Part shown: positions 1-64,000 of the stretch, in pieces
Layout of the letters: the number at the start of each line of letters is the position of its first letter
Position numbering within the stretch: the first letter of the stretch is position 1
NCBI GenBank assembly: GCA_000472185.1
Contig: AVDB01000005.1
Span: 124,001 to 188,000 of the forward strand
From: Rhodobacteraceae bacterium HIMB11
GTDB taxonomy: Bacteria; Pseudomonadota; Alphaproteobacteria; Rhodobacterales; Rhodobacteraceae
Direction: 5' to 3'
Length of the DNA: 64,000 bases
Made by a program: the position numbers and the translations under genes
The notes under the pieces: model-generated
The model's input: only the letters and a program-made list of their open reading frames with translations
The model's database searches: none
Told to the model about the DNA's origin: nothing

Positions 1-749
1 GTTTAAGCGTGCGTCATCCATTAAATTTCAAGGATGCGGCGGACCAACAGGCGTTTTTTGATCTGAACGCCGATCTTGCGGTTGTGGTGGCCTATGGCCT
101 GATCCTGCCACAGGTGATTTTGGATGCACCACAGATGGGATGTTGGAATATTCATGCCTCGCTGCTGCCGCGTTGGCGTGGGGCCGCCCCGATCCATCGT
201 ACGATTATGGCGGGGGATACGCAGACGGGCATTTGCATCATGCAGATGGAGGCTGGATTAGATACAGGTCCCGTTTTGTTGCGGGGTGAAATGGCGATTG
301 ACCTGACGGATACCACCGCAAGTTTACATGATAAACTGGCCGCGCAAGGGGCAGATTTGATTGTTGAGGCCATTGAACGCCATGCAGAACTAACCCCAAC
401 ATCGCAGTCTGAAGATGGTGTGACATATGCCAAAAAGATTGAAAAGGCCGAGGCGCGCGTTGATTGGTCCGCGTCTGCCGAAATCGTGGATCGTCAGATC
501 CGTGCACTTTCGCCTTTTCCAGGGGCGTGGTGTGAATATCAGGGGGAACGGATCAAACTGCTGACGTCATCACTTTCTGATCAAAGCGGCTCAGCAGGAC
601 ACGTTTGCGGTGTTGAAAATGGATTAACCATTGCCTGCGGTCAGGGTGCGGTTCGCGTGCAAAAATTACAACGTGCAGGCAAATCTACCCAAGATGCTGA
701 CACATTTTTGCGGGGTTTAAATATCCCGATTGGGGCACAGTTGGATTAA
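1..749 (+). CDS. fmt: Methionyl-tRNA formyltransferase, 5' end cut by window edge
   Basis: The product formylates the amino group of initiator Met-tRNA using 10-formyltetrahydrofolate, in the cytoplasm, so that bacterial translation can start. The frame is already open at base 3 and 248 residues are visible. The family is usually a little over 300 residues, so roughly the first 50-60 are missing and no true start can be given; the GTG at 9 is internal. The formyl-transfer core is recognisable by [15 protein letters not shown], which carries the catalytic Asn and His, and by GLDTGPVL, which carries the catalytic Asp. The last 90 residues fit the C-terminal tRNA-binding domain. The TAA stop shares four bases with the stop of the convergent SDHAF4-like gene. 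Identification is secure. Confidence 0.95.
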
Positions 750-919
750 AAATCGACTGCGATCCCTTTCTTTTCCCAATCCCCATACCGCACAGGTTCA
801 GGCCCCTCGCGTCCGCCCAATTCTTTGGGAAGTTCCAGCTCTTTCGCTTTTTTGCGCCGTTCTTCGGCTTCGGCCAATGCGCGCTTGGCGGCTTCTGGTA
901 AATCGTTTTGGTCACTCAT
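746..919 (-). CDS. DUF1674 / SDHAF4-like succinate dehydrogenase assembly factor, 57 aa
   Basis: This very short gene reads from an ATG at 919 to a TAA at 748-746 and gives 57 residues. The N-terminal half is a charged Ala/Glu/Lys helix, containing [20 protein letters not shown]. The C-terminal half has the DUF1674 signature: a [20 protein letters not shown] block followed by the terminal VDF. In eukaryotes the family (SDHAF4) binds flavinylated SdhA before complex II assembly. Bacterial members are presumed to act similarly in the cytoplasm, but that is inference here because no sdh gene lies nearby. It is convergent with fmt and divergent from the downstream rRNA methyltransferase, whose start lies about 70 bases away. 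The exact family tail makes the gene convincing despite its size. Confidence 0.85.
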
Positions 920-986
920 TTACGGGTTTCCTCATGTGCTCTGGATTGATATACGCGCACATCTAGTGAAGGCAAGGATTGAATAT

Positions 987-2261
987 ATGGCTCGACCCGC
1001 TCCTACTGCGCGCTCTTCAGCGCTTCGGATACTTAACTCTGTTTTGGGTGAGGGTCGTTTAATGTCTGAGGTTTTGGGAACGGGACTGCTTGATCCGCTG
1101 TCTGCCCCCGATCGTGCACGTGCGCAGCGCTTGGCCAATGACACACTACGCGGTATGGAGCGCGCGGATCGCCTGTTAAATCGTCATTTGCGCAAACAAC
1201 CCCCCCTGTCGGTGCGCAATGTCCTGCGCTTGGCAACTGTCGAAATATGCATGGGTGGGGATGCTCATGGTGTCGTGAATGAGGCGGTTGCATTGGTTGG
1301 ACAGGATAAGGGGACCTTTGTGATGAAGGGATTGGTGAACGCGATCCTGCGTAAAGTTGCGGACACAGGTCATGAACAATGGGAACTACTGCGCGCACCA
1401 CGATTGCCTAAATGGTTGCGTGTTCCCTTGGTTGAGGCCTATGGACCCGAACGCGTTGCTGCGATTGAAACGGTTCAGTTTGGCACGCCCCCTTTAGACA
1501 TCACACCAAAAGACGCGGGACAGATCGATCATTGGGCGCAGGAACTTGGCGGTCAGATCGTCTTGGGCGGTAGTATCCGCATGACCAATGCGGGACAGGT
1601 TTCGGCGCTGCCTGGGTTTGCGGATGGATCATGGTGGGTACAGGATGCGGCGGCGGCGCTGCCCGTGCGATTGTTGGGGGATATTTCTGGGAAAACGGCC
1701 ATTGATTTGTGCTGTGCGCCGGGTGGTAAAGCCATGCAGCTTGCCGCCGCGGGTGCCAAGGTTATGGCCGTTGATAATTCACAACCGCGCATGGGACGCG
1801 TCAAAGAAAACTTGGAACGCACAGGCTTGGTGGCGCGGACCAAGATCAAGGATGCGCTACAAACGGTTGGGGAGTTTGATGTTGTGGTTTTGGATGCACC
1901 TTGTTCTGCCACAGGAACAATGCGCCGACATCCTGATCTACCCCATGCCAAGGACGGTTCTGATTTCGGGGCATTGATCGACCTGCAATCCCAACTGTTG
2001 GATCATGCAATCGGTTTGTTAAGACCAGGTGGGCGGCTTGTGTATTGCACATGTTCTTTATTGCCCGACGAAGGTGAATGTCAGGTGGAAGAGGCGCTGG
2101 CGCGACATCAAAACCTGCAAATTGATCAGTCGGCCATGAATGTGGATTTTACTGATCCGCAAATGCGCAGCGACGAAGGTGGCCTGCGCCTAACTCCTGA
2201 TATGTTGGGGGATCAAGGTGGCCTTGATGGTTTCTATATCGCGGTTTTAACAAAAACCTAA
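987..2261 (+). CDS. rsmB: RsmB-type 16S rRNA cytosine-C5 methyltransferase
   Basis: This 424-residue protein belongs to the RsmB/Fmu/NSUN family, which transfers a methyl group from S-adenosylmethionine to C5 of a cytosine in 16S rRNA. Residues 1-140 resemble the NusB-like RNA-binding domain of RsmB. The catalytic domain has the SAM loop DLCCAPGGKAMQL near residue 238, the VLDAPCSATGTMRRHPDL motif with its Cys near 306, and the second Cys in YCTCSLLPDEGE near 354; both NSUN cysteines are present. I chose the ATG at 987 because homology begins at MARPAP; the frame is open further upstream, but that part overlaps the opposite-strand small gene. The length matches E. coli RsmB. The exact target base is inferred from the family. 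Confidence 0.9.
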   Translation: MARPAPTARSSALRILNSVLGEGRLMSEVLGTGLLDPLSAPDRARAQRLANDTLRGMERADRLLNRHLRKQPPLSVRNVLRLATVEICMGGDAHGVVNEAVALVGQDKGTFVMKGLVNAILRKVADTGHEQWELLRAPRLPKWLRVPLVEAYGPERVAAIETVQFGTPPLDITPKDAGQIDHWAQELGGQIVLGGSIRMTNAGQVSALPGFADGSWWVQDAAAALPVRLLGDISGKTAIDLCCAPGGKAMQLAAAGAKVMAVDNSQPRMGRVKENLERTGLVARTKIKDALQTVGEFDVVVLDAPCSATGTMRRHPDLPHAKDGSDFGALIDLQSQLLDHAIGLLRPGGRLVYCTCSLLPDEGECQVEEALARHQNLQIDQSAMNVDFTDPQMRSDEGGLRLTPDMLGDQGGLDGFYIAVLTKT

Positions 2262-2333
2262 CACTGGCAATTTTTGGACGATGACAGACGCAAACCTGCT
2301 GGCTATAGTGCGAGCAAGAGGGATGCGGTATAA

Positions 2334-4082
2334 ATGGCACCAGCAGGGAATTTATCACAGCGATATCAACGGGCTATGCATAGATTGCAGGCGCGACGTG
2401 CTGGTTTTTGCAAACCTGCAACGGACTTTGTATCCCAACCCGAACCCAGATCCATTGGGAGCTTTGCCAAGGGTCGGCAATTGGCCGCTGGCAATATCAT
2501 GCTGGCAGGGCACTTGATCGAGGCGCCCAATGCAATGTTGTGGGATATCGATCCCCCAGATTTGATGTTTGCGCAGGATGCGCATGGATTTGCGTGGTTG
2601 GATGATCTGGCCGCAGCGGGTGACATGAATGCCCGTAAGCTGGCCCAAGATTGGGTGTTCGGTTGGATTGAACGATATGACACTGGACGTGGGGCAGGGT
2701 GGTTGCCTGATCTAACAGGGCGGCGGTTGATTCGTTGGATTCATCATGCACTGTTCATTCTACAGGGGCGAACCCCAGAAGAGTCCGAACGATTTTTCCG
2801 CGCACTGGGACGTCAGACGATTTTTTTGGCAAAACGGTGGTCGGCAACGACACATGGTTTACCAAGGTTTGAGGCCTTGACGGGTTTGATATACGCGGGC
2901 CTGTCCCTGACAGGGATGGAACAATATGTTCAACCTGCCACGCGGGCCTTGGCCCGTGAATGTCGTTCCCAGATCGACGAAACGGGCGGTATTCCGACGC
3001 GCAACCCCGAAGAATTGCTTGAGGTGTTCACATTGCTGACCTGGTCGGCAACCGCGTTGAAAGAGGCAGGATGGACACCCGCCGAATCCCATCAAAAGGC
3101 CTTGCGTCGTATGGCGCCCACCTTGCGGACCCTGCGCCATTCTGACGGGGGACTAGCACGGTTTCATGGGGGCGGGCGTGGGTTAGATGGCCGATTGGAT
3201 CATGCATTGTTGCAGTCAGGTAACCGTGACATGAATTCCGATGGATTGGCCATGGGATTTGCGCGTCTCTCCTCGGGGCGCACCTCGATTATTGTGGATG
3301 CCGAAACCCCTCCACAAGCGCGCGCGGCAATAAACGCGCATGCCTCAACCCTCGCCTTTGAAATGACATCGGGCAGACGTGCGGTGATTGTGAATTGTGG
3401 TTCGGGGGATACATTCGGCGAAGATTGGCGCAGTGCAGGGCGTGCAACACCGTCCCACTCCTCATTATATATCGAAGGACAATCAAGCGCTCGTCTGGGG
3501 CGCAAATTGTCGTACGGTGGAATCGTCCGAGAGGTTTTGGTTGAAGGACCCAAACAGGTTCCCATTGAAATGACACATGGCCTAGACGCCATTTCATTCA
3601 ATGGGGCGCATGATGGGTATGTTGCCAAATATGGATTGACGCATGTGCGGGAGTTGCAATTGTCATTGGATGGGCGCGAGTTATCAGGTGAAGATCTATT
3701 GATCGCCATTGAAGAGCGCCACAAAAAAACCTTTGACCGCGCAGTAGAGGCGGGCAAGTTGGAAGGTATCTACACGCAAATCAAATTTCACCTGCATCCA
3801 GAAGTTGACGCAAACCTGGATTTAGGCGGGAATGCCGTGTCGCTTGCGTTAAAAAGCGGCGAGGTATGGGTTTTCCGTCATGACGGGGTGGCGGAATTGT
3901 CCGTTGAACCCAGTGTTTATTTGGAACGTGGGCGATTACAACCACGCGCGACAAAACAGATCGTTTTATCTCGGCGCGTAATGGAGTATAGGACGCGCAT
4001 GCGCTGGTCACTGGCCAAGGCACAGGACACGGCGCTGGCTGTTCGCGATACACTTCGCGAAGAAGTTAGTACCATAGGTTGA
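2334..4082 (+). CDS. Heparinase II/III family protein
   Basis: This 582-residue protein has the heparinase II/III-like organisation: an all-alpha (alpha/alpha toroid) N-terminal region and a beta-sandwich C-terminal region. Recognisable stretches are [16 protein letters not shown] near 220 and [19 protein letters not shown] followed by HSSL near 350-375, the second resembling the Tyr/His-bearing core of these polysaccharide lyases. No signal peptide is visible, so export is not supported, and its substrate is unknown. From memory of the group, this heparinase-like gene sits directly upstream of purH in many Rhodobacteraceae, which suggests a conserved intracellular or envelope role rather than catabolism of host glycans. 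Its stop is 17 bases before the purH start. The start at 2334 follows a weak GAGGG-type site. Confidence 0.82.
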
Positions 4083-4099
4083 CCCAAGGAAGACGACGA

Positions 4100-5689
4100 A
4101 TGACGAACCTTTACCCCGTGCGCCGCGCGCTTATTTCTGTTTCTGATAAAACTGGATTGATTGATCTTGCCAAAGCGCTAAGCGCAGGTGGCATTGAAAT
4201 CCTATCGACTGGTGGAAGTGCGAAGGCCATTCGCGATGCGGGAATCGATGTGCGCGATGTTGCGGATGTGACGGGGTTTCCGGAAATGATGGATGGACGT
4301 GTAAAAACGCTGCACCCCATGGTGCATGGCGGCTTGCTTGCGCTACGCGATAATGATGATCACACTGCCGCAATGGAACAGCATGGGATTGGTGGGATCG
4401 ACCTGTTGATTGTGAACCTTTATCCGTTTGAAGAAACCGTGGCAAAGGGTGCTGATTACGATACCTGTATCGAGAACATCGACATTGGCGGCCCCGCGAT
4501 GATCCGTGCTGCTGCAAAGAACCATGGGTTTGTGACCACGGTTGTTGACGTAGAAGACTACGAAGAACTTTTGGCAGAGCTGGCCGCACATGAGGGGCAA
4601 ACAACATATGCGTTCCGTCAAAAGATGGCGCAACGTGCCTATGCCCGCACGGGGGCCTATGATGCTGCGGTATCAACTTGGATGGCCTCTGCGATTGGTG
4701 AGGAAACGCCCCGCCGCCGCACAGTTGCAGGGACGCTTGCGCAATCCTTGCGATATGGTGAAAACCCGCACCAATCCGCTGCGTTTTATGTAGATGGAAC
4801 GGATCGCCCGGGTGTTGCAACCGCGATCCAGCACCAAGGCAAAGAGCTGTCTTATAACAACATCAACGATACGGATGCCGCGTTTGAATTGGTGTCAGAG
4901 TTTGGATCAGATACGGGTGCAGCATGCGCGATTATTAAACATGCCAACCCATGCGGCGTTGCGCGTGGTGGATCCTTGGTTGATGCCTACCGCGCGGCAT
5001 ATGATTGTGATCGCACCTCGGCCTTTGGGGGTATCGTTGCGTTGAACCAAACACTGGACGGTGAAACAGCAGAAGAAATCTGTAAGATCTTTACAGAGGT
5101 TGTGATCGCACCCGACGCCACGCAAGAGGCGATTGATTTGTTTGCCGCGAAAAAGAACCTGCGCCTTTTGACAACAGGTTCTATGGCCGATCCGCGCGAA
5201 GTGGCAAAAACGGTACGCCAAGTGTCAGGTGGCCTATTGGTTCAAGACAAAGATAACGGACATATCACAGTCGCAGATTTGAAAGTTGTGACCAAACGTG
5301 CGCCGACAGAGGCCGAAATCGCCGATATGCTGTTTGCATGGAATGTTGCAAAACACGTGAAATCAAATGCGATTGTCTATGTGAAAGATCAATCAACAGT
5401 CGGGATTGGCGCAGGTCAAATGAGCCGCGTTGACAGTTGTCGGATCGCGGCACGCAAGTCCATTGATATGGCAGAGGCGTTGGGCCTTGATGTGCCCCTG
5501 ACCCAAGGGTCTGTTGTGGCATCCGATGCGTTTTTCCCATTTGCCGATGGTCTGTTGACCGCAGCCGAGGCAGGTGCACAGGCGATCATTCAACCAGGTG
5601 GTTCAATGCGTGATGACGAAGTGATCGCCGCAGCGGATGAGGCAGGCTTGGCGATGGTCTTTACTGGCATGCGCCACTTCCGTCATTAA
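4100..5689 (+). CDS. purH: Bifunctional AICAR formyltransferase / IMP cyclohydrolase
   Basis: PurH carries out the last two steps of de novo purine synthesis in the cytoplasm: formylation of AICAR with 10-formyl-THF, then ring closure to IMP. The 529-residue length is exactly typical. The N-terminal IMP cyclohydrolase domain starts [20 protein letters not shown] and contains [16 protein letters not shown]. The AICARFT domain contains the catalytic Lys-His in [15 protein letters not shown] and ends with the FFPFADGL and [18 protein letters not shown] motifs. The ATG at 4100 is preceded by an AAGGAAG site at 4086-4092, which decides this start over an in-frame codon at 4079. The lspA ATG follows the stop by one base, so the two are probably cotranscribed. 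Confidence 0.97.
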
Positions 5690-5690
5690 A

Positions 5691-6161
5691 ATGCGGCGCT
5701 TATTCCAAATCGCAATTCTTGCGGCGGGGCTGGATTATGTCTCAAAGATGCTGATCCTGAACGTGGTGCAATTGCCGTTGGTCGGTCGGATCGAGGTGTT
5801 TCCGCCTTTTCTAAATGTCAACATGGCGTGGAATTACGGGGTGAATTTTGGGCTATTTGCCTATGATTCCCCGTGGACGCGCTGGGTGTTAATTGCGATT
5901 GCGATTGGGGTCAGCGTGTTTATCGCCTACTGGGCATGGAAGGAACGCTTTGGCCCATGGGAGCAGGTGTTTGCAGGGCTGCTGATTGGTGGGGCACTTG
6001 GCAATGCCTATGACCGCATCCGCTATGGGGCAGTTGTTGATTTTTTGAACATGAGTTGTTGTGGCATTCAAAACCCATATGCATTCAATGTTGCCGACAT
6101 TTTCATTTTCGTGGGCGCCATTGGTTTGGCAATTTTCCCCCAACCGAAAAAAGACGGATGA
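5691..6161 (+). CDS. lspA: Lipoprotein signal peptidase (signal peptidase II)
   Basis: LspA is an inner-membrane aspartyl protease that removes the signal peptide from diacylglyceryl-modified prolipoproteins. The 156-residue protein has about four membrane segments. The family motifs are present but somewhat divergent at the N-terminus: LDYVSKMLIL for the usual DQxTK region, NYGVNFGLF for the NxGxAF loop, GNAYDRIRYGAVVDFLN carrying one catalytic Asp (VDF), and AFNVADIFIFVG carrying the other. Both catalytic Asp residues are therefore present. It starts one base after the purH stop. The next gene downstream encodes a lipoprotein, a fitting neighbour. Confidence 0.9.
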   Translation: MRRLFQIAILAAGLDYVSKMLILNVVQLPLVGRIEVFPPFLNVNMAWNYGVNFGLFAYDSPWTRWVLIAIAIGVSVFIAYWAWKERFGPWEQVFAGLLIGGALGNAYDRIRYGAVVDFLNMSCCGIQNPYAFNVADIFIFVGAIGLAIFPQPKKDG

Positions 6162-6210
6162 CCGCGCTGTTGCTTTGCGCTATTGATAGGGCCAAAGCAG
6201 TGGAGGTTGC

Positions 6211-6723
6211 ATGAGATACGCAGTTGTTTTTGGGATCATTGGCTCAATGATGCTTAGCGCGTGTTCTGACACGCCGCCCAAGTTGCGTGATCTTTATGAT
6301 CCTTATGCTGGCCCAGAAGAATTTGCCATTTCCCCCAACCTTGAACTGGAAATGCCCCAAGATTTGGCAAGCCTACCAACACCAACCCCAGGTGGTAATA
6401 ACCTAACTGATCCAAATCCCAAAGGGGATGCGATTGCATTGTTGGGGGGCGATCCAAACCGTGTCACGACATCCCGATCTGGTGCCAGTGACGGTGCACT
6501 GTGGACCTATGCCACACGGTTCGGGTTTGATCCCAATATTCGCGAAACAGTTTCAGAAGAAGACCGCAGGTTCCGGTTAATTCAGGGGCGGTTTTCGCAA
6601 ATCAAACTGTTCCGCGTGGATCGCTATAATCAAATTTACCGCCGTCAAACGCTGGATGCCAAAAAAGAAGTGCAGCGTTGGCGTGAACGCGGTGTCAGCA
6701 CGCCGTCTATGCCTGCCAATTAA
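6211..6723 (+). CDS. DUF3035 domain lipoprotein
   Basis: This is a 170-residue predicted lipoprotein of the DUF3035 family, found mainly in Rhodobacterales. The signal peptide ends in the lipobox MLSAC, so the mature protein should start at Cys18 and be lipid-anchored. The mature part is Pro/Asn-rich at first (LPTPTPGGNNLTDPNPKGDA). It then has a basic, helical C-terminal half with several Arg/Tyr residues. No enzymatic motif is visible and no function is known for the family. It lies between lspA and two M16 peptidase genes, all on the same strand, and the set looks like an envelope-maintenance group. The ATG at 6211 follows a GGAGG-like site (tggaggttgc). Confidence 0.82.
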   Translation: MRYAVVFGIIGSMMLSACSDTPPKLRDLYDPYAGPEEFAISPNLELEMPQDLASLPTPTPGGNNLTDPNPKGDAIALLGGDPNRVTTSRSGASDGALWTYATRFGFDPNIRETVSEEDRRFRLIQGRFSQIKLFRVDRYNQIYRRQTLDAKKEVQRWRERGVSTPSMPAN

Positions 6724-6798
6724 ACCTCACCTTTGTGTGTGAAGCCTTGAAGCACGCAAGATTTCAAATACATGTCCCATAGTTGTCGGAGGATACCT

Positions 6799-8124
6799 AT
6801 GATTTTACGTCTGTTTTTATCGTTTTGCGTTGGATTGACGTTTGTAACGGCCTCGCATGCCGCGATTGAGGATCAGGTCAGCGAATTCATGTTGGATAAC
6901 GGCATGCAGGTCGTTGTTATCGAAGATCACCGCGCGCCTGTGGTGGTGCATATGGTGTGGTATCGCGCAGGTGCCGCTGATGAAACACCCGGCGTATCTG
7001 GCGTCGCGCATTTTTTGGAACATCTGTTATTTAAGAAGACCAAAATCCTTGCGGCGGGCGAACTGTCCCGAACGGTGGCCGAGAATGGCGGTACCGACAA
7101 CGCCTTTACCAGTTATGATTACACGGCCTATTACCAACGCGTCGCGGCGGACAGATTACCGATCATGATGCAGATGGAGGCAGATCGGATGGTCAACTTA
7201 GACCTAACAGAAGACGATATTTTAGTCGAACGTGATGTCATTATCGAAGAACGCAACCAACGCACGGAAACAAATCCAAGCGCGCTTTACCGCGAACAGG
7301 CAAACGCAGCCTTGTTCCAAAATCATCGTTACGGTGTGCCCGTCATTGGCTGGCGTCATGAAATGTCAAATCTGACACTTTCTGATGCGCTGGCCTATTA
7401 CAAACAATTCTATGCGCCCAATAATGCCGTGTTGATAGTCGCGGGTGATGTAGTTCCTGATGAGGTTCTGTCGCTTGCCAAATCAACCTATGGCAAAATC
7501 CCTGCAAACCCCAACCTTTCCGACCGCAAACGCCCGATTGAACCTCCGCATTTTGCGCCGCGGCGGATTGAATATGTGGATGAACGTGTGTCGCAACCCT
7601 ATGTCGTGCGCAGTTACCTCGCGCCAGAGCGCAACAGCGGGGATCAGCGTCCTGCAGCTGCGCTGGCGCTGCTGGCGGATATTTTGGGCGATGGTCAGGC
7701 ATCTGTTCTACAGCGGAAATTGCAATTCGAAACCCAAGAGGCGCTTTATGCAAGTGCATCATATTTAGGAGTATCTTTGGATACGACAAGCTTTGCTGTC
7801 TACATCGTACCCTCTGCTGATGTTTCGCTTGAGGATGCAGAAGCCGCCCTTGACCGCGCAATTGCGGAATTCATGGAAGAGGGCGTGGATGACGCGCAGC
7901 TTGACCGATTGAAAACGCAGTACCGCGCCGCAGGCATTTATGCCCAAGATAGCGTGAACGGTCTTGCCAATGCCTATGGCCGCGCATTGACGTCTGGCCT
8001 AACGCTTCAGGATATTCACGAATGGCCTGATATCATCCAATCTGTCACCGTCGAAGAAATCATGACGGCCGCGCGCGATGTGTTTGATCTAAATTCATCC
8101 GTGACTGGTTGGATCCGTAAATAG
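6799..8124 (+). CDS. M16 family zinc metallopeptidase (catalytic subunit)
   Basis: This 441-residue M16 (pitrilysin/processing-peptidase-like) protein carries the inverted zinc motif HFLEH at residues 71-75, followed by the downstream Glu region RTVAENGGTDNAFTSYDYTA. It should be a zinc endopeptidase acting on short peptides or unfolded segments. The N-terminus MILRLFLSFCVGLTFVTASHA is a Sec signal peptide, so the enzyme is periplasmic. I chose the ATG at 6799 because CGGAGGA lies just upstream and gives this signal peptide directly; an in-frame ATG at 6772 would add nine residues. The paired M16 gene starts three bases after its stop. Small M16 proteins usually work as a dimer of one active and one inactive chain, and this gene supplies the active chain. 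Confidence 0.9.
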   Translation: MILRLFLSFCVGLTFVTASHAAIEDQVSEFMLDNGMQVVVIEDHRAPVVVHMVWYRAGAADETPGVSGVAHFLEHLLFKKTKILAAGELSRTVAENGGTDNAFTSYDYTAYYQRVAADRLPIMMQMEADRMVNLDLTEDDILVERDVIIEERNQRTETNPSALYREQANAALFQNHRYGVPVIGWRHEMSNLTLSDALAYYKQFYAPNNAVLIVAGDVVPDEVLSLAKSTYGKIPANPNLSDRKRPIEPPHFAPRRIEYVDERVSQPYVVRSYLAPERNSGDQRPAAALALLADILGDGQASVLQRKLQFETQEALYASASYLGVSLDTTSFAVYIVPSADVSLEDAEAALDRAIAEFMEEGVDDAQLDRLKTQYRAAGIYAQDSVNGLANAYGRALTSGLTLQDIHEWPDIIQSVTVEEIMTAARDVFDLNSSVTGWIRK

Positions 8125-8127
8125 GGG

Positions 8128-9438
8128 ATGAAGATGATCAGAACATTTGCAACCATTCTTATGACTTTCGTCGCCTCACTTGTGCAGGCGATGCCAGACA
8201 TCAAAATACTTAAGACGCCCGCGGGAACGCCCGCCTGGTTGGTCGAAGATCACAACATACCCTTTGTCGCGTTGGAATTACGCTTTATCGGCGGCACGGC
8301 AATCGAACCAATGGAAAAGCGCGGTGTCACCCAGTTTATGATAGGCCTTCTGGAAGAAGGGTCAGGGGATATGGACGCGCAGGCCTTTAGCATCGCAAAA
8401 GATGATCTGGCGGCCAGCTTTAGTTATGGTTCTTATGCAGATGTTTTGACGGTATCGGCGAAATTTCTGACCGAAAATCAGGATCAGGCGATCGAGTTGT
8501 TGCGCCAATCGTTGGTTGATCCACGCTTTGACGCGGATGCCATTGAACGCGTGCGCGCACAGATTGAATCGGGTATAAAATCGCAGGCCAAAGACCCCTC
8601 TGACATCGCAAGTGCGGCGTTCAATGCAGAGGCCTATCCGAACCATCCATATGGGAGCGATGATTTAGGCATCTTGGAAACAATTGCATCGGTGACGGCC
8701 GCGGATATTCGACAGGCTCATACCACGGGTCTGACACGTAACCGAGTTTTGGTGGCGGCTGTTGGGGATATCACAGCAGATGAACTGGTTGTATTGGTTG
8801 ATCGTCTATTACAGGATTTGCCCGTCGCAGGTGACATTGAAATGCCCACCTATGTTGCCGATACATTGAGTGCTGGGGTGAAGGTCATTGATTTCCCAAC
8901 ACCACAATCCACGATTTTGTTTGGACATGCGGGTATTCCACGCAAAGATGATGATTTTTTTGCAGCCTACCTTTTGAACCACATTCTAGGGGGCAGTGGA
9001 TTTGAAAGCCGACTGATGAGCGAGGTGCGTGAAGAGCGTGGATTAACATATGGCATCGGCAGCTTCCTTGCGTCGAGACAGTATGGGGATCTATTGATGG
9101 GTCAGGTCGCAACGGCGAACGACACGGTTGTGGAAACGATTGATGTGATCACTGAAGAATGGCGTAAAATCGAAGATCAGGGTGTGACACAGGCAGAATT
9201 AGATGCCGCGAAAAAATACCTTACGGGTGCCTATCCATTGCGATTTGATGGAAATGGACCGATTGCAAACATCCTTGCAGGTATGCAATTTCAGGGTCTA
9301 TCGCCAGATTACATTCAAACGCGCAATGATCGTGTGAATGCGGTGACGATGGAGGATATCCAGCGTGTGGCGCAACGCTTATTCCAACCTGAAAAATTGC
9401 GATTTATCGTTGTCGGGCAACCAGAAGGTTTGGAGTGA
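8128..9438 (+). CDS. M16 family peptidase-like protein, non-catalytic partner
   Basis: This 436-residue M16 homologue starts with a signal peptide (MKMIRTFATILMTFVASLVQA) and is periplasmic. The position where the zinc motif should be reads VTQFMIGLLEEGSG, so the HxxEH ligands are absent. The C-terminal half has the Arg/Tyr substrate-binding signature ESRLMSEVREERGLTYGIGS, as in the non-catalytic chain of heterodimeric M16 peptidases. The gene starts three bases after the active M16 gene, which supports a co-produced heterodimer in which this chain contributes substrate binding. That pairing is inferred from the family and the arrangement. Confidence 0.88.
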   Translation: MKMIRTFATILMTFVASLVQAMPDIKILKTPAGTPAWLVEDHNIPFVALELRFIGGTAIEPMEKRGVTQFMIGLLEEGSGDMDAQAFSIAKDDLAASFSYGSYADVLTVSAKFLTENQDQAIELLRQSLVDPRFDADAIERVRAQIESGIKSQAKDPSDIASAAFNAEAYPNHPYGSDDLGILETIASVTAADIRQAHTTGLTRNRVLVAAVGDITADELVVLVDRLLQDLPVAGDIEMPTYVADTLSAGVKVIDFPTPQSTILFGHAGIPRKDDDFFAAYLLNHILGGSGFESRLMSEVREERGLTYGIGSFLASRQYGDLLMGQVATANDTVVETIDVITEEWRKIEDQGVTQAELDAAKKYLTGAYPLRFDGNGPIANILAGMQFQGLSPDYIQTRNDRVNAVTMEDIQRVAQRLFQPEKLRFIVVGQPEGLE

Positions 9439-9536
9439 TCTTCAAAAAACTTGAATGAGTGCTTTCGTTATTCAATGGTTTTTTGAAGGTCGTATTTTGT
9501 GTAAAACAGCGGAGAATTTCATTTCGAGGTATCCGC

Positions 9537-10352
9537 GTGACCAATAAATATTACTCTCCCCAAGGCGGCTTGCCGCCCCAAACGCAGATTATGACAGATC
9601 GCGCGATGTTTACCGATGCCTATGCGGTCATACCCAAGGGCACCTACAGCGATATAGTTACCAGCTTTTTGCCGTTTTGGACGGGTATGCGGATGTGGGT
9701 CATTGCGCGCCCTATGTCGGGATTTGCGGAAACATTTAGCCATTACATTGTTGAGCTGACCTCTGGCGGCGGCAGCGATCGACCAGAAGACGATGAAGAA
9801 GCGCAGGCCGTCTTGTTCGTAACAGCAGGCAGTTTGCGCGTCACATATGAAGGCAAGGAACAGGTACTTGACACAGGTGGATACGCCTATTTACCTGCGG
9901 GCAGCTGTTGGGGCGTGCATAATCCAACAAATGAAACAACAACATTTCATTGGATCAGAAAGGCCTATCAGGCCGTGGATGGTTTGGACCATCCCGAGGC
10001 GTTTTTCACAAATGAAGCTGCCTTGGAACCAATTCCGATGCCTGACACAAACGGCGCATGGGCGACCACGCGATTTGTTGATCCGTCAGATTTGCGACAT
10101 GATTTCCACGTGAATATCGTGACTTTCCAGCCTGGTGGAACGATCCCATTTGCCGAAACGCATGTTATGGAACACGGGCTCTACGTGTTGGAGGGCAAGG
10201 CTGTGTATCGTCTAAACCAAGATTGGGTCGAAGTTGAGGCAGGAGATTACATGTGGCTGCGCGCGTTTTGCCCACAGGCTTGTTATGCGGGTGGACCGGG
10301 TCAATTTAAGTATCTTTTGTACAAGGATGTGAACCGTCACATGCCACTCTGA
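9537..10352 (+). CDS. (S)-ureidoglycine aminohydrolase-like bicupin protein
   Basis: This 271-residue protein is a bicupin of the (S)-ureidoglycine aminohydrolase (AllE/YlbA) family, which uses Mn2+ to release ammonia from ureidoglycine during allantoin breakdown. The N-terminal motif YYSPQGGLPPQTQIMTDRAM, the first cupin (DTGGYAYLPAGSCWGVHN) and the second cupin (FAETHVMEHGLYVLEGKAVYR) all fit. The second cupin keeps the His/Glu metal ligands. I chose the GTG at 9537 because family homology starts immediately at TNKYYSP. No other ureide or purine-catabolism gene is visible in the window, so the physiological substrate is less certain than the fold. Confidence 0.8.
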   Translation: MTNKYYSPQGGLPPQTQIMTDRAMFTDAYAVIPKGTYSDIVTSFLPFWTGMRMWVIARPMSGFAETFSHYIVELTSGGGSDRPEDDEEAQAVLFVTAGSLRVTYEGKEQVLDTGGYAYLPAGSCWGVHNPTNETTTFHWIRKAYQAVDGLDHPEAFFTNEAALEPIPMPDTNGAWATTRFVDPSDLRHDFHVNIVTFQPGGTIPFAETHVMEHGLYVLEGKAVYRLNQDWVEVEAGDYMWLRAFCPQACYAGGPGQFKYLLYKDVNRHMPL

Positions 10353-10475
10353 TAGTACACACCAGCAGAAAGGATATCGCGTATTTGTCGAATGTGAAAA
10401 CTTAAATTTTACAAATTCTCGTTTTGCCTCATGTTTCATGATAGACAATAGATAATATGTACAAAGGACAGGTTA

Positions 10476-10904
10476 ATGAAAAAGCTAGCAATAATCACAG
10501 TTGCCATTGCGTTTTCTGGTGCAACCATTCACGCGCATTCCGTCGAAAATCCAGCCGTGCAAAAACGTATGGATGTGATGAAAGAAATCAAAGGTGCCAT
10601 GGGTGTTCTGGGTGGCATGGCCAAGGGTGCCATCGCCTTTGATGCCGCTGCAGCAGGTGCTGCGCAAAACACCTTGATCGAACAATCCGGGATGGTGGCC
10701 CCCACATTTGAGGCAAACGAAACAGATCCAAAGTCAGAAGCCTTGCCCGCGATTTGGGAAAATTGGGATACCTTTGTGGAAATGGCGGATGACCTTACCT
10801 TTGCGGCTGAAGGGTTGGATGCAACATCCCTTGATGGTGTGCGCGGTGGATTGGGCAACATCGGCGCATCCTGTGGCGCGTGTCACAAAAAGTTCCGGAT
10901 GTAA
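10476..10904 (+). CDS. Cytochrome c' / c-556 family protein
   Basis: This 142-residue protein is a periplasmic class II c-type cytochrome. It has a signal peptide (MKKLAIITVAIAFSGATIHA), a four-helix-bundle type sequence, and a single heme-binding CGACHKKF near the C-terminus, the position that defines cytochromes c'. Residues such as RMDVMKEIKGAMGVLGGMAKG fit helix 1. Family members bind NO or act in electron transfer, and the sequence does not decide which. It lies 105 bases upstream of the glutathione-dependent formaldehyde dehydrogenase gene, so a link to one-carbon oxidation is possible but only positional. The ATG at 10476 has a good AAAGGACAGG site. Confidence 0.88.
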   Translation: MKKLAIITVAIAFSGATIHAHSVENPAVQKRMDVMKEIKGAMGVLGGMAKGAIAFDAAAAGAAQNTLIEQSGMVAPTFEANETDPKSEALPAIWENWDTFVEMADDLTFAAEGLDATSLDGVRGGLGNIGASCGACHKKFRM

Positions 10905-11009
10905 AATTCAATCAAGGTATAGAGAAAAGCATCATCAGATGCCGCATTAAAGCTTGCTTTGCGCATCCGCTTAACGCACCCTGCATAAAAAATTAACAGG
11001 AGAGTTAGG

Positions 11010-12122
11010 ATGCGCACACGTGCTGCGGTTGCCCTAGAAGCGGGCAAACCTCTAGAAATCATGGACGTCAATTTGGATGGCCCGAAAGAGGGTGAAGTTC
11101 TTGTGGAAATTAAGGCCACGGGGATTTGCCACACTGATGAATTTACATTGTCTGGTGCCGATCCAGAGGGGCTGTTCCCCGCAATTCTAGGACATGAAGG
11201 CGCGGGTGTCGTTGTCGAAGTCGGCCCAGGTGTCAAAGACCTGAAAGTTGGCGATCATGTGATCCCGCTTTACACACCTGAATGTCGTGAATGTGAATAT
11301 TGTTTGCATCCTAAAACGAACCTTTGTCAATCCATTCGCGAAACACAGGGTCGTGGCGTGATGCCCGATGGCACAAGCCGCTTTAGCATGTTGGATGGGA
11401 CGCCCATTTTACACTATATGGGGTGTTCCACGTTTTCCAATCACACTGTTTTGCCTGAGATCGCGCTTGCGAAAATCAATCCTGACGCACCCTTTGATAA
11501 GGTGTGCTATATCGGATGTGGTGTAACCACGGGCATCGGGGCTGTGATTAACACAGCCAAGGTTGAAATTGGCAGCCGCGCAATTGTTTTTGGACTTGGC
11601 GGAATTGGTCTGAACGTCATTCAGGGTTTGCGCCTTGCAGGGGCGGATCAAATCGTGGGTGTGGACTTAAACAACGACAAACGCGCCATGGCAGAACGCT
11701 TCGGTATGACCGATTTTGTGAACCCAAGCGAGGTGGAAGGTGATCTTGTTCCTTATCTTGTGAACCTGACCAAGGGCGGTGCGGATTACACATTTGACGC
11801 GACAGGCAACGTTCAGGTAATGCGTGCGGCATTGGAATCTGCGCACAAAGGATGGGGGGAAAGCATCATTATTGGTGTGGCTCCAGCAGGTGCGGAAATT
11901 TCAACCCGTCCGTTCCAATTGGTCACGGGTCGTGTGTGGCGTGGAACGGCATTTGGTGGGGCGCGTGGGCGCACGGATGTCCCCAAAATCGTTGATTGGT
12001 ACATGGAAGGTAAGATCGAAATTGATCCGATGATTACCCATACCCTAAGCCTTGATGACATCAACAAAGGGTTTGATTTGATGAATGCGGGCGAAAGCAT
12101 CCGCAGTGTTGTGGTATACTAA
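11010..12122 (+). CDS. adhC: S-(hydroxymethyl)glutathione dehydrogenase / class III alcohol dehydrogenase
   Basis: The 370-residue zinc enzyme oxidises S-hydroxymethylglutathione (formaldehyde plus glutathione) to S-formylglutathione with NAD+. Family members also reduce S-nitrosoglutathione. It has the catalytic zinc ligands in GICHTDEF and GHEGAGVV, the structural zinc cysteines in CRECEYC plus the next Cys (TNLC), and the Rossmann motif [12 protein letters not shown]. The start is decided by the AGGAG site in aacaggagagttagg. The next pathway enzyme, S-formylglutathione hydrolase, lies 2.8 kb downstream on the same strand, so the detoxification module is split by three unrelated genes. A hairpin terminator follows directly. 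Confidence 0.96.
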
Positions 12123-12130
12123 AATAAATT

Positions 12131-12161
12131 AGCGCGCCTAAATATTGGCGCGCTTACTTTT
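12131..12161. terminator. Bidirectional intrinsic terminator between adhC and the TetR gene
   Basis: An eight-base perfect stem, AGCGCGCC at 12131-12138 and GGCGCGCT at 12147-12154, with an eight-base AT loop, is followed on the + strand by TACTTTTT. On the - strand it is followed by AATTTATTTT. It lies in the 31-base gap between two convergent genes and can end both transcripts. The right arm includes the last base of the TetR stop codon. Confidence 0.85.
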
Positions 12162-12777
12162 TGGGGGCATAAGCCCGACAAAAGGTTTCGACAGCCGCTG
12201 AAACAACGCGCTGTTTTTCATCGTTGTTAAATTCACTGCGAATTCCAAAAACCGCCTGTGGCCACAGCGTTGCTTTGCACAATTCGGCGAATTGATCCGC
12301 GGCAAGTTCGAAATCATTGATTTCAACTTCACCTGCCTCTGCCGCTTTGCGCAGATATTCGGCGATATGCTGGCGGCCCATCATGGGGCCATTTTCATAA
12401 AATTGGCGTCCCAATTCAGGGATGCGGTCGGCCTCGGCCACGCAAATCCGAAACATCCGTTGTGAAAACTCAGATAGGAAAAAGTTGACCATATAACCCG
12501 CAGCTTTGTTCAAAACCTGACGGATATCCTTGCTTTGATCAATTTCTTCCATCGCGTGGTCCGCCATGTGTGCACACTCGGCTTTGACGACTTCGATGAA
12601 CAAACTTTGTTTATCGGGAAAATAACTATAGACCGTTGCCTTTGACACCTTTGCGGTCCGCGCAACTTCATCCATGTTCGCGTCGCCATAGCCACAGGCC
12701 AGGAATACGCTACGCGCACCCATTAGGACCTGATCGTATTTGCGACCTCTGCGAATTGTGACGGTATGTATTGTCAT
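12154..12777 (-). CDS. TetR/AcrR family transcriptional regulator (AefR-like)
   Basis: This 207-residue repressor-type regulator has an N-terminal TetR helix-turn-helix: GYGDANMDEVARTAKVSKAT followed by VYSYFPDKQSLF (about residues 28-60). It also has a C-terminal ligand-binding region resembling the AefR-like TetR_C domain. It is transcribed divergently from mbfA, with 110 bases between the starts. That makes autoregulation and control of mbfA or the formaldehyde genes possible. I see no clean TetR palindrome in that gap apart from the iron-type box next to mbfA. The inducer is unknown. Confidence 0.88.
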   Translation of the reverse strand: MTIHTVTIRRGRKYDQVLMGARSVFLACGYGDANMDEVARTAKVSKATVYSYFPDKQSLFIEVVKAECAHMADHAMEEIDQSKDIRQVLNKAAGYMVNFFLSEFSQRMFRICVAEADRIPELGRQFYENGPMMGRQHIAEYLRKAAEAGEVEINDFELAADQFAELCKATLWPQAVFGIRSEFNNDEKQRVVSAAVETFCRAYAPKK

Positions 12778-12832
12778 TATTTTCCTCTGTGCCTGAACTT
12801 AAGAACTTTCGGTCAAAGTCTCAAGAGATGGG

Positions 12833-12860
12833 TTGTTTTCCGCCTTAAATCATCTAAATT
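12833..12860 (+). promoter_or_regulatory. Possible sigma-70-like promoter of mbfA
   Basis: TTGTTT at 12833-12838 and TAAATT at 12855-12860 are separated by 16 bases and lie just upstream of mbfA. The match to consensus is moderate. The iron control element begins within the last two bases of the proposed -10, the arrangement expected for repression. Without a transcript start this remains tentative. Confidence 0.35.
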
Positions 12861-12873
12861 AGAATTATTCTAA
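12859..12873 (+). promoter_or_regulatory. Iron control element (Irr box) upstream of mbfA
   Basis: TTAGAA-TTA-TTCTAA is a perfect 6-3-6 inverted repeat. It matches the core of the alphaproteobacterial iron control element, TTTAGAAnnnTTCTAAA, except for one outer base on the left. It ends 14 bases before the mbfA start codon and abuts the ribosome-binding site AAAAAGG. In rhizobia mbfA is repressed by Irr at such a box under low iron, so the same control is inferred here. Confidence 0.75.
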
Positions 12874-12887
12874 AAAGGTGTTATACG

Positions 12888-13850
12888 ATGATTTCCCAAC
12901 GGTGCAGATTTAAGGACCTTGATGAACAACACATCCTTGCCCTTGCCATTTCAAGCGAGGAAGACGATGCACGCATTTATCGCGGTTTTGCAGCACGTCT
13001 GCGGGATGATTTTCCCAAAACAGCCGCAGTTTTCGATGATATGGCCAAGGAAGAGGATAGCCATCGCGCAGCACTTATTGCCCTGCATCAAGAGCGCTTT
13101 GGCGAAACAATCCCCCTTATCCGTCGCGAACATGTGGCAGGGTTCTACAGCCGTCGACCAACGTGGTTGGCGGATACCCTGAGCCTTGATCAAATGCGAT
13201 CTGAAGCTGCAGATATGGAAAAGTGCGCGGAACGCTTTTACCTTAGCGCTGCTGCACAAACAAAAAATGTGCATACGCGTAAACTTCTAGGTGATCTCGC
13301 AGCGGCCGAAGCAAGGCATCATCAACACGCAACAGCTTTAGAAGAACAAGTGCGCCAAGAGGGTGAAGAAGAGGAAGAAACCGCAAACCGTCAATTCATC
13401 CTGACTTGGGTGCAACCTGGGTTGGCGGGGCTCATGGATGGATCGGTTTCGACCCTTGCGCCGATTTTTGCAACTGCCTTTGCAACCCAAGATACGTGGA
13501 CTACATTTCTTGTCGGACTTGCGGCCTCGGTCGGGGCCGGGATTTCGATGGGCTTTACCGAAGCGGCTAGTGATGATGGCGTCATCTCTGGGCGCGGCTC
13601 GCCAATCAAACGGGGGATCGCGGCGGGTGTCATGACGACCTTGGGCGGGTTGGGCCATGCGCTGCCCTACTTAATCCCGGATTTTGCACTGGCAACCAGC
13701 ATAGCGATTTTCGTCGTGTTCGTCGAACTTTGGGCGATTGTTTGGATACAGAACCGATACATGCAAACCCCATTTTTGCGTGCAACGTTTCAGGTGGTTT
13801 TGGGCGGTGCCTTGGTCTTTGCCGCAGGCGCGTTGATCGGGAGTGGCTGA
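12888..13850 (+). CDS. mbfA: Membrane-bound ferritin-like iron exporter (MbfA, VIT1/CCC1 family)
   Basis: The 320-residue protein fuses an N-terminal rubrerythrin/ferritin-like domain (about residues 8-150) to a C-terminal VIT1/CCC1 iron-transport domain with several membrane segments (about 165-320). The di-iron Glu/His ligands appear in AISSEEDDARIY, KEEDSHRAAL, DMEKCAERFYL and AEARHHQHA. The VIT part begins VQPGLAGLMDGSVSTLAPIF and includes SMGFTEAASDDG. MbfA proteins export iron across the inner membrane and protect against iron and peroxide stress in rhizobia and Agrobacterium. The Irr-type box directly upstream supports iron-responsive control. The ATG at 12888 has an AAAAAGG site nine bases upstream. 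Confidence 0.9.
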   Translation: MISQRCRFKDLDEQHILALAISSEEDDARIYRGFAARLRDDFPKTAAVFDDMAKEEDSHRAALIALHQERFGETIPLIRREHVAGFYSRRPTWLADTLSLDQMRSEAADMEKCAERFYLSAAAQTKNVHTRKLLGDLAAAEARHHQHATALEEQVRQEGEEEEETANRQFILTWVQPGLAGLMDGSVSTLAPIFATAFATQDTWTTFLVGLAASVGAGISMGFTEAASDDGVISGRGSPIKRGIAAGVMTTLGGLGHALPYLIPDFALATSIAIFVVFVELWAIVWIQNRYMQTPFLRATFQVVLGGALVFAAGALIGSG

Positions 13851-13890
13851 TTTCGATTGACCCGCACGGGCGAAGTGCTAAGGCTGGGTT

Positions 13891-14826
13891 ATGTATGAAA
13901 TTTTTCTAAAAACCCTTCCCTTCTTCGTGTTGATTGGCGTTGGCTATATATCTGGCGTCACACGCTTTTTTACTGAAGAGGCAACAGCCTATTTAACGAA
14001 ATTCGTATTCTATTTCGCCCTGTCCGCAATGTTGTTTCGCTTTTCGTCAAACCTATCATTGGGCGATTTATTCGATTGGAATTTTGTCTTTGCCTACCTG
14101 CTGGGATCAGTTGTTGTTTATCTACTGGCAGGGGGCGTCGCGCTTTATCGTCGTGTCTCAATAACCGAGGCTGCGATTGAGGCACAGTGTTCTATCATTG
14201 GCAATGTAGGGTTTCTGGGCATTCCAATGCTGGCACTTTTGATGGGCGAGGCTGCGGTTGGTTATGTGATGATGGTTTTGGCCATTGATCTGTTGGTTTT
14301 TGGATCCATCGTCGTCATGGTCATCGTTGGAACCCGCGATGGAAGGATGAGTTTGGGGATCATCCGCGTTTTGATCATTGGGTTGTTGAAAAATCCGATG
14401 ATCCTTTCGATTGTTGCGGGGCTGTTGTGGGCTGCGTTTTCATTGCCAATCCCGCAACCCGTAAATGAATTCATGACCATCTTGGGGTCGGCTGCCACAC
14501 CTGGGGCCTTGTTTGCGATTGGCGCGTCGCTTGCGTCAAAATCCGCAGAACGGATAGAAGTCGCAGTGTGGTTATCCATCTGTAAACTGATTTTGCATCC
14601 TGCGGCGATTGCATTTTGCGCGCTGTATCTGTTTGAGGTTGAACCCTATGCCACCGCCGTCATGATCGCAGCCAGTGCGCTGCCAGTGGCGGGGAATGTT
14701 TATATTCAGGCGCAACATTACGGTATCGCGCCCCAACGTGTATCTGCGTCAATTCTGGTTTCGACGGCGTTTAGCATCGTTACGGTGTCGGCTGTGATCG
14801 CTTGGGTTAGTGCGTTTTACGTTTAA
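13891..14826 (+). CDS. AEC family transporter
   Basis: This 311-residue integral membrane protein belongs to the auxin efflux carrier (AEC) family, with about ten membrane segments in two inverted halves. The family hallmark GNVGFLGIPMLALLMGE lies near residue 109, and the second-half crossover region includes AASALPVAGNVYIQAQHYGI. Bacterial relatives transport small organic anions such as malate; the substrate here cannot be told from sequence. It lies between mbfA and fghA on the same strand, 40 bases after mbfA. It might be cotranscribed with either, and a role in the formaldehyde module is only positional. Confidence 0.88.
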   Translation: MYEIFLKTLPFFVLIGVGYISGVTRFFTEEATAYLTKFVFYFALSAMLFRFSSNLSLGDLFDWNFVFAYLLGSVVVYLLAGGVALYRRVSITEAAIEAQCSIIGNVGFLGIPMLALLMGEAAVGYVMMVLAIDLLVFGSIVVMVIVGTRDGRMSLGIIRVLIIGLLKNPMILSIVAGLLWAAFSLPIPQPVNEFMTILGSAATPGALFAIGASLASKSAERIEVAVWLSICKLILHPAAIAFCALYLFEVEPYATAVMIAASALPVAGNVYIQAQHYGIAPQRVSASILVSTAFSIVTVSAVIAWVSAFYV

Positions 14827-14853
14827 ATTGTAAAAGAAAACCATGCTTTGGCG

Positions 14854-14870
14854 TTACATCCATGATGTAA
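14854..14870. promoter_or_regulatory. 7-3-7 perfect inverted repeat upstream of fghA
   Basis: TTACATC-CAT-GATGTAA is a perfect inverted repeat in the 118-base gap between the AEC gene and fghA. It lies 75 bases before the fghA start, a position suited to an operator. I cannot assign a regulator; it is not followed by a U-tract, so it is not a terminator. Confidence 0.4.
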
Positions 14871-14944
14871 GCTATGATTCTGGTAATCGCACTTGAGTAT
14901 GGGGCGAGAACCATCCATGCAAAAAGTAAAATAAGGGATTGTAA

Positions 14945-15784
14945 ATGGAAACTTTGTCCGAGAATAAATGTTTTGGCGGAACGCAGGGCGTCTATCGTCA
15001 TTCATCCAAAGCGTGTCAGTGCGACATGACTTTTGCGGTGTTTCTGCCAGAAGAGGCCGTCAGCGGCCCAGTTCCCGTTTTGTGGTATTTGTCTGGGTTA
15101 ACCTGCACGCATGAAAACGCAATGGTCAAAGCGGGTGCGCAAGCCTGGGCGGCAGAGGCAGGGATTGCATTGATTTTTCCTGACACCTCTCCGCGTGGTG
15201 AAGGCGTGAGTGATGATGAGGCCTATGATCTGGGACAAGGTGCGGGGTTCTATGTCAACGCGACCCAAGCCCCATGGGCCCCCCATTTTCAAATGTGGGA
15301 TTACATCAGCGCGGACTTGCCATCTGTGATCGCGGAAAATTTCAACATTGATATGTCTCGCCAATCCATCACGGGACATTCTATGGGGGGGCATGGGGCA
15401 TTGACGCTGGCCCTACGTCACCCTGGGCATTACGCTTCGGTCTCTGCATTTGCGCCAATTTGTAATCCAACACAGTCCGATTGGGGGCGAAAGCAGCTGG
15501 GCGCCTATCTGGGGCAGGATGAAACAGCATGGGCAAAACACGATGCGACCTGCCTGATGCGTGAACAGGGCGCGACATGCCCCATTCTGATTGATACGGG
15601 GATATCTGATCAATTCTATGATCTGTTGGGAACGGCGGCCATTGCCTCTGTGGCTGCTGAACAAAAGGCGGCGGCAATCGTTCGTCTGCAGGATGGATAT
15701 GATCACAGCTATTTCTTTGTTTCCAGCTTCATGCCCGATCACATTGAATTTCATGCAAATGCGCTTTTGGGGAAAAGCGGGTAA
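14945..15784 (+). CDS. fghA: S-formylglutathione hydrolase
   Basis: The enzyme hydrolyses S-formylglutathione to formate and glutathione, the second step of glutathione-dependent formaldehyde oxidation, in the cytoplasm. The 279-residue length is typical of the esterase D family. The nucleophile elbow GHSMGGHGAL places the catalytic Ser at residue 146. The N-terminal GVYRHSSKACQCDMTFAVFL, the oxyanion region WYLSGLTCTHEN and the catalytic His context GYDHSYFFVSSF are all as expected. It works with AdhC, encoded 2.8 kb upstream. Start: ATG at 14945, preceded by AAGGGATTG. Confidence 0.96.
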   Translation: METLSENKCFGGTQGVYRHSSKACQCDMTFAVFLPEEAVSGPVPVLWYLSGLTCTHENAMVKAGAQAWAAEAGIALIFPDTSPRGEGVSDDEAYDLGQGAGFYVNATQAPWAPHFQMWDYISADLPSVIAENFNIDMSRQSITGHSMGGHGALTLALRHPGHYASVSAFAPICNPTQSDWGRKQLGAYLGQDETAWAKHDATCLMREQGATCPILIDTGISDQFYDLLGTAAIASVAAEQKAAAIVRLQDGYDHSYFFVSSFMPDHIEFHANALLGKSG

Positions 15785-15807
15785 ACGACCAAACGTTTAG
15801 GAAACCC

Positions 15808-16087
15808 ATGGATTACGATCTAATTGTTATCGGCAGCGGCCGTGCAGGCAGGAAAGCTAAAACGCAAGGTTTTGGTGATTGATCGCAAATCCAGATTGGG
15901 TTGCGTGTCCGTTTATACTGGTACGATCCCATCAAAAACTCTGCGCGAAACGGTTTTGAACTTAACGGGTTGGCGCGATCGTAGTTTTTACGTTCGCTTA
16001 TGCCGCGTAAAAGTTGCACTTGCAGCCGAAGATGTGAGTGCGCGTTTGCACAAAACATTGGATTACGAAGTGGACGCCCTTAATTGA
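15808..16087 (+). pseudogene. sthA: Truncated, frameshifted remnant of sthA (soluble pyridine nucleotide transhydrogenase)
   Basis: The region opens with ATG at 15808 and MDYDLIVIGSGRAG, the FAD-binding start of SthA. It then leaves that frame, which stops soon after. SthA homology continues one frame over as VQAGKLKRKVLVIDRKSRLG, then TGTIPSKTLRETVLNLTGW, and AAEDVSARLHKTLDYEVDAL, ending at 16087. The usual RRAA segment between the two pieces is missing, consistent with a small deletion. The redox motif position reads GCVSVYTG, so the first cysteine of the pair has also changed. Only about 95 of roughly 470 residues remain; the NAD-binding and dimerisation domains are absent. Intact SthA would convert NADPH to NADH. 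A good ribosome-binding site survives, which suggests recent decay. Confidence 0.85.
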
Positions 16088-16277
16088 ATGCCAATTCCCG
16101 ATGAATTTCGGGTGTCGCACTCCGCGAAAAAGGACCAAAAATAGGCATCTGTTTCACGTCGGTATAACGTCGGTGCGCTGCGTGTTTTGCGCAGAGAGCC
16201 GGTTCAAACACAAATGAGTGTATTTACGCTTGCTCATCCACCCTATCCCCGTTTCTATATGGATAGGAGGACAGCAG

Positions 16278-17195
16278 ATGAGCGTTGTGCAAATTTCATT
16301 TGAAGAGGGACAGGCGAACCTTGATTGGTTGGGGCTGTGTCAGGCATTTGATCACGGGCACGAATTGCCCCGCGCTGAAATATCGGACACGTTCCTTTAT
16401 CGAGGTGGCGACACCCTGCTGAACCGATCTGCTTGGATTGACGGGTTGGGGTTGGCCGTGAAATGCGCAACCGTTTTTCCGGATAATCCAAAAAACAATC
16501 TCCCCATGATCAACGGCGGTGTTAGCCTGTTTTCGGATGAAACAGGTGCGCTTGCCGCCTTGGTTGATTTTCATCTGGTTACAAAATGGAAAACCGCGGG
16601 GGACAGTTTGTGCGCGGCCCTGAAGCTTGCACGACCCGAGTCTAAACGAATCCTGATTGTTGGCGCAGGCACGGTTGGGCATTCCCTACGCGCGGCCTAT
16701 GGTGCGGGATTTCCTGAGGCGGAATTCCTGATCTGGAACCGCACCGCAGCAACAGCCGAGGCTTTCTCCGCCAAATATCTAAACACACGCGCGGTACAGG
16801 ATTTGCCATCGGCTGTTGCAATCGCCGATATCGTCACCTCTGCCACGATGAGCACGACACCTGTGTTACGCGGGAATTGGTTTCAACCCGGGCAGCATAT
16901 TGATTTGATCGGCGCGTATCGCCCCGATATGCGAGAGGTGGATGATCAAGCTCTGCTGCGATCATCGGTTTTTGTAGACAGTTATGCAACTACATTGGAT
17001 CATATTGGCGAACTTAAAATTCCCTTGGCCGATGGGGTGATTGCCCGCGAACACGTGCGGGCAGATTATTATCAAGCCCATGATTTCAAACGCTGCACCG
17101 ACGACGAAATCACGTTGTTCAAAAACGGTGGGGGTGCTCATTTGGATTTGATGACGGCGGATTATATCCTACAACAATGGAAGGCGGCGCAATGA
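16278..17195 (+). CDS. Ornithine cyclodeaminase / mu-crystallin family protein
   Basis: This 305-residue protein belongs to the ornithine cyclodeaminase, alanine dehydrogenase and ketimine reductase family. It has the substrate-side motif GLGLAVKCATVFPDN, where the Lys is the conserved one. The nucleotide-binding motif is ILIVGAGTVGHSLRAAYGAG near residue 123, and ADIVTSATMSTTPVL lines the active site. The reaction cannot be chosen from sequence alone: proline formation from ornithine, or reduction of a cyclic imine, are both possible. The start at 16278 is set by a strong ATAGGAGG site at 16263-16270. Its last four bases overlap the start of the next gene, a hydrolase, so the pair is translationally coupled. 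Confidence 0.85.
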   Translation: MSVVQISFEEGQANLDWLGLCQAFDHGHELPRAEISDTFLYRGGDTLLNRSAWIDGLGLAVKCATVFPDNPKNNLPMINGGVSLFSDETGALAALVDFHLVTKWKTAGDSLCAALKLARPESKRILIVGAGTVGHSLRAAYGAGFPEAEFLIWNRTAATAEAFSAKYLNTRAVQDLPSAVAIADIVTSATMSTTPVLRGNWFQPGQHIDLIGAYRPDMREVDDQALLRSSVFVDSYATTLDHIGELKIPLADGVIAREHVRADYYQAHDFKRCTDDEITLFKNGGGAHLDLMTADYILQQWKAAQ

Positions 17196-18091
17196 TTCTG
17201 TTTCTAATTGTTACTGCCATTTTGGCGGCCCCCTTCATTATTGAGTGGTGTAGGATCCCCATGGATGCACAGGCACGTGCAGATGCGCCGGGCGAATTCG
17301 CATCGCTGTCCAACGGAATAACCCATTATCAATTTCACGGCCCTGTTGATGGCCCATTGGTTGTTTGTGTGCATGGGTTGACCACGCCCTCATTTGTTTA
17401 TGAAGGATTGGCCACACGTTTGGTGGAACGTGGGCATCGCGTTTTGGTCTATGATCACTATGGCCGCGGATATTCGGACCGCCCCAAAGGCGATCAAGAT
17501 CGCGCGTTTTTCGTGTCCCACTTAGAAGAGTTGTTGGAACATCTAAACATCGACACCCCCTTTGATCTGGTGGGGTATTCCATGGGGGGATGGGTTGTTA
17601 CCGCCTATGCCACTATTCATCCCAAAATGATCAAACGATTATTTTTGCTTGCCCCTGCGGGTATGGGACATGAATTGGGGTGGACCGCCAAATTGGTGCG
17701 CGATGTGCCCATCATCGGGGATTGGGTGTTTATGACTACATATGCGACGCAGCATCGCCGCGGTTGTGAGGTTGAGCGCGCCTTGGACAAAACGGTCCCA
17801 TTTGTCGTGGATCGCCAACAAAAAGAATTGCAATATCGCGGCTTTATACCATCTGTCTTGGCATCCCTGCGTGGGGCATTGGCGAATGATACGAAAGAGG
17901 ATCATAAACGCATCGCTTATTATGATTTGGATATACATGCGATTTGGGGTGCTGATGATGTTGTCATACCTCTCTCTGCCAAAGATCAGCTAGAGGTATG
18001 GAATCCCAAAGTACGCCATCACGTGATTGAGGGGGCAGGCCACGGTGTGACCTATACCCATACGGACGCCATGATGGCGGCCTTTGATTAG
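17192..18091 (+). CDS. Alpha/beta hydrolase, membrane-anchored N-terminus
   Basis: This 299-residue alpha/beta-hydrolase starts at an ATG that overlaps the preceding stop as ATGA. Residues 1-20 (MILFLIVTAILAAPFIIEWC) form one hydrophobic segment, so the enzyme is probably membrane-anchored. The catalytic elements are VVCVHGLTTPS (oxyanion hole), GYSMGGWVV (Ser nucleophile) and EGAGHGVTY (His), with an Asp in WGADDVVIPLS. Its substrate is not evident. Translational coupling to the cyclodeaminase-family gene suggests the two act on related molecules. The gene converges on the MFS transporter, sharing the four bases TTAG that give a stop on each strand. Confidence 0.85.
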   Translation: MILFLIVTAILAAPFIIEWCRIPMDAQARADAPGEFASLSNGITHYQFHGPVDGPLVVCVHGLTTPSFVYEGLATRLVERGHRVLVYDHYGRGYSDRPKGDQDRAFFVSHLEELLEHLNIDTPFDLVGYSMGGWVVTAYATIHPKMIKRLFLLAPAGMGHELGWTAKLVRDVPIIGDWVFMTTYATQHRRGCEVERALDKTVPFVVDRQQKELQYRGFIPSVLASLRGALANDTKEDHKRIAYYDLDIHAIWGADDVVIPLSAKDQLEVWNPKVRHHVIEGAGHGVTYTHTDAMMAAFD

Positions 18092-19323
18092 GCGGGCTGT
18101 GCGCTGCGTTTTTCGTCGACGGGCAGATGGATCAGGGCGCTGAATGCGCCGACCCCAACGCCAACCCACCAAACCAATGTGTAATCGCCATACACATCAT
18201 ACATCTTGCCGCCCAACCAGACGCCCGCAAAGCTGCCCAATTGGTGGGAAAAGAAGACGATCCCATAAAGCGTTCCCATATACCGCAATCCATAAATATG
18301 CGCGATCAGACCGCTGGTCAGGGGAACAGTCGCCAACCAAAGCGATCCCATGGCCGCAGAAAAGATAAGGACCGTTGTTGGTGTCATCGGCGTCATGATG
18401 AACCATGCGGCGATTACCGTGCGACCCGCATAAATCGCGCTAAGCAGATATTTCTTGGTATAGCGTTTTCCCAGATACCCCGCCAGCAACGTACCTAGGA
18501 TGTTGGTGAATCCAATCAGTGAAATAGCCAACGCGCCGAGTGCAGATGTGGTGGTTATCCCGATGGAATGAAGCGCCCCGCCTGGCATAATCGGTCCGCA
18601 TAATTCGGTAACAAAAGCGGGGAAGTGCGCGGTGACAAAGGCCAATTGATATCCGCAACTAAAGAACCCAAGGAATATCATGGTATAGCTGGGATCCTTT
18701 AACGCCTTGACCAGGATTTCGCCCATGCTTTCCTCCAATTCTTGGCGGGTTGCGGCCTTGGGGCTTTTCATCATGGGCAGGGACAGCAATGTGAAAAGGA
18801 TTATCGCCGCAAAGACGATAAAGACGTTTTGCCAACTCATAAATGTCAGCAGATATTCCGCCAAGGGTGCGCCAATCACCTGACCAGCGCTGCCTGCGGC
18901 GGTAGCGATGGCCAAAGACATCGAACGATGTTCATCGCGGCTGGCGCGGCCAACAACGGCCAAAATGACGCCAAAACCCGTGCCTGCCACACCAAAACCA
19001 ACAAGGATTTCGTATATTTGATGTGCCTGAGGCGAGATTGCAAAAGAAGACAGGACAAGTCCCGCCGCATACATCAACGCGCCGAGAATAATGGCCTTGC
19101 GATCACCGACACGTTCGGCGATGGCCCCAAAAATCGGTTGACCAATTCCCCAAGCAAGGTTTTGAATTGCGATGGCCAGTGAAAATTCTGAACGCAACCA
19201 ACCAAATCCATCGGCAATCGGGATTTGGAATACCCCAAAAGAGGCGCGCACCGCGAAGCTGACCACAATGATAAAGCAACCAACCAATAGGACGGGGGTG
19301 AACAAGGGTGCCTTTGACTGCAT
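18088..19323 (-). CDS. Major facilitator superfamily transporter
   Basis: This 411-residue protein has about twelve membrane segments and the organisation of MFS permeases related to monocarboxylate/oxalate-formate transporters. GQPIFGAIAERVGDRKAIIL carries the loop 2-3 signature, and the central loop lies near residue 200 (MKSPKAATRQELEESM). The ATG at 19323 is preferred because GGAG lies six bases upstream; an in-frame ATG at 19335 would destroy this arrangement. The substrate is unknown. It faces the hydrolase gene and could move a substrate or product of that pair, but this is only suggested by proximity. Confidence 0.88.
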   Translation of the reverse strand: MQSKAPLFTPVLLVGCFIIVVSFAVRASFGVFQIPIADGFGWLRSEFSLAIAIQNLAWGIGQPIFGAIAERVGDRKAIILGALMYAAGLVLSSFAISPQAHQIYEILVGFGVAGTGFGVILAVVGRASRDEHRSMSLAIATAAGSAGQVIGAPLAEYLLTFMSWQNVFIVFAAIILFTLLSLPMMKSPKAATRQELEESMGEILVKALKDPSYTMIFLGFFSCGYQLAFVTAHFPAFVTELCGPIMPGGALHSIGITTTSALGALAISLIGFTNILGTLLAGYLGKRYTKKYLLSAIYAGRTVIAAWFIMTPMTPTTVLIFSAAMGSLWLATVPLTSGLIAHIYGLRYMGTLYGIVFFSHQLGSFAGVWLGGKMYDVYGDYTLVWWVGVGVGAFSALIHLPVDEKRSAQPA

Positions 19324-19608
19324 GCGTCGCTCCATACTTGGGATGTTAAATTGTGCTTGGTTCAGACAAACCCCAAAGGCAAGTTGTTTTTAGCGGGCGC
19401 TGAAATTTCGTTGCGGCGCTTTGCGTCAACAATCAATGTGGAGGCACTGCCTGCGCAAAAATATCGTCCGTACAATACCCAATTCCCAATCCTATCATGC
19501 TTTGTAATTGCGTTTGAGTTGTCACATTCGAAGCGGCAAGCTTGATGTCTATTACCCAGCCACCAAAAATCCCTTCCCTAATTTCGAACGAGCCGTTAAT
19601 CAGCGCGC

Positions 19609-20661
19609 ATGGATTTATTGACCCTATATCAAAGTCGTGTCGACGCGGGTGTTTTGCGCGACGACCCTGCGCAGCGCGCCATATTGCCTGAATTTGAACG
19701 GACCAGGGCAGCTCTAGCTCAGCCAGTCAAAAAGGGTTTTTTTCGCAAAGCGCCCCCGCCACCCAAGGGTGTGTATTTATGGGGCGGGGTCGGAAGCGGT
19801 AAATCCATGATGATGGACTTGTTTGTCGAAAGCTTGGCCGTTCCCGTTAGGCGGGTTCATTTCCACGCCTTTATGCAGGAAATACAAAATGCCCTGCATG
19901 AGGCACGAAAAGGTGGTGCAAAGGACGCGATTGACCCTGTAGCCAAGGCCGTGTCAGACAGCGTTCGGGTGTTGGCATTTGATGAAATGCAGATCAAAGA
20001 TATCGCCGATGCAATGATCGTTGGCCGATTGTTCGAAAAACTGTTTGAGGCGGGCGTTGTGATCGTCACAACATCAAACCGCATCCCCAAGGATTTGTAT
20101 AAGGATGGTTTGAACCGTCAATTGTTCCTGCCCTTTATTGATTTAATTTCCAAGAAACTGGTCGTTAAAGAAATTGTCAGCGATACGGATTATCGGCAAA
20201 ATAGGCTAAAGGATGAAGAAACCTATTTCACCCCGATTTCCCCAGACACACGCGCGCAGATGGATGCGATTTGGCAGGATTTGACATTGGGTCAGGCCAA
20301 GGACTTTACAATTACTCATAAGGGGCGTTCATTGCGAGTCCCTGCGTTCCACTGCGGGATTGGGCGGTTTGCGTTTTTTGATCTGTGCGGACAAAACTTG
20401 GGGCCTGGGGATTATTTGGCCTATTGTGAACAACTGCGTTTGATGATGATCGACGATATCCCTCAGCTTGGCCGCAGCAATTTTAATGAGGCAAAGCGGT
20501 TCGTGACGTTGATTGACACGCTGTATGAGGCGAACATCAAACTGATCTGCTCTGCTGCTGCACGTCCTGAAATGTTATACCTTGAGGGTGAGGGCGTTTT
20601 TGAATTTGAACGCACAGCCAGTCGATTAAATGAAATGCAAGGCGCGGATTGGGGCCGCTGA
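19609..20661 (+). CDS. zapE: Cell division protein ZapE (AFG1-like ATPase)
   Basis: This 350-residue AFG1/LACE1-family P-loop ATPase has a Walker A in GGVGSGKSMMMD near residue 60, a Walker B in VLAFDEMQIKD, and the sensor region VTTSNRIPKDLYKDGLNR. In E. coli ZapE associates with the divisome and destabilises FtsZ bundles; related mitochondrial proteins handle respiratory-chain proteins. The start at 19609 gives the usual MDLLTLYQSRVDAGVL. The stop abuts, without overlap, the convergent LysM gene. The 285 bases upstream (19324-19608), between this gene and the divergent MFS gene, contain no recognisable gene, and I see no clear operator there. Confidence 0.92.
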   Translation: MDLLTLYQSRVDAGVLRDDPAQRAILPEFERTRAALAQPVKKGFFRKAPPPPKGVYLWGGVGSGKSMMMDLFVESLAVPVRRVHFHAFMQEIQNALHEARKGGAKDAIDPVAKAVSDSVRVLAFDEMQIKDIADAMIVGRLFEKLFEAGVVIVTTSNRIPKDLYKDGLNRQLFLPFIDLISKKLVVKEIVSDTDYRQNRLKDEETYFTPISPDTRAQMDAIWQDLTLGQAKDFTITHKGRSLRVPAFHCGIGRFAFFDLCGQNLGPGDYLAYCEQLRLMMIDDIPQLGRSNFNEAKRFVTLIDTLYEANIKLICSAAARPEMLYLEGEGVFEFERTASRLNEMQGADWGR

Positions 20662-21237
20662 TTACATCAGGGGTAGGAAAATTGTCTGTCCAACCCGCAA
20701 TTGATCTGGATCACTTAGTCGATCTTTGTTGGGCCAAAAGATAACATTCACCGCATCGGTTGATCCGTAATATTTTAACGCGATTAACGCCAAACTATCA
20801 CCTGAGCGCACGACATAGGTGTTTCCAACATCGCGTGTTAGGGTTGGCGTGGTTGCGTCAACCAATGTCGCTAGCATCGCCATTGTCTCGGGCTGTCCTT
20901 TAGGTATGCGTAATGTGTCGGGAATGATTAACGTGCCATGATCCACGGCCTGAACAATCAATTGATCAATTTCTTGTCCCGTCATGCCTTGGGTCAGCGC
21001 GACACTCACCAATTCTTGCAACCTTTTGATCGTTGTTGGTGTGCTGGGCGTAGTCACCTCTGCCACGATGGGTTTTGGGGCGACGGGTTTGGGCACAGTG
21101 GGCACGGTGATGGGGGCCGTCATTAAATTGGTATCTGCACGCGTTGCGGCGATTTCTTCGACAACGGGGGCTGCGGGCGCCTCGCTTACCAAAGGTGCCA
21201 CAAATCGGTCAGGTCGGGGTGCAGGTTGAAGCGCCAA
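20662..21237 (-). CDS. LysM domain protein, N-terminus apparently frameshifted
   Basis: The readable part encodes 191 residues: a Pro/Ala/Thr-rich linker and, in the last 50 residues, a LysM peptidoglycan-binding domain (YVVRSGDSLALIALKYYGS, then LRVGQTIFLP). The protein should be exported and bind the cell wall, but this frame lacks a normal start and signal sequence; only a TTG at 21237 is available. In the other frame an ATG at 21290, with an AAGGG site, begins MLRTLVIETIF. Adding one T to the run at 21258-21262 joins it to SSITIALLALQPAPRPD and restores a plausible hydrophobic export signal and a 209-residue protein. A single-base deletion, real or a sequencing error, is therefore likely. 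Confidence 0.7.
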   Translation of the reverse strand: MALQPAPRPDRFVAPLVSEAPAAPVVEEIAATRADTNLMTAPITVPTVPKPVAPKPIVAEVTTPSTPTTIKRLQELVSVALTQGMTGQEIDQLIVQAVDHGTLIIPDTLRIPKGQPETMAMLATLVDATTPTLTRDVGNTYVVRSGDSLALIALKYYGSTDAVNVIFWPNKDRLSDPDQLRVGQTIFLPLM

Positions 21238-21343
21238 TAGCGCAATCGTAATAGATGAAAAATAGTTTCAATAACCAGCGTCCGCAACATTGCCCTTACC
21301 CCAAACTGCGAAATCAATCTTGATATGTTCTGGATGGATTTGT

Positions 21344-21374
21344 AGCTCGGTTCACTAAGGAACCGAGCTTTTTT
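21344..21374 (+). terminator. Intrinsic terminator on the + strand with no + gene immediately upstream
   Basis: AGCTCGGTTC (21344-21353) and GAACCGAGCT (21360-21369) form a ten-base perfect stem with a six-base loop, followed by a run of six T. On the - strand the hairpin has no U-tract, so it acts only on + strand transcripts. The closest + gene, zapE, ends 683 bases upstream, across the antisense LysM gene. A short RNA is one explanation. Confidence 0.7.
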
Positions 21375-21444
21375 GCCTGTATGCAAACCTCATCCATAAG
21401 CCAAGCTGCCCTCAACCAGTTGTGATGCAGCCCCGCTTAACTAC

Positions 21445-21474
21445 AATATATGCAGAGTGTAGCGAATCAGTCAA
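21445..21474 (-). promoter_or_regulatory. Sigma-70-like promoter for the LysM gene
   Basis: Read on the - strand, TTGACT (21474-21469) and TATATT (21450-21445) are separated by 18 bases and match the -35 and -10 consensus well. Transcription would start near 21438 and run about 150 bases to the LysM start. A GANTC site lies between the two boxes. Confidence 0.55.
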
Positions 21475-21510
21475 CAAAAGTGATTCGTTAAAGCGAACCT
21501 TTTTCGAATC
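21463..21510. promoter_or_regulatory. Cluster of three GANTC (CcrM) sites with an inverted repeat
   Basis: GAATC at 21464-21468, GATTC at 21482-21486 and GAATC at 21506-21510 fall within 47 bases, against about one expected per 256. The first two form CGAATCA (21463-21469) and TGATTCG (21481-21487), an inverted repeat with an 11-base spacer that overlaps the -35 box of the LysM promoter. GANTC is the CcrM methylation site, read by GcrA at some alphaproteobacterial cell-cycle promoters. Confidence 0.45.
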
Positions 21511-22783
21511 ATGCGTGATTTCGCAGGATATTTCCCGCTAAATACAGGGATCCGCAGATTAATATGCGGGCATTTGGATCATTTTTCACAATTTCCTGCG
21601 TGGCGCTTAAAACGTCATCAGCCGTTTCTGCCTGCATTCCTGCGCCACGTGCGGCCGCTGCGGTGTCGGCGGCGGTCAGTGTGTTCATTTCACCCGGAAT
21701 AGAAACAGCGATCAATTTTTCGACATGGGGTGCAATGGGGTTCAAATAGCCGCTGATATCTTTGGTGTTCAACATGCCACAAATCAAATAAGTGGCGCGT
21801 TTGGCGAGGGTTCCCAGGTGATGTCCAATCGCCTGACCCGCTGCGGGATTATGTCCACCGTCCAGCCAAATTTCAGAATGTGGTGCGCTGTCAATGATTG
21901 GGCCTGTATTCAACTTCTGCATGCGGGCGGGCCAATGGGCCTGTGACACGGCGGCTTCGCAAACCTCATCGTTGAACCCAAGGTGGCGCAGCGCCGCAAC
22001 GGCCGTTCCAGCGTTCTCAATTTGGTGATCACCTGGCAAATTGGGGCGCGGTAGTTGGACCACACCTGTTTCATCCTGAAACATCAACCCGTCACGTTCC
22101 GTGTCAATTTGCCAATGCTGGCCTTGGGCGATGATTTGGGCGTGATGGCGCTCGGCGGTTGCCTCGATCACGTCCATCGCCTCTTCGGGTTGTGGTGCAA
22201 CGATCACAGGGCAACGGCGTTTGATAATCCCCGCCTTTTCCCCCGCAATCTTTGTCAGGGTATTGCCAAGGAATTGTTCATGATCGATTGAGATTGGGGT
22301 GATGATACTGAGCAGAGGTTGACCAATCACGTTTGTGGCGTCCAATCGGCCGCCCAATCCCACCTCTAACAAGGTATAGTCCGCAGGTGTGCGCGCCATG
22401 GCCAATATCGCGGCCGCCGTGGTGATTTCGAAATACGTAATCGTTTCACCACCGTTTTTACCGTAACATTCGTCCAAAATTTCAGTTAGGTGTTCTTCAT
22501 CAATCAACGCGCCTGCCAGACGAATGCGTTCATGAAACCGTGCCAAATGAGGCGAGGTATAGGCGTGCACCTTTTTACCTGCCGCCTCTAATCCCGCACG
22601 GATCATCGCCTGTGTTGATCCTTTGCCATTGGTGCCCGCAATATGGATCACAGGTGGCAAATCATTTTGCGGATTTCCAAGGTTTTCAAGAAGGCGCCAC
22701 ATGCGATCCAAGGTTAAATCAATCACCTTGGGGTGCAGGGCCATCATCCGTTCCAGGATGTGATCAGATGTTTGGGTTGTCAT
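21509..22783 (-). CDS. folC: Bifunctional folylpolyglutamate synthase / dihydrofolate synthase
   Basis: FolC ligates glutamate to dihydropteroate to make dihydrofolate, and later adds further glutamates to folates, using ATP in the cytoplasm. The 424-residue protein has the P-loop HIAGTNGKGSTQAMI near residue 48, YTSPHLARFHERIRL, EVGLGGRLDATNV and ISIDHEQFLGNT, and the C-terminal Mur-ligase-like motif WLDGGHNPAAG. It lies 18 bases downstream of accD, the usual accD-folC arrangement, and is probably cotranscribed with it. The stop overlaps a GANTC site of the LysM promoter region. Confidence 0.95.
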   Translation of the reverse strand: MTTQTSDHILERMMALHPKVIDLTLDRMWRLLENLGNPQNDLPPVIHIAGTNGKGSTQAMIRAGLEAAGKKVHAYTSPHLARFHERIRLAGALIDEEHLTEILDECYGKNGGETITYFEITTAAAILAMARTPADYTLLEVGLGGRLDATNVIGQPLLSIITPISIDHEQFLGNTLTKIAGEKAGIIKRRCPVIVAPQPEEAMDVIEATAERHHAQIIAQGQHWQIDTERDGLMFQDETGVVQLPRPNLPGDHQIENAGTAVAALRHLGFNDEVCEAAVSQAHWPARMQKLNTGPIIDSAPHSEIWLDGGHNPAAGQAIGHHLGTLAKRATYLICGMLNTKDISGYLNPIAPHVEKLIAVSIPGEMNTLTAADTAAAARGAGMQAETADDVLSATQEIVKNDPNARILICGSLYLAGNILRNHA

Positions 22784-22801
22784 GAATACTGACTTTTCGC
22801 A

Positions 22802-23710
22802 TTAGGCAGGGGTGTCATCAAATTGCGCACCGGGTGCGGGCAAATCACCTTTGATAGCAGGTGATTTTTTCATCAGCATGCGCACAATCGTAATCAATTC
22901 CTCGCGCAATTCTGTGCGCGGTGTAACTCGATCCAGCATACCATGGTCTAACAGGTATTCGGCGCGCTGGAACCCTTCGGGCAAGGTTTCGCGGATGGTC
23001 TGTTCGATCACACGTGGACCTGCAAAACAAATCAGCGCGTTGGGCTCTGCGATCTGTACATCGCCCAACATTGCATAGGATGCTGTGACACCGCCCGTTG
23101 TAGGATGTGTCAAAACAACGATGTAGGGTAGGTTCGCCTCTTTCAGCATTTGAACTGCAACAGTCGTGCGTGGCATTTGCACCAGGCTTAGAATACCCTC
23201 TTGCATACGTGCGCCACCTGCGGCGGAAAATAGGATCAGCGGGCGTTTCAGTTCAACGGCGCGTTCTGCAGCGGCGATAATGGCATTGCCCACATACATG
23301 CCCATAGACCCACCAAGGAAACTGAAATCTTGGGCTGCGGCAACGATGGGGGTGCGCCCAATGTCACCTTCGGCAATCAACATTGCCTCCTTTTCATCTG
23401 TTTTCTTTTGGGCCGCTTTCATGCGGTCAGGGTATTTTTTCTGATCCTTAAACCCAAGCGGGTCCGTCACAGGTTGTGGGACATCAATTTCAACGAAAAT
23501 GCCACCGTCAAACAACCCAGCAAACCGATCACGTGGCGAAATCGCCATGTGATGCCCGCATTGTGTACAAACGTTCAGATTGTCCGAAAGTTCGCGGTGA
23601 AAAAGCATGGTGCCGCATTCATCGCATTTTGACCACAGGTTTTCAGGCACCTCGCGACGCGAAAAAATCGAATTGATGCGCGGGCGAACGTAGTTGTTGA
23701 TCCAGTTCAT
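22802..23710 (-). CDS. accD: Acetyl-CoA carboxylase carboxyltransferase subunit beta
   Basis: AccD forms, with AccA, the carboxyltransferase that moves carboxyl from biotin carrier protein to acetyl-CoA to make malonyl-CoA for fatty acid synthesis. The 302-residue length is normal. A four-cysteine zinc ribbon is visible at Cys29, 32, 48 and 51 (CDEC and CTQC). The crotonase-type core includes ARMQEGILSLVQMPRT and HPTTGGVTASYAMLGD. The partner genes are not in this window. folC follows 18 bases downstream on the same strand. Confidence 0.97.
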   Translation of the reverse strand: MNWINNYVRPRINSIFSRREVPENLWSKCDECGTMLFHRELSDNLNVCTQCGHHMAISPRDRFAGLFDGGIFVEIDVPQPVTDPLGFKDQKKYPDRMKAAQKKTDEKEAMLIAEGDIGRTPIVAAAQDFSFLGGSMGMYVGNAIIAAAERAVELKRPLILFSAAGGARMQEGILSLVQMPRTTVAVQMLKEANLPYIVVLTHPTTGGVTASYAMLGDVQIAEPNALICFAGPRVIEQTIRETLPEGFQRAEYLLDHGMLDRVTPRTELREELITIVRMLMKKSPAIKGDLPAPGAQFDDTPA

Positions 23711-23761
23711 TACCTAATCCCTTAAGTCCCATGTTTTCACGACAAATAAGCGTGTTGCGAC

Positions 23762-23775
23762 AGAATTGCAATTCT
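23762..23775. promoter_or_regulatory. Fourteen-base perfect palindrome between accD and the CPBP gene
   Basis: AGAATTGCAATTCT is a perfect palindrome located in the 155-base gap between the two divergent starts, 52 bases upstream of accD and 90 bases upstream of the CPBP gene. It could be an operator for either. I cannot name a regulator, and a 14-base AT-rich palindrome could occur by chance. Confidence 0.25.
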
Positions 23776-23865
23776 TCAACGGTGCAAAAAATATGAAATC
23801 CACCACTTGGTCTTTGCCCGTGTTGTGAACTAGGGTGGATTAAGCGGGCAAAATTGGGAGCAGAG

Positions 23866-24759
23866 ATGTCGACAAGTTATCAAATGGATCAAACATTTGC
23901 TGTTTGGCGCATTCTGCTTGGTGCCGTGATTATTGTCGTGGTTTGCGGGCTGGGCCTATTTAGTGTCGGATTTTTCCTGAACGGAATGGCGGGAATTGAT
24001 TTGACCCAATCTTCTCAAACAACGCTGATTGTGTTTTTGGCGTCATTCATCCCGATTTGGTTGGGCACGGGTGCGGTAACACGCGTGCTATTCGGTTTTT
24101 CACTCCCCCACCTTTATGGCCGATCAGGAAAAATTCGGTGGTCGGATTTCTCAGTGGCATTTGCCTATATATTTGTGATCGTGCTCGTTCTGGAACTGCT
24201 GGTATTTACGGCGACTTGGATCATGGGGACACCCCCATACACGCGCAATGATGCGGTTTCGATATTGGATTGGCTGATCTATTTGATGCCCTTGATCATT
24301 CTTGTGTTTCTGCAAATCGGCGCAGAGGAAGTGTTCTTCCGTGGCTATCTGTTGCGTTTGATTTATTCGCGCAAGGCGCGCTTGTTTTGGGCAGTTTATG
24401 TTCCATCATTTTTGTTTGGTTTGGCCCATCTTGATCCGATCACCTATGGGTTCAATTCCGTGCTTTATGTTTTGAATACGGCGGTGACAGGCGTGATCCT
24501 GTGTTTCATTACCCTGTGGCGGGAGAATATTGCCATGGCGATGGGTATTCATTTTGCTGTCAACATCTTTGCAATTTTGATCATCGGTCAGGCGGACACA
24601 CCCATTGGATCGGGCGCCGCACTTTGGCTGTCTACCATTGCGCCGAAATCTGCCACATTGGGACTGTCGATGATTTTGATTACGGTTGTTGAAATCACCC
24701 TCTATTCCATCTGGGCGCGTCGACGCTATGGTGCCCTGATCCCGAGTGAGGCAAGGTAA
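23866..24759 (+). CDS. CPBP family intramembrane metalloprotease
   Basis: This 297-residue inner-membrane protein has about eight hydrophobic segments and the CPBP (CAAX protease and bacteriocin-processing) motifs: EEVFFRGYLL (EExxxR, near residue 158), FGLAHLD (FxxxH, near 185) and a third conserved region, HFAVN. These are the proposed active-site residues of Rce1-type proteases. The target is unknown. The ATG at 23866 has GGGAG five bases upstream, which decides it over an upstream TTG. The following lipoprotein gene starts at the base after its stop, so the two are tightly coupled. Confidence 0.88.
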   Translation: MSTSYQMDQTFAVWRILLGAVIIVVVCGLGLFSVGFFLNGMAGIDLTQSSQTTLIVFLASFIPIWLGTGAVTRVLFGFSLPHLYGRSGKIRWSDFSVAFAYIFVIVLVLELLVFTATWIMGTPPYTRNDAVSILDWLIYLMPLIILVFLQIGAEEVFFRGYLLRLIYSRKARLFWAVYVPSFLFGLAHLDPITYGFNSVLYVLNTAVTGVILCFITLWRENIAMAMGIHFAVNIFAILIIGQADTPIGSGAALWLSTIAPKSATLGLSMILITVVEITLYSIWARRRYGALIPSEAR

Positions 24760-25383
24760 ATGTTGAAACTGTTTCGAAAATTTGCGGGTCCCGTCGTTCT
24801 GATGGCTGCTTTGGCGGGGTGCGGGGGCATGGACACGACCCGCTTTTTGAATGCGAGCGCCGTTGCCACCAACACTGACATCCCATTTCGCAGCGGCATT
24901 CAATATTCTGCACCACGCGGGTTTTGTGCAACGGATGCACAAACCTATCAGGAGGAAGCCAAGGGATTTGGTGTCTTTGTGACCTGTTCTGGCGCTCATG
25001 ATCGATCCCGTTTGTTAACGGTTGTGCATTACCCCATTGATCCAGAAAATCCACCTGCAACTGAAACACTGATTCAGGCCGCGGGGTTTGGGGCAAAGGT
25101 GCAGCGCATCGTTGAGAAAGACGGCGCGATCTATGCCCGTTTGACAGGCGATTTGAACGATCAAGACCTGCAATCAGAATTCAACAGAATGATTACGCAA
25201 AAGGGCGGGTATGTGATTATGGCAAACCTTTATGCACGTGCGCGCGCGTCCAACACTGATTTTATGGCGCGTCAGGTTTTGGCACAGGTTTTGAAGGGAA
25301 TTACCACGGATCCGTCGAAAATGCCCCAGTATGTGCGCTACCTTCCAACCGATCCAAGGGTGCGGCCAAAACTGCGGCCATGA
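24760..25383 (+). CDS. Uncharacterised lipoprotein
   Basis: This 207-residue protein has a lipoprotein signal peptide, MLKLFRKFAGPVVLMAALAG followed by Cys21, so it should be lipid-anchored in the envelope. The mature part has two further cysteines near residues 47 and 66 (RGFCATD and VTCSGAHD) that could form a disulfide. No enzymatic motif is visible and I do not recognise the family. The start codon follows the CPBP protease stop with no gap, suggesting joint expression and possibly a functional link. Two conserved hypothetical genes, both frameshifted, follow on the same strand. Confidence 0.8.
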   Translation: MLKLFRKFAGPVVLMAALAGCGGMDTTRFLNASAVATNTDIPFRSGIQYSAPRGFCATDAQTYQEEAKGFGVFVTCSGAHDRSRLLTVVHYPIDPENPPATETLIQAAGFGAKVQRIVEKDGAIYARLTGDLNDQDLQSEFNRMITQKGGYVIMANLYARARASNTDFMARQVLAQVLKGITTDPSKMPQYVRYLPTDPRVRPKLRP

Positions 25384-25455
25384 AATTGCCATTTTGGGGG
25401 TCTACGTCGTGGGTGCCAGAATCAAATGTGGTGTAAACGATTACAAAGGTGATGC

Positions 25456-26183
25456 GTGAATTTTGGGTATTTTAAAGAATTTGCTTTGACTCGGGGCGCT
25501 GCTGTTTGGCACGAGCTAGAGCGTGGCATTGACACGTTTTCATTGGGAAGTGTTATTTCCTTGCGCAGTCGTGCGGCGGATGATCGTCGCACCGATAAAC
25601 TGCGACAAGGCAAAACACAGATGAAAATGCCCGATGATGCAGACTGGGTTTGGCGCCCTGATGTCTTTGCCACGCGGCTTGGGCAAATGAATTCCGTTGT
25701 CAAATCTGCCCGCTATGACTTGGGTACGTCCATTGTGGTCCACCACAACGACACTGACCCAGAGTTGATTGTACGTCAGTTCAAAAATATGGGTGTCGAC
25801 GATTTGGCCCCCTTTGGCCTCTCTGTTGAAACCTATGAATTCAAGGGATCCTTCCTGTCATTGGCGATTGATTTGCCCAGCGAAGTTGCAACGGGATTAA
25901 CGAAAACCACATTTTTGAAGTGGAAGGCAAACTGTCATTGGATCACCCAATGCCCGTGTTCGTGCGGTTGAACGTAAAGCATGATCCAAATGTAGAAGAG
26001 TTATTGCAGGAAATCCCACATGGTGCGAACCGCCTCTACCTAGAGTTTGACTTGGGATACTGCGACCTGCATGAGGCACGCGTTGAAAATGTTTGGCTTG
26101 ATCTGATATTTGATGATCCTCCGGTGAACCGCGCAAAAATTTCGTACCTAGTGTTTTATCGCCGTCCCAGAGCAAAATTTTAA
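25456..26183 (+). pseudogene. DUF6478 family protein gene with a one-base frameshift
   Basis: Two overlapping frames together encode one protein of about 242 residues resembling DUF6478, a Rhodobacteraceae family of unknown function. The first frame runs from GTG at 25456 to a stop at 25971, and homology lasts to about LTKT near 25910. The second frame carries VEGKLSLDHPMPVFVRLNVK from 25920, then FDLGYCDLHEARVENVWLDL and a YRRPRAKF end at 26183. The whole span is 728 bases, one short of a multiple of three, consistent with loss of one base in the AAAA or TTTTT run at 25903-25916. A ribosome-binding site and normal ends remain. It may be a recent mutation or a sequencing error. Confidence 0.75.
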
Positions 26184-26195
26184 ATAGGATGCCAC

Positions 26196-26562
26196 ATGCA
26201 GTTGGATAAAATTGATTTTTCAAACGGGATGTGGCGCGGTCTGTTGACCGCAGAAAACTCTGGTACCTTGCCATCATTCAGCGTTGAATTGAATGGCGCG
26301 GTAGTCGAGGACACACGCATATCTGCGGGGCCGAGTGATCGTGAATGGGTGATTGATATTCCAATTCCCAAACACGCGATTGGGGATGGCGTTTACACTA
26401 TTTTTGATTTTCGTTCAGGGCAATTCGGTTCCAGTGGGCAGTTTTTGCATATCGGCAGGCCGTGCAATGGAATATGATCTGCAAGCCGAAGTTGCCCTGT
26501 TGCGGGAAGAGTTGGAAATTCTGAAACGGGCGTTTCGACGTCATATCCACAACGAGGGCTAG
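26196..26562 (+). pseudogene. Conserved hypothetical gene with helical C-terminus, one-base frameshift
   Basis: The first frame, from ATG 26196, gives a beta-rich region through GQFGSSGQFLHI and then runs off into a stop at 26477. The family's C-terminal helix, YDLQAEVALLREELEILKRA with a following FRRH, lies one frame over and ends at 26562. Removing one G at about 26454 joins them as LHIAGRAMEYDLQAEV, which matches the arrangement I recall for this roughly 120-residue Rhodobacteraceae protein. The function is unknown; the end is probably a coiled coil. It directly follows the DUF6478 gene, which is also frameshifted. A split into two separate genes is less likely. Confidence 0.65.
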
Positions 26563-26583
26563 GTGCCGCCGCGTTACGGGTGA

Positions 26584-28677
<2,094 letters not shown>

Positions 28678-28769
28678 GGTTTCTTGTAAATACCTCTATC
28701 TTGTCCTGCCTCTGCCCCAGTCTTGCCCAAGTTTGGGGCGAATAAGGTGGAGAAAGAAGTGAGGAAAAT

Positions 28770-29675
28770 ATGGACCGTTTGACAGAAATGGAAGCCTTTG
28801 CCACCGTGGTTGACCAAGGTGGTTTTACAGACGCCGCGCGCAAAATGGGGATTTCAAAATCTGCCGTTTCGAAACATATTTCCAGTCTTGAAACACGACT
28901 TGGTGCGCGATTGCCAAATCGTATCACCCGCCGTGTTAGTCCAACTGAAATCGGCCTGGCCTATTATGATCGTGCACGCCGTGTGCTATACGATGCGGGC
29001 GAGGCAGATGCATTGGTCAGTTCAATGCAATCGGCACCAACTGGGATGCTAAGTGTTTCGGTTGGAACTGACTTTGGCTCTATGCATTTGTCACCTGTGC
29101 TGGGTGATTTTTTGGCGCAATTTCCAGATGTGTCCGTAAATTTGGAATTGGACAACCGCTACATCGAAATGATTTCTGAGGGCTATGATGCCGCCATTCG
29201 TGTGGGTGAAATGGAAGACAGCTCGCTTCGCGCAAGTAAAATCGCAGAAACAACAATTCGTATGGTCGCAAGCCCCGGATATCTTCAACGCGCGGGTCGT
29301 CCGCGTCGGATCGAGGATTTGGGTGCGCATAAATTGCCGCATTATACCAATCAGGCAAATGGCGCGGTTTGGAAAATGACCTCGCAGACAGGGGGAAAAC
29401 GTCAAATCCGGACAACGGGTAGTTTTACGGTCAATGATGGGCAATCCCTGTTGAATGCGGCGATCAATGGTCTGGGGATCGCATATTTGCGATCCTTCTT
29501 ATACGCATCTGCACTGGCCGAAGGCCGCGTTGTCGATGTGATGCTCGAATTGCCAAAAGAAACCCAAGGGATCTATGTGGTGTATCCCCCAGGTAAATTC
29601 ACGCAACCAAAGGTGCGTGCATTTATTGATTATTTGGCGCAGACCTTTGCACGCAAAGGACCAGATCACTGGTGA
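28770..29675 (+). CDS. LysR family transcriptional regulator
   Basis: This 301-residue LysR-type regulator has the N-terminal winged helix MDRLTEMEAFATVVDQGGFT followed by the recognition-helix region KMGISKSAVSKHISSLETRL. The C-terminal periplasmic-binding-like effector domain spans about residues 90-295. It lies 92 bases downstream of fadH on the same strand, with no divergent partner, so its target is not indicated by position. The strong GAGG-type site sits before the ATG at 28770. It converges on the OmpA-like gene with a one-base gap. Confidence 0.9.
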   Translation: MDRLTEMEAFATVVDQGGFTDAARKMGISKSAVSKHISSLETRLGARLPNRITRRVSPTEIGLAYYDRARRVLYDAGEADALVSSMQSAPTGMLSVSVGTDFGSMHLSPVLGDFLAQFPDVSVNLELDNRYIEMISEGYDAAIRVGEMEDSSLRASKIAETTIRMVASPGYLQRAGRPRRIEDLGAHKLPHYTNQANGAVWKMTSQTGGKRQIRTTGSFTVNDGQSLLNAAINGLGIAYLRSFLYASALAEGRVVDVMLELPKETQGIYVVYPPGKFTQPKVRAFIDYLAQTFARKGPDHW

Positions 29676-29676
29676 T

Positions 29677-30603
29677 TTACTGCAAAACCACCGCTTCCAC
29701 GCGGCGGTTTTGTTCACGTCCTTCTGGTGTTTGATTGCTGGCCCGAGGGGACAGAAATGCAATTCCTTCAGCGGTGATGCGCGATTTTTGAATGCCGTAT
29801 TTTGAAATCAAACGCTGACGAACAGCTTCGGCGCGTTGTTTTGAAATGGCGATATTCCCCTCTAACCCGCCGACCGCATCGCTGTGACCGACCAGTACAA
29901 TTTTTGTATTCGGATTTTGGCGCAGATAGTCCGCCAATTCGGACAGGATTGAAAACGGCCCTTCCCCCAAATTTGTAGAGCCACTGGTGAAATCCAACCC
30001 TTCAAGTGTGACAGCGCCCGTTTGGGTGAATTGATCGCTGACGTTTGTTGTGGGCGTCGGTTGGGCGATGGTTTTGATTTTCGAGTGCGTCACAGGCGCG
30101 TCTGCTGAGGGATCAACACGGCGTTCTTGGATATAGACCCGCTCTCCAATTCTGGAAATCAGGATGTTGATTATCCGATCAGATCCCTTGAAGCCTGTAA
30201 TGGACAGAAAATCCCGCAGATTCATATACATATTGGGGGGCGAAACGATGGGTGTATTCACACGATAATCAAATCCGCCGCATTCATTTGACATGCAGTC
30301 CAAGGTGATTTGGAATTCTGCATCCCGTAACGTTTGACGAATGGGGGCCGCAACCTGTGCAGGTGTGATGGATGTCGCGCGTAATTCAAATGTTGAAACC
30401 GTGGCTGTGCCGCTGCGCTTTTCATGTGGTACGCTGGATTGTTGCGACCATGGTCCAATTGGAACGCGGAGGGTTCCGTTTTCCGTTTGCTGTGTAAATA
30501 AACGCTCAACACCACTGGGATACGGGACATCCAACCCCGCGAATACTGGATGGCTTAGGGTCAGCGCCAATACTATGGAAAGTGATCTAACGGCTTTGTG
30601 CAT
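29677..30603 (-). CDS. OmpA family protein
   Basis: This 308-residue protein has a Sec signal peptide (MHKAVRSLSIVLALTLSHPVFA) and a C-terminal OmpA-like peptidoglycan-binding domain. That domain begins near GLDFTSGSTNLGEGPFSILS and contains the diaminopimelate-binding residues in VLVGHSDAVGGLEGNIAIS and the final EQNRRVEAVVL. The middle region has no recognised domain. It probably links envelope layers to the wall. I prefer the ATG at 30603, which gives a compact signal peptide; an ATG at 30615 is also in frame. Its start overlaps the end of the upstream AhpD-like gene, suggesting coexpression. Confidence 0.85.
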   Translation of the reverse strand: MHKAVRSLSIVLALTLSHPVFAGLDVPYPSGVERLFTQQTENGTLRVPIGPWSQQSSVPHEKRSGTATVSTFELRATSITPAQVAAPIRQTLRDAEFQITLDCMSNECGGFDYRVNTPIVSPPNMYMNLRDFLSITGFKGSDRIINILISRIGERVYIQERRVDPSADAPVTHSKIKTIAQPTPTTNVSDQFTQTGAVTLEGLDFTSGSTNLGEGPFSILSELADYLRQNPNTKIVLVGHSDAVGGLEGNIAISKQRAEAVRQRLISKYGIQKSRITAEGIAFLSPRASNQTPEGREQNRRVEAVVLQ

Positions 30604-31159
30604 GATAGGCGTCATTTGGGCGCATATCTATGGCACTGGCCACGCGGTTTGACATGTTGAAAAAGGCCGCGACATTCGCGATGTCCCAAATGTCCTGATC
30701 GCTAAATCCAACCGACCGCAGGTCAGCGCGATCACTTTCTTCGATACGGTGGCTTTCAATTGTGATTTTTTCGGCAAAATCCAACATTGCGCGTTGACGT
30801 GCACTTAGGTCCGCAACGCGGTAATTCATGACCAGCATTTCGCCTAAAATAGGATCGTCCGACAATTCGCGCACAGCCTGACCATGCGCCGTCAAACAGT
30901 AAAAGCATTTGTTCACAGAGGACACAACGACCGCGATCATTTCGCGTTCCAATTTGCTTAGCCCGCTGTCGGCCAACATCGTTTCATTATAAAGCGCTGT
31001 AAACGCATTCAATTTGTCGATATTAAACGCGTGAGCAACCAAAACATTCGGAACTATTCCCAATTTTTCTTGGCATATATCAAAATATTTTTGTGTCTTT
31101 TCAGGAAGGGGTGATAGGGGTGGCAAATTAAGGGCCGTGACCTGATCATTCTCGCTCAT
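30587..31159 (-). CDS. Peroxidase-related (AhpD/carboxymuconolactone decarboxylase-like) protein
   Basis: This 190-residue protein belongs to the AhpD-like carboxymuconolactone decarboxylase fold, in the 'peroxidase-related enzyme' subgroup. The redox motif CFYCLTAHG supplies the CxxC pair and the nearby His, as in AhpD, supporting a thiol-dependent peroxide or alkyl-hydroperoxide reductase role in the cytoplasm. The electron donor is unknown. It is the third gene of a - strand run (CinA-like, GNAT, this gene, OmpA) with gaps of a few bases or overlaps, so an operon is likely. Confidence 0.87.
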   Translation of the reverse strand: MSENDQVTALNLPPLSPLPEKTQKYFDICQEKLGIVPNVLVAHAFNIDKLNAFTALYNETMLADSGLSKLEREMIAVVVSSVNKCFYCLTAHGQAVRELSDDPILGEMLVMNYRVADLSARQRAMLDFAEKITIESHRIEESDRADLRSVGFSDQDIWDIANVAAFFNMSNRVASAIDMRPNDAYHAQSR

Positions 31160-31162
31160 CCG

Positions 31163-31894
31163 TTATCCTTTCATTCTATAATGGTACTCTCCCACAACTT
31201 TCATGCCGATGGAACGATAAAGCGCGTTGGCCGCCACATTTGCCTTGGTGCAGGCAACGTTCAGCCGACTGGCCCCCTGTTCTGCGGCCCAAAAGGCGGC
31301 TTGTTTCATCAGCCAACTGGCCACACCCTGTTGGCGTTGTGCGGCGCGTATTTCGACTGCGTGAACAAAGGCATCCTTGCTGTGAACGGCCGCAAATCCG
31401 ACCCCCGCGGGATGATCATTCCATCGTGCTAGAATGGATGTTTTTGGCCCCTGAACACGTTTCATGACATTGACACGCGCGTCTGAAATGCCCCCTTCGG
31501 CCCACATGTCGATTTCAATTGCAAGTGGTGGCCAAACCGAAAACATGGACACTTTGGGTGGCCGTTCAATTGTTAGGGTATCAACAGAGGTGGAATAGAT
31601 ATTCACGGGATCAACAATGTCATATCCCGTATCGGCCAGCGCGTGATCCAGATCATGATCTTGATCAATGATCATGAAAAGGGGCGTTTGCCCCAAATCT
31701 CGCATGGTTGCTTCCGCCGTTTGAATGTCTGCTGGCGTCCAATCAGGATTGGGTGTCGCGGCCGAAACGCGTTTGCCACCCTCTTGGCCATCGCGGATGA
31801 TCCACGGGCCAATGGATTGACGGACCGCGGCGGGCCATGTTGCGTCAAGCGCGGTTAGAATATCGCTGAAATCATCCCAAGTTTGCTTCTGCAT
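31163..31894 (-). CDS. GNAT family N-acetyltransferase
   Basis: This 243-residue protein carries a GNAT acetyl-CoA-binding domain in its C-terminal half. VHAVEIRAAQRQQGVASWLM contains the R/Q-x-x-G-x-A pyrophosphate loop, and NVACTKANVAANALYRSIGM is the family's closing region. The N-terminal half is divergent. The acetyl acceptor is unknown. The start overlaps the end of the CinA-like gene by 23 bases and the stop is three bases before the AhpD-like gene start, fitting an operon. Confidence 0.85.
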   Translation of the reverse strand: MQKQTWDDFSDILTALDATWPAAVRQSIGPWIIRDGQEGGKRVSAATPNPDWTPADIQTAEATMRDLGQTPLFMIIDQDHDLDHALADTGYDIVDPVNIYSTSVDTLTIERPPKVSMFSVWPPLAIEIDMWAEGGISDARVNVMKRVQGPKTSILARWNDHPAGVGFAAVHSKDAFVHAVEIRAAQRQQGVASWLMKQAAFWAAEQGASRLNVACTKANVAANALYRSIGMKVVGEYHYRMKG

Positions 31895-32600
31895 GTGCTA
31901 TCTTTTCTATGGCCCGTTTGATCTCTGCGAGGTCGGTGCCCCGCACAACGATGTTTGTGCCATAAACCCCATCCTGTTGGAAGGGATATGAACCTATAGA
32001 AAGGTTCGGAAATTTATCTGCAATCTGACCCAATGGGGCCGCAATGTCGCCTTCGCCGCGCATGCAACGGTGCGTTTCACTGATCAGGGGCGCACCGCCC
32101 GTAAGCGTGGGTAAAACACTTTGTACCATTGCTTTGAAAACCGATGGGACGCCTGCCATGACATGGACGTTTTTCAACACAAACCCAGGTGCGATGGACA
32201 CAGGGTTTTCGATCAAGGTAGCCCTGTCTGGAATGCGCGCCATGCGTAGTCGTGCGTCGTTCAATTCGCGTCCCGTTTCTGCGTAGTAGTCCGCTAAAAG
32301 TTTGCGTGCATCTGGGCGTACATCAATGTGATCATCAAAGGCAGCTGCCACACAATCGGCGGTTATATCGTCATGCGTTGGGCCAATCCCGCCAGAGGTG
32401 AACACATATGTATAGGCATCTGACATCGCAGATACTGCTGACGTGATTGCAGCGGGATCATCGCTAATCACGCGGACCTCTTTCAAATCAATCGCGTGTT
32501 CGGTCAGAACGCCTGCAAGGTGGTGCATATTCGCATCCCGCGTCCGCCCTGATAGAATTTCATCCCCAATGACGATCATTGCAGCGGTTGGGTTAGTCAT
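31872..32600 (-). CDS. CinA-like molybdopterin-binding domain protein
   Basis: This 242-residue protein is the N-terminal MoaB/MogA-like domain of CinA without the C-terminal nicotinamide-nucleotide deamidase. Motifs are MIVIGDEILSGRTRDANMHH at the start, VFTSGGIGPTHDDIT near residue 65 and GVPSVFKAM. Stand-alone relatives are often called 'competence/damage-inducible protein A' and may act as ADP-ribose or nucleotide pyrophosphatases; a direct cofactor role is not shown. It is divergent from sfsA with 45 bases between the starts. Confidence 0.85.
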   Translation of the reverse strand: MTNPTAAMIVIGDEILSGRTRDANMHHLAGVLTEHAIDLKEVRVISDDPAAITSAVSAMSDAYTYVFTSGGIGPTHDDITADCVAAAFDDHIDVRPDARKLLADYYAETGRELNDARLRMARIPDRATLIENPVSIAPGFVLKNVHVMAGVPSVFKAMVQSVLPTLTGGAPLISETHRCMRGEGDIAAPLGQIADKFPNLSIGSYPFQQDGVYGTNIVVRGTDLAEIKRAIEKIAHAEANLG

Positions 32601-32645
32601 ATAGCGTTCCTTTCGTATTCACATACCAAGCTATAGGCTGTTTCG

Positions 32646-33344
32646 ATGGAGTTTCAATCACCCTTAATCCGCGCAAAGCTGATCCGCAGGTACAAACGTT
32701 TTCTAAGCGATGTTTTGTTGTCTGACGGACGCGAGATCACGGCCCATTGTGCAAATCCTGGATCCATGAGGGGCCTGCTGGATGAGGGCACCATTGCATG
32801 GGTTGAACCCAATGATGATCCTAAGAAAAAGTTGAAATTCGCGTGGCGGATCGCGGAATTGACCACAGGCGCAATGGTATTGGTTGATACGGCGCAGGCA
32901 AATCGCATCGTTAAAGAGGCATTGGAAAACAGCGCAATTTCAGAATTCGCAAATCAGAGTTTCCGTCCAGAGGTTAAATATGGCGAAGGAAGTCGGATTG
33001 ATTTTCTGCTGACAGATCAGTCGGGACAACAAACATTTGTCGAGGTGAAATCCGTAACCCTATCCCGTGAAACTGGATCTGCCGAATTTCCCGATAGTGT
33101 GACCGCACGCGGTACCAAGCATTTGCAAGAACTGTCAAAAGTGGTTGAACAAGGACACCGTGCGGTGATGTTTTATTTAGTGAACCGCACCGATTGTGAT
33201 GTGGTTTCTATCGCCGCCGACATTGATCCGACCTATGCCGCTGCACTAGACGGCGCACAACGCGCTGGGGTTGAAGTGATCGCCTATCGCGCCGATATCG
33301 CCCCCAACCGAATTACCTTGGGCCCAAGAGTTGCGTTTCGTTAA
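32646..33344 (+). CDS. sfsA: SfsA family protein (DNA/RNA nuclease SfsA)
   Basis: This 232-residue protein is SfsA, named for sugar fermentation stimulation in E. coli. It has the N-terminal OB-like domain with AHCANPGSMRGLLDEG and the C-terminal PD-(D/E)xK-type nuclease core with SRIDFLLTD and TFVEVKSVTLS. The product is proposed to bind or cut nucleic acid; a metabolic role is not clear. The length is typical. It lies between the CinA-like gene (divergent) and map (46 bases downstream, same strand). Confidence 0.93.
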   Translation: MEFQSPLIRAKLIRRYKRFLSDVLLSDGREITAHCANPGSMRGLLDEGTIAWVEPNDDPKKKLKFAWRIAELTTGAMVLVDTAQANRIVKEALENSAISEFANQSFRPEVKYGEGSRIDFLLTDQSGQQTFVEVKSVTLSRETGSAEFPDSVTARGTKHLQELSKVVEQGHRAVMFYLVNRTDCDVVSIAADIDPTYAAALDGAQRAGVEVIAYRADIAPNRITLGPRVAFR

Positions 33345-33390
33345 GCGGATCGCTAGGTAGGCACAAGACATCGACAGATCGGACACGAAC

Positions 33391-34206
33391 GTGGCAAAAC
33401 TTAACGGCATCCGCAAAACCAAAGACGGAATTGATATCTATGCGCCCTCAGATTTTGAAGGTATGCGCAAGGCGGGGGCAGTTGCGGCCAAAATTTTGGA
33501 TGACGTGATCGAGGTTATCGAGCCGGGGAAAACCACAGCCGCAATTGATAATTTCGTTGAACAAAAAATTGCGGAATATGGCGTGACCTCGGCCACGATT
33601 GGGTATCGCGGGTATCAGCATGCCACGTGTATCAGTGTAAACCACGTTGTCTGTCATGGCATTCCAGGTGACAAAAAAATCACGGATGGTGACATCCTAA
33701 ACATTGATGTGACCGTGATTGTTGATGGTTGGTATGGGGATACATCACGGATGTATGTCGCGGGTAAGCTGCCTCGTAAATCCGAACGTTTGATCCAAGT
33801 GACCCATGACGCCCTGTTCAAAGGCATTGAAATGGTCCGCCCTGGCGCAACCTTTGGTGATATTGGCCATGCGATCCAATCCTATGTCGAAGGAAACCGC
33901 ATGTCGGTTGTCCGTGATTTTTGTGGTCACGGTTTGGGCAAGGTGTTTCACGCCGCACCGAATGTGTTGCACTACGGACGTGCAGGTACGGGCCCGGTGC
34001 TGGAAGAGGGCATGTTTTTCACCATTGAACCCATGGTGAATTTGGGTCGCCCAGAGACTAAAATTCTGGCCGATGATTGGACGGCGGTGACGCGTGATCG
34101 CTCCTTATCGGCACAGTTTGAACATTCAATTGGTGTGACCGCAGATGGTTTTGAAATTTTTACCCTGTCACCTGCGGGCAAATTCCATCCGACTTATTCG
34201 GTGTAG
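33391..34206 (+). CDS. map: Methionine aminopeptidase type I
   Basis: Map removes the N-terminal methionine from nascent proteins after deformylation. The 271-residue protein has the metal-binding residues in ILNIDVTVIVDGWYGDTSRM (two Asp), CGHGLGKVFHAAPNVLHYG (His), MFFTIEPMVN (Glu) and SAQFEHSIGVT (Glu). The start codon is GTG at 33391 with a weak GGACACG site; no better start in this frame gives the expected AKLNGIRKTKDGI. The end overlaps the convergent rsmD gene by 13 bases. Confidence 0.96.
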   Translation: MAKLNGIRKTKDGIDIYAPSDFEGMRKAGAVAAKILDDVIEVIEPGKTTAAIDNFVEQKIAEYGVTSATIGYRGYQHATCISVNHVVCHGIPGDKKITDGDILNIDVTVIVDGWYGDTSRMYVAGKLPRKSERLIQVTHDALFKGIEMVRPGATFGDIGHAIQSYVEGNRMSVVRDFCGHGLGKVFHAAPNVLHYGRAGTGPVLEEGMFFTIEPMVNLGRPETKILADDWTAVTRDRSLSAQFEHSIGVTADGFEIFTLSPAGKFHPTYSV

Positions 34207-34757
34207 CGCAAAAACGTGGCCTGCGTGTCGCCAAATTTCCGTTGATCAAGAATACTAAATCCATCTGGTGGGGAAACATCCGATCCTTCTTCCCAAATGA
34301 TTAGGGCATCTGGTGCGATCCAACCTTGGCGCGAGGCACTTGGCAGTGCCCTTTCCCCCAATCCTTTTTTGTATGGCGGATCCAAAAAGATCAGGGAATA
34401 GGGTTCGGTATCACATTTCGGCAGGCGGGTAGCATCCATCTTTTTCACCTGCGTGCGTTCAGACACACCGCAAATTTCAATATTTTTTCGCAGGATGCTG
34501 AGGGATTTGCCGCCCATTTCAACACAGCACAGGTGATCTGCACCGCGCGACATTGCCTCAAGCCCGATTGCGCCTGTGCCTGCAAATAGATCTAGGACAC
34601 GTGCACCGGTGATCGGGTCATCAAAGCGGCCTGATCCAAGGATGTTAAACAGGCTTTCGCGGACACGATCTGTTGTGGGGCGCAGGTGCGCGGCCTTATC
34701 CCCTTTGCCGACCGAGGCAAGGGCGCGACCACGAAAATCTCCTGCGATAATCCTCAC
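34194..34757 (-). CDS. rsmD: 16S rRNA guanine-N2 methyltransferase RsmD
   Basis: RsmD methylates a guanine (G966 in E. coli) of 16S rRNA using SAM. The 187-residue protein has MRIIAGDFRGRAL at the start, RPTTDRVRESLFNIL, the SAM site VLDLFAGTGAIGLEAMSRGA and the catalytic LIFLDPPYKKG (DPPY), all standard. Its ATG overlaps the stop of the upstream FAD reductase gene by four bases (ATGA), so the two are coupled. It converges on map with a 13-base overlap. Confidence 0.95.
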   Translation of the reverse strand: MRIIAGDFRGRALASVGKGDKAAHLRPTTDRVRESLFNILGSGRFDDPITGARVLDLFAGTGAIGLEAMSRGADHLCCVEMGGKSLSILRKNIEICGVSERTQVKKMDATRLPKCDTEPYSLIFLDPPYKKGLGERALPSASRQGWIAPDALIIWEEGSDVSPPDGFSILDQRKFGDTQATFLRYTE

Positions 34758-35968
34758 TTTTTCAGCAATGCTTTTAGGTTGGTTTCAGGATCCATTGCCT
34801 CTTGTGGGGTGGGGGATTTTCCCATCTCAATCAGGCGCTTGCCAACCATGTAGGCGCGTGAATCATTTATGGCATCCACGGCCAACAATGTATCGCCCTG
34901 ATAATACCAAAATGACTGTGCATCGCTGTCTGCATCTCGGCGTTCATACACGGCGTCATATCCACGGTTCAGTCCCGCGATTTGCAATTTGATGTCGTAT
35001 TGATCTGACCAGAACCACGGCATTGGAATATACGGAACGTCTTGGCCCATGATATTTGCGGCAACATTTTCTGCCTGATCGATTGCGTTTTGAACGCTTT
35101 CAAGACGAATGCGTTCGCCCTTATAGGGGAGGGATGCGCAATCACCTGCGGCATAGACATTTGGTGCGGATGTGCGACCAAATTCATCAACCTTGATGCC
35201 ATTTTCTAATGTGATGCCTGCGGCCTCTGCCAATTCTGACGCGGGTAAAATACCAACGCCGACAACCGCAAAATCAATTTCGATTTCGCTGCCATCGCTA
35301 AGTTTGGCGGCACCTACGCGTCCATTACGTTCGATCAGGTGGTCCAATCCCACGCCTTCGCGAATGTCGACGCCCTGCGCCGTGTGTGCCGCGCGAAAAT
35401 AATCCGAGGTTTGGGGGGCGGCAACGCGTTGCAAAATACGATCTGCCATTTCTACCAAGGTGACGTTAACACCTTTTTTAGCGGCGACGGCTGCGGCCTC
35501 TAACCCAATATAACCACCCCCAATAATCAGGGTGCGCCGTCCCACTTGGAATTCGTCTGCCATTGCATCGGCATCCGCCAGATCGCGCATGGAATACACC
35601 CCTGCCAAATCACCACCAATCTTTGCGGGCAATCTGCGCGGCCAAGATCCAGTTGTTAGGATCAGGTTGTCGTAAGAAAGCGCTTCCCCCTGAATCGAGA
35701 TTGATTTTTCTGCTGTGTCGATCGCATCAACCTTGGTGCCCAGACGAAGGGTAATGTTGTTTGTTTCGTAAAAATCTATCGGGCGCAAATAAAGACGTTC
35801 TAACTCCATTTCGCCCAGCATATATTTCTTGGACAAGGGCGGGCGTTGATAGGGTGGGGCAGTTTCTGCACCGATCAGCTTGATGTCGCCTTCGTACCCT
35901 AAATTGCGCAGTTTTGCTGCCGCCGCTGATCCTGCTTGGCCTGCGCCGATAATTATTGTGCCCGACAT
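34754..35968 (-). CDS. FAD-dependent NAD(P)H:ferredoxin/rubredoxin reductase-like oxidoreductase
   Basis: This 404-residue flavoprotein has two dinucleotide-binding motifs, TIIIGAGQAGSAAAAKLRNL (FAD) and TLIIGGGYIGLEAAAVAAKK (NAD(P)H). It also has the FAD-ribityl motif VYAAGDCASLPY and a C-terminal reductase domain of the type seen in ferredoxin reductases of oxygenase systems. The electron acceptor is not encoded nearby. I chose the ATG at 35968 because it follows ATAGGAAAA and puts the first FAD motif at residue 4; an upstream in-frame ATG at 36001 adds eleven residues. It overlaps rsmD by four bases. The peroxiredoxin gene is divergent, 86 bases away. Confidence 0.9.
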   Translation of the reverse strand: MSGTIIIGAGQAGSAAAAKLRNLGYEGDIKLIGAETAPPYQRPPLSKKYMLGEMELERLYLRPIDFYETNNITLRLGTKVDAIDTAEKSISIQGEALSYDNLILTTGSWPRRLPAKIGGDLAGVYSMRDLADADAMADEFQVGRRTLIIGGGYIGLEAAAVAAKKGVNVTLVEMADRILQRVAAPQTSDYFRAAHTAQGVDIREGVGLDHLIERNGRVGAAKLSDGSEIEIDFAVVGVGILPASELAEAAGITLENGIKVDEFGRTSAPNVYAAGDCASLPYKGERIRLESVQNAIDQAENVAANIMGQDVPYIPMPWFWSDQYDIKLQIAGLNRGYDAVYERRDADSDAQSFWYYQGDTLLAVDAINDSRAYMVGKRLIEMGKSPTPQEAMDPETNLKALLKK

Positions 35969-36054
35969 TTTGATTTTCCTATGGCCGAAAATTTCAAACA
36001 CGCTAAACCTATCGCAATCACATTACGAAACGCAATTGCGAAAGGACAATTTTC

Positions 36055-36543
36055 ATGGAGATTTCCAGTGGTGTAACCCTGCCCGATGCAACTCTTTTGA
36101 TGAAAGATGCAGATGGGATCCATTCGGTTTCATTGGCCGACAAGATGAAGGGGCGAAAAGTCATTATTTTTGCAGTGCCAGGTGCATTTACACCGACGTG
36201 TTCATCCGCGCATGTACCAAGTTTTATTCGAACAATAGATGCGTTTGCAGCCAAGGGCGTCGACGAAATCATCTGTATTTCTGTGAATGATCCGCACGTC
36301 ATGCACGCATGGGGCGAAGTGACGGGCGCAACCGAAGCAGGGATCACAATGTTGGCCGACGCCGAAAGTGCCTTTACCAAGGCGATCGGCATGGATTTTA
36401 CTGCGCCACCTGTTGGTCTAATCGCTCGCGCGAAACGATTTGCGATGTATGTCGTTGATGGTGTTGTTAAGGTTTATGCACCAGAGGTGGGCACAGGTGT
36501 ATGCGACCTATCAGGTGGTGAAGCGTTACTGGAACAGATCTAG
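36055..36543 (+). CDS. Peroxiredoxin 5 family protein
   Basis: This 162-residue peroxiredoxin of the Prx5 type reduces hydroperoxides. The peroxidatic Cys49 lies in VPGAFTPTCSSAHVPSF. A second Cys150 near the end (TGVCDLSGG) may act as resolving Cys, or the enzyme may use glutathione; sequence does not settle this. It is divergent from the FAD reductase and converges with a two-base gap on the COG3146 gene. An aggacaattttc segment before the ATG is the likely ribosome-binding region. Confidence 0.92.
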   Translation: MEISSGVTLPDATLLMKDADGIHSVSLADKMKGRKVIIFAVPGAFTPTCSSAHVPSFIRTIDAFAAKGVDEIICISVNDPHVMHAWGEVTGATEAGITMLADAESAFTKAIGMDFTAPPVGLIARAKRFAMYVVDGVVKVYAPEVGTGVCDLSGGEALLEQI

Positions 36544-36545
36544 CG

Positions 36546-37730
36546 TTATTCGGTTTCGTCGGGTGCGTCCCGACGGAACGGCCCATAACTTGTTAGAATT
36601 TCAATATCCTGTTGGTTGGCGTCACGTTCGGCAACCAAATATTCGCGGACCGCACGGTCAAATCCTGAGTCATTTACCCAATGCAGCGAATGTGTTGTGG
36701 ACGGCATGTATCCACGTGCCAATTTGTGTTCGCCTTGTGCGCCTGCCTCGACCCGCGAAAGACTATGTTCAATGGCAAAATCGATAGCCTGATAGTAGCA
36801 TAACTCAAAATGAAGGCAGGGGTGATCCTCGATACAGCCCCAATAGCGTCCGTAAAGCGCATCGCGCCCGATGAAGTTCAGGGCACCAGCGATGTAGCCT
36901 TGATCATTTTCTGCCAGAACCAATAGCAAATCATCACGCATCGTTTCTTGGATTTCGTCAAAAAAGGCACGCGTTAGATAGGGTGTCCCCCATTTGCGCG
37001 CACCCGTGTCCTGATAAAATTGCCAAAAGACATCCCAATGATGTGGCGCAATCTGATCACCTGTTAATTGCAAAATGCGCCCGCCAAAGGCTTGGGCCGT
37101 TGCGCGTTCTTTGCGAATGTTTTTGCGTTTGCGCGATGCAAGCGCGCCCAAGAAATCATCAAAGGTGTTGAACCCCTGATTATACCAATGGAATTGCTGT
37201 GTTTCGCGCTGTAGAAGGCCGAATTTACCGCCCATTTCATATTCATCCTGCGTACAAAACGTAGCGTGCAGGGATGAAATTTGGTTCCTTTGCGCAAATT
37301 TGCATGCTCCTTCGATTAACGCACGATAGGCGGTTTCGTGGTGTTCAGGTTTTGTCAAAAACCGTCGCCCCGTTGCAGGGGTAAAGGGGGCCGCAATTTG
37401 CAGTTTCGGGTAATACCGCCCGCCCGCGCGTTCATAGGCATGCGCCCAGTTGTGATCGAAAATATATTCGCCCTGTGAATGGGATTTCAGAAACATCGGC
37501 GCTGTTCCAATGATCTGATCCTGATCACGCGCAATCATATAAAGCGGTTGCCATCCCGTTCCTTCGCCCACTGATCCGCTGTCCTCAAGGGCGCGCAAAA
37601 AGCGATAGGTTGTGAATGGGTCAATCGGTCGGACAGATTCGGCATCGGGATCGGCGCAGGCATCCCAATCCCAGGCGTTGATCGCAGAAAGGGACCTAAT
37701 GATTTCAACCGAAATGTCGCGATCGCTCAT
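36546..37730 (-). CDS. COG3146 (FemAB/GNAT-like) conserved protein
   Basis: This 394-residue protein belongs to the DUF482/COG3146 family, predicted to have a GNAT/FemAB-type acyltransferase fold. Recognisable parts are FDHNWAHAYERAGGRYYPKL with the AAPFTPATGRRFL that follows, RKRKNIRKERATA near 190, and YWGCIEDHPCLHFELCYYQA in the C-terminal half. Family members have been guessed to act in peptidoglycan or amino-acid metabolism, but no activity is established. The ATG at 37730 follows GGAAGGAAAGCAG and is preferred over one at 37772. It is the last gene of a run ridA - GDPD - this gene on the - strand. Confidence 0.87.
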   Translation of the reverse strand: MSDRDISVEIIRSLSAINAWDWDACADPDAESVRPIDPFTTYRFLRALEDSGSVGEGTGWQPLYMIARDQDQIIGTAPMFLKSHSQGEYIFDHNWAHAYERAGGRYYPKLQIAAPFTPATGRRFLTKPEHHETAYRALIEGACKFAQRNQISSLHATFCTQDEYEMGGKFGLLQRETQQFHWYNQGFNTFDDFLGALASRKRKNIRKERATAQAFGGRILQLTGDQIAPHHWDVFWQFYQDTGARKWGTPYLTRAFFDEIQETMRDDLLLVLAENDQGYIAGALNFIGRDALYGRYWGCIEDHPCLHFELCYYQAIDFAIEHSLSRVEAGAQGEHKLARGYMPSTTHSLHWVNDSGFDRAVREYLVAERDANQQDIEILTSYGPFRRDAPDETE

Positions 37731-37775
37731 CTGCTTTCCTTCCATGATCACGAAGTGTTCTTTGGGCTTCAAAAT

Positions 37776-38537
37776 TCAAGGATGCGCGGCCAAATAGCCT
37801 TCGAATGTGATGTTATCGACAGTCTGCCTTGCAATGGCCTCGGCCTCTGAACTGCGGATGGTCCAGGTGAAAATCGCGGCCCCCTGTTCCTTAAGCGTTT
37901 GAATGCAAGGTGCTGTCAATTCCAATGCAAAATGCGAAACGAAACTGTACCTTGTTGGATCAAAATCTGCGATCTGGGATAAATGCGCAACACGTTCTGC
38001 ATCTACGCCCCAACTCGGGTCCATAAAGCCGCCTGTGGTCAAGCCCAGGGGCAGCTCAGACGACAGTTGCGCCATTGTCGCGATCATGTAGGGATTAAAG
38101 CTCATGACCGCCACTGGCCCGTGATACAGGGATAGTACGTCAATCGTTGCCTGCTCTAATCGACCGTCGGTTTGTGAAAGCTGTCGGCTTTGATCTTTTA
38201 ACTCGATTAACAGCGGGACACGTCCATCGATCAGATGCAAAATATCCTCAAGCGGTTCGATGACATCCTGTCCGCTGCCCACCTTAATCTGTGACAACTC
38301 GGCAGCAGTATAATCGGAGACATCCCCACGCTTATCCGTGAGGCGATCAAGCGTATCATCATGAAACACCATCGCGCAACCGTCTGCGGACAGTTGTAAA
38401 TCAATTTCGATGGCATACTCGTGTTCGATTGCCGCGATTATCGCGGATCGACAATTTTCAAAAATGCCTTTCGACGCATCGTGCAATGCACGATGCGCGA
38501 TAGGAGTTTTCAAAAACGCAGGGTCCAGTGCGAGCAT
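37776..38537 (-). CDS. Glycerophosphodiester phosphodiesterase
   Basis: This 253-residue GDPD-family enzyme hydrolyses glycerophosphodiesters to glycerol-3-phosphate and an alcohol. The catalytic residues are visible in IAHRALHD (His-Arg), YAIEIDLQLS (Glu, Asp) and VFHDDTLDRLT (His). No signal peptide is visible, so it is probably cytoplasmic. Its ATG shares one base with the ridA stop (TAATG), so the two are translationally coupled. The COG3146 gene starts 45 bases after its stop. Confidence 0.93.
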   Translation of the reverse strand: MLALDPAFLKTPIAHRALHDASKGIFENCRSAIIAAIEHEYAIEIDLQLSADGCAMVFHDDTLDRLTDKRGDVSDYTAAELSQIKVGSGQDVIEPLEDILHLIDGRVPLLIELKDQSRQLSQTDGRLEQATIDVLSLYHGPVAVMSFNPYMIATMAQLSSELPLGLTTGGFMDPSWGVDAERVAHLSQIADFDPTRYSFVSHFALELTAPCIQTLKEQGAAIFTWTIRSSEAEAIARQTVDNITFEGYLAAHP

Positions 38538-39001
38538 TATTTGATCTGAAAAATGCCTTCGATTTCAACGGCAACACCCAATGGCAATGCGGCAGCGGAA
38601 ACGGCGGAACGAGCGTGTGCCCCTGCATCGCCAAACACATCCCCCAATAGATTGGACGCGCCATTGATGACTTGGGGTTGTTCTGTGAAATCGGGTGTGG
38701 AATTAACAAACCCAGTCAATTTCACAACACGCACAAGGCGGTCCAAATCGCCATCACAGGCGGCCTTTAGCTGTGCCATCAACCCCAGTGCACAGGTCCG
38801 CGCGGCGGCTGCACCCGCCTCTGTTTCCATATCGGCGCCCAATTTACCTTTGATCAGACCATCGGCGTCTTGGGAAATTTGACCAGATACATAAACCATG
38901 TCCCCAACAACAACAAAGGGCACATACTTTGCTGCAGGCGCGGGCGCCGCAGGAAGAGTAATTCCCATGTCGGCCAATTTCGCTTCGTAGTTCGCACTCA
39001 T
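38537..39001 (-). CDS. RidA family protein
   Basis: This 154-residue member of the RidA/YjgF/YER057c family is of the long 'Atu1953-like' type. Archetypal RidA hydrolyses reactive enamines and imines from amino-acid metabolism. The N-terminal region is YEAKLADMGITLPAAPAPAA, and VGDMVYVSGQISQDADGLIK and VKLTGFVNSTPDFTEQPQVI fit the core. The usual catalytic Arg region reads HARSAVSAAALPLGVAVEIE, with Arg present. The downstream GDPD gene overlaps by one base. Confidence 0.9.
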   Translation of the reverse strand: MSANYEAKLADMGITLPAAPAPAAKYVPFVVVGDMVYVSGQISQDADGLIKGKLGADMETEAGAAAARTCALGLMAQLKAACDGDLDRLVRVVKLTGFVNSTPDFTEQPQVINGASNLLGDVFGDAGAHARSAVSAAALPLGVAVEIEGIFQIK

Positions 39002-39065
39002 TTCTTCGTATCCTTATTTTGTTTGCCGAAACGCTATCGCGAAAAAATTAGGGTGAAAAGGGGCT

Positions 39066-39518
39066 TTATCCCTCTCGGAATGCTTTTGCGAAATAGTCGG
39101 TCAGTGGTTTGACCAGATAGCTAAGCGGAGAGCGATCAGAGGTACGAATAAACGCCTCAACTGGCATACCGGGGATCAGGGTGATGTGGGCAGGCAGTCG
39201 ATCAATTTGACCATCGTTTAATATGATTTCAGCACGGTAATAAGTGGCGCGAGTGGTTTCATCCACAAAGGCGTCTGCGGAAACCATTACAACTTTACCG
39301 AACAATTCGGGTGTCTGGCGCTGATCCAGTGCCGAAAACCGTAATGTGACGTCTTGGGACACAAACAATTCGTCAATGTTTATCGGCGACACTTGTGCGG
39401 CGATAATCAATGGACGATCTTGGGGTATTAGGTAGATCACGGGTTCTGCCGCTGTCGTAATTTCATCACAAGGTGAATTGAATATTTTGAATGCCGTTTT
39501 TCTTTCGTGTGTATTCAC
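39066..39518 (-). pseudogene. C-terminal remnant of an HlyD-family type I secretion adaptor
   Basis: The open frame gives 150 residues from a GTG at 39518. From about residue 24 it matches the end of HlyD/PrtE-type membrane-fusion proteins: EPVIYLIPQDRPLIIAAQVS, VTLRFSALDQRQTPELFGKV, and IPGMPVEAFIRTSDRSPLSY with the following LVKPLTDYF. Such adaptors are about 430-440 residues; the N-terminal membrane anchor, lipoyl halves and long coiled coil are missing, and no trace of them is visible upstream. No ABC transporter gene lies beside it. It is most simply a deletion remnant of a type I secretion operon. Expression as a short protein is possible but would have no anchor. Confidence 0.82.
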
Positions 39519-39560
39519 CTATGAATACGCCATAGTTTGAAGCTTTTGGGATTGTTTTGC

Positions 39561-40292
39561 ATGCGTGGTTTAAAGATTGTTTTAATGTCATTCTGCTTAA
39601 CAGGGCTGGTTGCCTGTGCGCAGCCGGGTGCGATTGATGAAATTAACGATCCCCATGAAGAGCAGAATCGCAAAATGCATGAATTGAATAAGGCGGTTGA
39701 TCAAGCGGTTCTGAAACCCGTCGCGCAAGCATATAGTGACGTGGTTCCTGATCCTGTCGAAGACGCGGTTTCGAATTTTGCAAACAATCTTGGCACGCCT
39801 TCAAATGTTATGAACCACCTTGCACAGGGTGAAGTGGGCTTTGCCATTCAATCCACGGGCATCTTTCTGGTGAATTCCACAGTTGGTTTGGGTGGTTTGG
39901 TCGATGTTGCGGGCTGGAATGGTCAATATGCGCATGCCACAGATTTCGGCGAAACGCTGGCGAAATGGGGTTTGGGCGAAGGGGCCTATGTTGAACTTCC
40001 GTTATTGGGTCCTTCTACGGAACGCGCGGCCCTTGGTAAGGTATTGGATCACGTGACCAATCCACTATCAGGATTGACGGCGGAACAAGAAAGCATCGCG
40101 GCAGCGGCGAAAACCGGCGAAGTTTTGAGCGATCGTATCAAATATGGTGACGTCATCGATCAAACGCTTTATCAAAGTGCCGATAGCTATTCTCAGGCGC
40201 GGCTGTTCTATCTGCAAAGTCGTCGCAATCAGCTTGGCTATCAATTCGAAGGTGAGGATGCATTATTTGAGGAACTCTATGGGAGCGAATAA
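39561..40292 (+). CDS. mlaA: MlaA family outer-membrane lipoprotein (VacJ)
   Basis: MlaA sits in the outer membrane and passes mislocalised phospholipids from the outer leaflet towards MlaC. The 243-residue protein has a lipoprotein signal ending in LVACAQPG. The VacJ domain includes INDPHEEQNRKMHELNKAVD, FLVNSTVGLGGLVDVA and ATDFGETLAKWGLGEGAYVE, then LPLLGPST. The ATG at 39561 gives the compact signal MRGLKIVLMSFCLTG. The mlaC gene begins inside its last 14 bases, so the two are coupled. The inner-membrane MlaFED transporter is not in the window. Confidence 0.95.
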   Translation: MRGLKIVLMSFCLTGLVACAQPGAIDEINDPHEEQNRKMHELNKAVDQAVLKPVAQAYSDVVPDPVEDAVSNFANNLGTPSNVMNHLAQGEVGFAIQSTGIFLVNSTVGLGGLVDVAGWNGQYAHATDFGETLAKWGLGEGAYVELPLLGPSTERAALGKVLDHVTNPLSGLTAEQESIAAAAKTGEVLSDRIKYGDVIDQTLYQSADSYSQARLFYLQSRRNQLGYQFEGEDALFEELYGSE

Positions 40293-40887
40293 TTTTGATC
40301 GGCGCAGGTTTTTGTTAACTAGCTGTGCCGTCGCTGCTTTTGCGGCAACCCCAATCGCCGCTGCAACGCCACGTGACGCGGAAAACTTAATCACGCGATT
40401 GACCAAAGACATTAATAAATCAATCGAGGCACGTTCATCTGACGCGGCCTTATCTATGCAATTTGAAAAAATATTCCGAAAATATGCGGATGTATCAACG
40501 ATCTCTCGGTATGCATTAGGGGCGGATGCCCGCAGCGCGACCAAGAAACAATTGTCTGAATTTGGTGATGTGTTTGTCAAATATATCGCGCGAAAATATG
40601 GGTCCTATTTCAAGGATTTCATAGGCGGTGAAATCACAGTGCTTGGGTCCCGTGCAGTCAAAAAATATTTCGAAGTCAAAACATCCACAAAATTGCGTGG
40701 CCAAGAACCGATGGAAGTTCTGTTCCATGTGTCGGATCGTTCTGGATCATTGTTGTTGTTCAACCTGTACGTTGAAGGTGTTTCGATGTTGCTTTCTGAA
40801 CGCAATGAGATCGGGTCGATGTTGGATAAGCGTCGCGGTGATTTGGATAAATTGATTGCGGATATGCGCGTTCTGACCGCGGGTTAG
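40279..40887 (+). CDS. mlaC: MlaC/Ttg2D-type phospholipid-binding protein
   Basis: MlaC shuttles phospholipids across the periplasm between MlaA and the MlaFEDB complex. The 202-residue protein starts at an ATG overlapping the mlaA end by 14 bases. Residues 8-30 (DRRRFLLTSCAVAAFAATPI) look like a Tat-type signal with consecutive arginines. The Ttg2 domain follows, with MQFEKIFRKYADVSTISRYA and the C-terminal LYVEGVSMLLSERNEIGSML. The stop overlaps the convergent PBP gene by four bases (TTAG). Confidence 0.93.
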   Translation: MGANNFDRRRFLLTSCAVAAFAATPIAAATPRDAENLITRLTKDINKSIEARSSDAALSMQFEKIFRKYADVSTISRYALGADARSATKKQLSEFGDVFVKYIARKYGSYFKDFIGGEITVLGSRAVKKYFEVKTSTKLRGQEPMEVLFHVSDRSGSLLLFNLYVEGVSMLLSERNEIGSMLDKRRGDLDKLIADMRVLTAG

Positions 40888-43025
40888 TTCAGGCCAAAAA
40901 TTCCGCGCAATAGCCGATCAATGACATTGCTTTCGTCGCCTCTGCTGCCTTGAATTGGTAAACTACTCTGCCCAGTGGCGGCTATGTTGCGTGACATCGG
41001 TAGGGGTTTTGGCGTGATGCCCTCATGAATGCGCTGCATCGTTTCGCGCCAAATTTCTGTGGGCAGGCCGCCCCCAGTGACACCCGTAAGTGGTGTGTTG
41101 TCATCGTATCCCATCCATACACCTGCCACATAGTCCGCTGTGAAACCGATAAACCACGCATCGCGTGCGCCTTGGGTTGTGCCCGTTTTGCCCGCGATTT
41201 CCCAGTCCCCGAACCGTGCGCGTTGGCCCGTCCCTGTGCGCACAACGTTTTCCATCATAAATATCAAATCTTGCGCCGTTTGTTTGAGGATAACCTGTTC
41301 GCCCACGCGCTTTGATCCGCCAGAAAAGAGGGATATTTCGCCGGACAGACGTAGATCCGTGATGCCGTGCGGGGTGACGGCGAGGCCTTGGTTTAGAATG
41401 CCCGCATAGGCACCTGTCATTTCAATTAACGTTGATTCAGATGCGCCAAGTGCAATTGCAGGACCCTGTGCAAGATCCGTTGAAATGCCAAAGTTTGATG
41501 CAACCCTGCGCACGTTGTCGCGTCCCACGGCCTCTGAAATTCGGACGGCGGGAATGTTTAGTGATTGACGCAACGCCTCGTTCAAGGTGACCGTTCCGTA
41601 GAATTCTTTGGTGTAATTCTTTGGACTCCAAGGACCTGATCCGGGAATATTTAACGTGATCGGTTCATCCACAACTTTGTCCATCGGCGAATATCCCAGA
41701 TCAAGTGCGCTGGCATAGACAAAGGGTTTGAATGCTGATCCAGTTTGGCGGAGGGCTTGCGTTGCGCGGTTAAATGCACCCGCGACCTTGGTTTGTCGTC
41801 CCCCGACCATCGCGCGAACAGCGCCATCTGCAGACATCACGACGATCGCGGCTTGGGCTTTGGATTCAGGGCTGACTTTGTTGTCAAATACCCATTTTAA
41901 CGCTTCTTCCGCTTTGGCTTGCATGCTTTGATCAAGCGTTGTTTGGATGATCACATCTTCTGTTGTGGTGCGTGTCAAGAAATCTGGGGCCTCTTGCATT
42001 ACCCAATCCGCGAAATAACCACCCGCTTGGGCCGCAGCCGCATCTGAGAGTTGTGCAGGATTAATGCGGGCAAGTTGGGCTGAGGTTGATGAAATGTATC
42101 CCTGCGCCTCCATCAAACCGATGATCAGGTTGGCGCGCTCTTGTGATCGTTTCAGGTTATTCGTCGGCGCGTATCGCGATGGGGCAACCAATAATCCTGC
42201 CAGCATTGCGGCCTCTGATACCGTCACCTCTGACGCCGATTTACCGAAATACCGATGGGATGCGGCCTCAAACCCGCGCGCGCCCGCGCCTAGGTACGCA
42301 CGTGCAAGGTAAATTGTTAGAATTTCATCCTTAGTGTATTTTAATTCTAGGGCGAGCGCGAATGTCGCCTCTTTCACCTTGCGCCACAGCGATCCTTCTT
42401 GGCATTCGCGTTCATATGCACGTTCGTTTTTCCATTTCTTTGGGTCAAATTCCGTCCCCATACACAGCAATTTTGCGGTTTGTTGGGTTAGTGTTGATCC
42501 GCCGTGTCCCGATAATGGGCCACGTCCTTCGCGCAGGTTGATGCGGATTGCACTGGCAAGGCCGCGTGGCGAAATTCCAAAATGTTGATAAAACCGACGA
42601 TCCTCCGTCGCGATGATGGCATTTTTCAAATGTGGGGACACGGTATTGGCGGTGATGATCCCCCCAAATTGTTCACCACGCCATGCAAACACTGCACCAC
42701 TTCGATCCAATAGCGTCACAGACCCTTTGGCACGCCCATCAAGCAACTCTTCATAGGGCTTTAGATCTTGCATGTAGTAGCCAATGCCGATGGCCAGCAT
42801 AATGGCGATGGCCAAGGTACCACGCCAAAAAACACGCCACAAAACAGTGACAACAAATCGAATGAGCCCAGAAATAAATCGTGTAAATAGGTTTCCACGC
42901 TTTTTCGCGATGGGCGTCTTTTTGCGTTTTGTCGCTGTTTTTTTCTTGGCTGATCTTTTCGCGGCGCCCGTTTTGGGATAGCGATTCTCGGCGACTAAAC
43001 GCGGTTTTTTGCCCTTATTTGTCAT
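40884..43025 (-). CDS. Class A penicillin-binding protein (PBP1A family)
   Basis: This 713-residue bifunctional peptidoglycan synthase has a Lys/Arg-rich cytoplasmic tail (residues 1-50) and one membrane segment near 55-85. The GT51 glycosyltransferase domain has its catalytic Glu in IATEDRRFYQHFGISPRGLA, with GGSTLTQQTAKLL. The transpeptidase has Ser in GSAFKPFVYA, the SxN motif in RQSLNIPAVRI and AGKTGTTQGARDAWFIGFT. It polymerises and crosslinks glycan strands in the periplasm. It converges with mlaC. The 233-base AT-rich gap upstream separates it from divergent glnK. Confidence 0.95.
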   Translation of the reverse strand: MTNKGKKPRLVAENRYPKTGAAKRSAKKKTATKRKKTPIAKKRGNLFTRFISGLIRFVVTVLWRVFWRGTLAIAIMLAIGIGYYMQDLKPYEELLDGRAKGSVTLLDRSGAVFAWRGEQFGGIITANTVSPHLKNAIIATEDRRFYQHFGISPRGLASAIRINLREGRGPLSGHGGSTLTQQTAKLLCMGTEFDPKKWKNERAYERECQEGSLWRKVKEATFALALELKYTKDEILTIYLARAYLGAGARGFEAASHRYFGKSASEVTVSEAAMLAGLLVAPSRYAPTNNLKRSQERANLIIGLMEAQGYISSTSAQLARINPAQLSDAAAAQAGGYFADWVMQEAPDFLTRTTTEDVIIQTTLDQSMQAKAEEALKWVFDNKVSPESKAQAAIVVMSADGAVRAMVGGRQTKVAGAFNRATQALRQTGSAFKPFVYASALDLGYSPMDKVVDEPITLNIPGSGPWSPKNYTKEFYGTVTLNEALRQSLNIPAVRISEAVGRDNVRRVASNFGISTDLAQGPAIALGASESTLIEMTGAYAGILNQGLAVTPHGITDLRLSGEISLFSGGSKRVGEQVILKQTAQDLIFMMENVVRTGTGQRARFGDWEIAGKTGTTQGARDAWFIGFTADYVAGVWMGYDDNTPLTGVTGGGLPTEIWRETMQRIHEGITPKPLPMSRNIAATGQSSLPIQGSRGDESNVIDRLLRGIFGLN

Positions 43026-43258
43026 TCATTGCTCGAATTTTTTTGTTCTGTTTACGCCAAATTGACGCCGAATGCGCGTAAAAAAGTATGAAAAAACATA
43101 GTAATAACGATTAAAAAATAATCATTAAAAAAATATAGATTAAAATTTGTGCAAAATTGTAGATTTTTAACGCGATTTTGCCTTGAATTTCTTCTCTCTC
43201 AGCAATTTCACGCCTTGGATGGTGCCACGGAATTTTGTGTAGGTCCAAGGAGGACGAT

Positions 43259-43597
43259 GTGAAACTGATCATAGCAACAATTAAACCTTATAAGTTGGAT
43301 GAGGTTCGAGAAGCCCTGACGGAAAAAGGTGTCAGAGGCATGATGGTGTCCGAAATCAAGGGGTTTGGCGCACAGTCTGGCCATACCGAGATTTATCGCG
43401 GCGCTGAGTACACCGTAAATTTTGTTCCAAAAATTCGCATCGAATTGGTCGTCGAAGCGGCGCAAGCCGATGAGGTTGTGAAAACAATTACCGACACTGC
43501 GCGCACTGGGAAAATTGGGGACGGAAAAATCTTTGTCCTGGACGTGGAACAAACAATTCGTGTGCGTACCGGTGAAACCGGCGCGGACGCAATTTAG
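43259..43597 (+). CDS. glnK: Nitrogen regulatory protein P-II (GlnK type)
   Basis: This 112-residue PII signal protein binds ATP/ADP and 2-oxoglutarate and controls AmtB and nitrogen regulation. Tyr51, the uridylylation site, lies in the T-loop EIYRGAEYTVNF. The B-loop TGKIGDGKIFV and the C-terminal VRTGETGADAI are standard. The start is GTG at 43259, set by a perfect AAGGAGG five bases upstream; an ATG two bases earlier is out of frame. amtB follows after a 13-base gap, the usual glnK-amtB operon. The 233-base upstream region (43026-43258) is strongly AT-rich. I found no convincing -24/-12 sigma-54 element or NtrC site in it. Confidence 0.96.
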   Translation: MKLIIATIKPYKLDEVREALTEKGVRGMMVSEIKGFGAQSGHTEIYRGAEYTVNFVPKIRIELVVEAAQADEVVKTITDTARTGKIGDGKIFVLDVEQTIRVRTGETGADAI

Positions 43598-43610
43598 AAG
43601 GAATGAGACC

Positions 43611-44945
43611 ATGAAAAAACTTAGTACTTGTATTTCAATTGCTGCACTGGGTCTGGTGGGAACCACCAGTGGCGCATTTGCACAGGACGTTGCCGTTGCG
43701 GTTCCAACAGATAGCGTTTTCATTTTGAACTCGCTGCTGTTCTTAATCGGTGGCTTTTTGGTTTTCTGGATGGCTGCGGGTTTTGCCATGCTTGAGGCGG
43801 GATTGGTGCGTTCCAAAAACGTGACCATGCAATTGACCAAGAACATGGCGCTTTTTTCCTTGGCCGCAGTCTTTTACTACTTGATCGGATACAACTTGAT
43901 GTATCCATTGGGGACGTGGTCGGTTGACGGCATTCTATCTGGCGTCTTTGGATCAGCGGTCCTTGAGGCGGTTGGCGTTGGTGCGGATGGCGTTGACGAT
44001 TACGGATATGCGTCAACAGGCTCAGACTTCTTCTTCCAAATGATGTTCTGTGCCGCGACAGCATCAATCGTATCGGGCACGTTGGCCGAACGGATCAAAC
44101 TATGGCCATTTCTGATCTTCACCATCGTGTTGACAGCCGTCATCTATCCAATCCAGGCCAGCTGGAAATGGGGCGGTGGTTTCCTTGATGCTATGGGTTT
44201 CCTTGATTTTGCGGGTTCAACTGTTGTTCACTCTGTTGGTGGATGGGCGGCATTGATGGGTGCGCTGATCCTTGGTCCACGTATCGGTAAATACGCCAAA
44301 GACGGCCGTGTTATTCCAATGCAGGGGTCAAACCTACCGCTTGCGACATTGGGGACATTTATCCTGTGGATGGGTTGGTTTGGTTTCAATGGCGGTTCAC
44401 AATTGGCGATGGGATCAATTGGTGATGTTGCTGATATCTCTCGAATCTTTGCCAATACAAACGCGGCCGCTGCGGGTGGTGCGATTGTGGCAATGATCCT
44501 AACACAAATGCTGTATCGTAAACCTGATCTTACCATGATCCTAAACGGTGCATTGGCGGGCCTTGTTTCCATCACGGCAGAACCTCTGACTCCATCATTG
44601 GGTGCGGCCACATTGATTGGTGGTATCGGTGGCGTGATAGTTGTTCTAGCGGTTCCAATGTTGGATCGCATGAAGATTGACGATGTTGTCGGTGCGATCC
44701 CGGTTCACCTGCTGGCTGGTATTTGGGGCACCTTGGCCGTGCCACTGACGAACGGCGATGCAAGTTTCAGCGTGCAGATCATTTCAATCGTGATCGTTGG
44801 ATTGTTCGTCTGTGTCACCAGCGGCATTCTATGGACAGTGTTGAAAGCGGTCATGGGTATTCGCGTCAGCGAAGAGGATGAAATCAACGGTTTGGACACA
44901 TCCGAATTGGGGATGGAGGCCTATCCAGAGTTCTCGAGAGGATAA
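43611..44945 (+). CDS. amtB: Ammonium transporter
   Basis: AmtB conducts ammonium or ammonia across the inner membrane and is blocked by GlnK when nitrogen is plentiful. The 444-residue protein has a signal-like N-terminus (MKKLSTCISIAALGLVGTTS), then eleven membrane segments. Family signatures are AMLEAGLVRSKNVTMQLTKN, DFAGSTVVHSVGGWAALMGA (pore His), WMGWFGFNGGSQLAM and AIPVHLLAGIWGTLAVPLT (second pore His). The ATG at 43611 follows AGAAGGAATGAG. A strong intrinsic terminator begins 19 bases after the stop. Confidence 0.97.
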   Translation: MKKLSTCISIAALGLVGTTSGAFAQDVAVAVPTDSVFILNSLLFLIGGFLVFWMAAGFAMLEAGLVRSKNVTMQLTKNMALFSLAAVFYYLIGYNLMYPLGTWSVDGILSGVFGSAVLEAVGVGADGVDDYGYASTGSDFFFQMMFCAATASIVSGTLAERIKLWPFLIFTIVLTAVIYPIQASWKWGGGFLDAMGFLDFAGSTVVHSVGGWAALMGALILGPRIGKYAKDGRVIPMQGSNLPLATLGTFILWMGWFGFNGGSQLAMGSIGDVADISRIFANTNAAAAGGAIVAMILTQMLYRKPDLTMILNGALAGLVSITAEPLTPSLGAATLIGGIGGVIVVLAVPMLDRMKIDDVVGAIPVHLLAGIWGTLAVPLTNGDASFSVQIISIVIVGLFVCVTSGILWTVLKAVMGIRVSEEDEINGLDTSELGMEAYPEFSRG

Positions 44946-44963
44946 TTTCCCGCAAATGATTAA

Positions 44964-44993
44964 AGAGGGTGGCTTGCGCTGCCCTCTTTTTTT
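44964..44993 (+). terminator. Intrinsic terminator of the glnK-amtB operon
   Basis: AGAGGGTGGC (44964-44973) pairs with GCTGCCCTCT (44978-44987), with two G-T wobbles, around a TTGC loop. It is followed by a run of seven T (44987-44993). It lies 19 bases after the amtB stop and is a textbook Rho-independent terminator. Confidence 0.88.
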
Positions 44994-45026
44994 GTCTCAT
45001 CTAAACCTCGGTTTAGGTGGAAGAGT

Positions 45027-45377
45027 ATGAAACTGATTTCTTCGAATACGATCGGCATTCAAAGTGGGACATTCACGATGTTTTCTGACTTTTATAAAGT
45101 GGGCGAGATGTGGGTTGGAACAGGGCCACGCGAGCGTCACAAACGCGTCACCTTCAAAGAAAAATTCATCAACCCACCCTCTGTCACATTGAACATTTCA
45201 TTGTGGGATGTTCATAACGAAACAAATTTCCGCATGAAATTGCAGGCCATCGATATTACGGAAAGTGGGTTCACAGCCAGTTTCGAAACATGGGACGACA
45301 CCCGAATTGCCCGCATGCATATCACATGGCAAGCAATTGGCGAGGCGATTGACCCTGTTGAAATCTGGGACGTTTAA
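45027..45377 (+). CDS. H-type lectin domain protein
   Basis: This 116-residue protein consists almost entirely of one H-type lectin domain (the beta-sandwich fold of Helix pomatia and discoidin lectins). It has RHKRVTFKEKFINPPSVTLN, SLWDVHNETNFRMKLQAIDI and a terminal TWQAIGEAIDPVEIWDV. Such lectins bind N-acetylgalactosamine or other sugars and usually form hexamers. No signal peptide is present, so how it would reach an extracellular sugar is unclear. It is flanked by the amtB terminator and the convergent prs gene and is probably its own transcription unit. Its role in this bacterium is unknown. Confidence 0.8.
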   Translation: MKLISSNTIGIQSGTFTMFSDFYKVGEMWVGTGPRERHKRVTFKEKFINPPSVTLNISLWDVHNETNFRMKLQAIDITESGFTASFETWDDTRIARMHITWQAIGEAIDPVEIWDV

Positions 45378-45380
45378 GGC

Positions 45381-46388
45381 CTACAGCAATCCGTCGTAAA
45401 TGGGCTCTAGCGTTTGATCATCAAACAGGGATGAAACGGACGTGCCGTTCCATGTGTTCAGGATCGCTTGGGCAAACATTGGTGCAGTTGGCAGGATACG
45501 AATATTATGCGCACCTTTCACCGCTTCGGTTGGTTCGATTGAATCGGTAATGACCAAGGATTTCATCACAGAATTTGTGACGCGTTCTACCGCGGGACCT
45601 GACATGACGCCATGTGTGATATACGCGTGAACCTCGCTTGCGCCTGCTTCCATCAGCACTTCGGCCGCTTTACACAGTGTTCCAGCCGTATCGCACATAT
45701 CGTCAACGATGATGCATTTTTTGCCTGTTACATCGCCGATAACGGTCATGCCAGCAACTTCGCCTGCCTTTTCACGACGTTTGTCCACAATCGACAAGGG
45801 CGCACCAATGCGTTTGGCCAATTCACGTGCACGCGCAACGCCGCCAACATCGGGTGACACCACCATCATGTCGTCCATTGAGTCTGCAAATTTGCTTTGG
45901 ATATCTAATGCAAAAATCGGTGAGGCATAAAGGTTATCAACGGGGATATCGAAAAAGCCCTGGATCTGTGTGGCGTGCAAATCCATGGTAAGCACACGCT
46001 CAATCCCTGCTTCGACAATCATATTCGCAACCAGTTTTGCAGTGATGGGTGTGCGCGCCTTGGTGCGGCGGTCTTGGCGTGCATAGCCAAAGTATGGAAT
46101 GACGGCTGTGATGCGCGATGCGGATGAACGACGCAGCGCATCGGCCATAATCAACAATTCCATAAGGTTGTCGTTCGCTGGGTTTGATGTGGGCTGGATG
46201 ATATACATATCTTCGCCGCGCACATTTTCGAACACTTCTACAAAGATTTCTTGGTCGTTGAAACGTTCAACACGTGCGTCCACCAGATCAATGGTTAATC
46301 CACGGTGCAAACTCATGCGGCGCGCGATGGCTTTGGCGAGTGGTAGGTTGGCGTTGCCGGCGATGAGTTTTGGTTCATTTGCTGCCAT
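45381..46388 (-). CDS. prs: Ribose-phosphate pyrophosphokinase
   Basis: Prs makes PRPP from ribose-5-phosphate and ATP for nucleotide, histidine and tryptophan synthesis. The 335-residue protein has the N-terminal [20 protein letters not shown], the flexible-loop region [20 protein letters not shown], the catalytic [20 protein letters not shown], and the PRPP-binding loop [16 protein letters not shown]. It is slightly longer than the common 310-320 residues, which is usual in this group. It is convergent with the lectin gene (three-base gap) and divergent from the HCCA-isomerase-like gene. Confidence 0.97.
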
Positions 46389-46505
46389 AGATTTCAGTCC
46401 CCAGGTGCGAAATGTTACAGATTCGTGACGTTGACTTCGCTTAGCATGGCATTACCGTGAGGCAAAGCAAACAAAGGCGCGACTGCCTCAAAAGGATATC
46501 AAAAT

Positions 46506-47105
46506 ATGCCAAAAATCGATTATTTTTTCACACCCTTGTCGCCGTACACCTATTTGGCGGGAGGTGCGTTGGAAAATATCGCGGAAAAAGTGCACGCCTC
46601 GATACATTATCGTCCCTTGGACGTGGTTTCACTATTCGGGCACACAGGCGGTGTTGCCTTGCCTGATCGGCATCCGTCCCGGCTTGATTATCGTGCACAG
46701 GATCTAACGCGTCGCGCAGCGATGTTGGATATGCCATTTCATTTGAAGCCTGCGCATGTGCCCACCAATCCCGCGCCTGCATCCTATGCAATCATCGCGG
46801 CGCAAAACGTTGGTGGTGGTGATTTAGGGGGGCTGGTCCAGGGAATTTTGCGCGCAGCATGGGCCGAGGAAAAGGACATTTCCGATGATGCCGTGCTACA
46901 GGATCTGTTGGTGGCCAATGGATTTGATCGCACATTGACGATGTCTGGAATGCTAAGCGGGGCTGAAACATACGCGCAAAACCTTGAGCACGCAGTGTCA
47001 CATGGGGTTTTCGGCGCGCCATTCTATGTGCTAGAGGACGGCGCAAAATTCTGGGGTCAGGACCGACTTGGGGATCTTGAGGCATATCTAACCAAAGGCA
47101 GCTAA
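46506..47105 (+). CDS. 2-hydroxychromene-2-carboxylate isomerase-like (DsbA-fold) protein
   Basis: This 199-residue protein has the thioredoxin-like DsbA/GST-kappa fold of 2-hydroxychromene-2-carboxylate isomerases. It starts DYFFTPLSPYTYLAGGALEN, where the usual Ser/Cys catalytic position is Ser, and ends FGAPFYVLEDGAKFWGQDRL. These enzymes isomerise an intermediate of naphthalene degradation using glutathione, but most roseobacter members lie outside such pathways, so the substrate is open. The next gene, a hydrolase, starts one base after its stop, so they are cotranscribed. Confidence 0.85.
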   Translation: MPKIDYFFTPLSPYTYLAGGALENIAEKVHASIHYRPLDVVSLFGHTGGVALPDRHPSRLDYRAQDLTRRAAMLDMPFHLKPAHVPTNPAPASYAIIAAQNVGGGDLGGLVQGILRAAWAEEKDISDDAVLQDLLVANGFDRTLTMSGMLSGAETYAQNLEHAVSHGVFGAPFYVLEDGAKFWGQDRLGDLEAYLTKGS

Positions 47106-47106
47106 A

Positions 47107-47919
47107 GTGACAAAAGATACACGCGCAGGTTTGTCCATCAATCACATGGTGTTGGGCGATGGGAACGAACGCGCCTTGATGATGCATTGTACCCTGTCGT
47201 CGGCACGTGCGATGGCGCCAATGGCAATGGCGTTTGAAAATCGCTTCACGACGACCGCCTTTGATCTTCCAGGTCATGGTCAAAGTAGCGATTGGGATTT
47301 CAATGGTGATTTGCAGGATCGTGTCACAGAAGTCGCCCAAAGCTTTATCGACGGACCGGTCCATTTGATTGGGCATTCCTTTGGCGCGACCGTTGCACTG
47401 CGATTGATGTCCCAGATGCCAGAGCGCATCAAATCCGTGGTTTTGTTCGAACCTGTGTTTGTCGAAGCGGCCTTTCAACGTACGCCAAAACTGCGGGCAG
47501 CATACGAGGCAGAGGCGCAAGATTTTGTCGAGGCAATCAAAAGCAAAGATAAAGCGCGCGCAACAATCGAGTTTTTGAAAATGTGGGGCGATGGCACCCC
47601 ATGGGAGGTGATCCCCCCAAATTTACGCCAATCTATGATTGATAAAATTGATGTGGTTGATGCGGGAACACCCGCGCTGCATCAGGATACACATGGGTTG
47701 CTGGAGCCCACGGGTTTGGCGAATTACAAGGGACCTGCCTTGTTTATTCGTGGCGCGCGCAGCATTCCAATCATGCAAGATATTCACATTGCATTGGTCG
47801 AATTGATGCCACAAGCCAGCGATCACGCGATTGATGGGGCGGGTCATATGGTGCCAATGACCCATCAGGCGGAATGTGTTGCGCTGATGCAGGAATTTTA
47901 CCAAAAATCAGGATTTTGA
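47107..47919 (+). CDS. Alpha/beta hydrolase
   Basis: This 270-residue alpha/beta-hydrolase has the nucleophile elbow GHSFGATVAL near residue 95, an oxyanion region around MMHCTLSSARAM, and a terminal GAGHMVPMTHQAE with the catalytic His. The start is GTG at 47107, one base after the preceding stop. Pairing with a DsbA-fold isomerase suggests both act on one small-molecule pathway, but the substrate is not evident. It converges with plsY, overlapping by 12 bases. Confidence 0.87.
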   Translation: MTKDTRAGLSINHMVLGDGNERALMMHCTLSSARAMAPMAMAFENRFTTTAFDLPGHGQSSDWDFNGDLQDRVTEVAQSFIDGPVHLIGHSFGATVALRLMSQMPERIKSVVLFEPVFVEAAFQRTPKLRAAYEAEAQDFVEAIKSKDKARATIEFLKMWGDGTPWEVIPPNLRQSMIDKIDVVDAGTPALHQDTHGLLEPTGLANYKGPALFIRGARSIPIMQDIHIALVELMPQASDHAIDGAGHMVPMTHQAECVALMQEFYQKSGF

Positions 47920-48528
47920 TGCACCAATCTTGGGTTCGGTTCCCGCGATAATGCGCGAAATATTCGCACTATGGCGACAAAAAATTAATAGCGCCAGCGC
48001 AGCGGCCAAACCCGAAATTGATGAATACCCAAGCAGTGCCGCCCAAATTGGCGCCAAAGCCGCGGCAACCAATGCCGATAGCGATGAAATGCGCAATGCG
48101 AATGCGGTCACAAGCCAAGTCAGACATGCGGCAATCCCAACGGGCCATGCAATCGCCAGTAATATCCCCAAAAACGTTGCCACACCCTTGCCCCCCTGAA
48201 ACCGAAGCCAGACCGGAAAACAGTGGCCTGCGAATGCAGCGAGCGCGGCGAGTTGTGCGGCATCGGCTGCGGCAAATGCCATGGCAATCAAAACGGCCAC
48301 GGCACCTTTTCCACCATCAAGGATTAGGGTGGCCGCCGCTGCGAATTTATTTCCCGTGCGCAAAACATTTGTGGCGCCAATGTTACCCGACCCAATTTTT
48401 CGCAGATCGCCAAGTCCCATAAGGCCCGAGATCAGAACCCCAAAAGGGATAGAGCCAAGCAGATACCCAATTACGCCCCATTGCGCGATGATCACGAAGG
48501 ATGATGTAAATTCGGGTAGGATGCTCAT
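47908..48528 (-). CDS. plsY: Acyl-phosphate glycerol-3-phosphate acyltransferase
   Basis: PlsY transfers an acyl group from acyl-phosphate to glycerol-3-phosphate, the first step of phospholipid synthesis, in the inner membrane. The 206-residue protein has the three family motifs: SIPFGVLISGLMGLGDLRKI, with the following GSGNIGATNVLR, then FQGGKGVATFLG. It has about five membrane segments. Its ATG overlaps the pyrC' stop by four bases, so it is the last gene of pyrB-pyrC'-plsY. Confidence 0.95.
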   Translation of the reverse strand: MSILPEFTSSFVIIAQWGVIGYLLGSIPFGVLISGLMGLGDLRKIGSGNIGATNVLRTGNKFAAAATLILDGGKGAVAVLIAMAFAAADAAQLAALAAFAGHCFPVWLRFQGGKGVATFLGILLAIAWPVGIAACLTWLVTAFALRISSLSALVAAALAPIWAALLGYSSISGLAAALALLIFCRHSANISRIIAGTEPKIGASKS

Positions 48529-49784
48529 GCGCGGTAAACCTCTTGTCCGCCAACGAATGTGCGCAGTACTTTGCCCTGTAGACGCGCCTCATCGAATGGC
48601 GTGTTCTTTGACTTTGAATGCAGGTTTTCGCGGTTCAATACATACGGAACATCTGCATCGAATAACATCAAATCGGCAGGGGAACCGATGTCAATGCGCC
48701 CTGAATTCAAACCCAACCGCTTGGCTGGGTTATAGGACGCGGCCTTGAAAATTTGGTTCAAGGATAGATGCCCAGAATGGTACAGGCGTAGCACCGCGGG
48801 TAAAAACGTTTCCAGACCAACTGCACCTGACGCTGCTGCCTCAAACGGAAGGCGTTTGCTTTCTTCGTCTTGTGGGGTGTGCTGTGAGGAAATGATATCA
48901 ATCAACCCTGTTGAAACAGCCTCCACCATCGCGATGCGATCATCTTCGCTGCGCAGGGGAGGTGTCATTTTGAAAAAGCTGCGGTAATCCGCAATGTCGA
49001 ATTCATTTAAGGTCAGGTGATGAATTGATGTTCCCGCGGTAATGTTTAGGCCGTTCTTTTTCGCGCGTTCCAGCGCGGGCAATGCGCGTGCTGTGGTGAT
49101 TTGATCCGCGTGATAGGCCGCGCCTGTCATTTCAATCATCGAAATGTCACGGTCCAATCCCATGCGTTCGGCCATGGGTGACACATGGGGTAATCCGCGA
49201 AGGGAGGCAAACTTGCCACTGGTTGCAACGCCGCCATCTGACAGGATGGGTTCCTGTGGGTGGGCAATGATCAATGCGCCCAGGGATTTTGCGTAAACCA
49301 TTGCACGGGCCAACACTTTGGTATTTTGCACGACGCGATAGCCATCTGAAAACGCAATTGCGCCTGCATCCTGCAAAAATCCTATTTCCGTCATTTCACG
49401 ACCCGCGCGCCCCTTGGTTAGGGCCGCGATGTGTAACACATTCACGGGCGCAACCTCGGCTGCGCGTCGGCGAATGAATTCCAACGCTTCAGGGGTATCA
49501 ATCGCAGGGTCCGTATCGGCGCGGGTGACAATTGTCGTTACACCCCCTGCTGCTGCTGCCGCACCTGCGGTTTTATAGCTTTCTTTGTGACGTTCACCCG
49601 GTTCGCAAACCTTGACGCCGATATCCACGATGCCCGGCGCAAGGTATTTGCCAGAACAATCAATAACGGTTTCCGCTTTACCTGATGGATCAACAATCAT
49701 TCCGTCGCGAACCATTAGATCGTTGGTTATAACGTCCGCTGTTGTGGGATCAATGATTTGGGCGTTCTTGAATAGGATGCTCAT
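48525..49784 (-). CDS. pyrC: Dihydroorotase-like protein (PyrC'-type), probably catalytically inactive
   Basis: The 419-residue protein has the overall dihydroorotase sequence, including [29 protein letters not shown] and [12 protein letters not shown]. The metal ligands are changed. The HxH of the usual HVHLREPG reads GVK, with Cys replacing the substrate Arg. The Asn of the MPNT region is missing, and the catalytic Asp of TDHAPH is replaced in SSQHTPQ. In Pseudomonas a similar inactive PyrC' is needed structurally by aspartate carbamoyltransferase, and the tight pyrB link here suggests the same. A working dihydroorotase should be encoded elsewhere. Overlaps of four bases at both ends tie it to pyrB and plsY. 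Confidence 0.88.
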
Positions 49785-50728
49785 GTCACAACGCCCCTTT
49801 GATTTTTCATGTTACGCGCCAACAGGTGCATTGCAGCCATGCGAACGGCCACGCCCATTTCGACCTGCTCTTGAATAACGGAACGGTTGATGTCGTCGGC
49901 AATTTCGCCGTCGATTTCAACACCACGGTTCATAGGGCCTGGGTGCATCACGATTGCATCGGGTTTTGCAAAACCCAATTTTGCGCGATCCAGCCCATAG
50001 CGGTGGTAATATTCTCGTTCAGATGGGATAAACCCACCATCCATACGCTCTTTTTGCAGGCGTAGCATCATCACGACATCAACGTCCTGCAGCCCATCTT
50101 CCATGTCGTGGTAAACCTCGACACCCAATTCGGCCACATCAGGTGGCATCAGCGTTACTGGCCCAACCAGCCGCACGCGGTTTTCCGTTTTTCCCAGAAG
50201 GATCAAATTTGAACGCGCGACGCGCGAATGAACGATGTCGCCACAAATCGCGATATTCAGACGATGCAGACGTCCCTTGGCACGCATGATCGTCAACGCA
50301 TCTAACAGGGCCTGTGTGGGGTGTTCGTGTCGCCCATCACCTGCATTCAACACTGCGCAGTTCACCTTTTGCGCCAGAAGATCAACCGCCCCAGATTGGG
50401 GGTGGCGCACGACCAACAAATCGGGATGCATGGCATTTAATGTCAGTGCCGTATCAATCAGGGTTTCGCCCTTTTTGATCGAACTGGCCTGCATGGCCAT
50501 ATTCATCACAACCGCGCCCAGCCGTTTCCCAGCCAATTCAAAACTGGCCTGCGTGCGGGTGGAGTTTTCAAAAAACATGTTGATTTGCGTTAATCCAGCA
50601 AGCGTGGGGTCAGGCCGCTCGGCTTTGCGGTTTTGCTCTACATAGGCGTTGGCAAGATCCAATATCTCTGTGATGGCCTCTGGTCTTAGCGGCTCAATCC
50701 CCAAGAGGTGTTGACTGGTAAAGCTCAT
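49781..50728 (-). CDS. pyrB: Aspartate carbamoyltransferase catalytic chain
   Basis: PyrB joins carbamoyl phosphate and aspartate in the first committed step of pyrimidine synthesis. The 315-residue protein has the carbamoyl-phosphate motif [20 protein letters not shown] near residue 55, [20 protein letters not shown] and [14 protein letters not shown] chose the ATG at 50728 since family homology begins at [13 protein letters not shown]; an upstream in-frame ATG adds 18 unrelated residues. It overlaps the dihydroorotase-like gene by four bases. No pyrI regulatory subunit is visible. Confidence 0.95.
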
Positions 50729-50824
50729 GTTTGCCCTCACATTTGGTAGTTGGGACTTACACATAAGCGCGATTTGGCACAAGGGGTGCTTTTCCTTTCG
50801 ATATGGCCAAGCTAGTTTAAGACC

Positions 50825-51601
50825 ATGGAATCGCAGTTAGATTGGCATCAGGCCAAGGCATTACTTGAATGGCAAATTGAACTGGGCGCGTCCGAGGCGA
50901 TCTTGGACGCGCCTGTGAATAGGTTTGAATTGACCGATAAGGCCCCTGCCAAAGAGCCAGCCAAGGCCCAAAAACAAACACCTGCCCCGCGTGTCGAAGA
51001 GGTTGATCCCGTTGCGGTTGCCGAAATGGCAGCAGCTGGGGCGCAGGATTTGGCCGGTTTAAAACAGGCCATGGCGCAGTTTGAACATTGTCAGTTGAAA
51101 CGCGGTGCACGGCAATTGGTCTTTGCCGATGGAAACCCAGATGCCAAAATCATGATTGTGGGGGAAGGCCCAGGTCGTGACGAGGATATGGAGGGGCGTC
51201 CATTTGTTGGTCGCGCTGGACAATTGTTGGATCGGATGTTTGCAGCGATTGGATTGTCCCGTACGTCCGATGTTGCAGGCACCAGCATTTATATCACTAA
51301 TGTTGTGCCGTGGCGTCCGCCACAAAACCGCGACCCAAGCCCGATTGAAATTGACATGATGCTCCCTTTTTTGCGGCGGCATATTGCACTGGCCAAGCCT
51401 GAAAGAATTGTCGCGATGGGGAACATTTCCTGTCAGGCGCTATTGGGAAAACGCGGTGTTACCAAACTTCGCGGACAATGGGCAACAGGATGTGGTGTTG
51501 ACGTTATGCCGATGTTCCACCCCGCATATTTGTTACGCAATCCGTTGGCCAAACGCGAAGCGTGGCAGGATTTGCAAGCCGTTCAAAAGAGGATCAGATA
51601 G
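50825..51601 (+). CDS. Uracil-DNA glycosylase, family 4-like, lacking Fe-S cysteines
   Basis: The 258-residue protein excises uracil from DNA. Residues 1-85 form an Ala/Pro/Lys-rich extension. The core has the water-activating motif [40 protein letters not shown] and the uracil-binding [16 protein letters not shown]. In typical family 4 enzymes four cysteines bind a 4Fe-4S cluster. Here the segments read [16 protein letters not shown] and EIDMMLPFL, so three of the four are absent, and the chain has only three cysteines in total. moaB starts five bases after the stop. Confidence 0.9.
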
Positions 51602-51605
51602 ACCC

Positions 51606-52148
51606 GTGTCACGAATTGATGAAAGCAAAGAATTCATTGCAACGCGCATCGCCGTTTTAACCGTGTCAGATACGCGGCAATTGGATGAGGATAAGTCTGG
51701 TCAAACCTTGGTGGATCGTTTGGAACGCGCTGGGCATACATTGGTTGACCGCAAAATCATCGCGGATGAACGTAATCAAATTGCGGACCAACTGCGCGTG
51801 TGGATCGCTAATCCAGATGTTGACGTGGTGATTTCCACGGGCGGCACGGGCCTGACGGGGCGTGATGTAACCGTTGAGGCACACCGCGATGTGTACGAAA
51901 AAGAGATTGATGCATTCGGAACAGTGTTCACCATCGTGAGTATGCAAAAAATTGGCACCTCGGCCATTCAATCGCGCGCAACTGCAGGCGTGGCAGGGGG
52001 GACATATCTATTTGCGCTACCGGGATCACCCGGTGCATGTCGTGATGCGTGGGACGAAATTTTGGAAAAACAATTAGATTTTCGCCATCGCCCCTGCAAC
52101 TTTGTCGAAATAATGCCGCGGTTGGATGAACATTTGCGACGGAAGTAA
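51606..52148 (+). CDS. moaB: Molybdenum cofactor biosynthesis protein B
   Basis: MoaB belongs to the MoaB/MogA family that binds molybdopterin and adenylates it before molybdenum insertion. The 180-residue protein has RIAVLTVSDTRQLDEDKSGQ near the start, the molybdopterin-binding STGGTGLTGRDVTVEAHRDV near residue 78, and FALPGSPGACRDAWDEIL. I chose the GTG at 51606, with the family starting SRIDESKEFIATRIAVLTVS; the frame is open upstream but lies inside the glycosylase gene. A functional link with the fdhD formate dehydrogenase factor at the window end is plausible. Confidence 0.92.
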   Translation: MSRIDESKEFIATRIAVLTVSDTRQLDEDKSGQTLVDRLERAGHTLVDRKIIADERNQIADQLRVWIANPDVDVVISTGGTGLTGRDVTVEAHRDVYEKEIDAFGTVFTIVSMQKIGTSAIQSRATAGVAGGTYLFALPGSPGACRDAWDEILEKQLDFRHRPCNFVEIMPRLDEHLRRK

Positions 52149-52243
52149 ATTTTGGAACGTTCAATATTTGTGCGCATGTGACAAACTGATCTTTTCGCCT
52201 ATTTCATGCGTATGAACTACGATTACACTAAAGGACTAAATCT

Positions 52244-53701
52244 ATGCGTTTTCTTCGTCAGGCTTTAATCGGGCTGGTCCTGATGTCCATGGCTTTGGGT
52301 CTTTTGGGATATGCAGGGTATCTGGGCTATGAAACCTATAAAGAGGTCCAATCGCGTGAGGCGCGGGTTCCCCAAGCCCGCGAACGTGTGTTTACCGTCA
52401 ACGTGCGGGCCGCAGAGCCGCAAACCATCACACCGTATTTAACCGCATTTGGTGAGGTTCAAAGCCGCCGTACATTGGATCTTCGCATGGCGGCAGGTGG
52501 CCAGATTGTTGAGATTTCGCCAAACTTCGCAGAAGGTGGGGTCGTGGAACAGGGCGAAATTTTGATACGCCTTGATGATGCTGATGCGCAATCCGCGCTT
52601 TTGCGCACCGAATCCGATTTAAGTGATGCGAAATTGGAAATCGTCGAGGCCGAACGTGCGATTGCCTTGGCCAAAGATGAGTTGGCTGCCGCGGTCGAGC
52701 AAGAAGCCCTTCGAAGCGCTGCGTTGTTGCGTCAACAAGATTTGCAGCAACGGGGTGTGGGCACCACCGCCTCGGTCGAGGCGGCAGAGCTGGCCCTATC
52801 TTCAGCAAAACAATCTGTTCTGTCGCGTCGCAGTGGTTTGGATCAATCAAACGCCCGTTTCAATCAGGCAAAAACGCGTCTCGCCCGTGCCGAATTGGCA
52901 AACAAAGATGCACATCGTCATCTGAATGACACGGTGATGCGTGCGGAATTTGCGGGCGTCCTAAGCGGTGTCAGTTTGGTCCAAGGCGGTTTGATCAGCG
53001 CGAATGAGCGTGTCGGTCAGTTGATTGACCCAAGCGCGATTGAGGTCGCATTTCGCGTATCCACCCAACAATATGCGCGCCTGCTGAACGAGGATGGAAG
53101 CCTAATTGCTGCGCCTGCTGATGTGTCCTTGGATGCGATTGGTGGATCTGTGACATCCAAGGCCGTGCTGTCGCGCGACAGCGGATCGGTGGCAGATGGT
53201 CAAACAGGGCGTGTATTGTTTGCGAGATTGGATAATGCGATTGGCCTGAAACCCGGTGATTTCGTATCTGTGAAAGTCGAAGAACCAGCATTGCGTTTTG
53301 TCGTTGAATTGCCTGCAACAGCCTTGAATGCACAGAACGAAGTGCTGGCCGTGGGCGAAGGCGACCGGCTTGAAATAATCAACGTGACCCTGATGCGACG
53401 TCAGGCGAATAACGTTTTGGTGCGATCACGCGATTTGCCAGGGCGGGATATTGTCACGCAGCAAACGCCCCTGTTGGGCAAAGGCATCAAGGTCAAAGTC
53501 CTGCGTGAGGGTGGTTCGATGGAACCCGAGGCGCCCAAAATGGTCAAACTGACCAAGGAAAAACAAGAAGAACTGATCAAGCGGGTCGAGGGCAATCAAT
53601 GGATCCCTGCAAAACCCAAAGAGCGTTTGTTAAAACAACTGCGCAGCGGCGAAATCAAAGCGGAAACATTGAAACGACTTGAGAGCAGAGGAGGCGGCTG
53701 A
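52244..53701 (+). CDS. RND efflux periplasmic adaptor subunit with C-terminal extension
   Basis: This 485-residue membrane-fusion protein links an RND pump to an outer-membrane channel. It has an N-terminal membrane anchor (about residues 5-27) and the lipoyl part GQIVEISPNFAEGGVVEQGE. A long alpha-hairpin follows (about 120-210), then the beta-barrel and membrane-proximal domains. About 60 residues beyond the usual end are charged and helical (LTKEKQEELIKRVEGNQWIP onward), unlike standard adaptors of 350-400 residues. It overlaps the pump gene by one base (TGATG). No outer-membrane factor gene is nearby. Confidence 0.9.
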   Translation: MRFLRQALIGLVLMSMALGLLGYAGYLGYETYKEVQSREARVPQARERVFTVNVRAAEPQTITPYLTAFGEVQSRRTLDLRMAAGGQIVEISPNFAEGGVVEQGEILIRLDDADAQSALLRTESDLSDAKLEIVEAERAIALAKDELAAAVEQEALRSAALLRQQDLQQRGVGTTASVEAAELALSSAKQSVLSRRSGLDQSNARFNQAKTRLARAELANKDAHRHLNDTVMRAEFAGVLSGVSLVQGGLISANERVGQLIDPSAIEVAFRVSTQQYARLLNEDGSLIAAPADVSLDAIGGSVTSKAVLSRDSGSVADGQTGRVLFARLDNAIGLKPGDFVSVKVEEPALRFVVELPATALNAQNEVLAVGEGDRLEIINVTLMRRQANNVLVRSRDLPGRDIVTQQTPLLGKGIKVKVLREGGSMEPEAPKMVKLTKEKQEELIKRVEGNQWIPAKPKERLLKQLRSGEIKAETLKRLESRGGG

Positions 53702-56700
53702 TGGTACGCGATCTTCCCGACAGTGCAGGCGGCATCCTCTCTTATTTCACGCGCCACAAAACGCTTGCGAACCTATTGTTGGTCGTGCTGCTTATGGCAG
53801 GTGCCGTGGCGCTTCCAAAAATGCGGGCACAGTTTTTCCCAGATGTGGTTGTTGACTCGATCAATATCTCGGTTGCGTGGAATGGCGCAGGTGCAGAGGA
53901 CGTGGATCAAGGCATCGTAAAGGTTTTGGAACCTGCCTTATTGGCGGTCGAAGGCGTGTCCAGTGCCAGTAGCCGATCAACCGAAGGGCGCGCCCGCATA
54001 TCGTTAGAGTTTGACCCCGATTGGGATATGTCCCGCGCCAATGCGGATGTTGAAACGGCACTTGATGGTATTTCAACATTGCCAGATGACGCTGAAGACC
54101 CCGTAATTTTGCGCGGCAGTTGGAGCGATCGTGTGACCGAAGTCGTGATTTCAGGTCCCATTGGTGTGACGCAATTGGGCCTGATCGCGGATGAATTTGC
54201 ACTGCGATTGTTCAACGCAGGTGTGACCAAAACTTCGATCCAAGGCATCGCTGCGCCACAAGTTGTGATTGAAGTTCCGACCGCGAAATTGGTTGCAGAA
54301 GACATCACAATGCGCCAGATCGCCAATGCCATTGCAGAAGAGGTCAGTGCAGATCCAGCGGGGGACGTGTTGGGGTCCAACATGCGTGTGCGCACAGGTG
54401 TTGAAAAACGCTCTGCCGAGGATATCGCGGGAATTGTTCTTCGCTCAAACGGGGACGGCTCAAAACTCACCATCGGCGATGTTGCCCTGCTGCGCGATGA
54501 AGGGATCGACAGGCTGCGCAGCTTTTATGTGGGCGACAATCAGGCGATCACATTGCGTGTGGATCGTTCTGCCGCAGGGGACGCCATTGCCATCCAAGAG
54601 GTGGTCGAAGAAGAGGCTGCGAAATTGGAACGCACGTTGCCGCAGGGCACAACAATTGAACTCATCCGCACGCGCGCAGATGCCATTTCAGGTCGTCTGA
54701 ACCTGCTGTTGAAAAATGGCGCGACTGGTCTGTTGTTGGTGGTTGTGTTGTTGTTTTTGTTCCTAAACGCCAAAACGGCGTTTTGGGTCGCGGCGGGTAT
54801 TCCGACTGCGATGTTTACGGCGATTGCACTGATGTACGTGGCGGGCATTACGTTCAACATGATTTCGCTGTTCGCGTTGATCCTAACACTGGGGATTATT
54901 GTCGATGATGCCATTGTTGTGGGGGAACATGCCGATTTCCGTGCGCGTCGCGGGTTGCCGCCGATGTTGGCCGCCGAAACCGCGGCGAAACGGATGGCGC
55001 TGCCCGTTTTCGCAGCCTCATTAACAACAATCATTGCCTTCTTTGGCCTAACTGCAATCAGCGGGCGTTTTGGCAGTTTGATTGCGGATATCCCATTCAC
55101 TGTGATTGCCGTTTTGATTGCATCCTTGGTTGAATGTTTCCTAATCCTTCCAAATCACATGGCGCATTCGATTTCTGTGGGTGACGGTGTGAAATGGTAT
55201 GACCTGCCCAGCCATTATTTCAACAAAGGCTTCCGCTGGTTCCGCGATACAATTTTCCGCCGTTTCATCCGTCTGGTGATTACGATGCGCTACGTCATGC
55301 TGTCGGGTGCCATCGCGTTATTGATTTCGCAAATCGTGATGATTTGGAGTGGAGCAGTATCATGGCGCTTTATCAACTTTCCCGAACAATCTTCGGTCAC
55401 AGGCAATTTTGCGATGGTCAATTCCGCCAGCCGTGAAGACACCATGGCGATGATGAAACTACTGCAAGACAGCGTTGATGAAGTCGCCGCATCCTATGAT
55501 AAGGAACACGGCAAAAGCCCGATTGATTACGTTCTAACGCAAGTGGGTGGCAACACAGGGCGCGGATTATCAGGTGTCGAAAACAAATCAACGGACCTGT
55601 TGGGCGGGATCAACATCGAATTGATTGATGCGGATTTGCGCCCCTATTCTAGTTACGCCTTTGTTGCGGACCTACAGGATCAGTTAAAGCGCCATCCGCT
55701 GTTGGAAACATTTTCATTCCGCAGCTGGCGCGGTGGTCCAGGTGGCGATTCATTAGATGTACAATTCTATGGAAAAGATGCTGAAACCCTGAAATCAGCA
55801 GCAGAGGATTTGAAAACCGCTGTTGCACGTTTCCCAATCGTGTCAGCGGTTGAGGATGATTTGTCCTACGACAAAGAGGAAATGATCCTTGAACTGACAC
55901 CGCAGGGCCAAGTGTTGGGCTTTACCATTGATGGGTTGGGTGCCGTTTTGCGTGGACGATTGAACGGGATCGAAGCCGCCACATATCCCTTGGGCACGCG
56001 CAGTGCGGAATTGCGTGTCGAACTGCCAGAAGATGAACTATCGGCAGATTTCCTTGAACGAATGCAGTTGCGTTCTCCGCAGGGGGAATATGTCCCGTTG
56101 GCCGATATTGTCAGCGTCGAATTGAAAAGTGGATTTTCAACCGTGCGGCGCGAAAATGGGATACGCTTGATCTCAGTCACAGGTGACATTTCCGAGGATG
56201 ATCCCGTTGCCGCGAACGAAGTGATTGAGGCGTTGGAAAATGAAATCCTGCCTGAAATCGCATCCGAACGACAGGTGGAATGGCGCCTTGCGGGTTTGGC
56301 CGAGCAAGAAGACCAGTTCCGCACAGATGCACGCACGGGTCTAATCCTGTGTTTGACGGGCATTTATCTGGTACTTACGTGGATTTTCGCCAGCTGGACA
56401 CGACCCATAATCGTTATGGCGATCATTCCATTCGGTCTGATTGGAACGATTTGGGGGCATTATATTTGGGATATTCCAATGTCCATGTTCACTGTCATCG
56501 GCCTTTTGGGGATGACGGGGATTATTATCAATGACTCGATCGTCTTAATAACGACCATTGATGAATACGCCGAGGATCGCGGAATTATTCCGTCGTTGAT
56601 TGATGCGACGGTTGATCGGTTCCGACCCGTTTTGTTGACGACGCTGACCACTGTTTTGGGGCTTGCACCACTGCTTTATGAACGCTCCACACAGGCGCAA

Positions 56701-57087
56701 TTTTTGAAACCTACAGTTGTGACGCTGGTCTATGGATTGGGCTTTGGGATGGTTTTAGTCTTGATTGTCGTACCTTCACTGATTGCCATTCAGCAGGATG
56801 TGATGCGCTATCGTGTTTCCCTGAAACGCGCGCTCTCGTCACGCAACTCTGGGGTTCGCGTGGCGTTCATCGCAGCGGTTGTTGCAATCCTTGCATGGTT
56901 TGCGGCGACGATGGGTGTGTACATTGTGACAGGCGATTTTATCAGCTTTATCGGCGCGGCCCTCAACACGGCCCCATCGATTGGGTTGGCATTCGTGACG
57001 TTTATAGTTGGGGCGCTTGTGGTGATTATGACCCTGTTTGTGACCTCGCACTTGACGCATGCGCGGCGGCGGACAAGGGGTACTTAA
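53701..57087 (+). CDS. RND efflux transporter permease with extra C-terminal membrane segments
   Basis: This 1128-residue proton-driven efflux pump of the AcrB/HAE1-like family has the first membrane segment at LANLLLVVLLMAGAVALPKM. It also has the proton-relay region LFALILTLGIIVDDAIVVGE (the paired Asp in the fourth segment) and the second-half counterpart GLLGMTGIIINDSIVLITTI. Typical pumps have about 1030-1050 residues and twelve segments. Here about 85 residues follow the last one and contain two further hydrophobic stretches (VAFIAAVVAILAWFAATMGV and IGLAFVTFIVGALVVIMTLF). The substrate is unknown. It starts at the last base of the adaptor gene and shares TTAA with the convergent gene's stop. 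Confidence 0.93.
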   Translation: MVRDLPDSAGGILSYFTRHKTLANLLLVVLLMAGAVALPKMRAQFFPDVVVDSINISVAWNGAGAEDVDQGIVKVLEPALLAVEGVSSASSRSTEGRARISLEFDPDWDMSRANADVETALDGISTLPDDAEDPVILRGSWSDRVTEVVISGPIGVTQLGLIADEFALRLFNAGVTKTSIQGIAAPQVVIEVPTAKLVAEDITMRQIANAIAEEVSADPAGDVLGSNMRVRTGVEKRSAEDIAGIVLRSNGDGSKLTIGDVALLRDEGIDRLRSFYVGDNQAITLRVDRSAAGDAIAIQEVVEEEAAKLERTLPQGTTIELIRTRADAISGRLNLLLKNGATGLLLVVVLLFLFLNAKTAFWVAAGIPTAMFTAIALMYVAGITFNMISLFALILTLGIIVDDAIVVGEHADFRARRGLPPMLAAETAAKRMALPVFAASLTTIIAFFGLTAISGRFGSLIADIPFTVIAVLIASLVECFLILPNHMAHSISVGDGVKWYDLPSHYFNKGFRWFRDTIFRRFIRLVITMRYVMLSGAIALLISQIVMIWSGAVSWRFINFPEQSSVTGNFAMVNSASREDTMAMMKLLQDSVDEVAASYDKEHGKSPIDYVLTQVGGNTGRGLSGVENKSTDLLGGINIELIDADLRPYSSYAFVADLQDQLKRHPLLETFSFRSWRGGPGGDSLDVQFYGKDAETLKSAAEDLKTAVARFPIVSAVEDDLSYDKEEMILELTPQGQVLGFTIDGLGAVLRGRLNGIEAATYPLGTRSAELRVELPEDELSADFLERMQLRSPQGEYVPLADIVSVELKSGFSTVRRENGIRLISVTGDISEDDPVAANEVIEALENEILPEIASERQVEWRLAGLAEQEDQFRTDARTGLILCLTGIYLVLTWIFASWTRPIIVMAIIPFGLIGTIWGHYIWDIPMSMFTVIGLLGMTGIIINDSIVLITTIDEYAEDRGIIPSLIDATVDRFRPVLLTTLTTVLGLAPLLYERSTQAQFLKPTVVTLVYGLGFGMVLVLIVVPSLIAIQQDVMRYRVSLKRALSSRNSGVRVAFIAAVVAILAWFAATMGVYIVTGDFISFIGAALNTAPSIGLAFVTFIVGALVVIMTLFVTSHLTHARRRTRGT

Positions 57088-57869
57088 TCGCACCCTTTGT
57101 GTTGTGCCCAAACTCCGTCGCTTAGCAAATTGATGACAAAACGGTCGCGCGCCAGCGCGATTGTTGTGTCAACAAAAACGTCGGCTTGCATCTGTAACTT
57201 GGCATTCTTGTGTGATGTTAATCCATTATTTACCCAAACATCCGAATATGGATATTCCACAATAATCCGCGTGTTTGGGTTAAGGTTTTCAGTTCGCGCT
57301 GATATCGCGACAACAAAACCATTGGGGTCCGCCGATAAAGCACAGGTTAAGCCTTTTACTCCTAAATCATCCACACTCCATGGACCATTCGCCAATGACG
57401 CCATCAATGCGGATGGGCGCGAATTTGCCTGTGCTGGAATGTCTTGGGACAGTGTAAATGACGTTGGAATACAGATATCCTCGCATACGCCAATGTCTGC
57501 AGATAGCGAAATTTGAATATCCTGATCTGCCACCTTTGGGGATATCAACAACGGCAGTACCACCGATTTTTCATATCCTATGGTGGCAAATTCATCGCTG
57601 CCAAAAATATTCGGTGCGGGCCAATCGATGGAAATATCTTCTACGTTTTGGCTTGCGGAAAAATCAAACTGTGGGGGGAAGCCCGACGCGCCGGGGCTGC
57701 GCCAATATGTTTTCCACCCATCCTCAAGTTCCAATACCAATCCAGCGACGCGTGTGCCATCGCTGGCGATCCAACCATTCAGGATCGCGGCCGATTTAAA
57801 TCCATCCGCGAAGGCAGGTGAGGCGATAGCGGTAGTAATAAGCATGGAGCGTAGGAAACGTTTAAGCAT
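57084..57869 (-). CDS. Stand-alone DsbD N-terminal-like domain protein
   Basis: This 261-residue exported protein has the signal MLKRFLRSMLITTAIASPAF and a beta-rich domain resembling the N-terminal (DsbD-alpha) domain of thiol:disulfide interchange protein DsbD. Its redox-type cysteines are in VCEDICIPTSFTLS. The membrane and thioredoxin domains of DsbD are absent, so a separate partner must supply electrons. It may help reduce periplasmic cysteines, for example in cytochrome c maturation, but this is inferred. The start chosen is the ATG at 57869, which begins the signal peptide. It converges with the RND pump gene and is divergent from yqgE. Confidence 0.82.
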   Translation of the reverse strand: MLKRFLRSMLITTAIASPAFADGFKSAAILNGWIASDGTRVAGLVLELEDGWKTYWRSPGASGFPPQFDFSASQNVEDISIDWPAPNIFGSDEFATIGYEKSVVLPLLISPKVADQDIQISLSADIGVCEDICIPTSFTLSQDIPAQANSRPSALMASLANGPWSVDDLGVKGLTCALSADPNGFVVAISARTENLNPNTRIIVEYPYSDVWVNNGLTSHKNAKLQMQADVFVDTTIALARDRFVINLLSDGVWAQHKGCD

Positions 57870-57945
57870 GTTTCTTTGTGCGAAAAAAATACTAACTTGC
57901 CAAGTCACAATCTGGCGATAGGCTAGTGATCAGGAGTGAGTGAAA

Positions 57946-58527
57946 ATGAATACCGATCCCAGTTCCCTAAATAGCCGATCTTTGTCAGGGCAATTTTTGA
58001 TTGCGATGCCTGGAATGGGGGATCCGCGGTTTGACAAATCGTTAATTTTTCTATGCGATCACACTGAAGAGGGGGCGATGGGTTTGATCGTGAATAAACC
58101 CATCATCGAAACGGATTTTGCCGAGATTTGTGATTTCTTGGATATTGACTGCCCACAAGAAAGGGATGTTCCCGTTTTATATGGTGGCCCCGTGGATACC
58201 CAAAAAGGGTTGGTTTTGCATTCACCTGAATTTCACACAACCAAGTCAAACGAACTATCCTCGAGTGCCTATAGCCTAACTGGAACGCGCGATGTGATTG
58301 AAGCGATGGCACAAGGTGTCGGGCCAAAATCCGCCTTTCTTGCGATGGGATACGCGGGCTGGGGCGCGGGACAATTGGAACAAGAGCTTAAACAAAACGC
58401 ATGGCTTGTTGGGACCTGTGATCATGATCTGATTTTTGGGGATGATCACGATGTGAAATGGGAAATGGCCCTGATGCAGGCGGGCGTTGATCCGCGATTA
58501 TTGATGCCCTCGGTCGGGCATGCCTAG
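57946..58527 (+). CDS. YqgE/AlgH family protein (UPF0301)
   Basis: This 193-residue protein belongs to the YqgE/AlgH family. It has LSGQFLIAMPGMGDPRFDKS at the start, LIFLCDHTEEGAMGLIVNKP and YGGPVDTQKGLVLHS, then AFLAMGYAGWGAGQLEQELK. The family is widespread and has been called a transcriptional regulator (AlgH), but its biochemical function is unsettled. The ATG at 57946 has GGAG nine bases upstream; a GTG at 57940 is too close to that site. It shares CTAG with the convergent threonylcarbamoyl-AMP synthase gene, giving a stop on both strands. Confidence 0.92.
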   Translation: MNTDPSSLNSRSLSGQFLIAMPGMGDPRFDKSLIFLCDHTEEGAMGLIVNKPIIETDFAEICDFLDIDCPQERDVPVLYGGPVDTQKGLVLHSPEFHTTKSNELSSSAYSLTGTRDVIEAMAQGVGPKSAFLAMGYAGWGAGQLEQELKQNAWLVGTCDHDLIFGDDHDVKWEMALMQAGVDPRLLMPSVGHA

Positions 58528-59465
58528 CTTCTTGGCGCCGCGGCGCGTGTTAAACGATCATTGATTGCAATACCAAGGCCACGGTTGGGAATGGGTGCAA
58601 CGGCGATTTTCGAGCCCGCACGTGCATCTAACTCATGTAGCATTGAAAATAGGTTTGCCGTTGCTTCGCGCAAGTCGGCAGTGGGCGATAGGTTTACGTC
58701 GCCCTTTATATTTCCAAAACCCAGTGATTTTTCATCGGCCCCAAATTCGGTTGCGTTTAAACGCACGGATGCGTTGGGGGCATAGTGAGAGGTGAGCTGC
58801 CCTGGTGCTGTGATAGTATCCACATCTGTCAATGTTTTGATGCCTGTCCCAAGAACAGTTTGGATGTCTTCGATTGTAATGTTTCCGGGGCGCAAGATCA
58901 CTGGATCATCCAATAGGCTGATGATTGTGGATTCAACACCCATCTCGCACGCTCCTCCATCAACCACCGCATTAATGCGCCCATCTAATCCCGCAATCAC
59001 ATGATCCACGGTTGTTGGGCTGATCTTACCCGAGGGGTTGGCCGAGGGAGCGGCCACAGGACGCCCCAGTTTTGACAGCAGCGTCTGTGCAACGGGATGG
59101 GCGGGCACACGAATGGCAACCGATGGTAAACCCGCACGTGCCAGTTGTGAAATCGCACAGTCCTGCCTTGCAGGCAGGATCAATGTCATGGGGCCGGGCC
59201 AAAACGCATAGGACAATCTTTCAGCCGCCTCAGACCACTCCACATAATCGCGCGCCATTACGGGGGATACCATATGGCTGATCAGGGGATTAAAGCTTGG
59301 CCTACCCTTGGCTTCGTAAATTTTGGTAACGGCCTGATCGCTTAGGGCATCTGCCCCCAATCCATACACCGTTTCCGTTGGTATCGCCACAAGTCCCCCA
59401 TCCGCCAAAATTTGCGCGGCCTGTTCGATGTCGTGATGCAATGATCCAAACTGTTGTGTTTTCAT
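58524..59465 (-). CDS. tsaC: L-threonylcarbamoyladenylate synthase (Sua5/YrdC family)
   Basis: This 313-residue enzyme makes threonylcarbamoyl-AMP from threonine, bicarbonate and ATP, the first step of t6A modification of tRNAs that read ANN codons. The YrdC domain (1-200) has VAIPTETVYGLGADAL, YEAKGRPSFNPLISH and PSANPSGKISPTTVDHVIAG. The C-terminal Sua5 domain (from about 210) begins after LRPGNITIEDIQTVLGTGI. This is the longer Sua5 type, so the symbol tsaC is used broadly. It is divergent from the acyl-CoA dehydrogenase gene. Confidence 0.93.
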   Translation of the reverse strand: MKTQQFGSLHHDIEQAAQILADGGLVAIPTETVYGLGADALSDQAVTKIYEAKGRPSFNPLISHMVSPVMARDYVEWSEAAERLSYAFWPGPMTLILPARQDCAISQLARAGLPSVAIRVPAHPVAQTLLSKLGRPVAAPSANPSGKISPTTVDHVIAGLDGRINAVVDGGACEMGVESTIISLLDDPVILRPGNITIEDIQTVLGTGIKTLTDVDTITAPGQLTSHYAPNASVRLNATEFGADEKSLGFGNIKGDVNLSPTADLREATANLFSMLHELDARAGSKIAVAPIPNRGLGIAINDRLTRAAAPRS

Positions 59466-59552
59466 GGGTATGACGCTGCGTTTAGGTTGCCCGATCTATT
59501 AGCGGCATCTTATCCATATGACCAGCCCACAGACCATAATGAGGTTGATCAG

Positions 59553-61274
59553 ATGCCGTTTCGTGCGCCCGTTTCTGAATACGAATTTATGCTTCGCCAT
59601 GTCGTCGATTATGACAAAGTCGCCGCAACAACAAAGTTCCAAGATGCTGGATTGGATGTTGTTGATGCCATTCTGAATGAGGCTGGCAAGATGTGTAATG
59701 AGGTTATGGCACCCGTTCAGCGCAACGGAGATTTGCATCCTGCCGTGTTGGAAAATGGTGTTGTACGCACCTCCCTTGGATTTGCCGAAGCATATGGCGC
59801 GATCGCATCGGGTGGATGGATTTCAACCTCGGCTGATCCTGAATATGGTGGCATGGGGCTTCCGATGACGGTCACGACAGCGGTCAATGAAATGATGTCT
59901 GCTGCATGTTTGTCCCTGCAACTGGCGCCATTGATGACACAAGGACAGATCGAAGCGCTTGAGGCACATGCAGATGCGCAGATAAAAGCGCTGTATCTGC
60001 CGAAACTGATTTCGGGTGAATGGACGGGTACCATGAACCTGACCGAACCGCAGGCGGGATCAGATGTTGGCGCGCTTAGTTCCAAGGCGGTTGATAATGG
60101 AGATGGGACTTACGCGATCACGGGACAAAAGATTTATATTTCCTGGGGAGACAACGATTTTACGGAAAACGTCTGTCATCTTGTTTTGGCGCGCCTCCCG
60201 GATGGACCCAAAGGGACCAAGGGTATTTCACTGTTCCTCGTGCCCAAGCGGATCCCAGATGCAGATGGCAAACCAGGTGTGGCCAATACACTTAAGGTTG
60301 TCAGCCTAGAACACAAAATGGGCCTTCATGGGTCCCCAACAGCGGTCATGCAATATGACGGTGCAACGGGTTGGTTGATCGGCGAACCGCACGACGGCAT
60401 GCGCGCAATGTTCACGATGATGAATAACGCACGATTGGGTGTTGGCGGGCAGGGCATCGGTGCGGCTGAAGGCGCGTTTCAACACGCCTATGCCTATGCC
60501 GAGGGACGTAAACAAGGGCGCAGCCCGATTGCCGATGGCACGGGGACCATATTGGACCATGCTGACGTGCGGCGTATGCTTGCGACGATGAAGGCGGAAA
60601 TTTTTGCGGCCCGCGCGATTGCGTTGGCCAATGCTGCGGCAATCGATCTTGGGCACGCAACGGGGTCTGCCGAGTGGTCCGCACGTGCTGCATTTTTGAC
60701 GCCCATTACCAAGGCCTTTGGTACCGACATCGGGAATGAGGTGGCCCATATCGGTGTTCAGGTGCATGGCGGCATGGGATATGTCGAAGAAACAGGTGCA
60801 GCACAATATGCCCGCGATGTGCGCGTCACCGCGATTTACGAAGGCACCAATGGAATTCAAGCGATGGATTTGGTTGCACGGAAATTGGTGGATGGGGGCG
60901 ATGCTGCCTATGCGCTTTTGGATGAAATGCAGGCCACCATCGAAGCCGCGCGTGATAAAATGTCTGATATCGCAGAACCTGTTTGGCAATCCTTGGAAAG
61001 CCTGCGTGAAGCAACCGATTGGATGTTGAAACAATCTGACTTGAATGACCGATTTGCAGGTGCGCAGCCGTTCCTGCGTGCTTGGGCACGTGTTTTGGGG
61101 GCCTATTTCCATCTGCGCGCCAGCTTGGCCGAGGGTGGCCAAGGTCCGCGCACGAAATTGGCGCGGTTCTACGTCGGTCGTTTGCTTCCTGAACATATCG
61201 GGTTGCTCCATGCCGCGCGTCAGGGGGCCGAGGATATTTATGCATTTTCCCCTGAAGAATTGTTGGCGGGCTGA
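59553..61274 (+). CDS. Acyl-CoA dehydrogenase with C-terminal extension domain
   Basis: This 573-residue flavoenzyme oxidises an acyl-CoA to the 2-enoyl-CoA. It has the FAD/substrate region MNLTEPQAGSDVGALSSKAV, ITGQKIYISWGDNDFTENVC, and the IYEGTNGIQAMDLVARKLVD motif preceding the additional C-terminal helical domain. Relatives of this long type include DmdC, which acts on methylmercaptopropionyl-CoA in DMSP breakdown, but ordinary fatty-acyl substrates are equally possible. I chose the ATG at 59553, where homology begins (MPFRAPVSEYEFMLRHVVDY), preceded by AATGAGG. The MBL hydrolase follows two bases after the stop and is probably cotranscribed. Confidence 0.92.
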   Translation: MPFRAPVSEYEFMLRHVVDYDKVAATTKFQDAGLDVVDAILNEAGKMCNEVMAPVQRNGDLHPAVLENGVVRTSLGFAEAYGAIASGGWISTSADPEYGGMGLPMTVTTAVNEMMSAACLSLQLAPLMTQGQIEALEAHADAQIKALYLPKLISGEWTGTMNLTEPQAGSDVGALSSKAVDNGDGTYAITGQKIYISWGDNDFTENVCHLVLARLPDGPKGTKGISLFLVPKRIPDADGKPGVANTLKVVSLEHKMGLHGSPTAVMQYDGATGWLIGEPHDGMRAMFTMMNNARLGVGGQGIGAAEGAFQHAYAYAEGRKQGRSPIADGTGTILDHADVRRMLATMKAEIFAARAIALANAAAIDLGHATGSAEWSARAAFLTPITKAFGTDIGNEVAHIGVQVHGGMGYVEETGAAQYARDVRVTAIYEGTNGIQAMDLVARKLVDGGDAAYALLDEMQATIEAARDKMSDIAEPVWQSLESLREATDWMLKQSDLNDRFAGAQPFLRAWARVLGAYFHLRASLAEGGQGPRTKLARFYVGRLLPEHIGLLHAARQGAEDIYAFSPEELLAG

Positions 61275-61276
61275 TC

Positions 61277-62314
61277 ATGGACGGCACACAACCCCTTGAA
61301 TATCCCTGGCCAGAGCCGCCCGAATTTGGGCGTGCCATTGAAATTGCGCAGGGTATCTTGTGGATACGCCTGCCCCTGCCAATGGCATTGGATCACGTGA
61401 ATATCTATGCCCTGGATGACGGGGATGGATGGACCATTGTTGACACGGGCATGGGATCGAACAAAACGCGCGGTTTATGGCGGGATTTGATGGCGCGTGA
61501 ATTGGGTGGGCGACCAATCACGCGTGTTATTTTAACCCATCATCATCCAGATCACGTTGGATTGGCAGGCTGGTTTAAATCCGAATATGGCGCAGAAATC
61601 TGGGCCACGCGCACCGCTTGGTTAATGGCGCGTATGCTGACCCTAGACGTGCAGGAATTGCCGACATCCGAAACGCTGGATTTTTGGCGCAAGGCAGGCA
61701 TGGATCCTGTGGAATTGGACAAACGGGCCAAGGGAAAACCATTTAATTTCGCCGATACTGTTCATCCAATCCCACTTGGGTTTCATCGTATCAAGGAAGG
61801 TGACGAAATCACCATGGGCGGTCGAACTTGGGATATTCGTATTGGCAATGGACACGCACCAGAGCATGCAACGTTTTGGTGTCAGGATGATGATATCGTC
61901 ATATCAGGCGATCAGATCATATCGGCCATTAGCCCGAATTTAGGGGTCTATGCGACAGAGCCAGACGCCGATCCAGTAGGCGAATGGTTAGAAGCCTGTG
62001 AAAGGTTGAACCAACTTTCAAAGTCAACGCATTTGGTTCTGGCGGGGCACAAATTACCATTTTTGGGTTTGCCGCACCGTATGCAGCAATTGATCGAAAA
62101 TCATCACCACGCATTGGATCGCTTGGTTGAATATATCGCGGAACCCAAATGCGCGACTGACTGTTTTCCTGCCCTGTTCAAGCGCAAAATTGGGGAAGGG
62201 GAATATGGACTTGCCTTGGTCGAATCTGTTGCGCACCTGAACCACCTTTATTTGGCAAGACGTGCAGAGCGTGTGTTAGATCAAAGTGGCGCATATCTAT
62301 ATCGCGCAATTTAG
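61277..62314 (+). CDS. MBL-fold metallo-hydrolase
   Basis: This 345-residue metallo-beta-lactamase-fold hydrolase has the metal motif ILTHHHPDHVGLAGWF near residue 86. Further ligand regions are GNGHAPEHATFWC and VISGDQIISAISPN, and a final His is in LAGHKLPFLG. The C-terminal part (about 250-345) resembles the DNA-binding-like winged tail common in this subgroup. The substrate is unknown. Its position two bases after the acyl-CoA dehydrogenase suggests action on a thioester or a product of that pathway, an inference from context. Confidence 0.9.
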   Translation: MDGTQPLEYPWPEPPEFGRAIEIAQGILWIRLPLPMALDHVNIYALDDGDGWTIVDTGMGSNKTRGLWRDLMARELGGRPITRVILTHHHPDHVGLAGWFKSEYGAEIWATRTAWLMARMLTLDVQELPTSETLDFWRKAGMDPVELDKRAKGKPFNFADTVHPIPLGFHRIKEGDEITMGGRTWDIRIGNGHAPEHATFWCQDDDIVISGDQIISAISPNLGVYATEPDADPVGEWLEACERLNQLSKSTHLVLAGHKLPFLGLPHRMQQLIENHHHALDRLVEYIAEPKCATDCFPALFKRKIGEGEYGLALVESVAHLNHLYLARRAERVLDQSGAYLYRAI

Positions 62315-62402
62315 GGTGGGACAAATCACTGCACCCAAAGCACGTGACACTTGAAACTGAATCAGCTAAATAGCGAAAAAAGCATGTAAGAGGGTCTTAA
62401 AA

Positions 62403-62537
62403 ATGGCTGAACATAAACACGGGTCTATGGACACCAAAGTCCAAGAGGAAACATTCAACGGCTTTATCAGCTGGACAGTGAAAATCTCACTTCTTAGCAT
62501 CGGCATCCTTGTCTTTATGGCATTGGTCAACAGCTAA
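62403..62537 (+). CDS. aa3-type cytochrome c oxidase subunit IV, 44 aa
   Basis: This small gene encodes 44 residues, starting MAEHKHGSMDTKVQEETFNG and continuing into a single membrane helix, FISWTVKISLLSIGILVFMA. That is the pattern of the alphaproteobacterial aa3-type oxidase subunit IV (pfam07835), a peptide of the respiratory cytochrome c oxidase. The other oxidase genes are not in the window. A GAGGG element 12 bases before the ATG at 62403 can serve as ribosome-binding site. The decayed lipoprotein gene follows 14 bases after the stop. Confidence 0.85.
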   Translation: MAEHKHGSMDTKVQEETFNGFISWTVKISLLSIGILVFMALVNS

Positions 62538-62551
62538 TAAAACGTTTGGGG

Positions 62552-63169
62552 ATGCGTTTTGTGGCGATTGCGCTGGTGTCCGCGCTGGCGCTGAATGGAT
62601 GTATAAAAGAAACCGCACATTACGCATCTGATAAAATGGTGCGGGACGTGGCCTATGTACATGATGGCCCCCCGCGTATCTCTCTCTACACAATGGTAAA
62701 TAATGAAAGCGGGGCAGGGGCGCACTCTGCTTTGGTGATTAATGCATCCCAGCGTGTGATATTTGATCCTGCGGGAACCATCAAACACGACGTTTTCATT
62801 GAACAGGACGATGTCCTGTATGGGGCGACGCCCAGCGTGCTGGAATTTTATACACGCGCACATGCCCGCAAAACTCACCATGTCGTCATTTAGGATTTGG
62901 ATGTCAGTCCTGAAATCGCAGAACGCGCGCTGTAACTGGTGCGCGCGAATGGTCCTGTGACATCCGCATTTTGTGCCAGCGCCAGCTCTGCAATCTTGCG
63001 CCAAATCCTTGGATTTGAAGGAATTGGTCAGACCATGTTCCCAAATCGGTTGGCCGCCGATTTCGCAAAAATCAGGGGCGTTCGTGAACAAAAATTATAT
63101 GAATACGACGATGCCGACAAACGCGTCGCGTTAGAGGCCTATGACCCAAATAGGATCAAGCAAAAATAG
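62552..63169 (+). pseudogene. Lipoprotein gene interrupted by two in-frame stop codons
   Basis: The frame from ATG 62552 to 63169 is continuous (206 codons) except for TAG at 62891-62893 and TAA at 62933-62935. Both stops lie inside otherwise clean coding sequence: KTHHVVI-stop-DLDVSPEIAERAL-stop-LVRANGPVTSAFC. The product has a lipoprotein signal ending ALNGC and a conserved body (HSALVINASQRVIFDPAGTI; FCASASSAILRQILGFEGIG) that I recall as an uncharacterised Rhodobacteraceae family. In relatives the first stop position holds Gln, so a CAG-to-TAG change fits; the second fits CAA-to-TAA. The ends are intact, suggesting recent inactivation. Confidence 0.8.
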
Positions 63170-63236
63170 TCGTTCTGCACCTGTGGACATTGGCCACATT
63201 TGATTTAACCTATTCTTCTGAACGGGAGGATGATCA

Positions 63237-64000
63237 ATGGCAGCTGCGGACTGGGATGGATATTTGATCGCGCCAAATGCGACGGGGGATGGCGTGACGC
63301 GTCAAATCCTTGGAACAGATCATGAAGGCAACACACAGACCATTCGCGTGATCGAAGAGCGCCCCTTGACCATCTATCTAAATTCCCAGGAAATCGTAAC
63401 GGCCATGACAATTGGGGATTACCCTGAATACCTTGCCGTTGGGTTTTTGCGCAATCAAGGGATGCTGAACCCGAGCGAGACGATCACGGGCATCAGCTAT
63501 GATAATGAACTTGAAACAATTGTGGTGCGCACCGAAACGCAAACGAATTATGAAGAAAAACTGAAAAAGAAAACGCGCACCAGCGGGTGTGCCGTTGGCA
63601 CTGTTTTTGGTGATATGATGGAGGGGTTAGAAGACCTCAAACTCCCCTCGCAATCTGTCAAAACGTCATGGTTATATACGCTTGCCTCACGCATTAATCG
63701 GACGCCTTCCCTGTATCTTGAGGCGGGGGCAATCCATGGAACGGTCCTGTGTGAACAGGATCGTCCGCTGGTTTATATGGAGGATGTGGGGCGCCACAAC
63801 GCGGTGGATAAGATCGCGGGTTGGATGATGCGGAACGATGTCAGTGGGGGGGATAAAATCCTGTATACCACAGGTCGCCTCACGTCCGAGATGGTGATTA
63901 AAACCGCACAGATGGGCATTCCCGTTTTGGCCTCTCGCTCGGGGTTTACCGCATGGGGTGTTGAGATTGCCGAACAGGTGGGGATGACCTTGATCGGTCG
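63237..64000 (+). CDS. fdhD: Formate dehydrogenase accessory sulfurtransferase FdhD, 3' end cut by window edge
   Basis: FdhD moves sulfur from IscS to the molybdenum cofactor so that formate dehydrogenase becomes active. The frame is open from ATG 63237, with GGGAGG six bases upstream, to the window end. It gives 254 residues of an expected 270-280. The sulfur-carrying Cys118 is in RTSGCAVGTVFG, where many relatives have a CxxC pair and this group keeps one. Other motifs are VYMEDVGRHNAVDKIAGW and TTGRLTSEMVIKTAQMGIPV, then LASRSGFT. Formate produced by the AdhC-FghA pathway would be the substrate of the enzyme it activates. Confidence 0.94.
   Translation, partial: MAAADWDGYLIAPNATGDGVTRQILGTDHEGNTQTIRVIEERPLTIYLNSQEIVTAMTIGDYPEYLAVGFLRNQGMLNPSETITGISYDNELETIVVRTETQTNYEEKLKKKTRTSGCAVGTVFGDMMEGLEDLKLPSQSVKTSWLYTLASRINRTPSLYLEAGAIHGTVLCEQDRPLVYMEDVGRHNAVDKIAGWMMRNDVSGGDKILYTTGRLTSEMVIKTAQMGIPVLASRSGFTAWGVEIAEQVGMTLIG

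Follow-up and report, generated by a model that had tools for sequence, protein, structure and literature searches.

The window, a stretch of 64,000 nucleotides from contig AVDB01000005.1 of Rhodobacteraceae bacterium HIMB11, very probably carries a gene for an envelope lipoprotein that was inactivated only recently; for intact relatives of the protein, a permuted NlpC/P60 (YiiX-like) fold is predicted. We put the probability of this reading at roughly 0.88. The frame contains two internal stops, and translation would presumably end at the first of them, at codon 114. The resulting fragment of 113 residues would keep the predicted catalytic His and lack the catalytic Cys, which suggests that the enzyme is inactive. 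The window gene looks like an ordinary recent nonsense pseudogene that calls for no new mechanism, and its genus seems to be losing the gene repeatedly. The feature had been picked out in an earlier note on this DNA; it is real, and that first reading was mostly right.

The interrupted lipoprotein frame

The frame runs on the forward strand from an ATG at 62552 to its own TAG at 63167–63169 and comprises 205 codons plus the stop. It was compared with the copies of three congeners, taken as JAAEZW010000048.1 (G001), JAFMKS010000068.1 (G002), and JAKMGV010000012.1 (G003), so that the genus sample consisted of four genomes, the window's own included. Residue counts refer to 59 relatives with 52 distinct sequences; these are mostly best matches, and the sample therefore leans to intact copies. 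The main features of the frame are the following:

62552..63169, forward strand: interrupted lipoprotein gene; predicted fold of intact relatives: permuted NlpC/P60 (YiiX-like)
62552..62602, forward strand: signal peptide with lipobox LNGC, Cys17 being its last residue; Cys17 in 59/59 relatives
62891..62893, forward strand: first internal stop, TAG, codon 114; CAG in 3/3 congeners, Gln in 57/58 aligned relatives
62933..62935, forward strand: second internal stop, TAA, codon 128; CAA in G001 and G003, TAA in G002, Gln in 24/58 relatives

We take the LNGC motif to be a lipobox. Codon 15 encodes Asn in the window, Ser in G001 and G003, and Cys in G002, and none of the 59 relatives has Asn at this position. 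The genome that carries the window is a draft of 3.10 Mb in 34 contigs with an estimated completeness of 99.85%, in which the lipoprotein locus is single-copy. Its nearest named relatives are Rhodobacteraceae metagenome assemblies.

The earlier note had claimed that a TAG at 62891 and a TAA at 62933 interrupt one conserved frame without a frameshift. Both stops were indeed found in the same frame, as codons 114 and 128, which are separated by exactly 13 sense codons, and the window copy has no frameshift. The conservation of the frame is likewise real. With X at the stops, its protein was matched at E ≤ 0.001 in 337 of 394 family genomes, an even sample of a larger group with the window's own among them, and the closest congener copy is 95% identical. 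Both stops also fit the proposed origin by C-to-T changes of Gln codons, given the CAG of all three congeners at codon 114 and the CAA of two of them at codon 128. Gln as the ancestral residue was borne out by the relatives to different degrees: it is near-invariant at codon 114 and only one of several residues at codon 128, where G002 itself has TAA. What stands of the claim of two stops in one gene is thus the fit to recent C-to-T changes without frameshift; as a double event private to the window it does not hold, because the TAA also occurs in G002.

Predicted fold and active site

Sequence searches returned little for this protein. The window protein had no Pfam family at E ≤ 1 and no NCBIfam match, six relatives gave only chance-level Pfam matches to other families (E of 0.043 or worse), and a PDB sequence search with the profile of the relatives produced just two matches, at E of 0.43 and 1. 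Six relatives were modelled with AlphaFold, among them the intact L035, for which the mean pLDDT was 82.5 and the pTM 0.78. Foldseek retrieved nothing at E ≤ 0.001 with the L035 model. When 996 chains pre-ranked by Foldseek were aligned to this model with VIA-align, TseH (6v98) scored a Z of 9.3, YiiX (2if6) a Z of 8.1, and the next row 3.0. Models that lack a clear match often reach a best Z of 7–8; we trusted the fold match because of the wide gap in Z to the next rows and the order of His, acidic residue, and Cys. The model of the intact relative is therefore predicted to come closest to the permuted NlpC/P60 (YiiX-type) fold of papain-like enzymes. L035 (positions 4001–4606 of its locus) exemplifies a widespread lipoprotein family with this predicted fold and no Pfam match above chance. 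The fold of TseH is, as we presume, permuted NlpC/P60 as well. The same fold is given for YiiX in PMC3142127. The positions that matter for the predicted active site are listed below:

62723..62725, forward strand: codon of His58, the predicted catalytic His; His in 59/59 relatives; role predicted from the fold and PMC3142127
62765..62767, forward strand: codon of Asp72, the predicted third polar residue, 14–15 residues past His58; Asp in 57/58 relatives
62972..62974, forward strand: codon of Cys141, the predicted catalytic Cys; Cys in 58/58 relatives; beyond both stops
63008..63010, forward strand: missense codon 153, past the stops; Leu in the window, Pro in 56/58 relatives and 3/3 congeners

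Judged from their sequences, the intact relatives have the catalytic order of His, polar residue, and Cys near the C-terminus, and the truncated window product would lack it. Since both stops lie upstream of Cys141, the predicted active site would be lost. The spacing of the residues is well kept: His58 and Asp72 are 14 residues apart in 52 relatives and 15 in 5, and Gln114 precedes Cys141 by 27 residues in all 57 of 57.

These spacings resemble those of BcPPNE, for which PMC3142127 gives His49, Glu64, Tyr127, and Cys154 as the catalytic set and equates the Tyr with papain Gln19. The His-to-acid distance of 14–15 residues compares with that from His49 to Glu64, and the distance of 27 between Gln114 and Cys141 is the same as between Tyr127 and Cys154. 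In contrast to BcPPNE, the family has Asp in place of Glu and, matched by spacing only, Gln in place of Tyr. In YiiX, the Tyr115 and Cys128 printed in that paper are 13 residues apart, compared with 27 here. Going only by spacing, codon 114, now the TAG, could encode a residue like Gln19 of papain.

The likeness to YaeF/YiiX-like enzymes consists in the fold of the intact relative (Z of 8.1 to 2if6) and the His-acidic-Cys order; the differences are the lack of Pfam and NCBIfam matches and of a Foldseek match at E ≤ 0.001. TseH, a type VI secretion effector, was the top fold match, with the Z of 9.3 extending over 139 residues. Unlike TseH, with which the identity is 8%, the protein has a lipoprotein signal and a conserved neighborhood beside a cytochrome-oxidase-like gene. 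The broken gene is of some value in that it belongs to a widespread lipoprotein family that had no Pfam or NCBIfam match here.

The gene in the wider family

Among the good family genomes (completeness of 90% or more, contamination of 5% or less), 301 of 347 contained a match. The other 46 had no detectable copy, which suggests that the gene is dispensable, although diverged copies could be missed. The frame is uninterrupted in 58 of the 59 sampled relatives. The exception, L037 (LFER01000045.1), has a lone internal TGA at about codon 65–66 in an otherwise open frame, which is either a separate breakage or an error. Six listed family matches were flagged with one stop and set aside, as this stop falls between aligned residues 186 and 200, where the protein naturally ends or close to it; a single match of the six terminates earlier than the others.

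Homologues were also present on 39 plasmid records, including 19 from Phaeobacter and 6 from Dinoroseobacter (e.g., NC_009955.1 and NC_009957.1); Dinoroseobacter shibae is a species with such plasmid copies. Of these records, 31 are predicted to be conjugative, and all 15 homologues listed for the 39 are annotated as hypothetical proteins.

Copies of the gene in the congeners

The copy of G003, the closest congener, is 95% identical to the window copy over codons 1–183, contains no stop, and aligned without a gap over 801 bases. It stays open as far as it is seen, its contig stopping at codon 183. In G001, one base is deleted at codon 58. G002 has lost a base at a different place, codon 57, and another near the C-terminus, and in the original register it has TAA at codons 61 and 128; this copy is more decayed than that of the window. 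At this locus, the alignment with G002 (9,435 columns) has two gap bases, both inside the gene, and that with G001 (10,110 columns) has two, one of them inside the gene. Indels relative to the congeners also occur elsewhere, with several more in the window's first 20 kb, noted irrespective of gene.

In total, the gene is broken in three of the four genus members versus 1 of the 59 relatives elsewhere (Fisher 4e-4, for a sample biased to best matches and with the end of the G003 copy unseen). The gene has probably become dispensable in this genus. We tentatively suggest, with less than even confidence, that the lipoprotein is dispensable or costly here, that it has been lost in parallel by independent lesions, and that one nonsense haplotype was passed between species by recombination. 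If the parallel loss is true, the genus forms a natural series for learning the role of the enzyme. Repeated loss within one genus provides matched intact and broken relatives in which to probe the function of the protein and the conditions under which cells can do without it.

Age and origin of the two stops

The constraint on each branch was judged from changes confined to a single copy among the four of the genus. In the window copy, most such private changes are synonymous, with 12 synonymous, 2 missense, and 1 stop (ratio of 0.10 to neutral, binomial 6e-5). Ten synonymous changes and one missense change lie before the TAG; only three changes, two synonymous and one missense, lie past it. 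G003 has 15 synonymous and 5 missense private changes (ratio 0.14, 3e-5), G001 has 5 and 4 (ratio 0.33, 0.09), and G002 has 14 and 16 plus 1 stop (ratio 0.49). Even in G002, the most damaged copy, missense changes are still slightly below neutral (binomial 0.04). For the neighboring genes, each judged mostly from three copies, the ratios were 0.09 (upstream hydrolase) and 0.06 (fdhD-like gene), and the ratio of the window lipoprotein is close to these. The cox gene has 2 to 4 private changes per genome, too few for use. Constraint over most of the window branch supports a recent inactivation, and the recent date claimed in the earlier note fits these counts.

Of the four genus copies, only that of the window has the TAG at codon 114. 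Five window-specific changes, four synonymous ones and the TAG itself, fall within 17 bases (62875–62891), possibly as a small imported tract; the clustering is weak, and 4.6% of uniform shuffles gave one as tight.

The TAA at codon 128 has a different distribution. The window agrees with G002 against G001 and G003 at 62929, 62933, and 63022, and other pairings occur at 62773 and 62809. Across 17,030 four-way sites from the window's first 20 kb, 124, 114, and 105 sites followed the three possible two-against-two patterns. These near-equal numbers indicate that the species are about equally related or that DNA has been exchanged, and they make the branching order of the genus unusable for dating the shared TAA. 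As the TAA, 62929, and 63022 are common to the window and G002, the stop at codon 128 may be inherited or imported. It probably sits on a local haplotype common to G002, by recombination or as an old polymorphism. Recurrent mutation is as possible an origin as import or an old polymorphism.

Alternative explanations for the stops

The strong constraint on the window branch, which we attribute to a recent loss, would also be expected of a gene whose stops are both decoded, through recoding or with a suppressor tRNA, to make the full protein. Before and after the stops the frame is open and conserved, its private changes are mostly synonymous, and the single internal TGA of L037 likewise lies in an otherwise open frame. 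However, two different stop codons would both need decoding, and no stop-reading anticodon was found among 35 ARAGORN-confirmed tRNA genes (37 Rfam places), a list that is incomplete in lacking Tyr and Ile tRNAs. Moreover, the gene itself ends in TAG and the preceding gene in TAA, the Pro found in 56 of 58 relatives at codon 153, past the stops, is now Leu, and the frameshifts of G001 and G002 would not be rescued by reading stops. The two different stops, the lack of a stop-reading anticodon, and Leu153 together make read-through unlikely, and we give it hardly any credence.

It is also improbable that the truncated lipoprotein of 113 residues still serves some purpose, such as binding without catalysis. 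Such a fragment would retain the signal peptide and the lipobox Cys, and the excess of synonymous over missense changes before the TAG (10 to 1) is in its favor, but Cys141 is kept in all 58 uninterrupted sampled relatives. Furthermore, none of the three congeners has the same truncation, with G001 and G002 breaking at codons 57–58, and the predicted secondary structure places the cut inside a predicted domain. A sequencing or assembly error, by which one or both stops would be absent from the organism, has a small chance of being the explanation. The genome is a draft in 34 contigs, and the five clustered changes end at the TAG. Yet four synonymous changes plus a stop are unlike random error, and the 88 comparisons of open reading frames contained no other mid-gene interruption in their aligned parts. 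The recurrence of the TAA in G002, a separate assembly, makes an error unlikely for this stop; the TAG at codon 114 may still be one.

The preferred reading, a recent nonsense pseudogene, agrees with ordinary cases of this kind in its in-frame stops compatible with C-to-T changes, its otherwise intact frame, the loss of the predicted active site, and the intact orthologues in most sampled relatives. A premature stop removes conserved residues, and the gene is intact in relatives, as in other nonsense pseudogenes. Unlike them, three of the four sampled genus members are broken here, mostly by different lesions and with one stop common to two. A literature search joining pseudogene, nonsense mutation, Rhodobacteraceae, and lipoprotein found no report, and we make no wider claim.

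Neighborhood of the gene and other interruptions

The lipoprotein gene is flanked by genes on the same strand:

61277..62314, forward strand: upstream hydrolase gene, open; relative upstream in 37/59 loci
62403..62537, forward strand: small upstream gene, 44 aa; relative upstream in 47/59 loci
63237..64000, forward strand: downstream gene, running off the window; relative downstream in 22/59 loci

Many of the 59 loci have flanks of only about 1.5 kb. We take the product of the first gene to be a metallo-beta-lactamase-fold hydrolase and that of the second to be subunit IV of an aa3-type cytochrome oxidase; the downstream gene presumably corresponds to fdhD.

Interruptions elsewhere were scanned in 88 comparisons with congener open reading frames of at least 120 aa (29, 24, and 35 per congener, some genes being counted repeatedly). 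The scan covered the aligned parts, namely approximately the first 20 kb, 42990–62988, and the region from 60554 onwards including the right flank. The lipoprotein gene was the sole mid-frame interruption among them, and its stops are thus more than a chance occurrence. Nine of the 88 comparisons were flagged; two concern the lipoprotein gene, and the other seven fall at five places. At these five places, judged from the flagged comparisons with G003, no stop is farther in than aligned residue 20, and we took the stops to reflect an upstream extension of the start.
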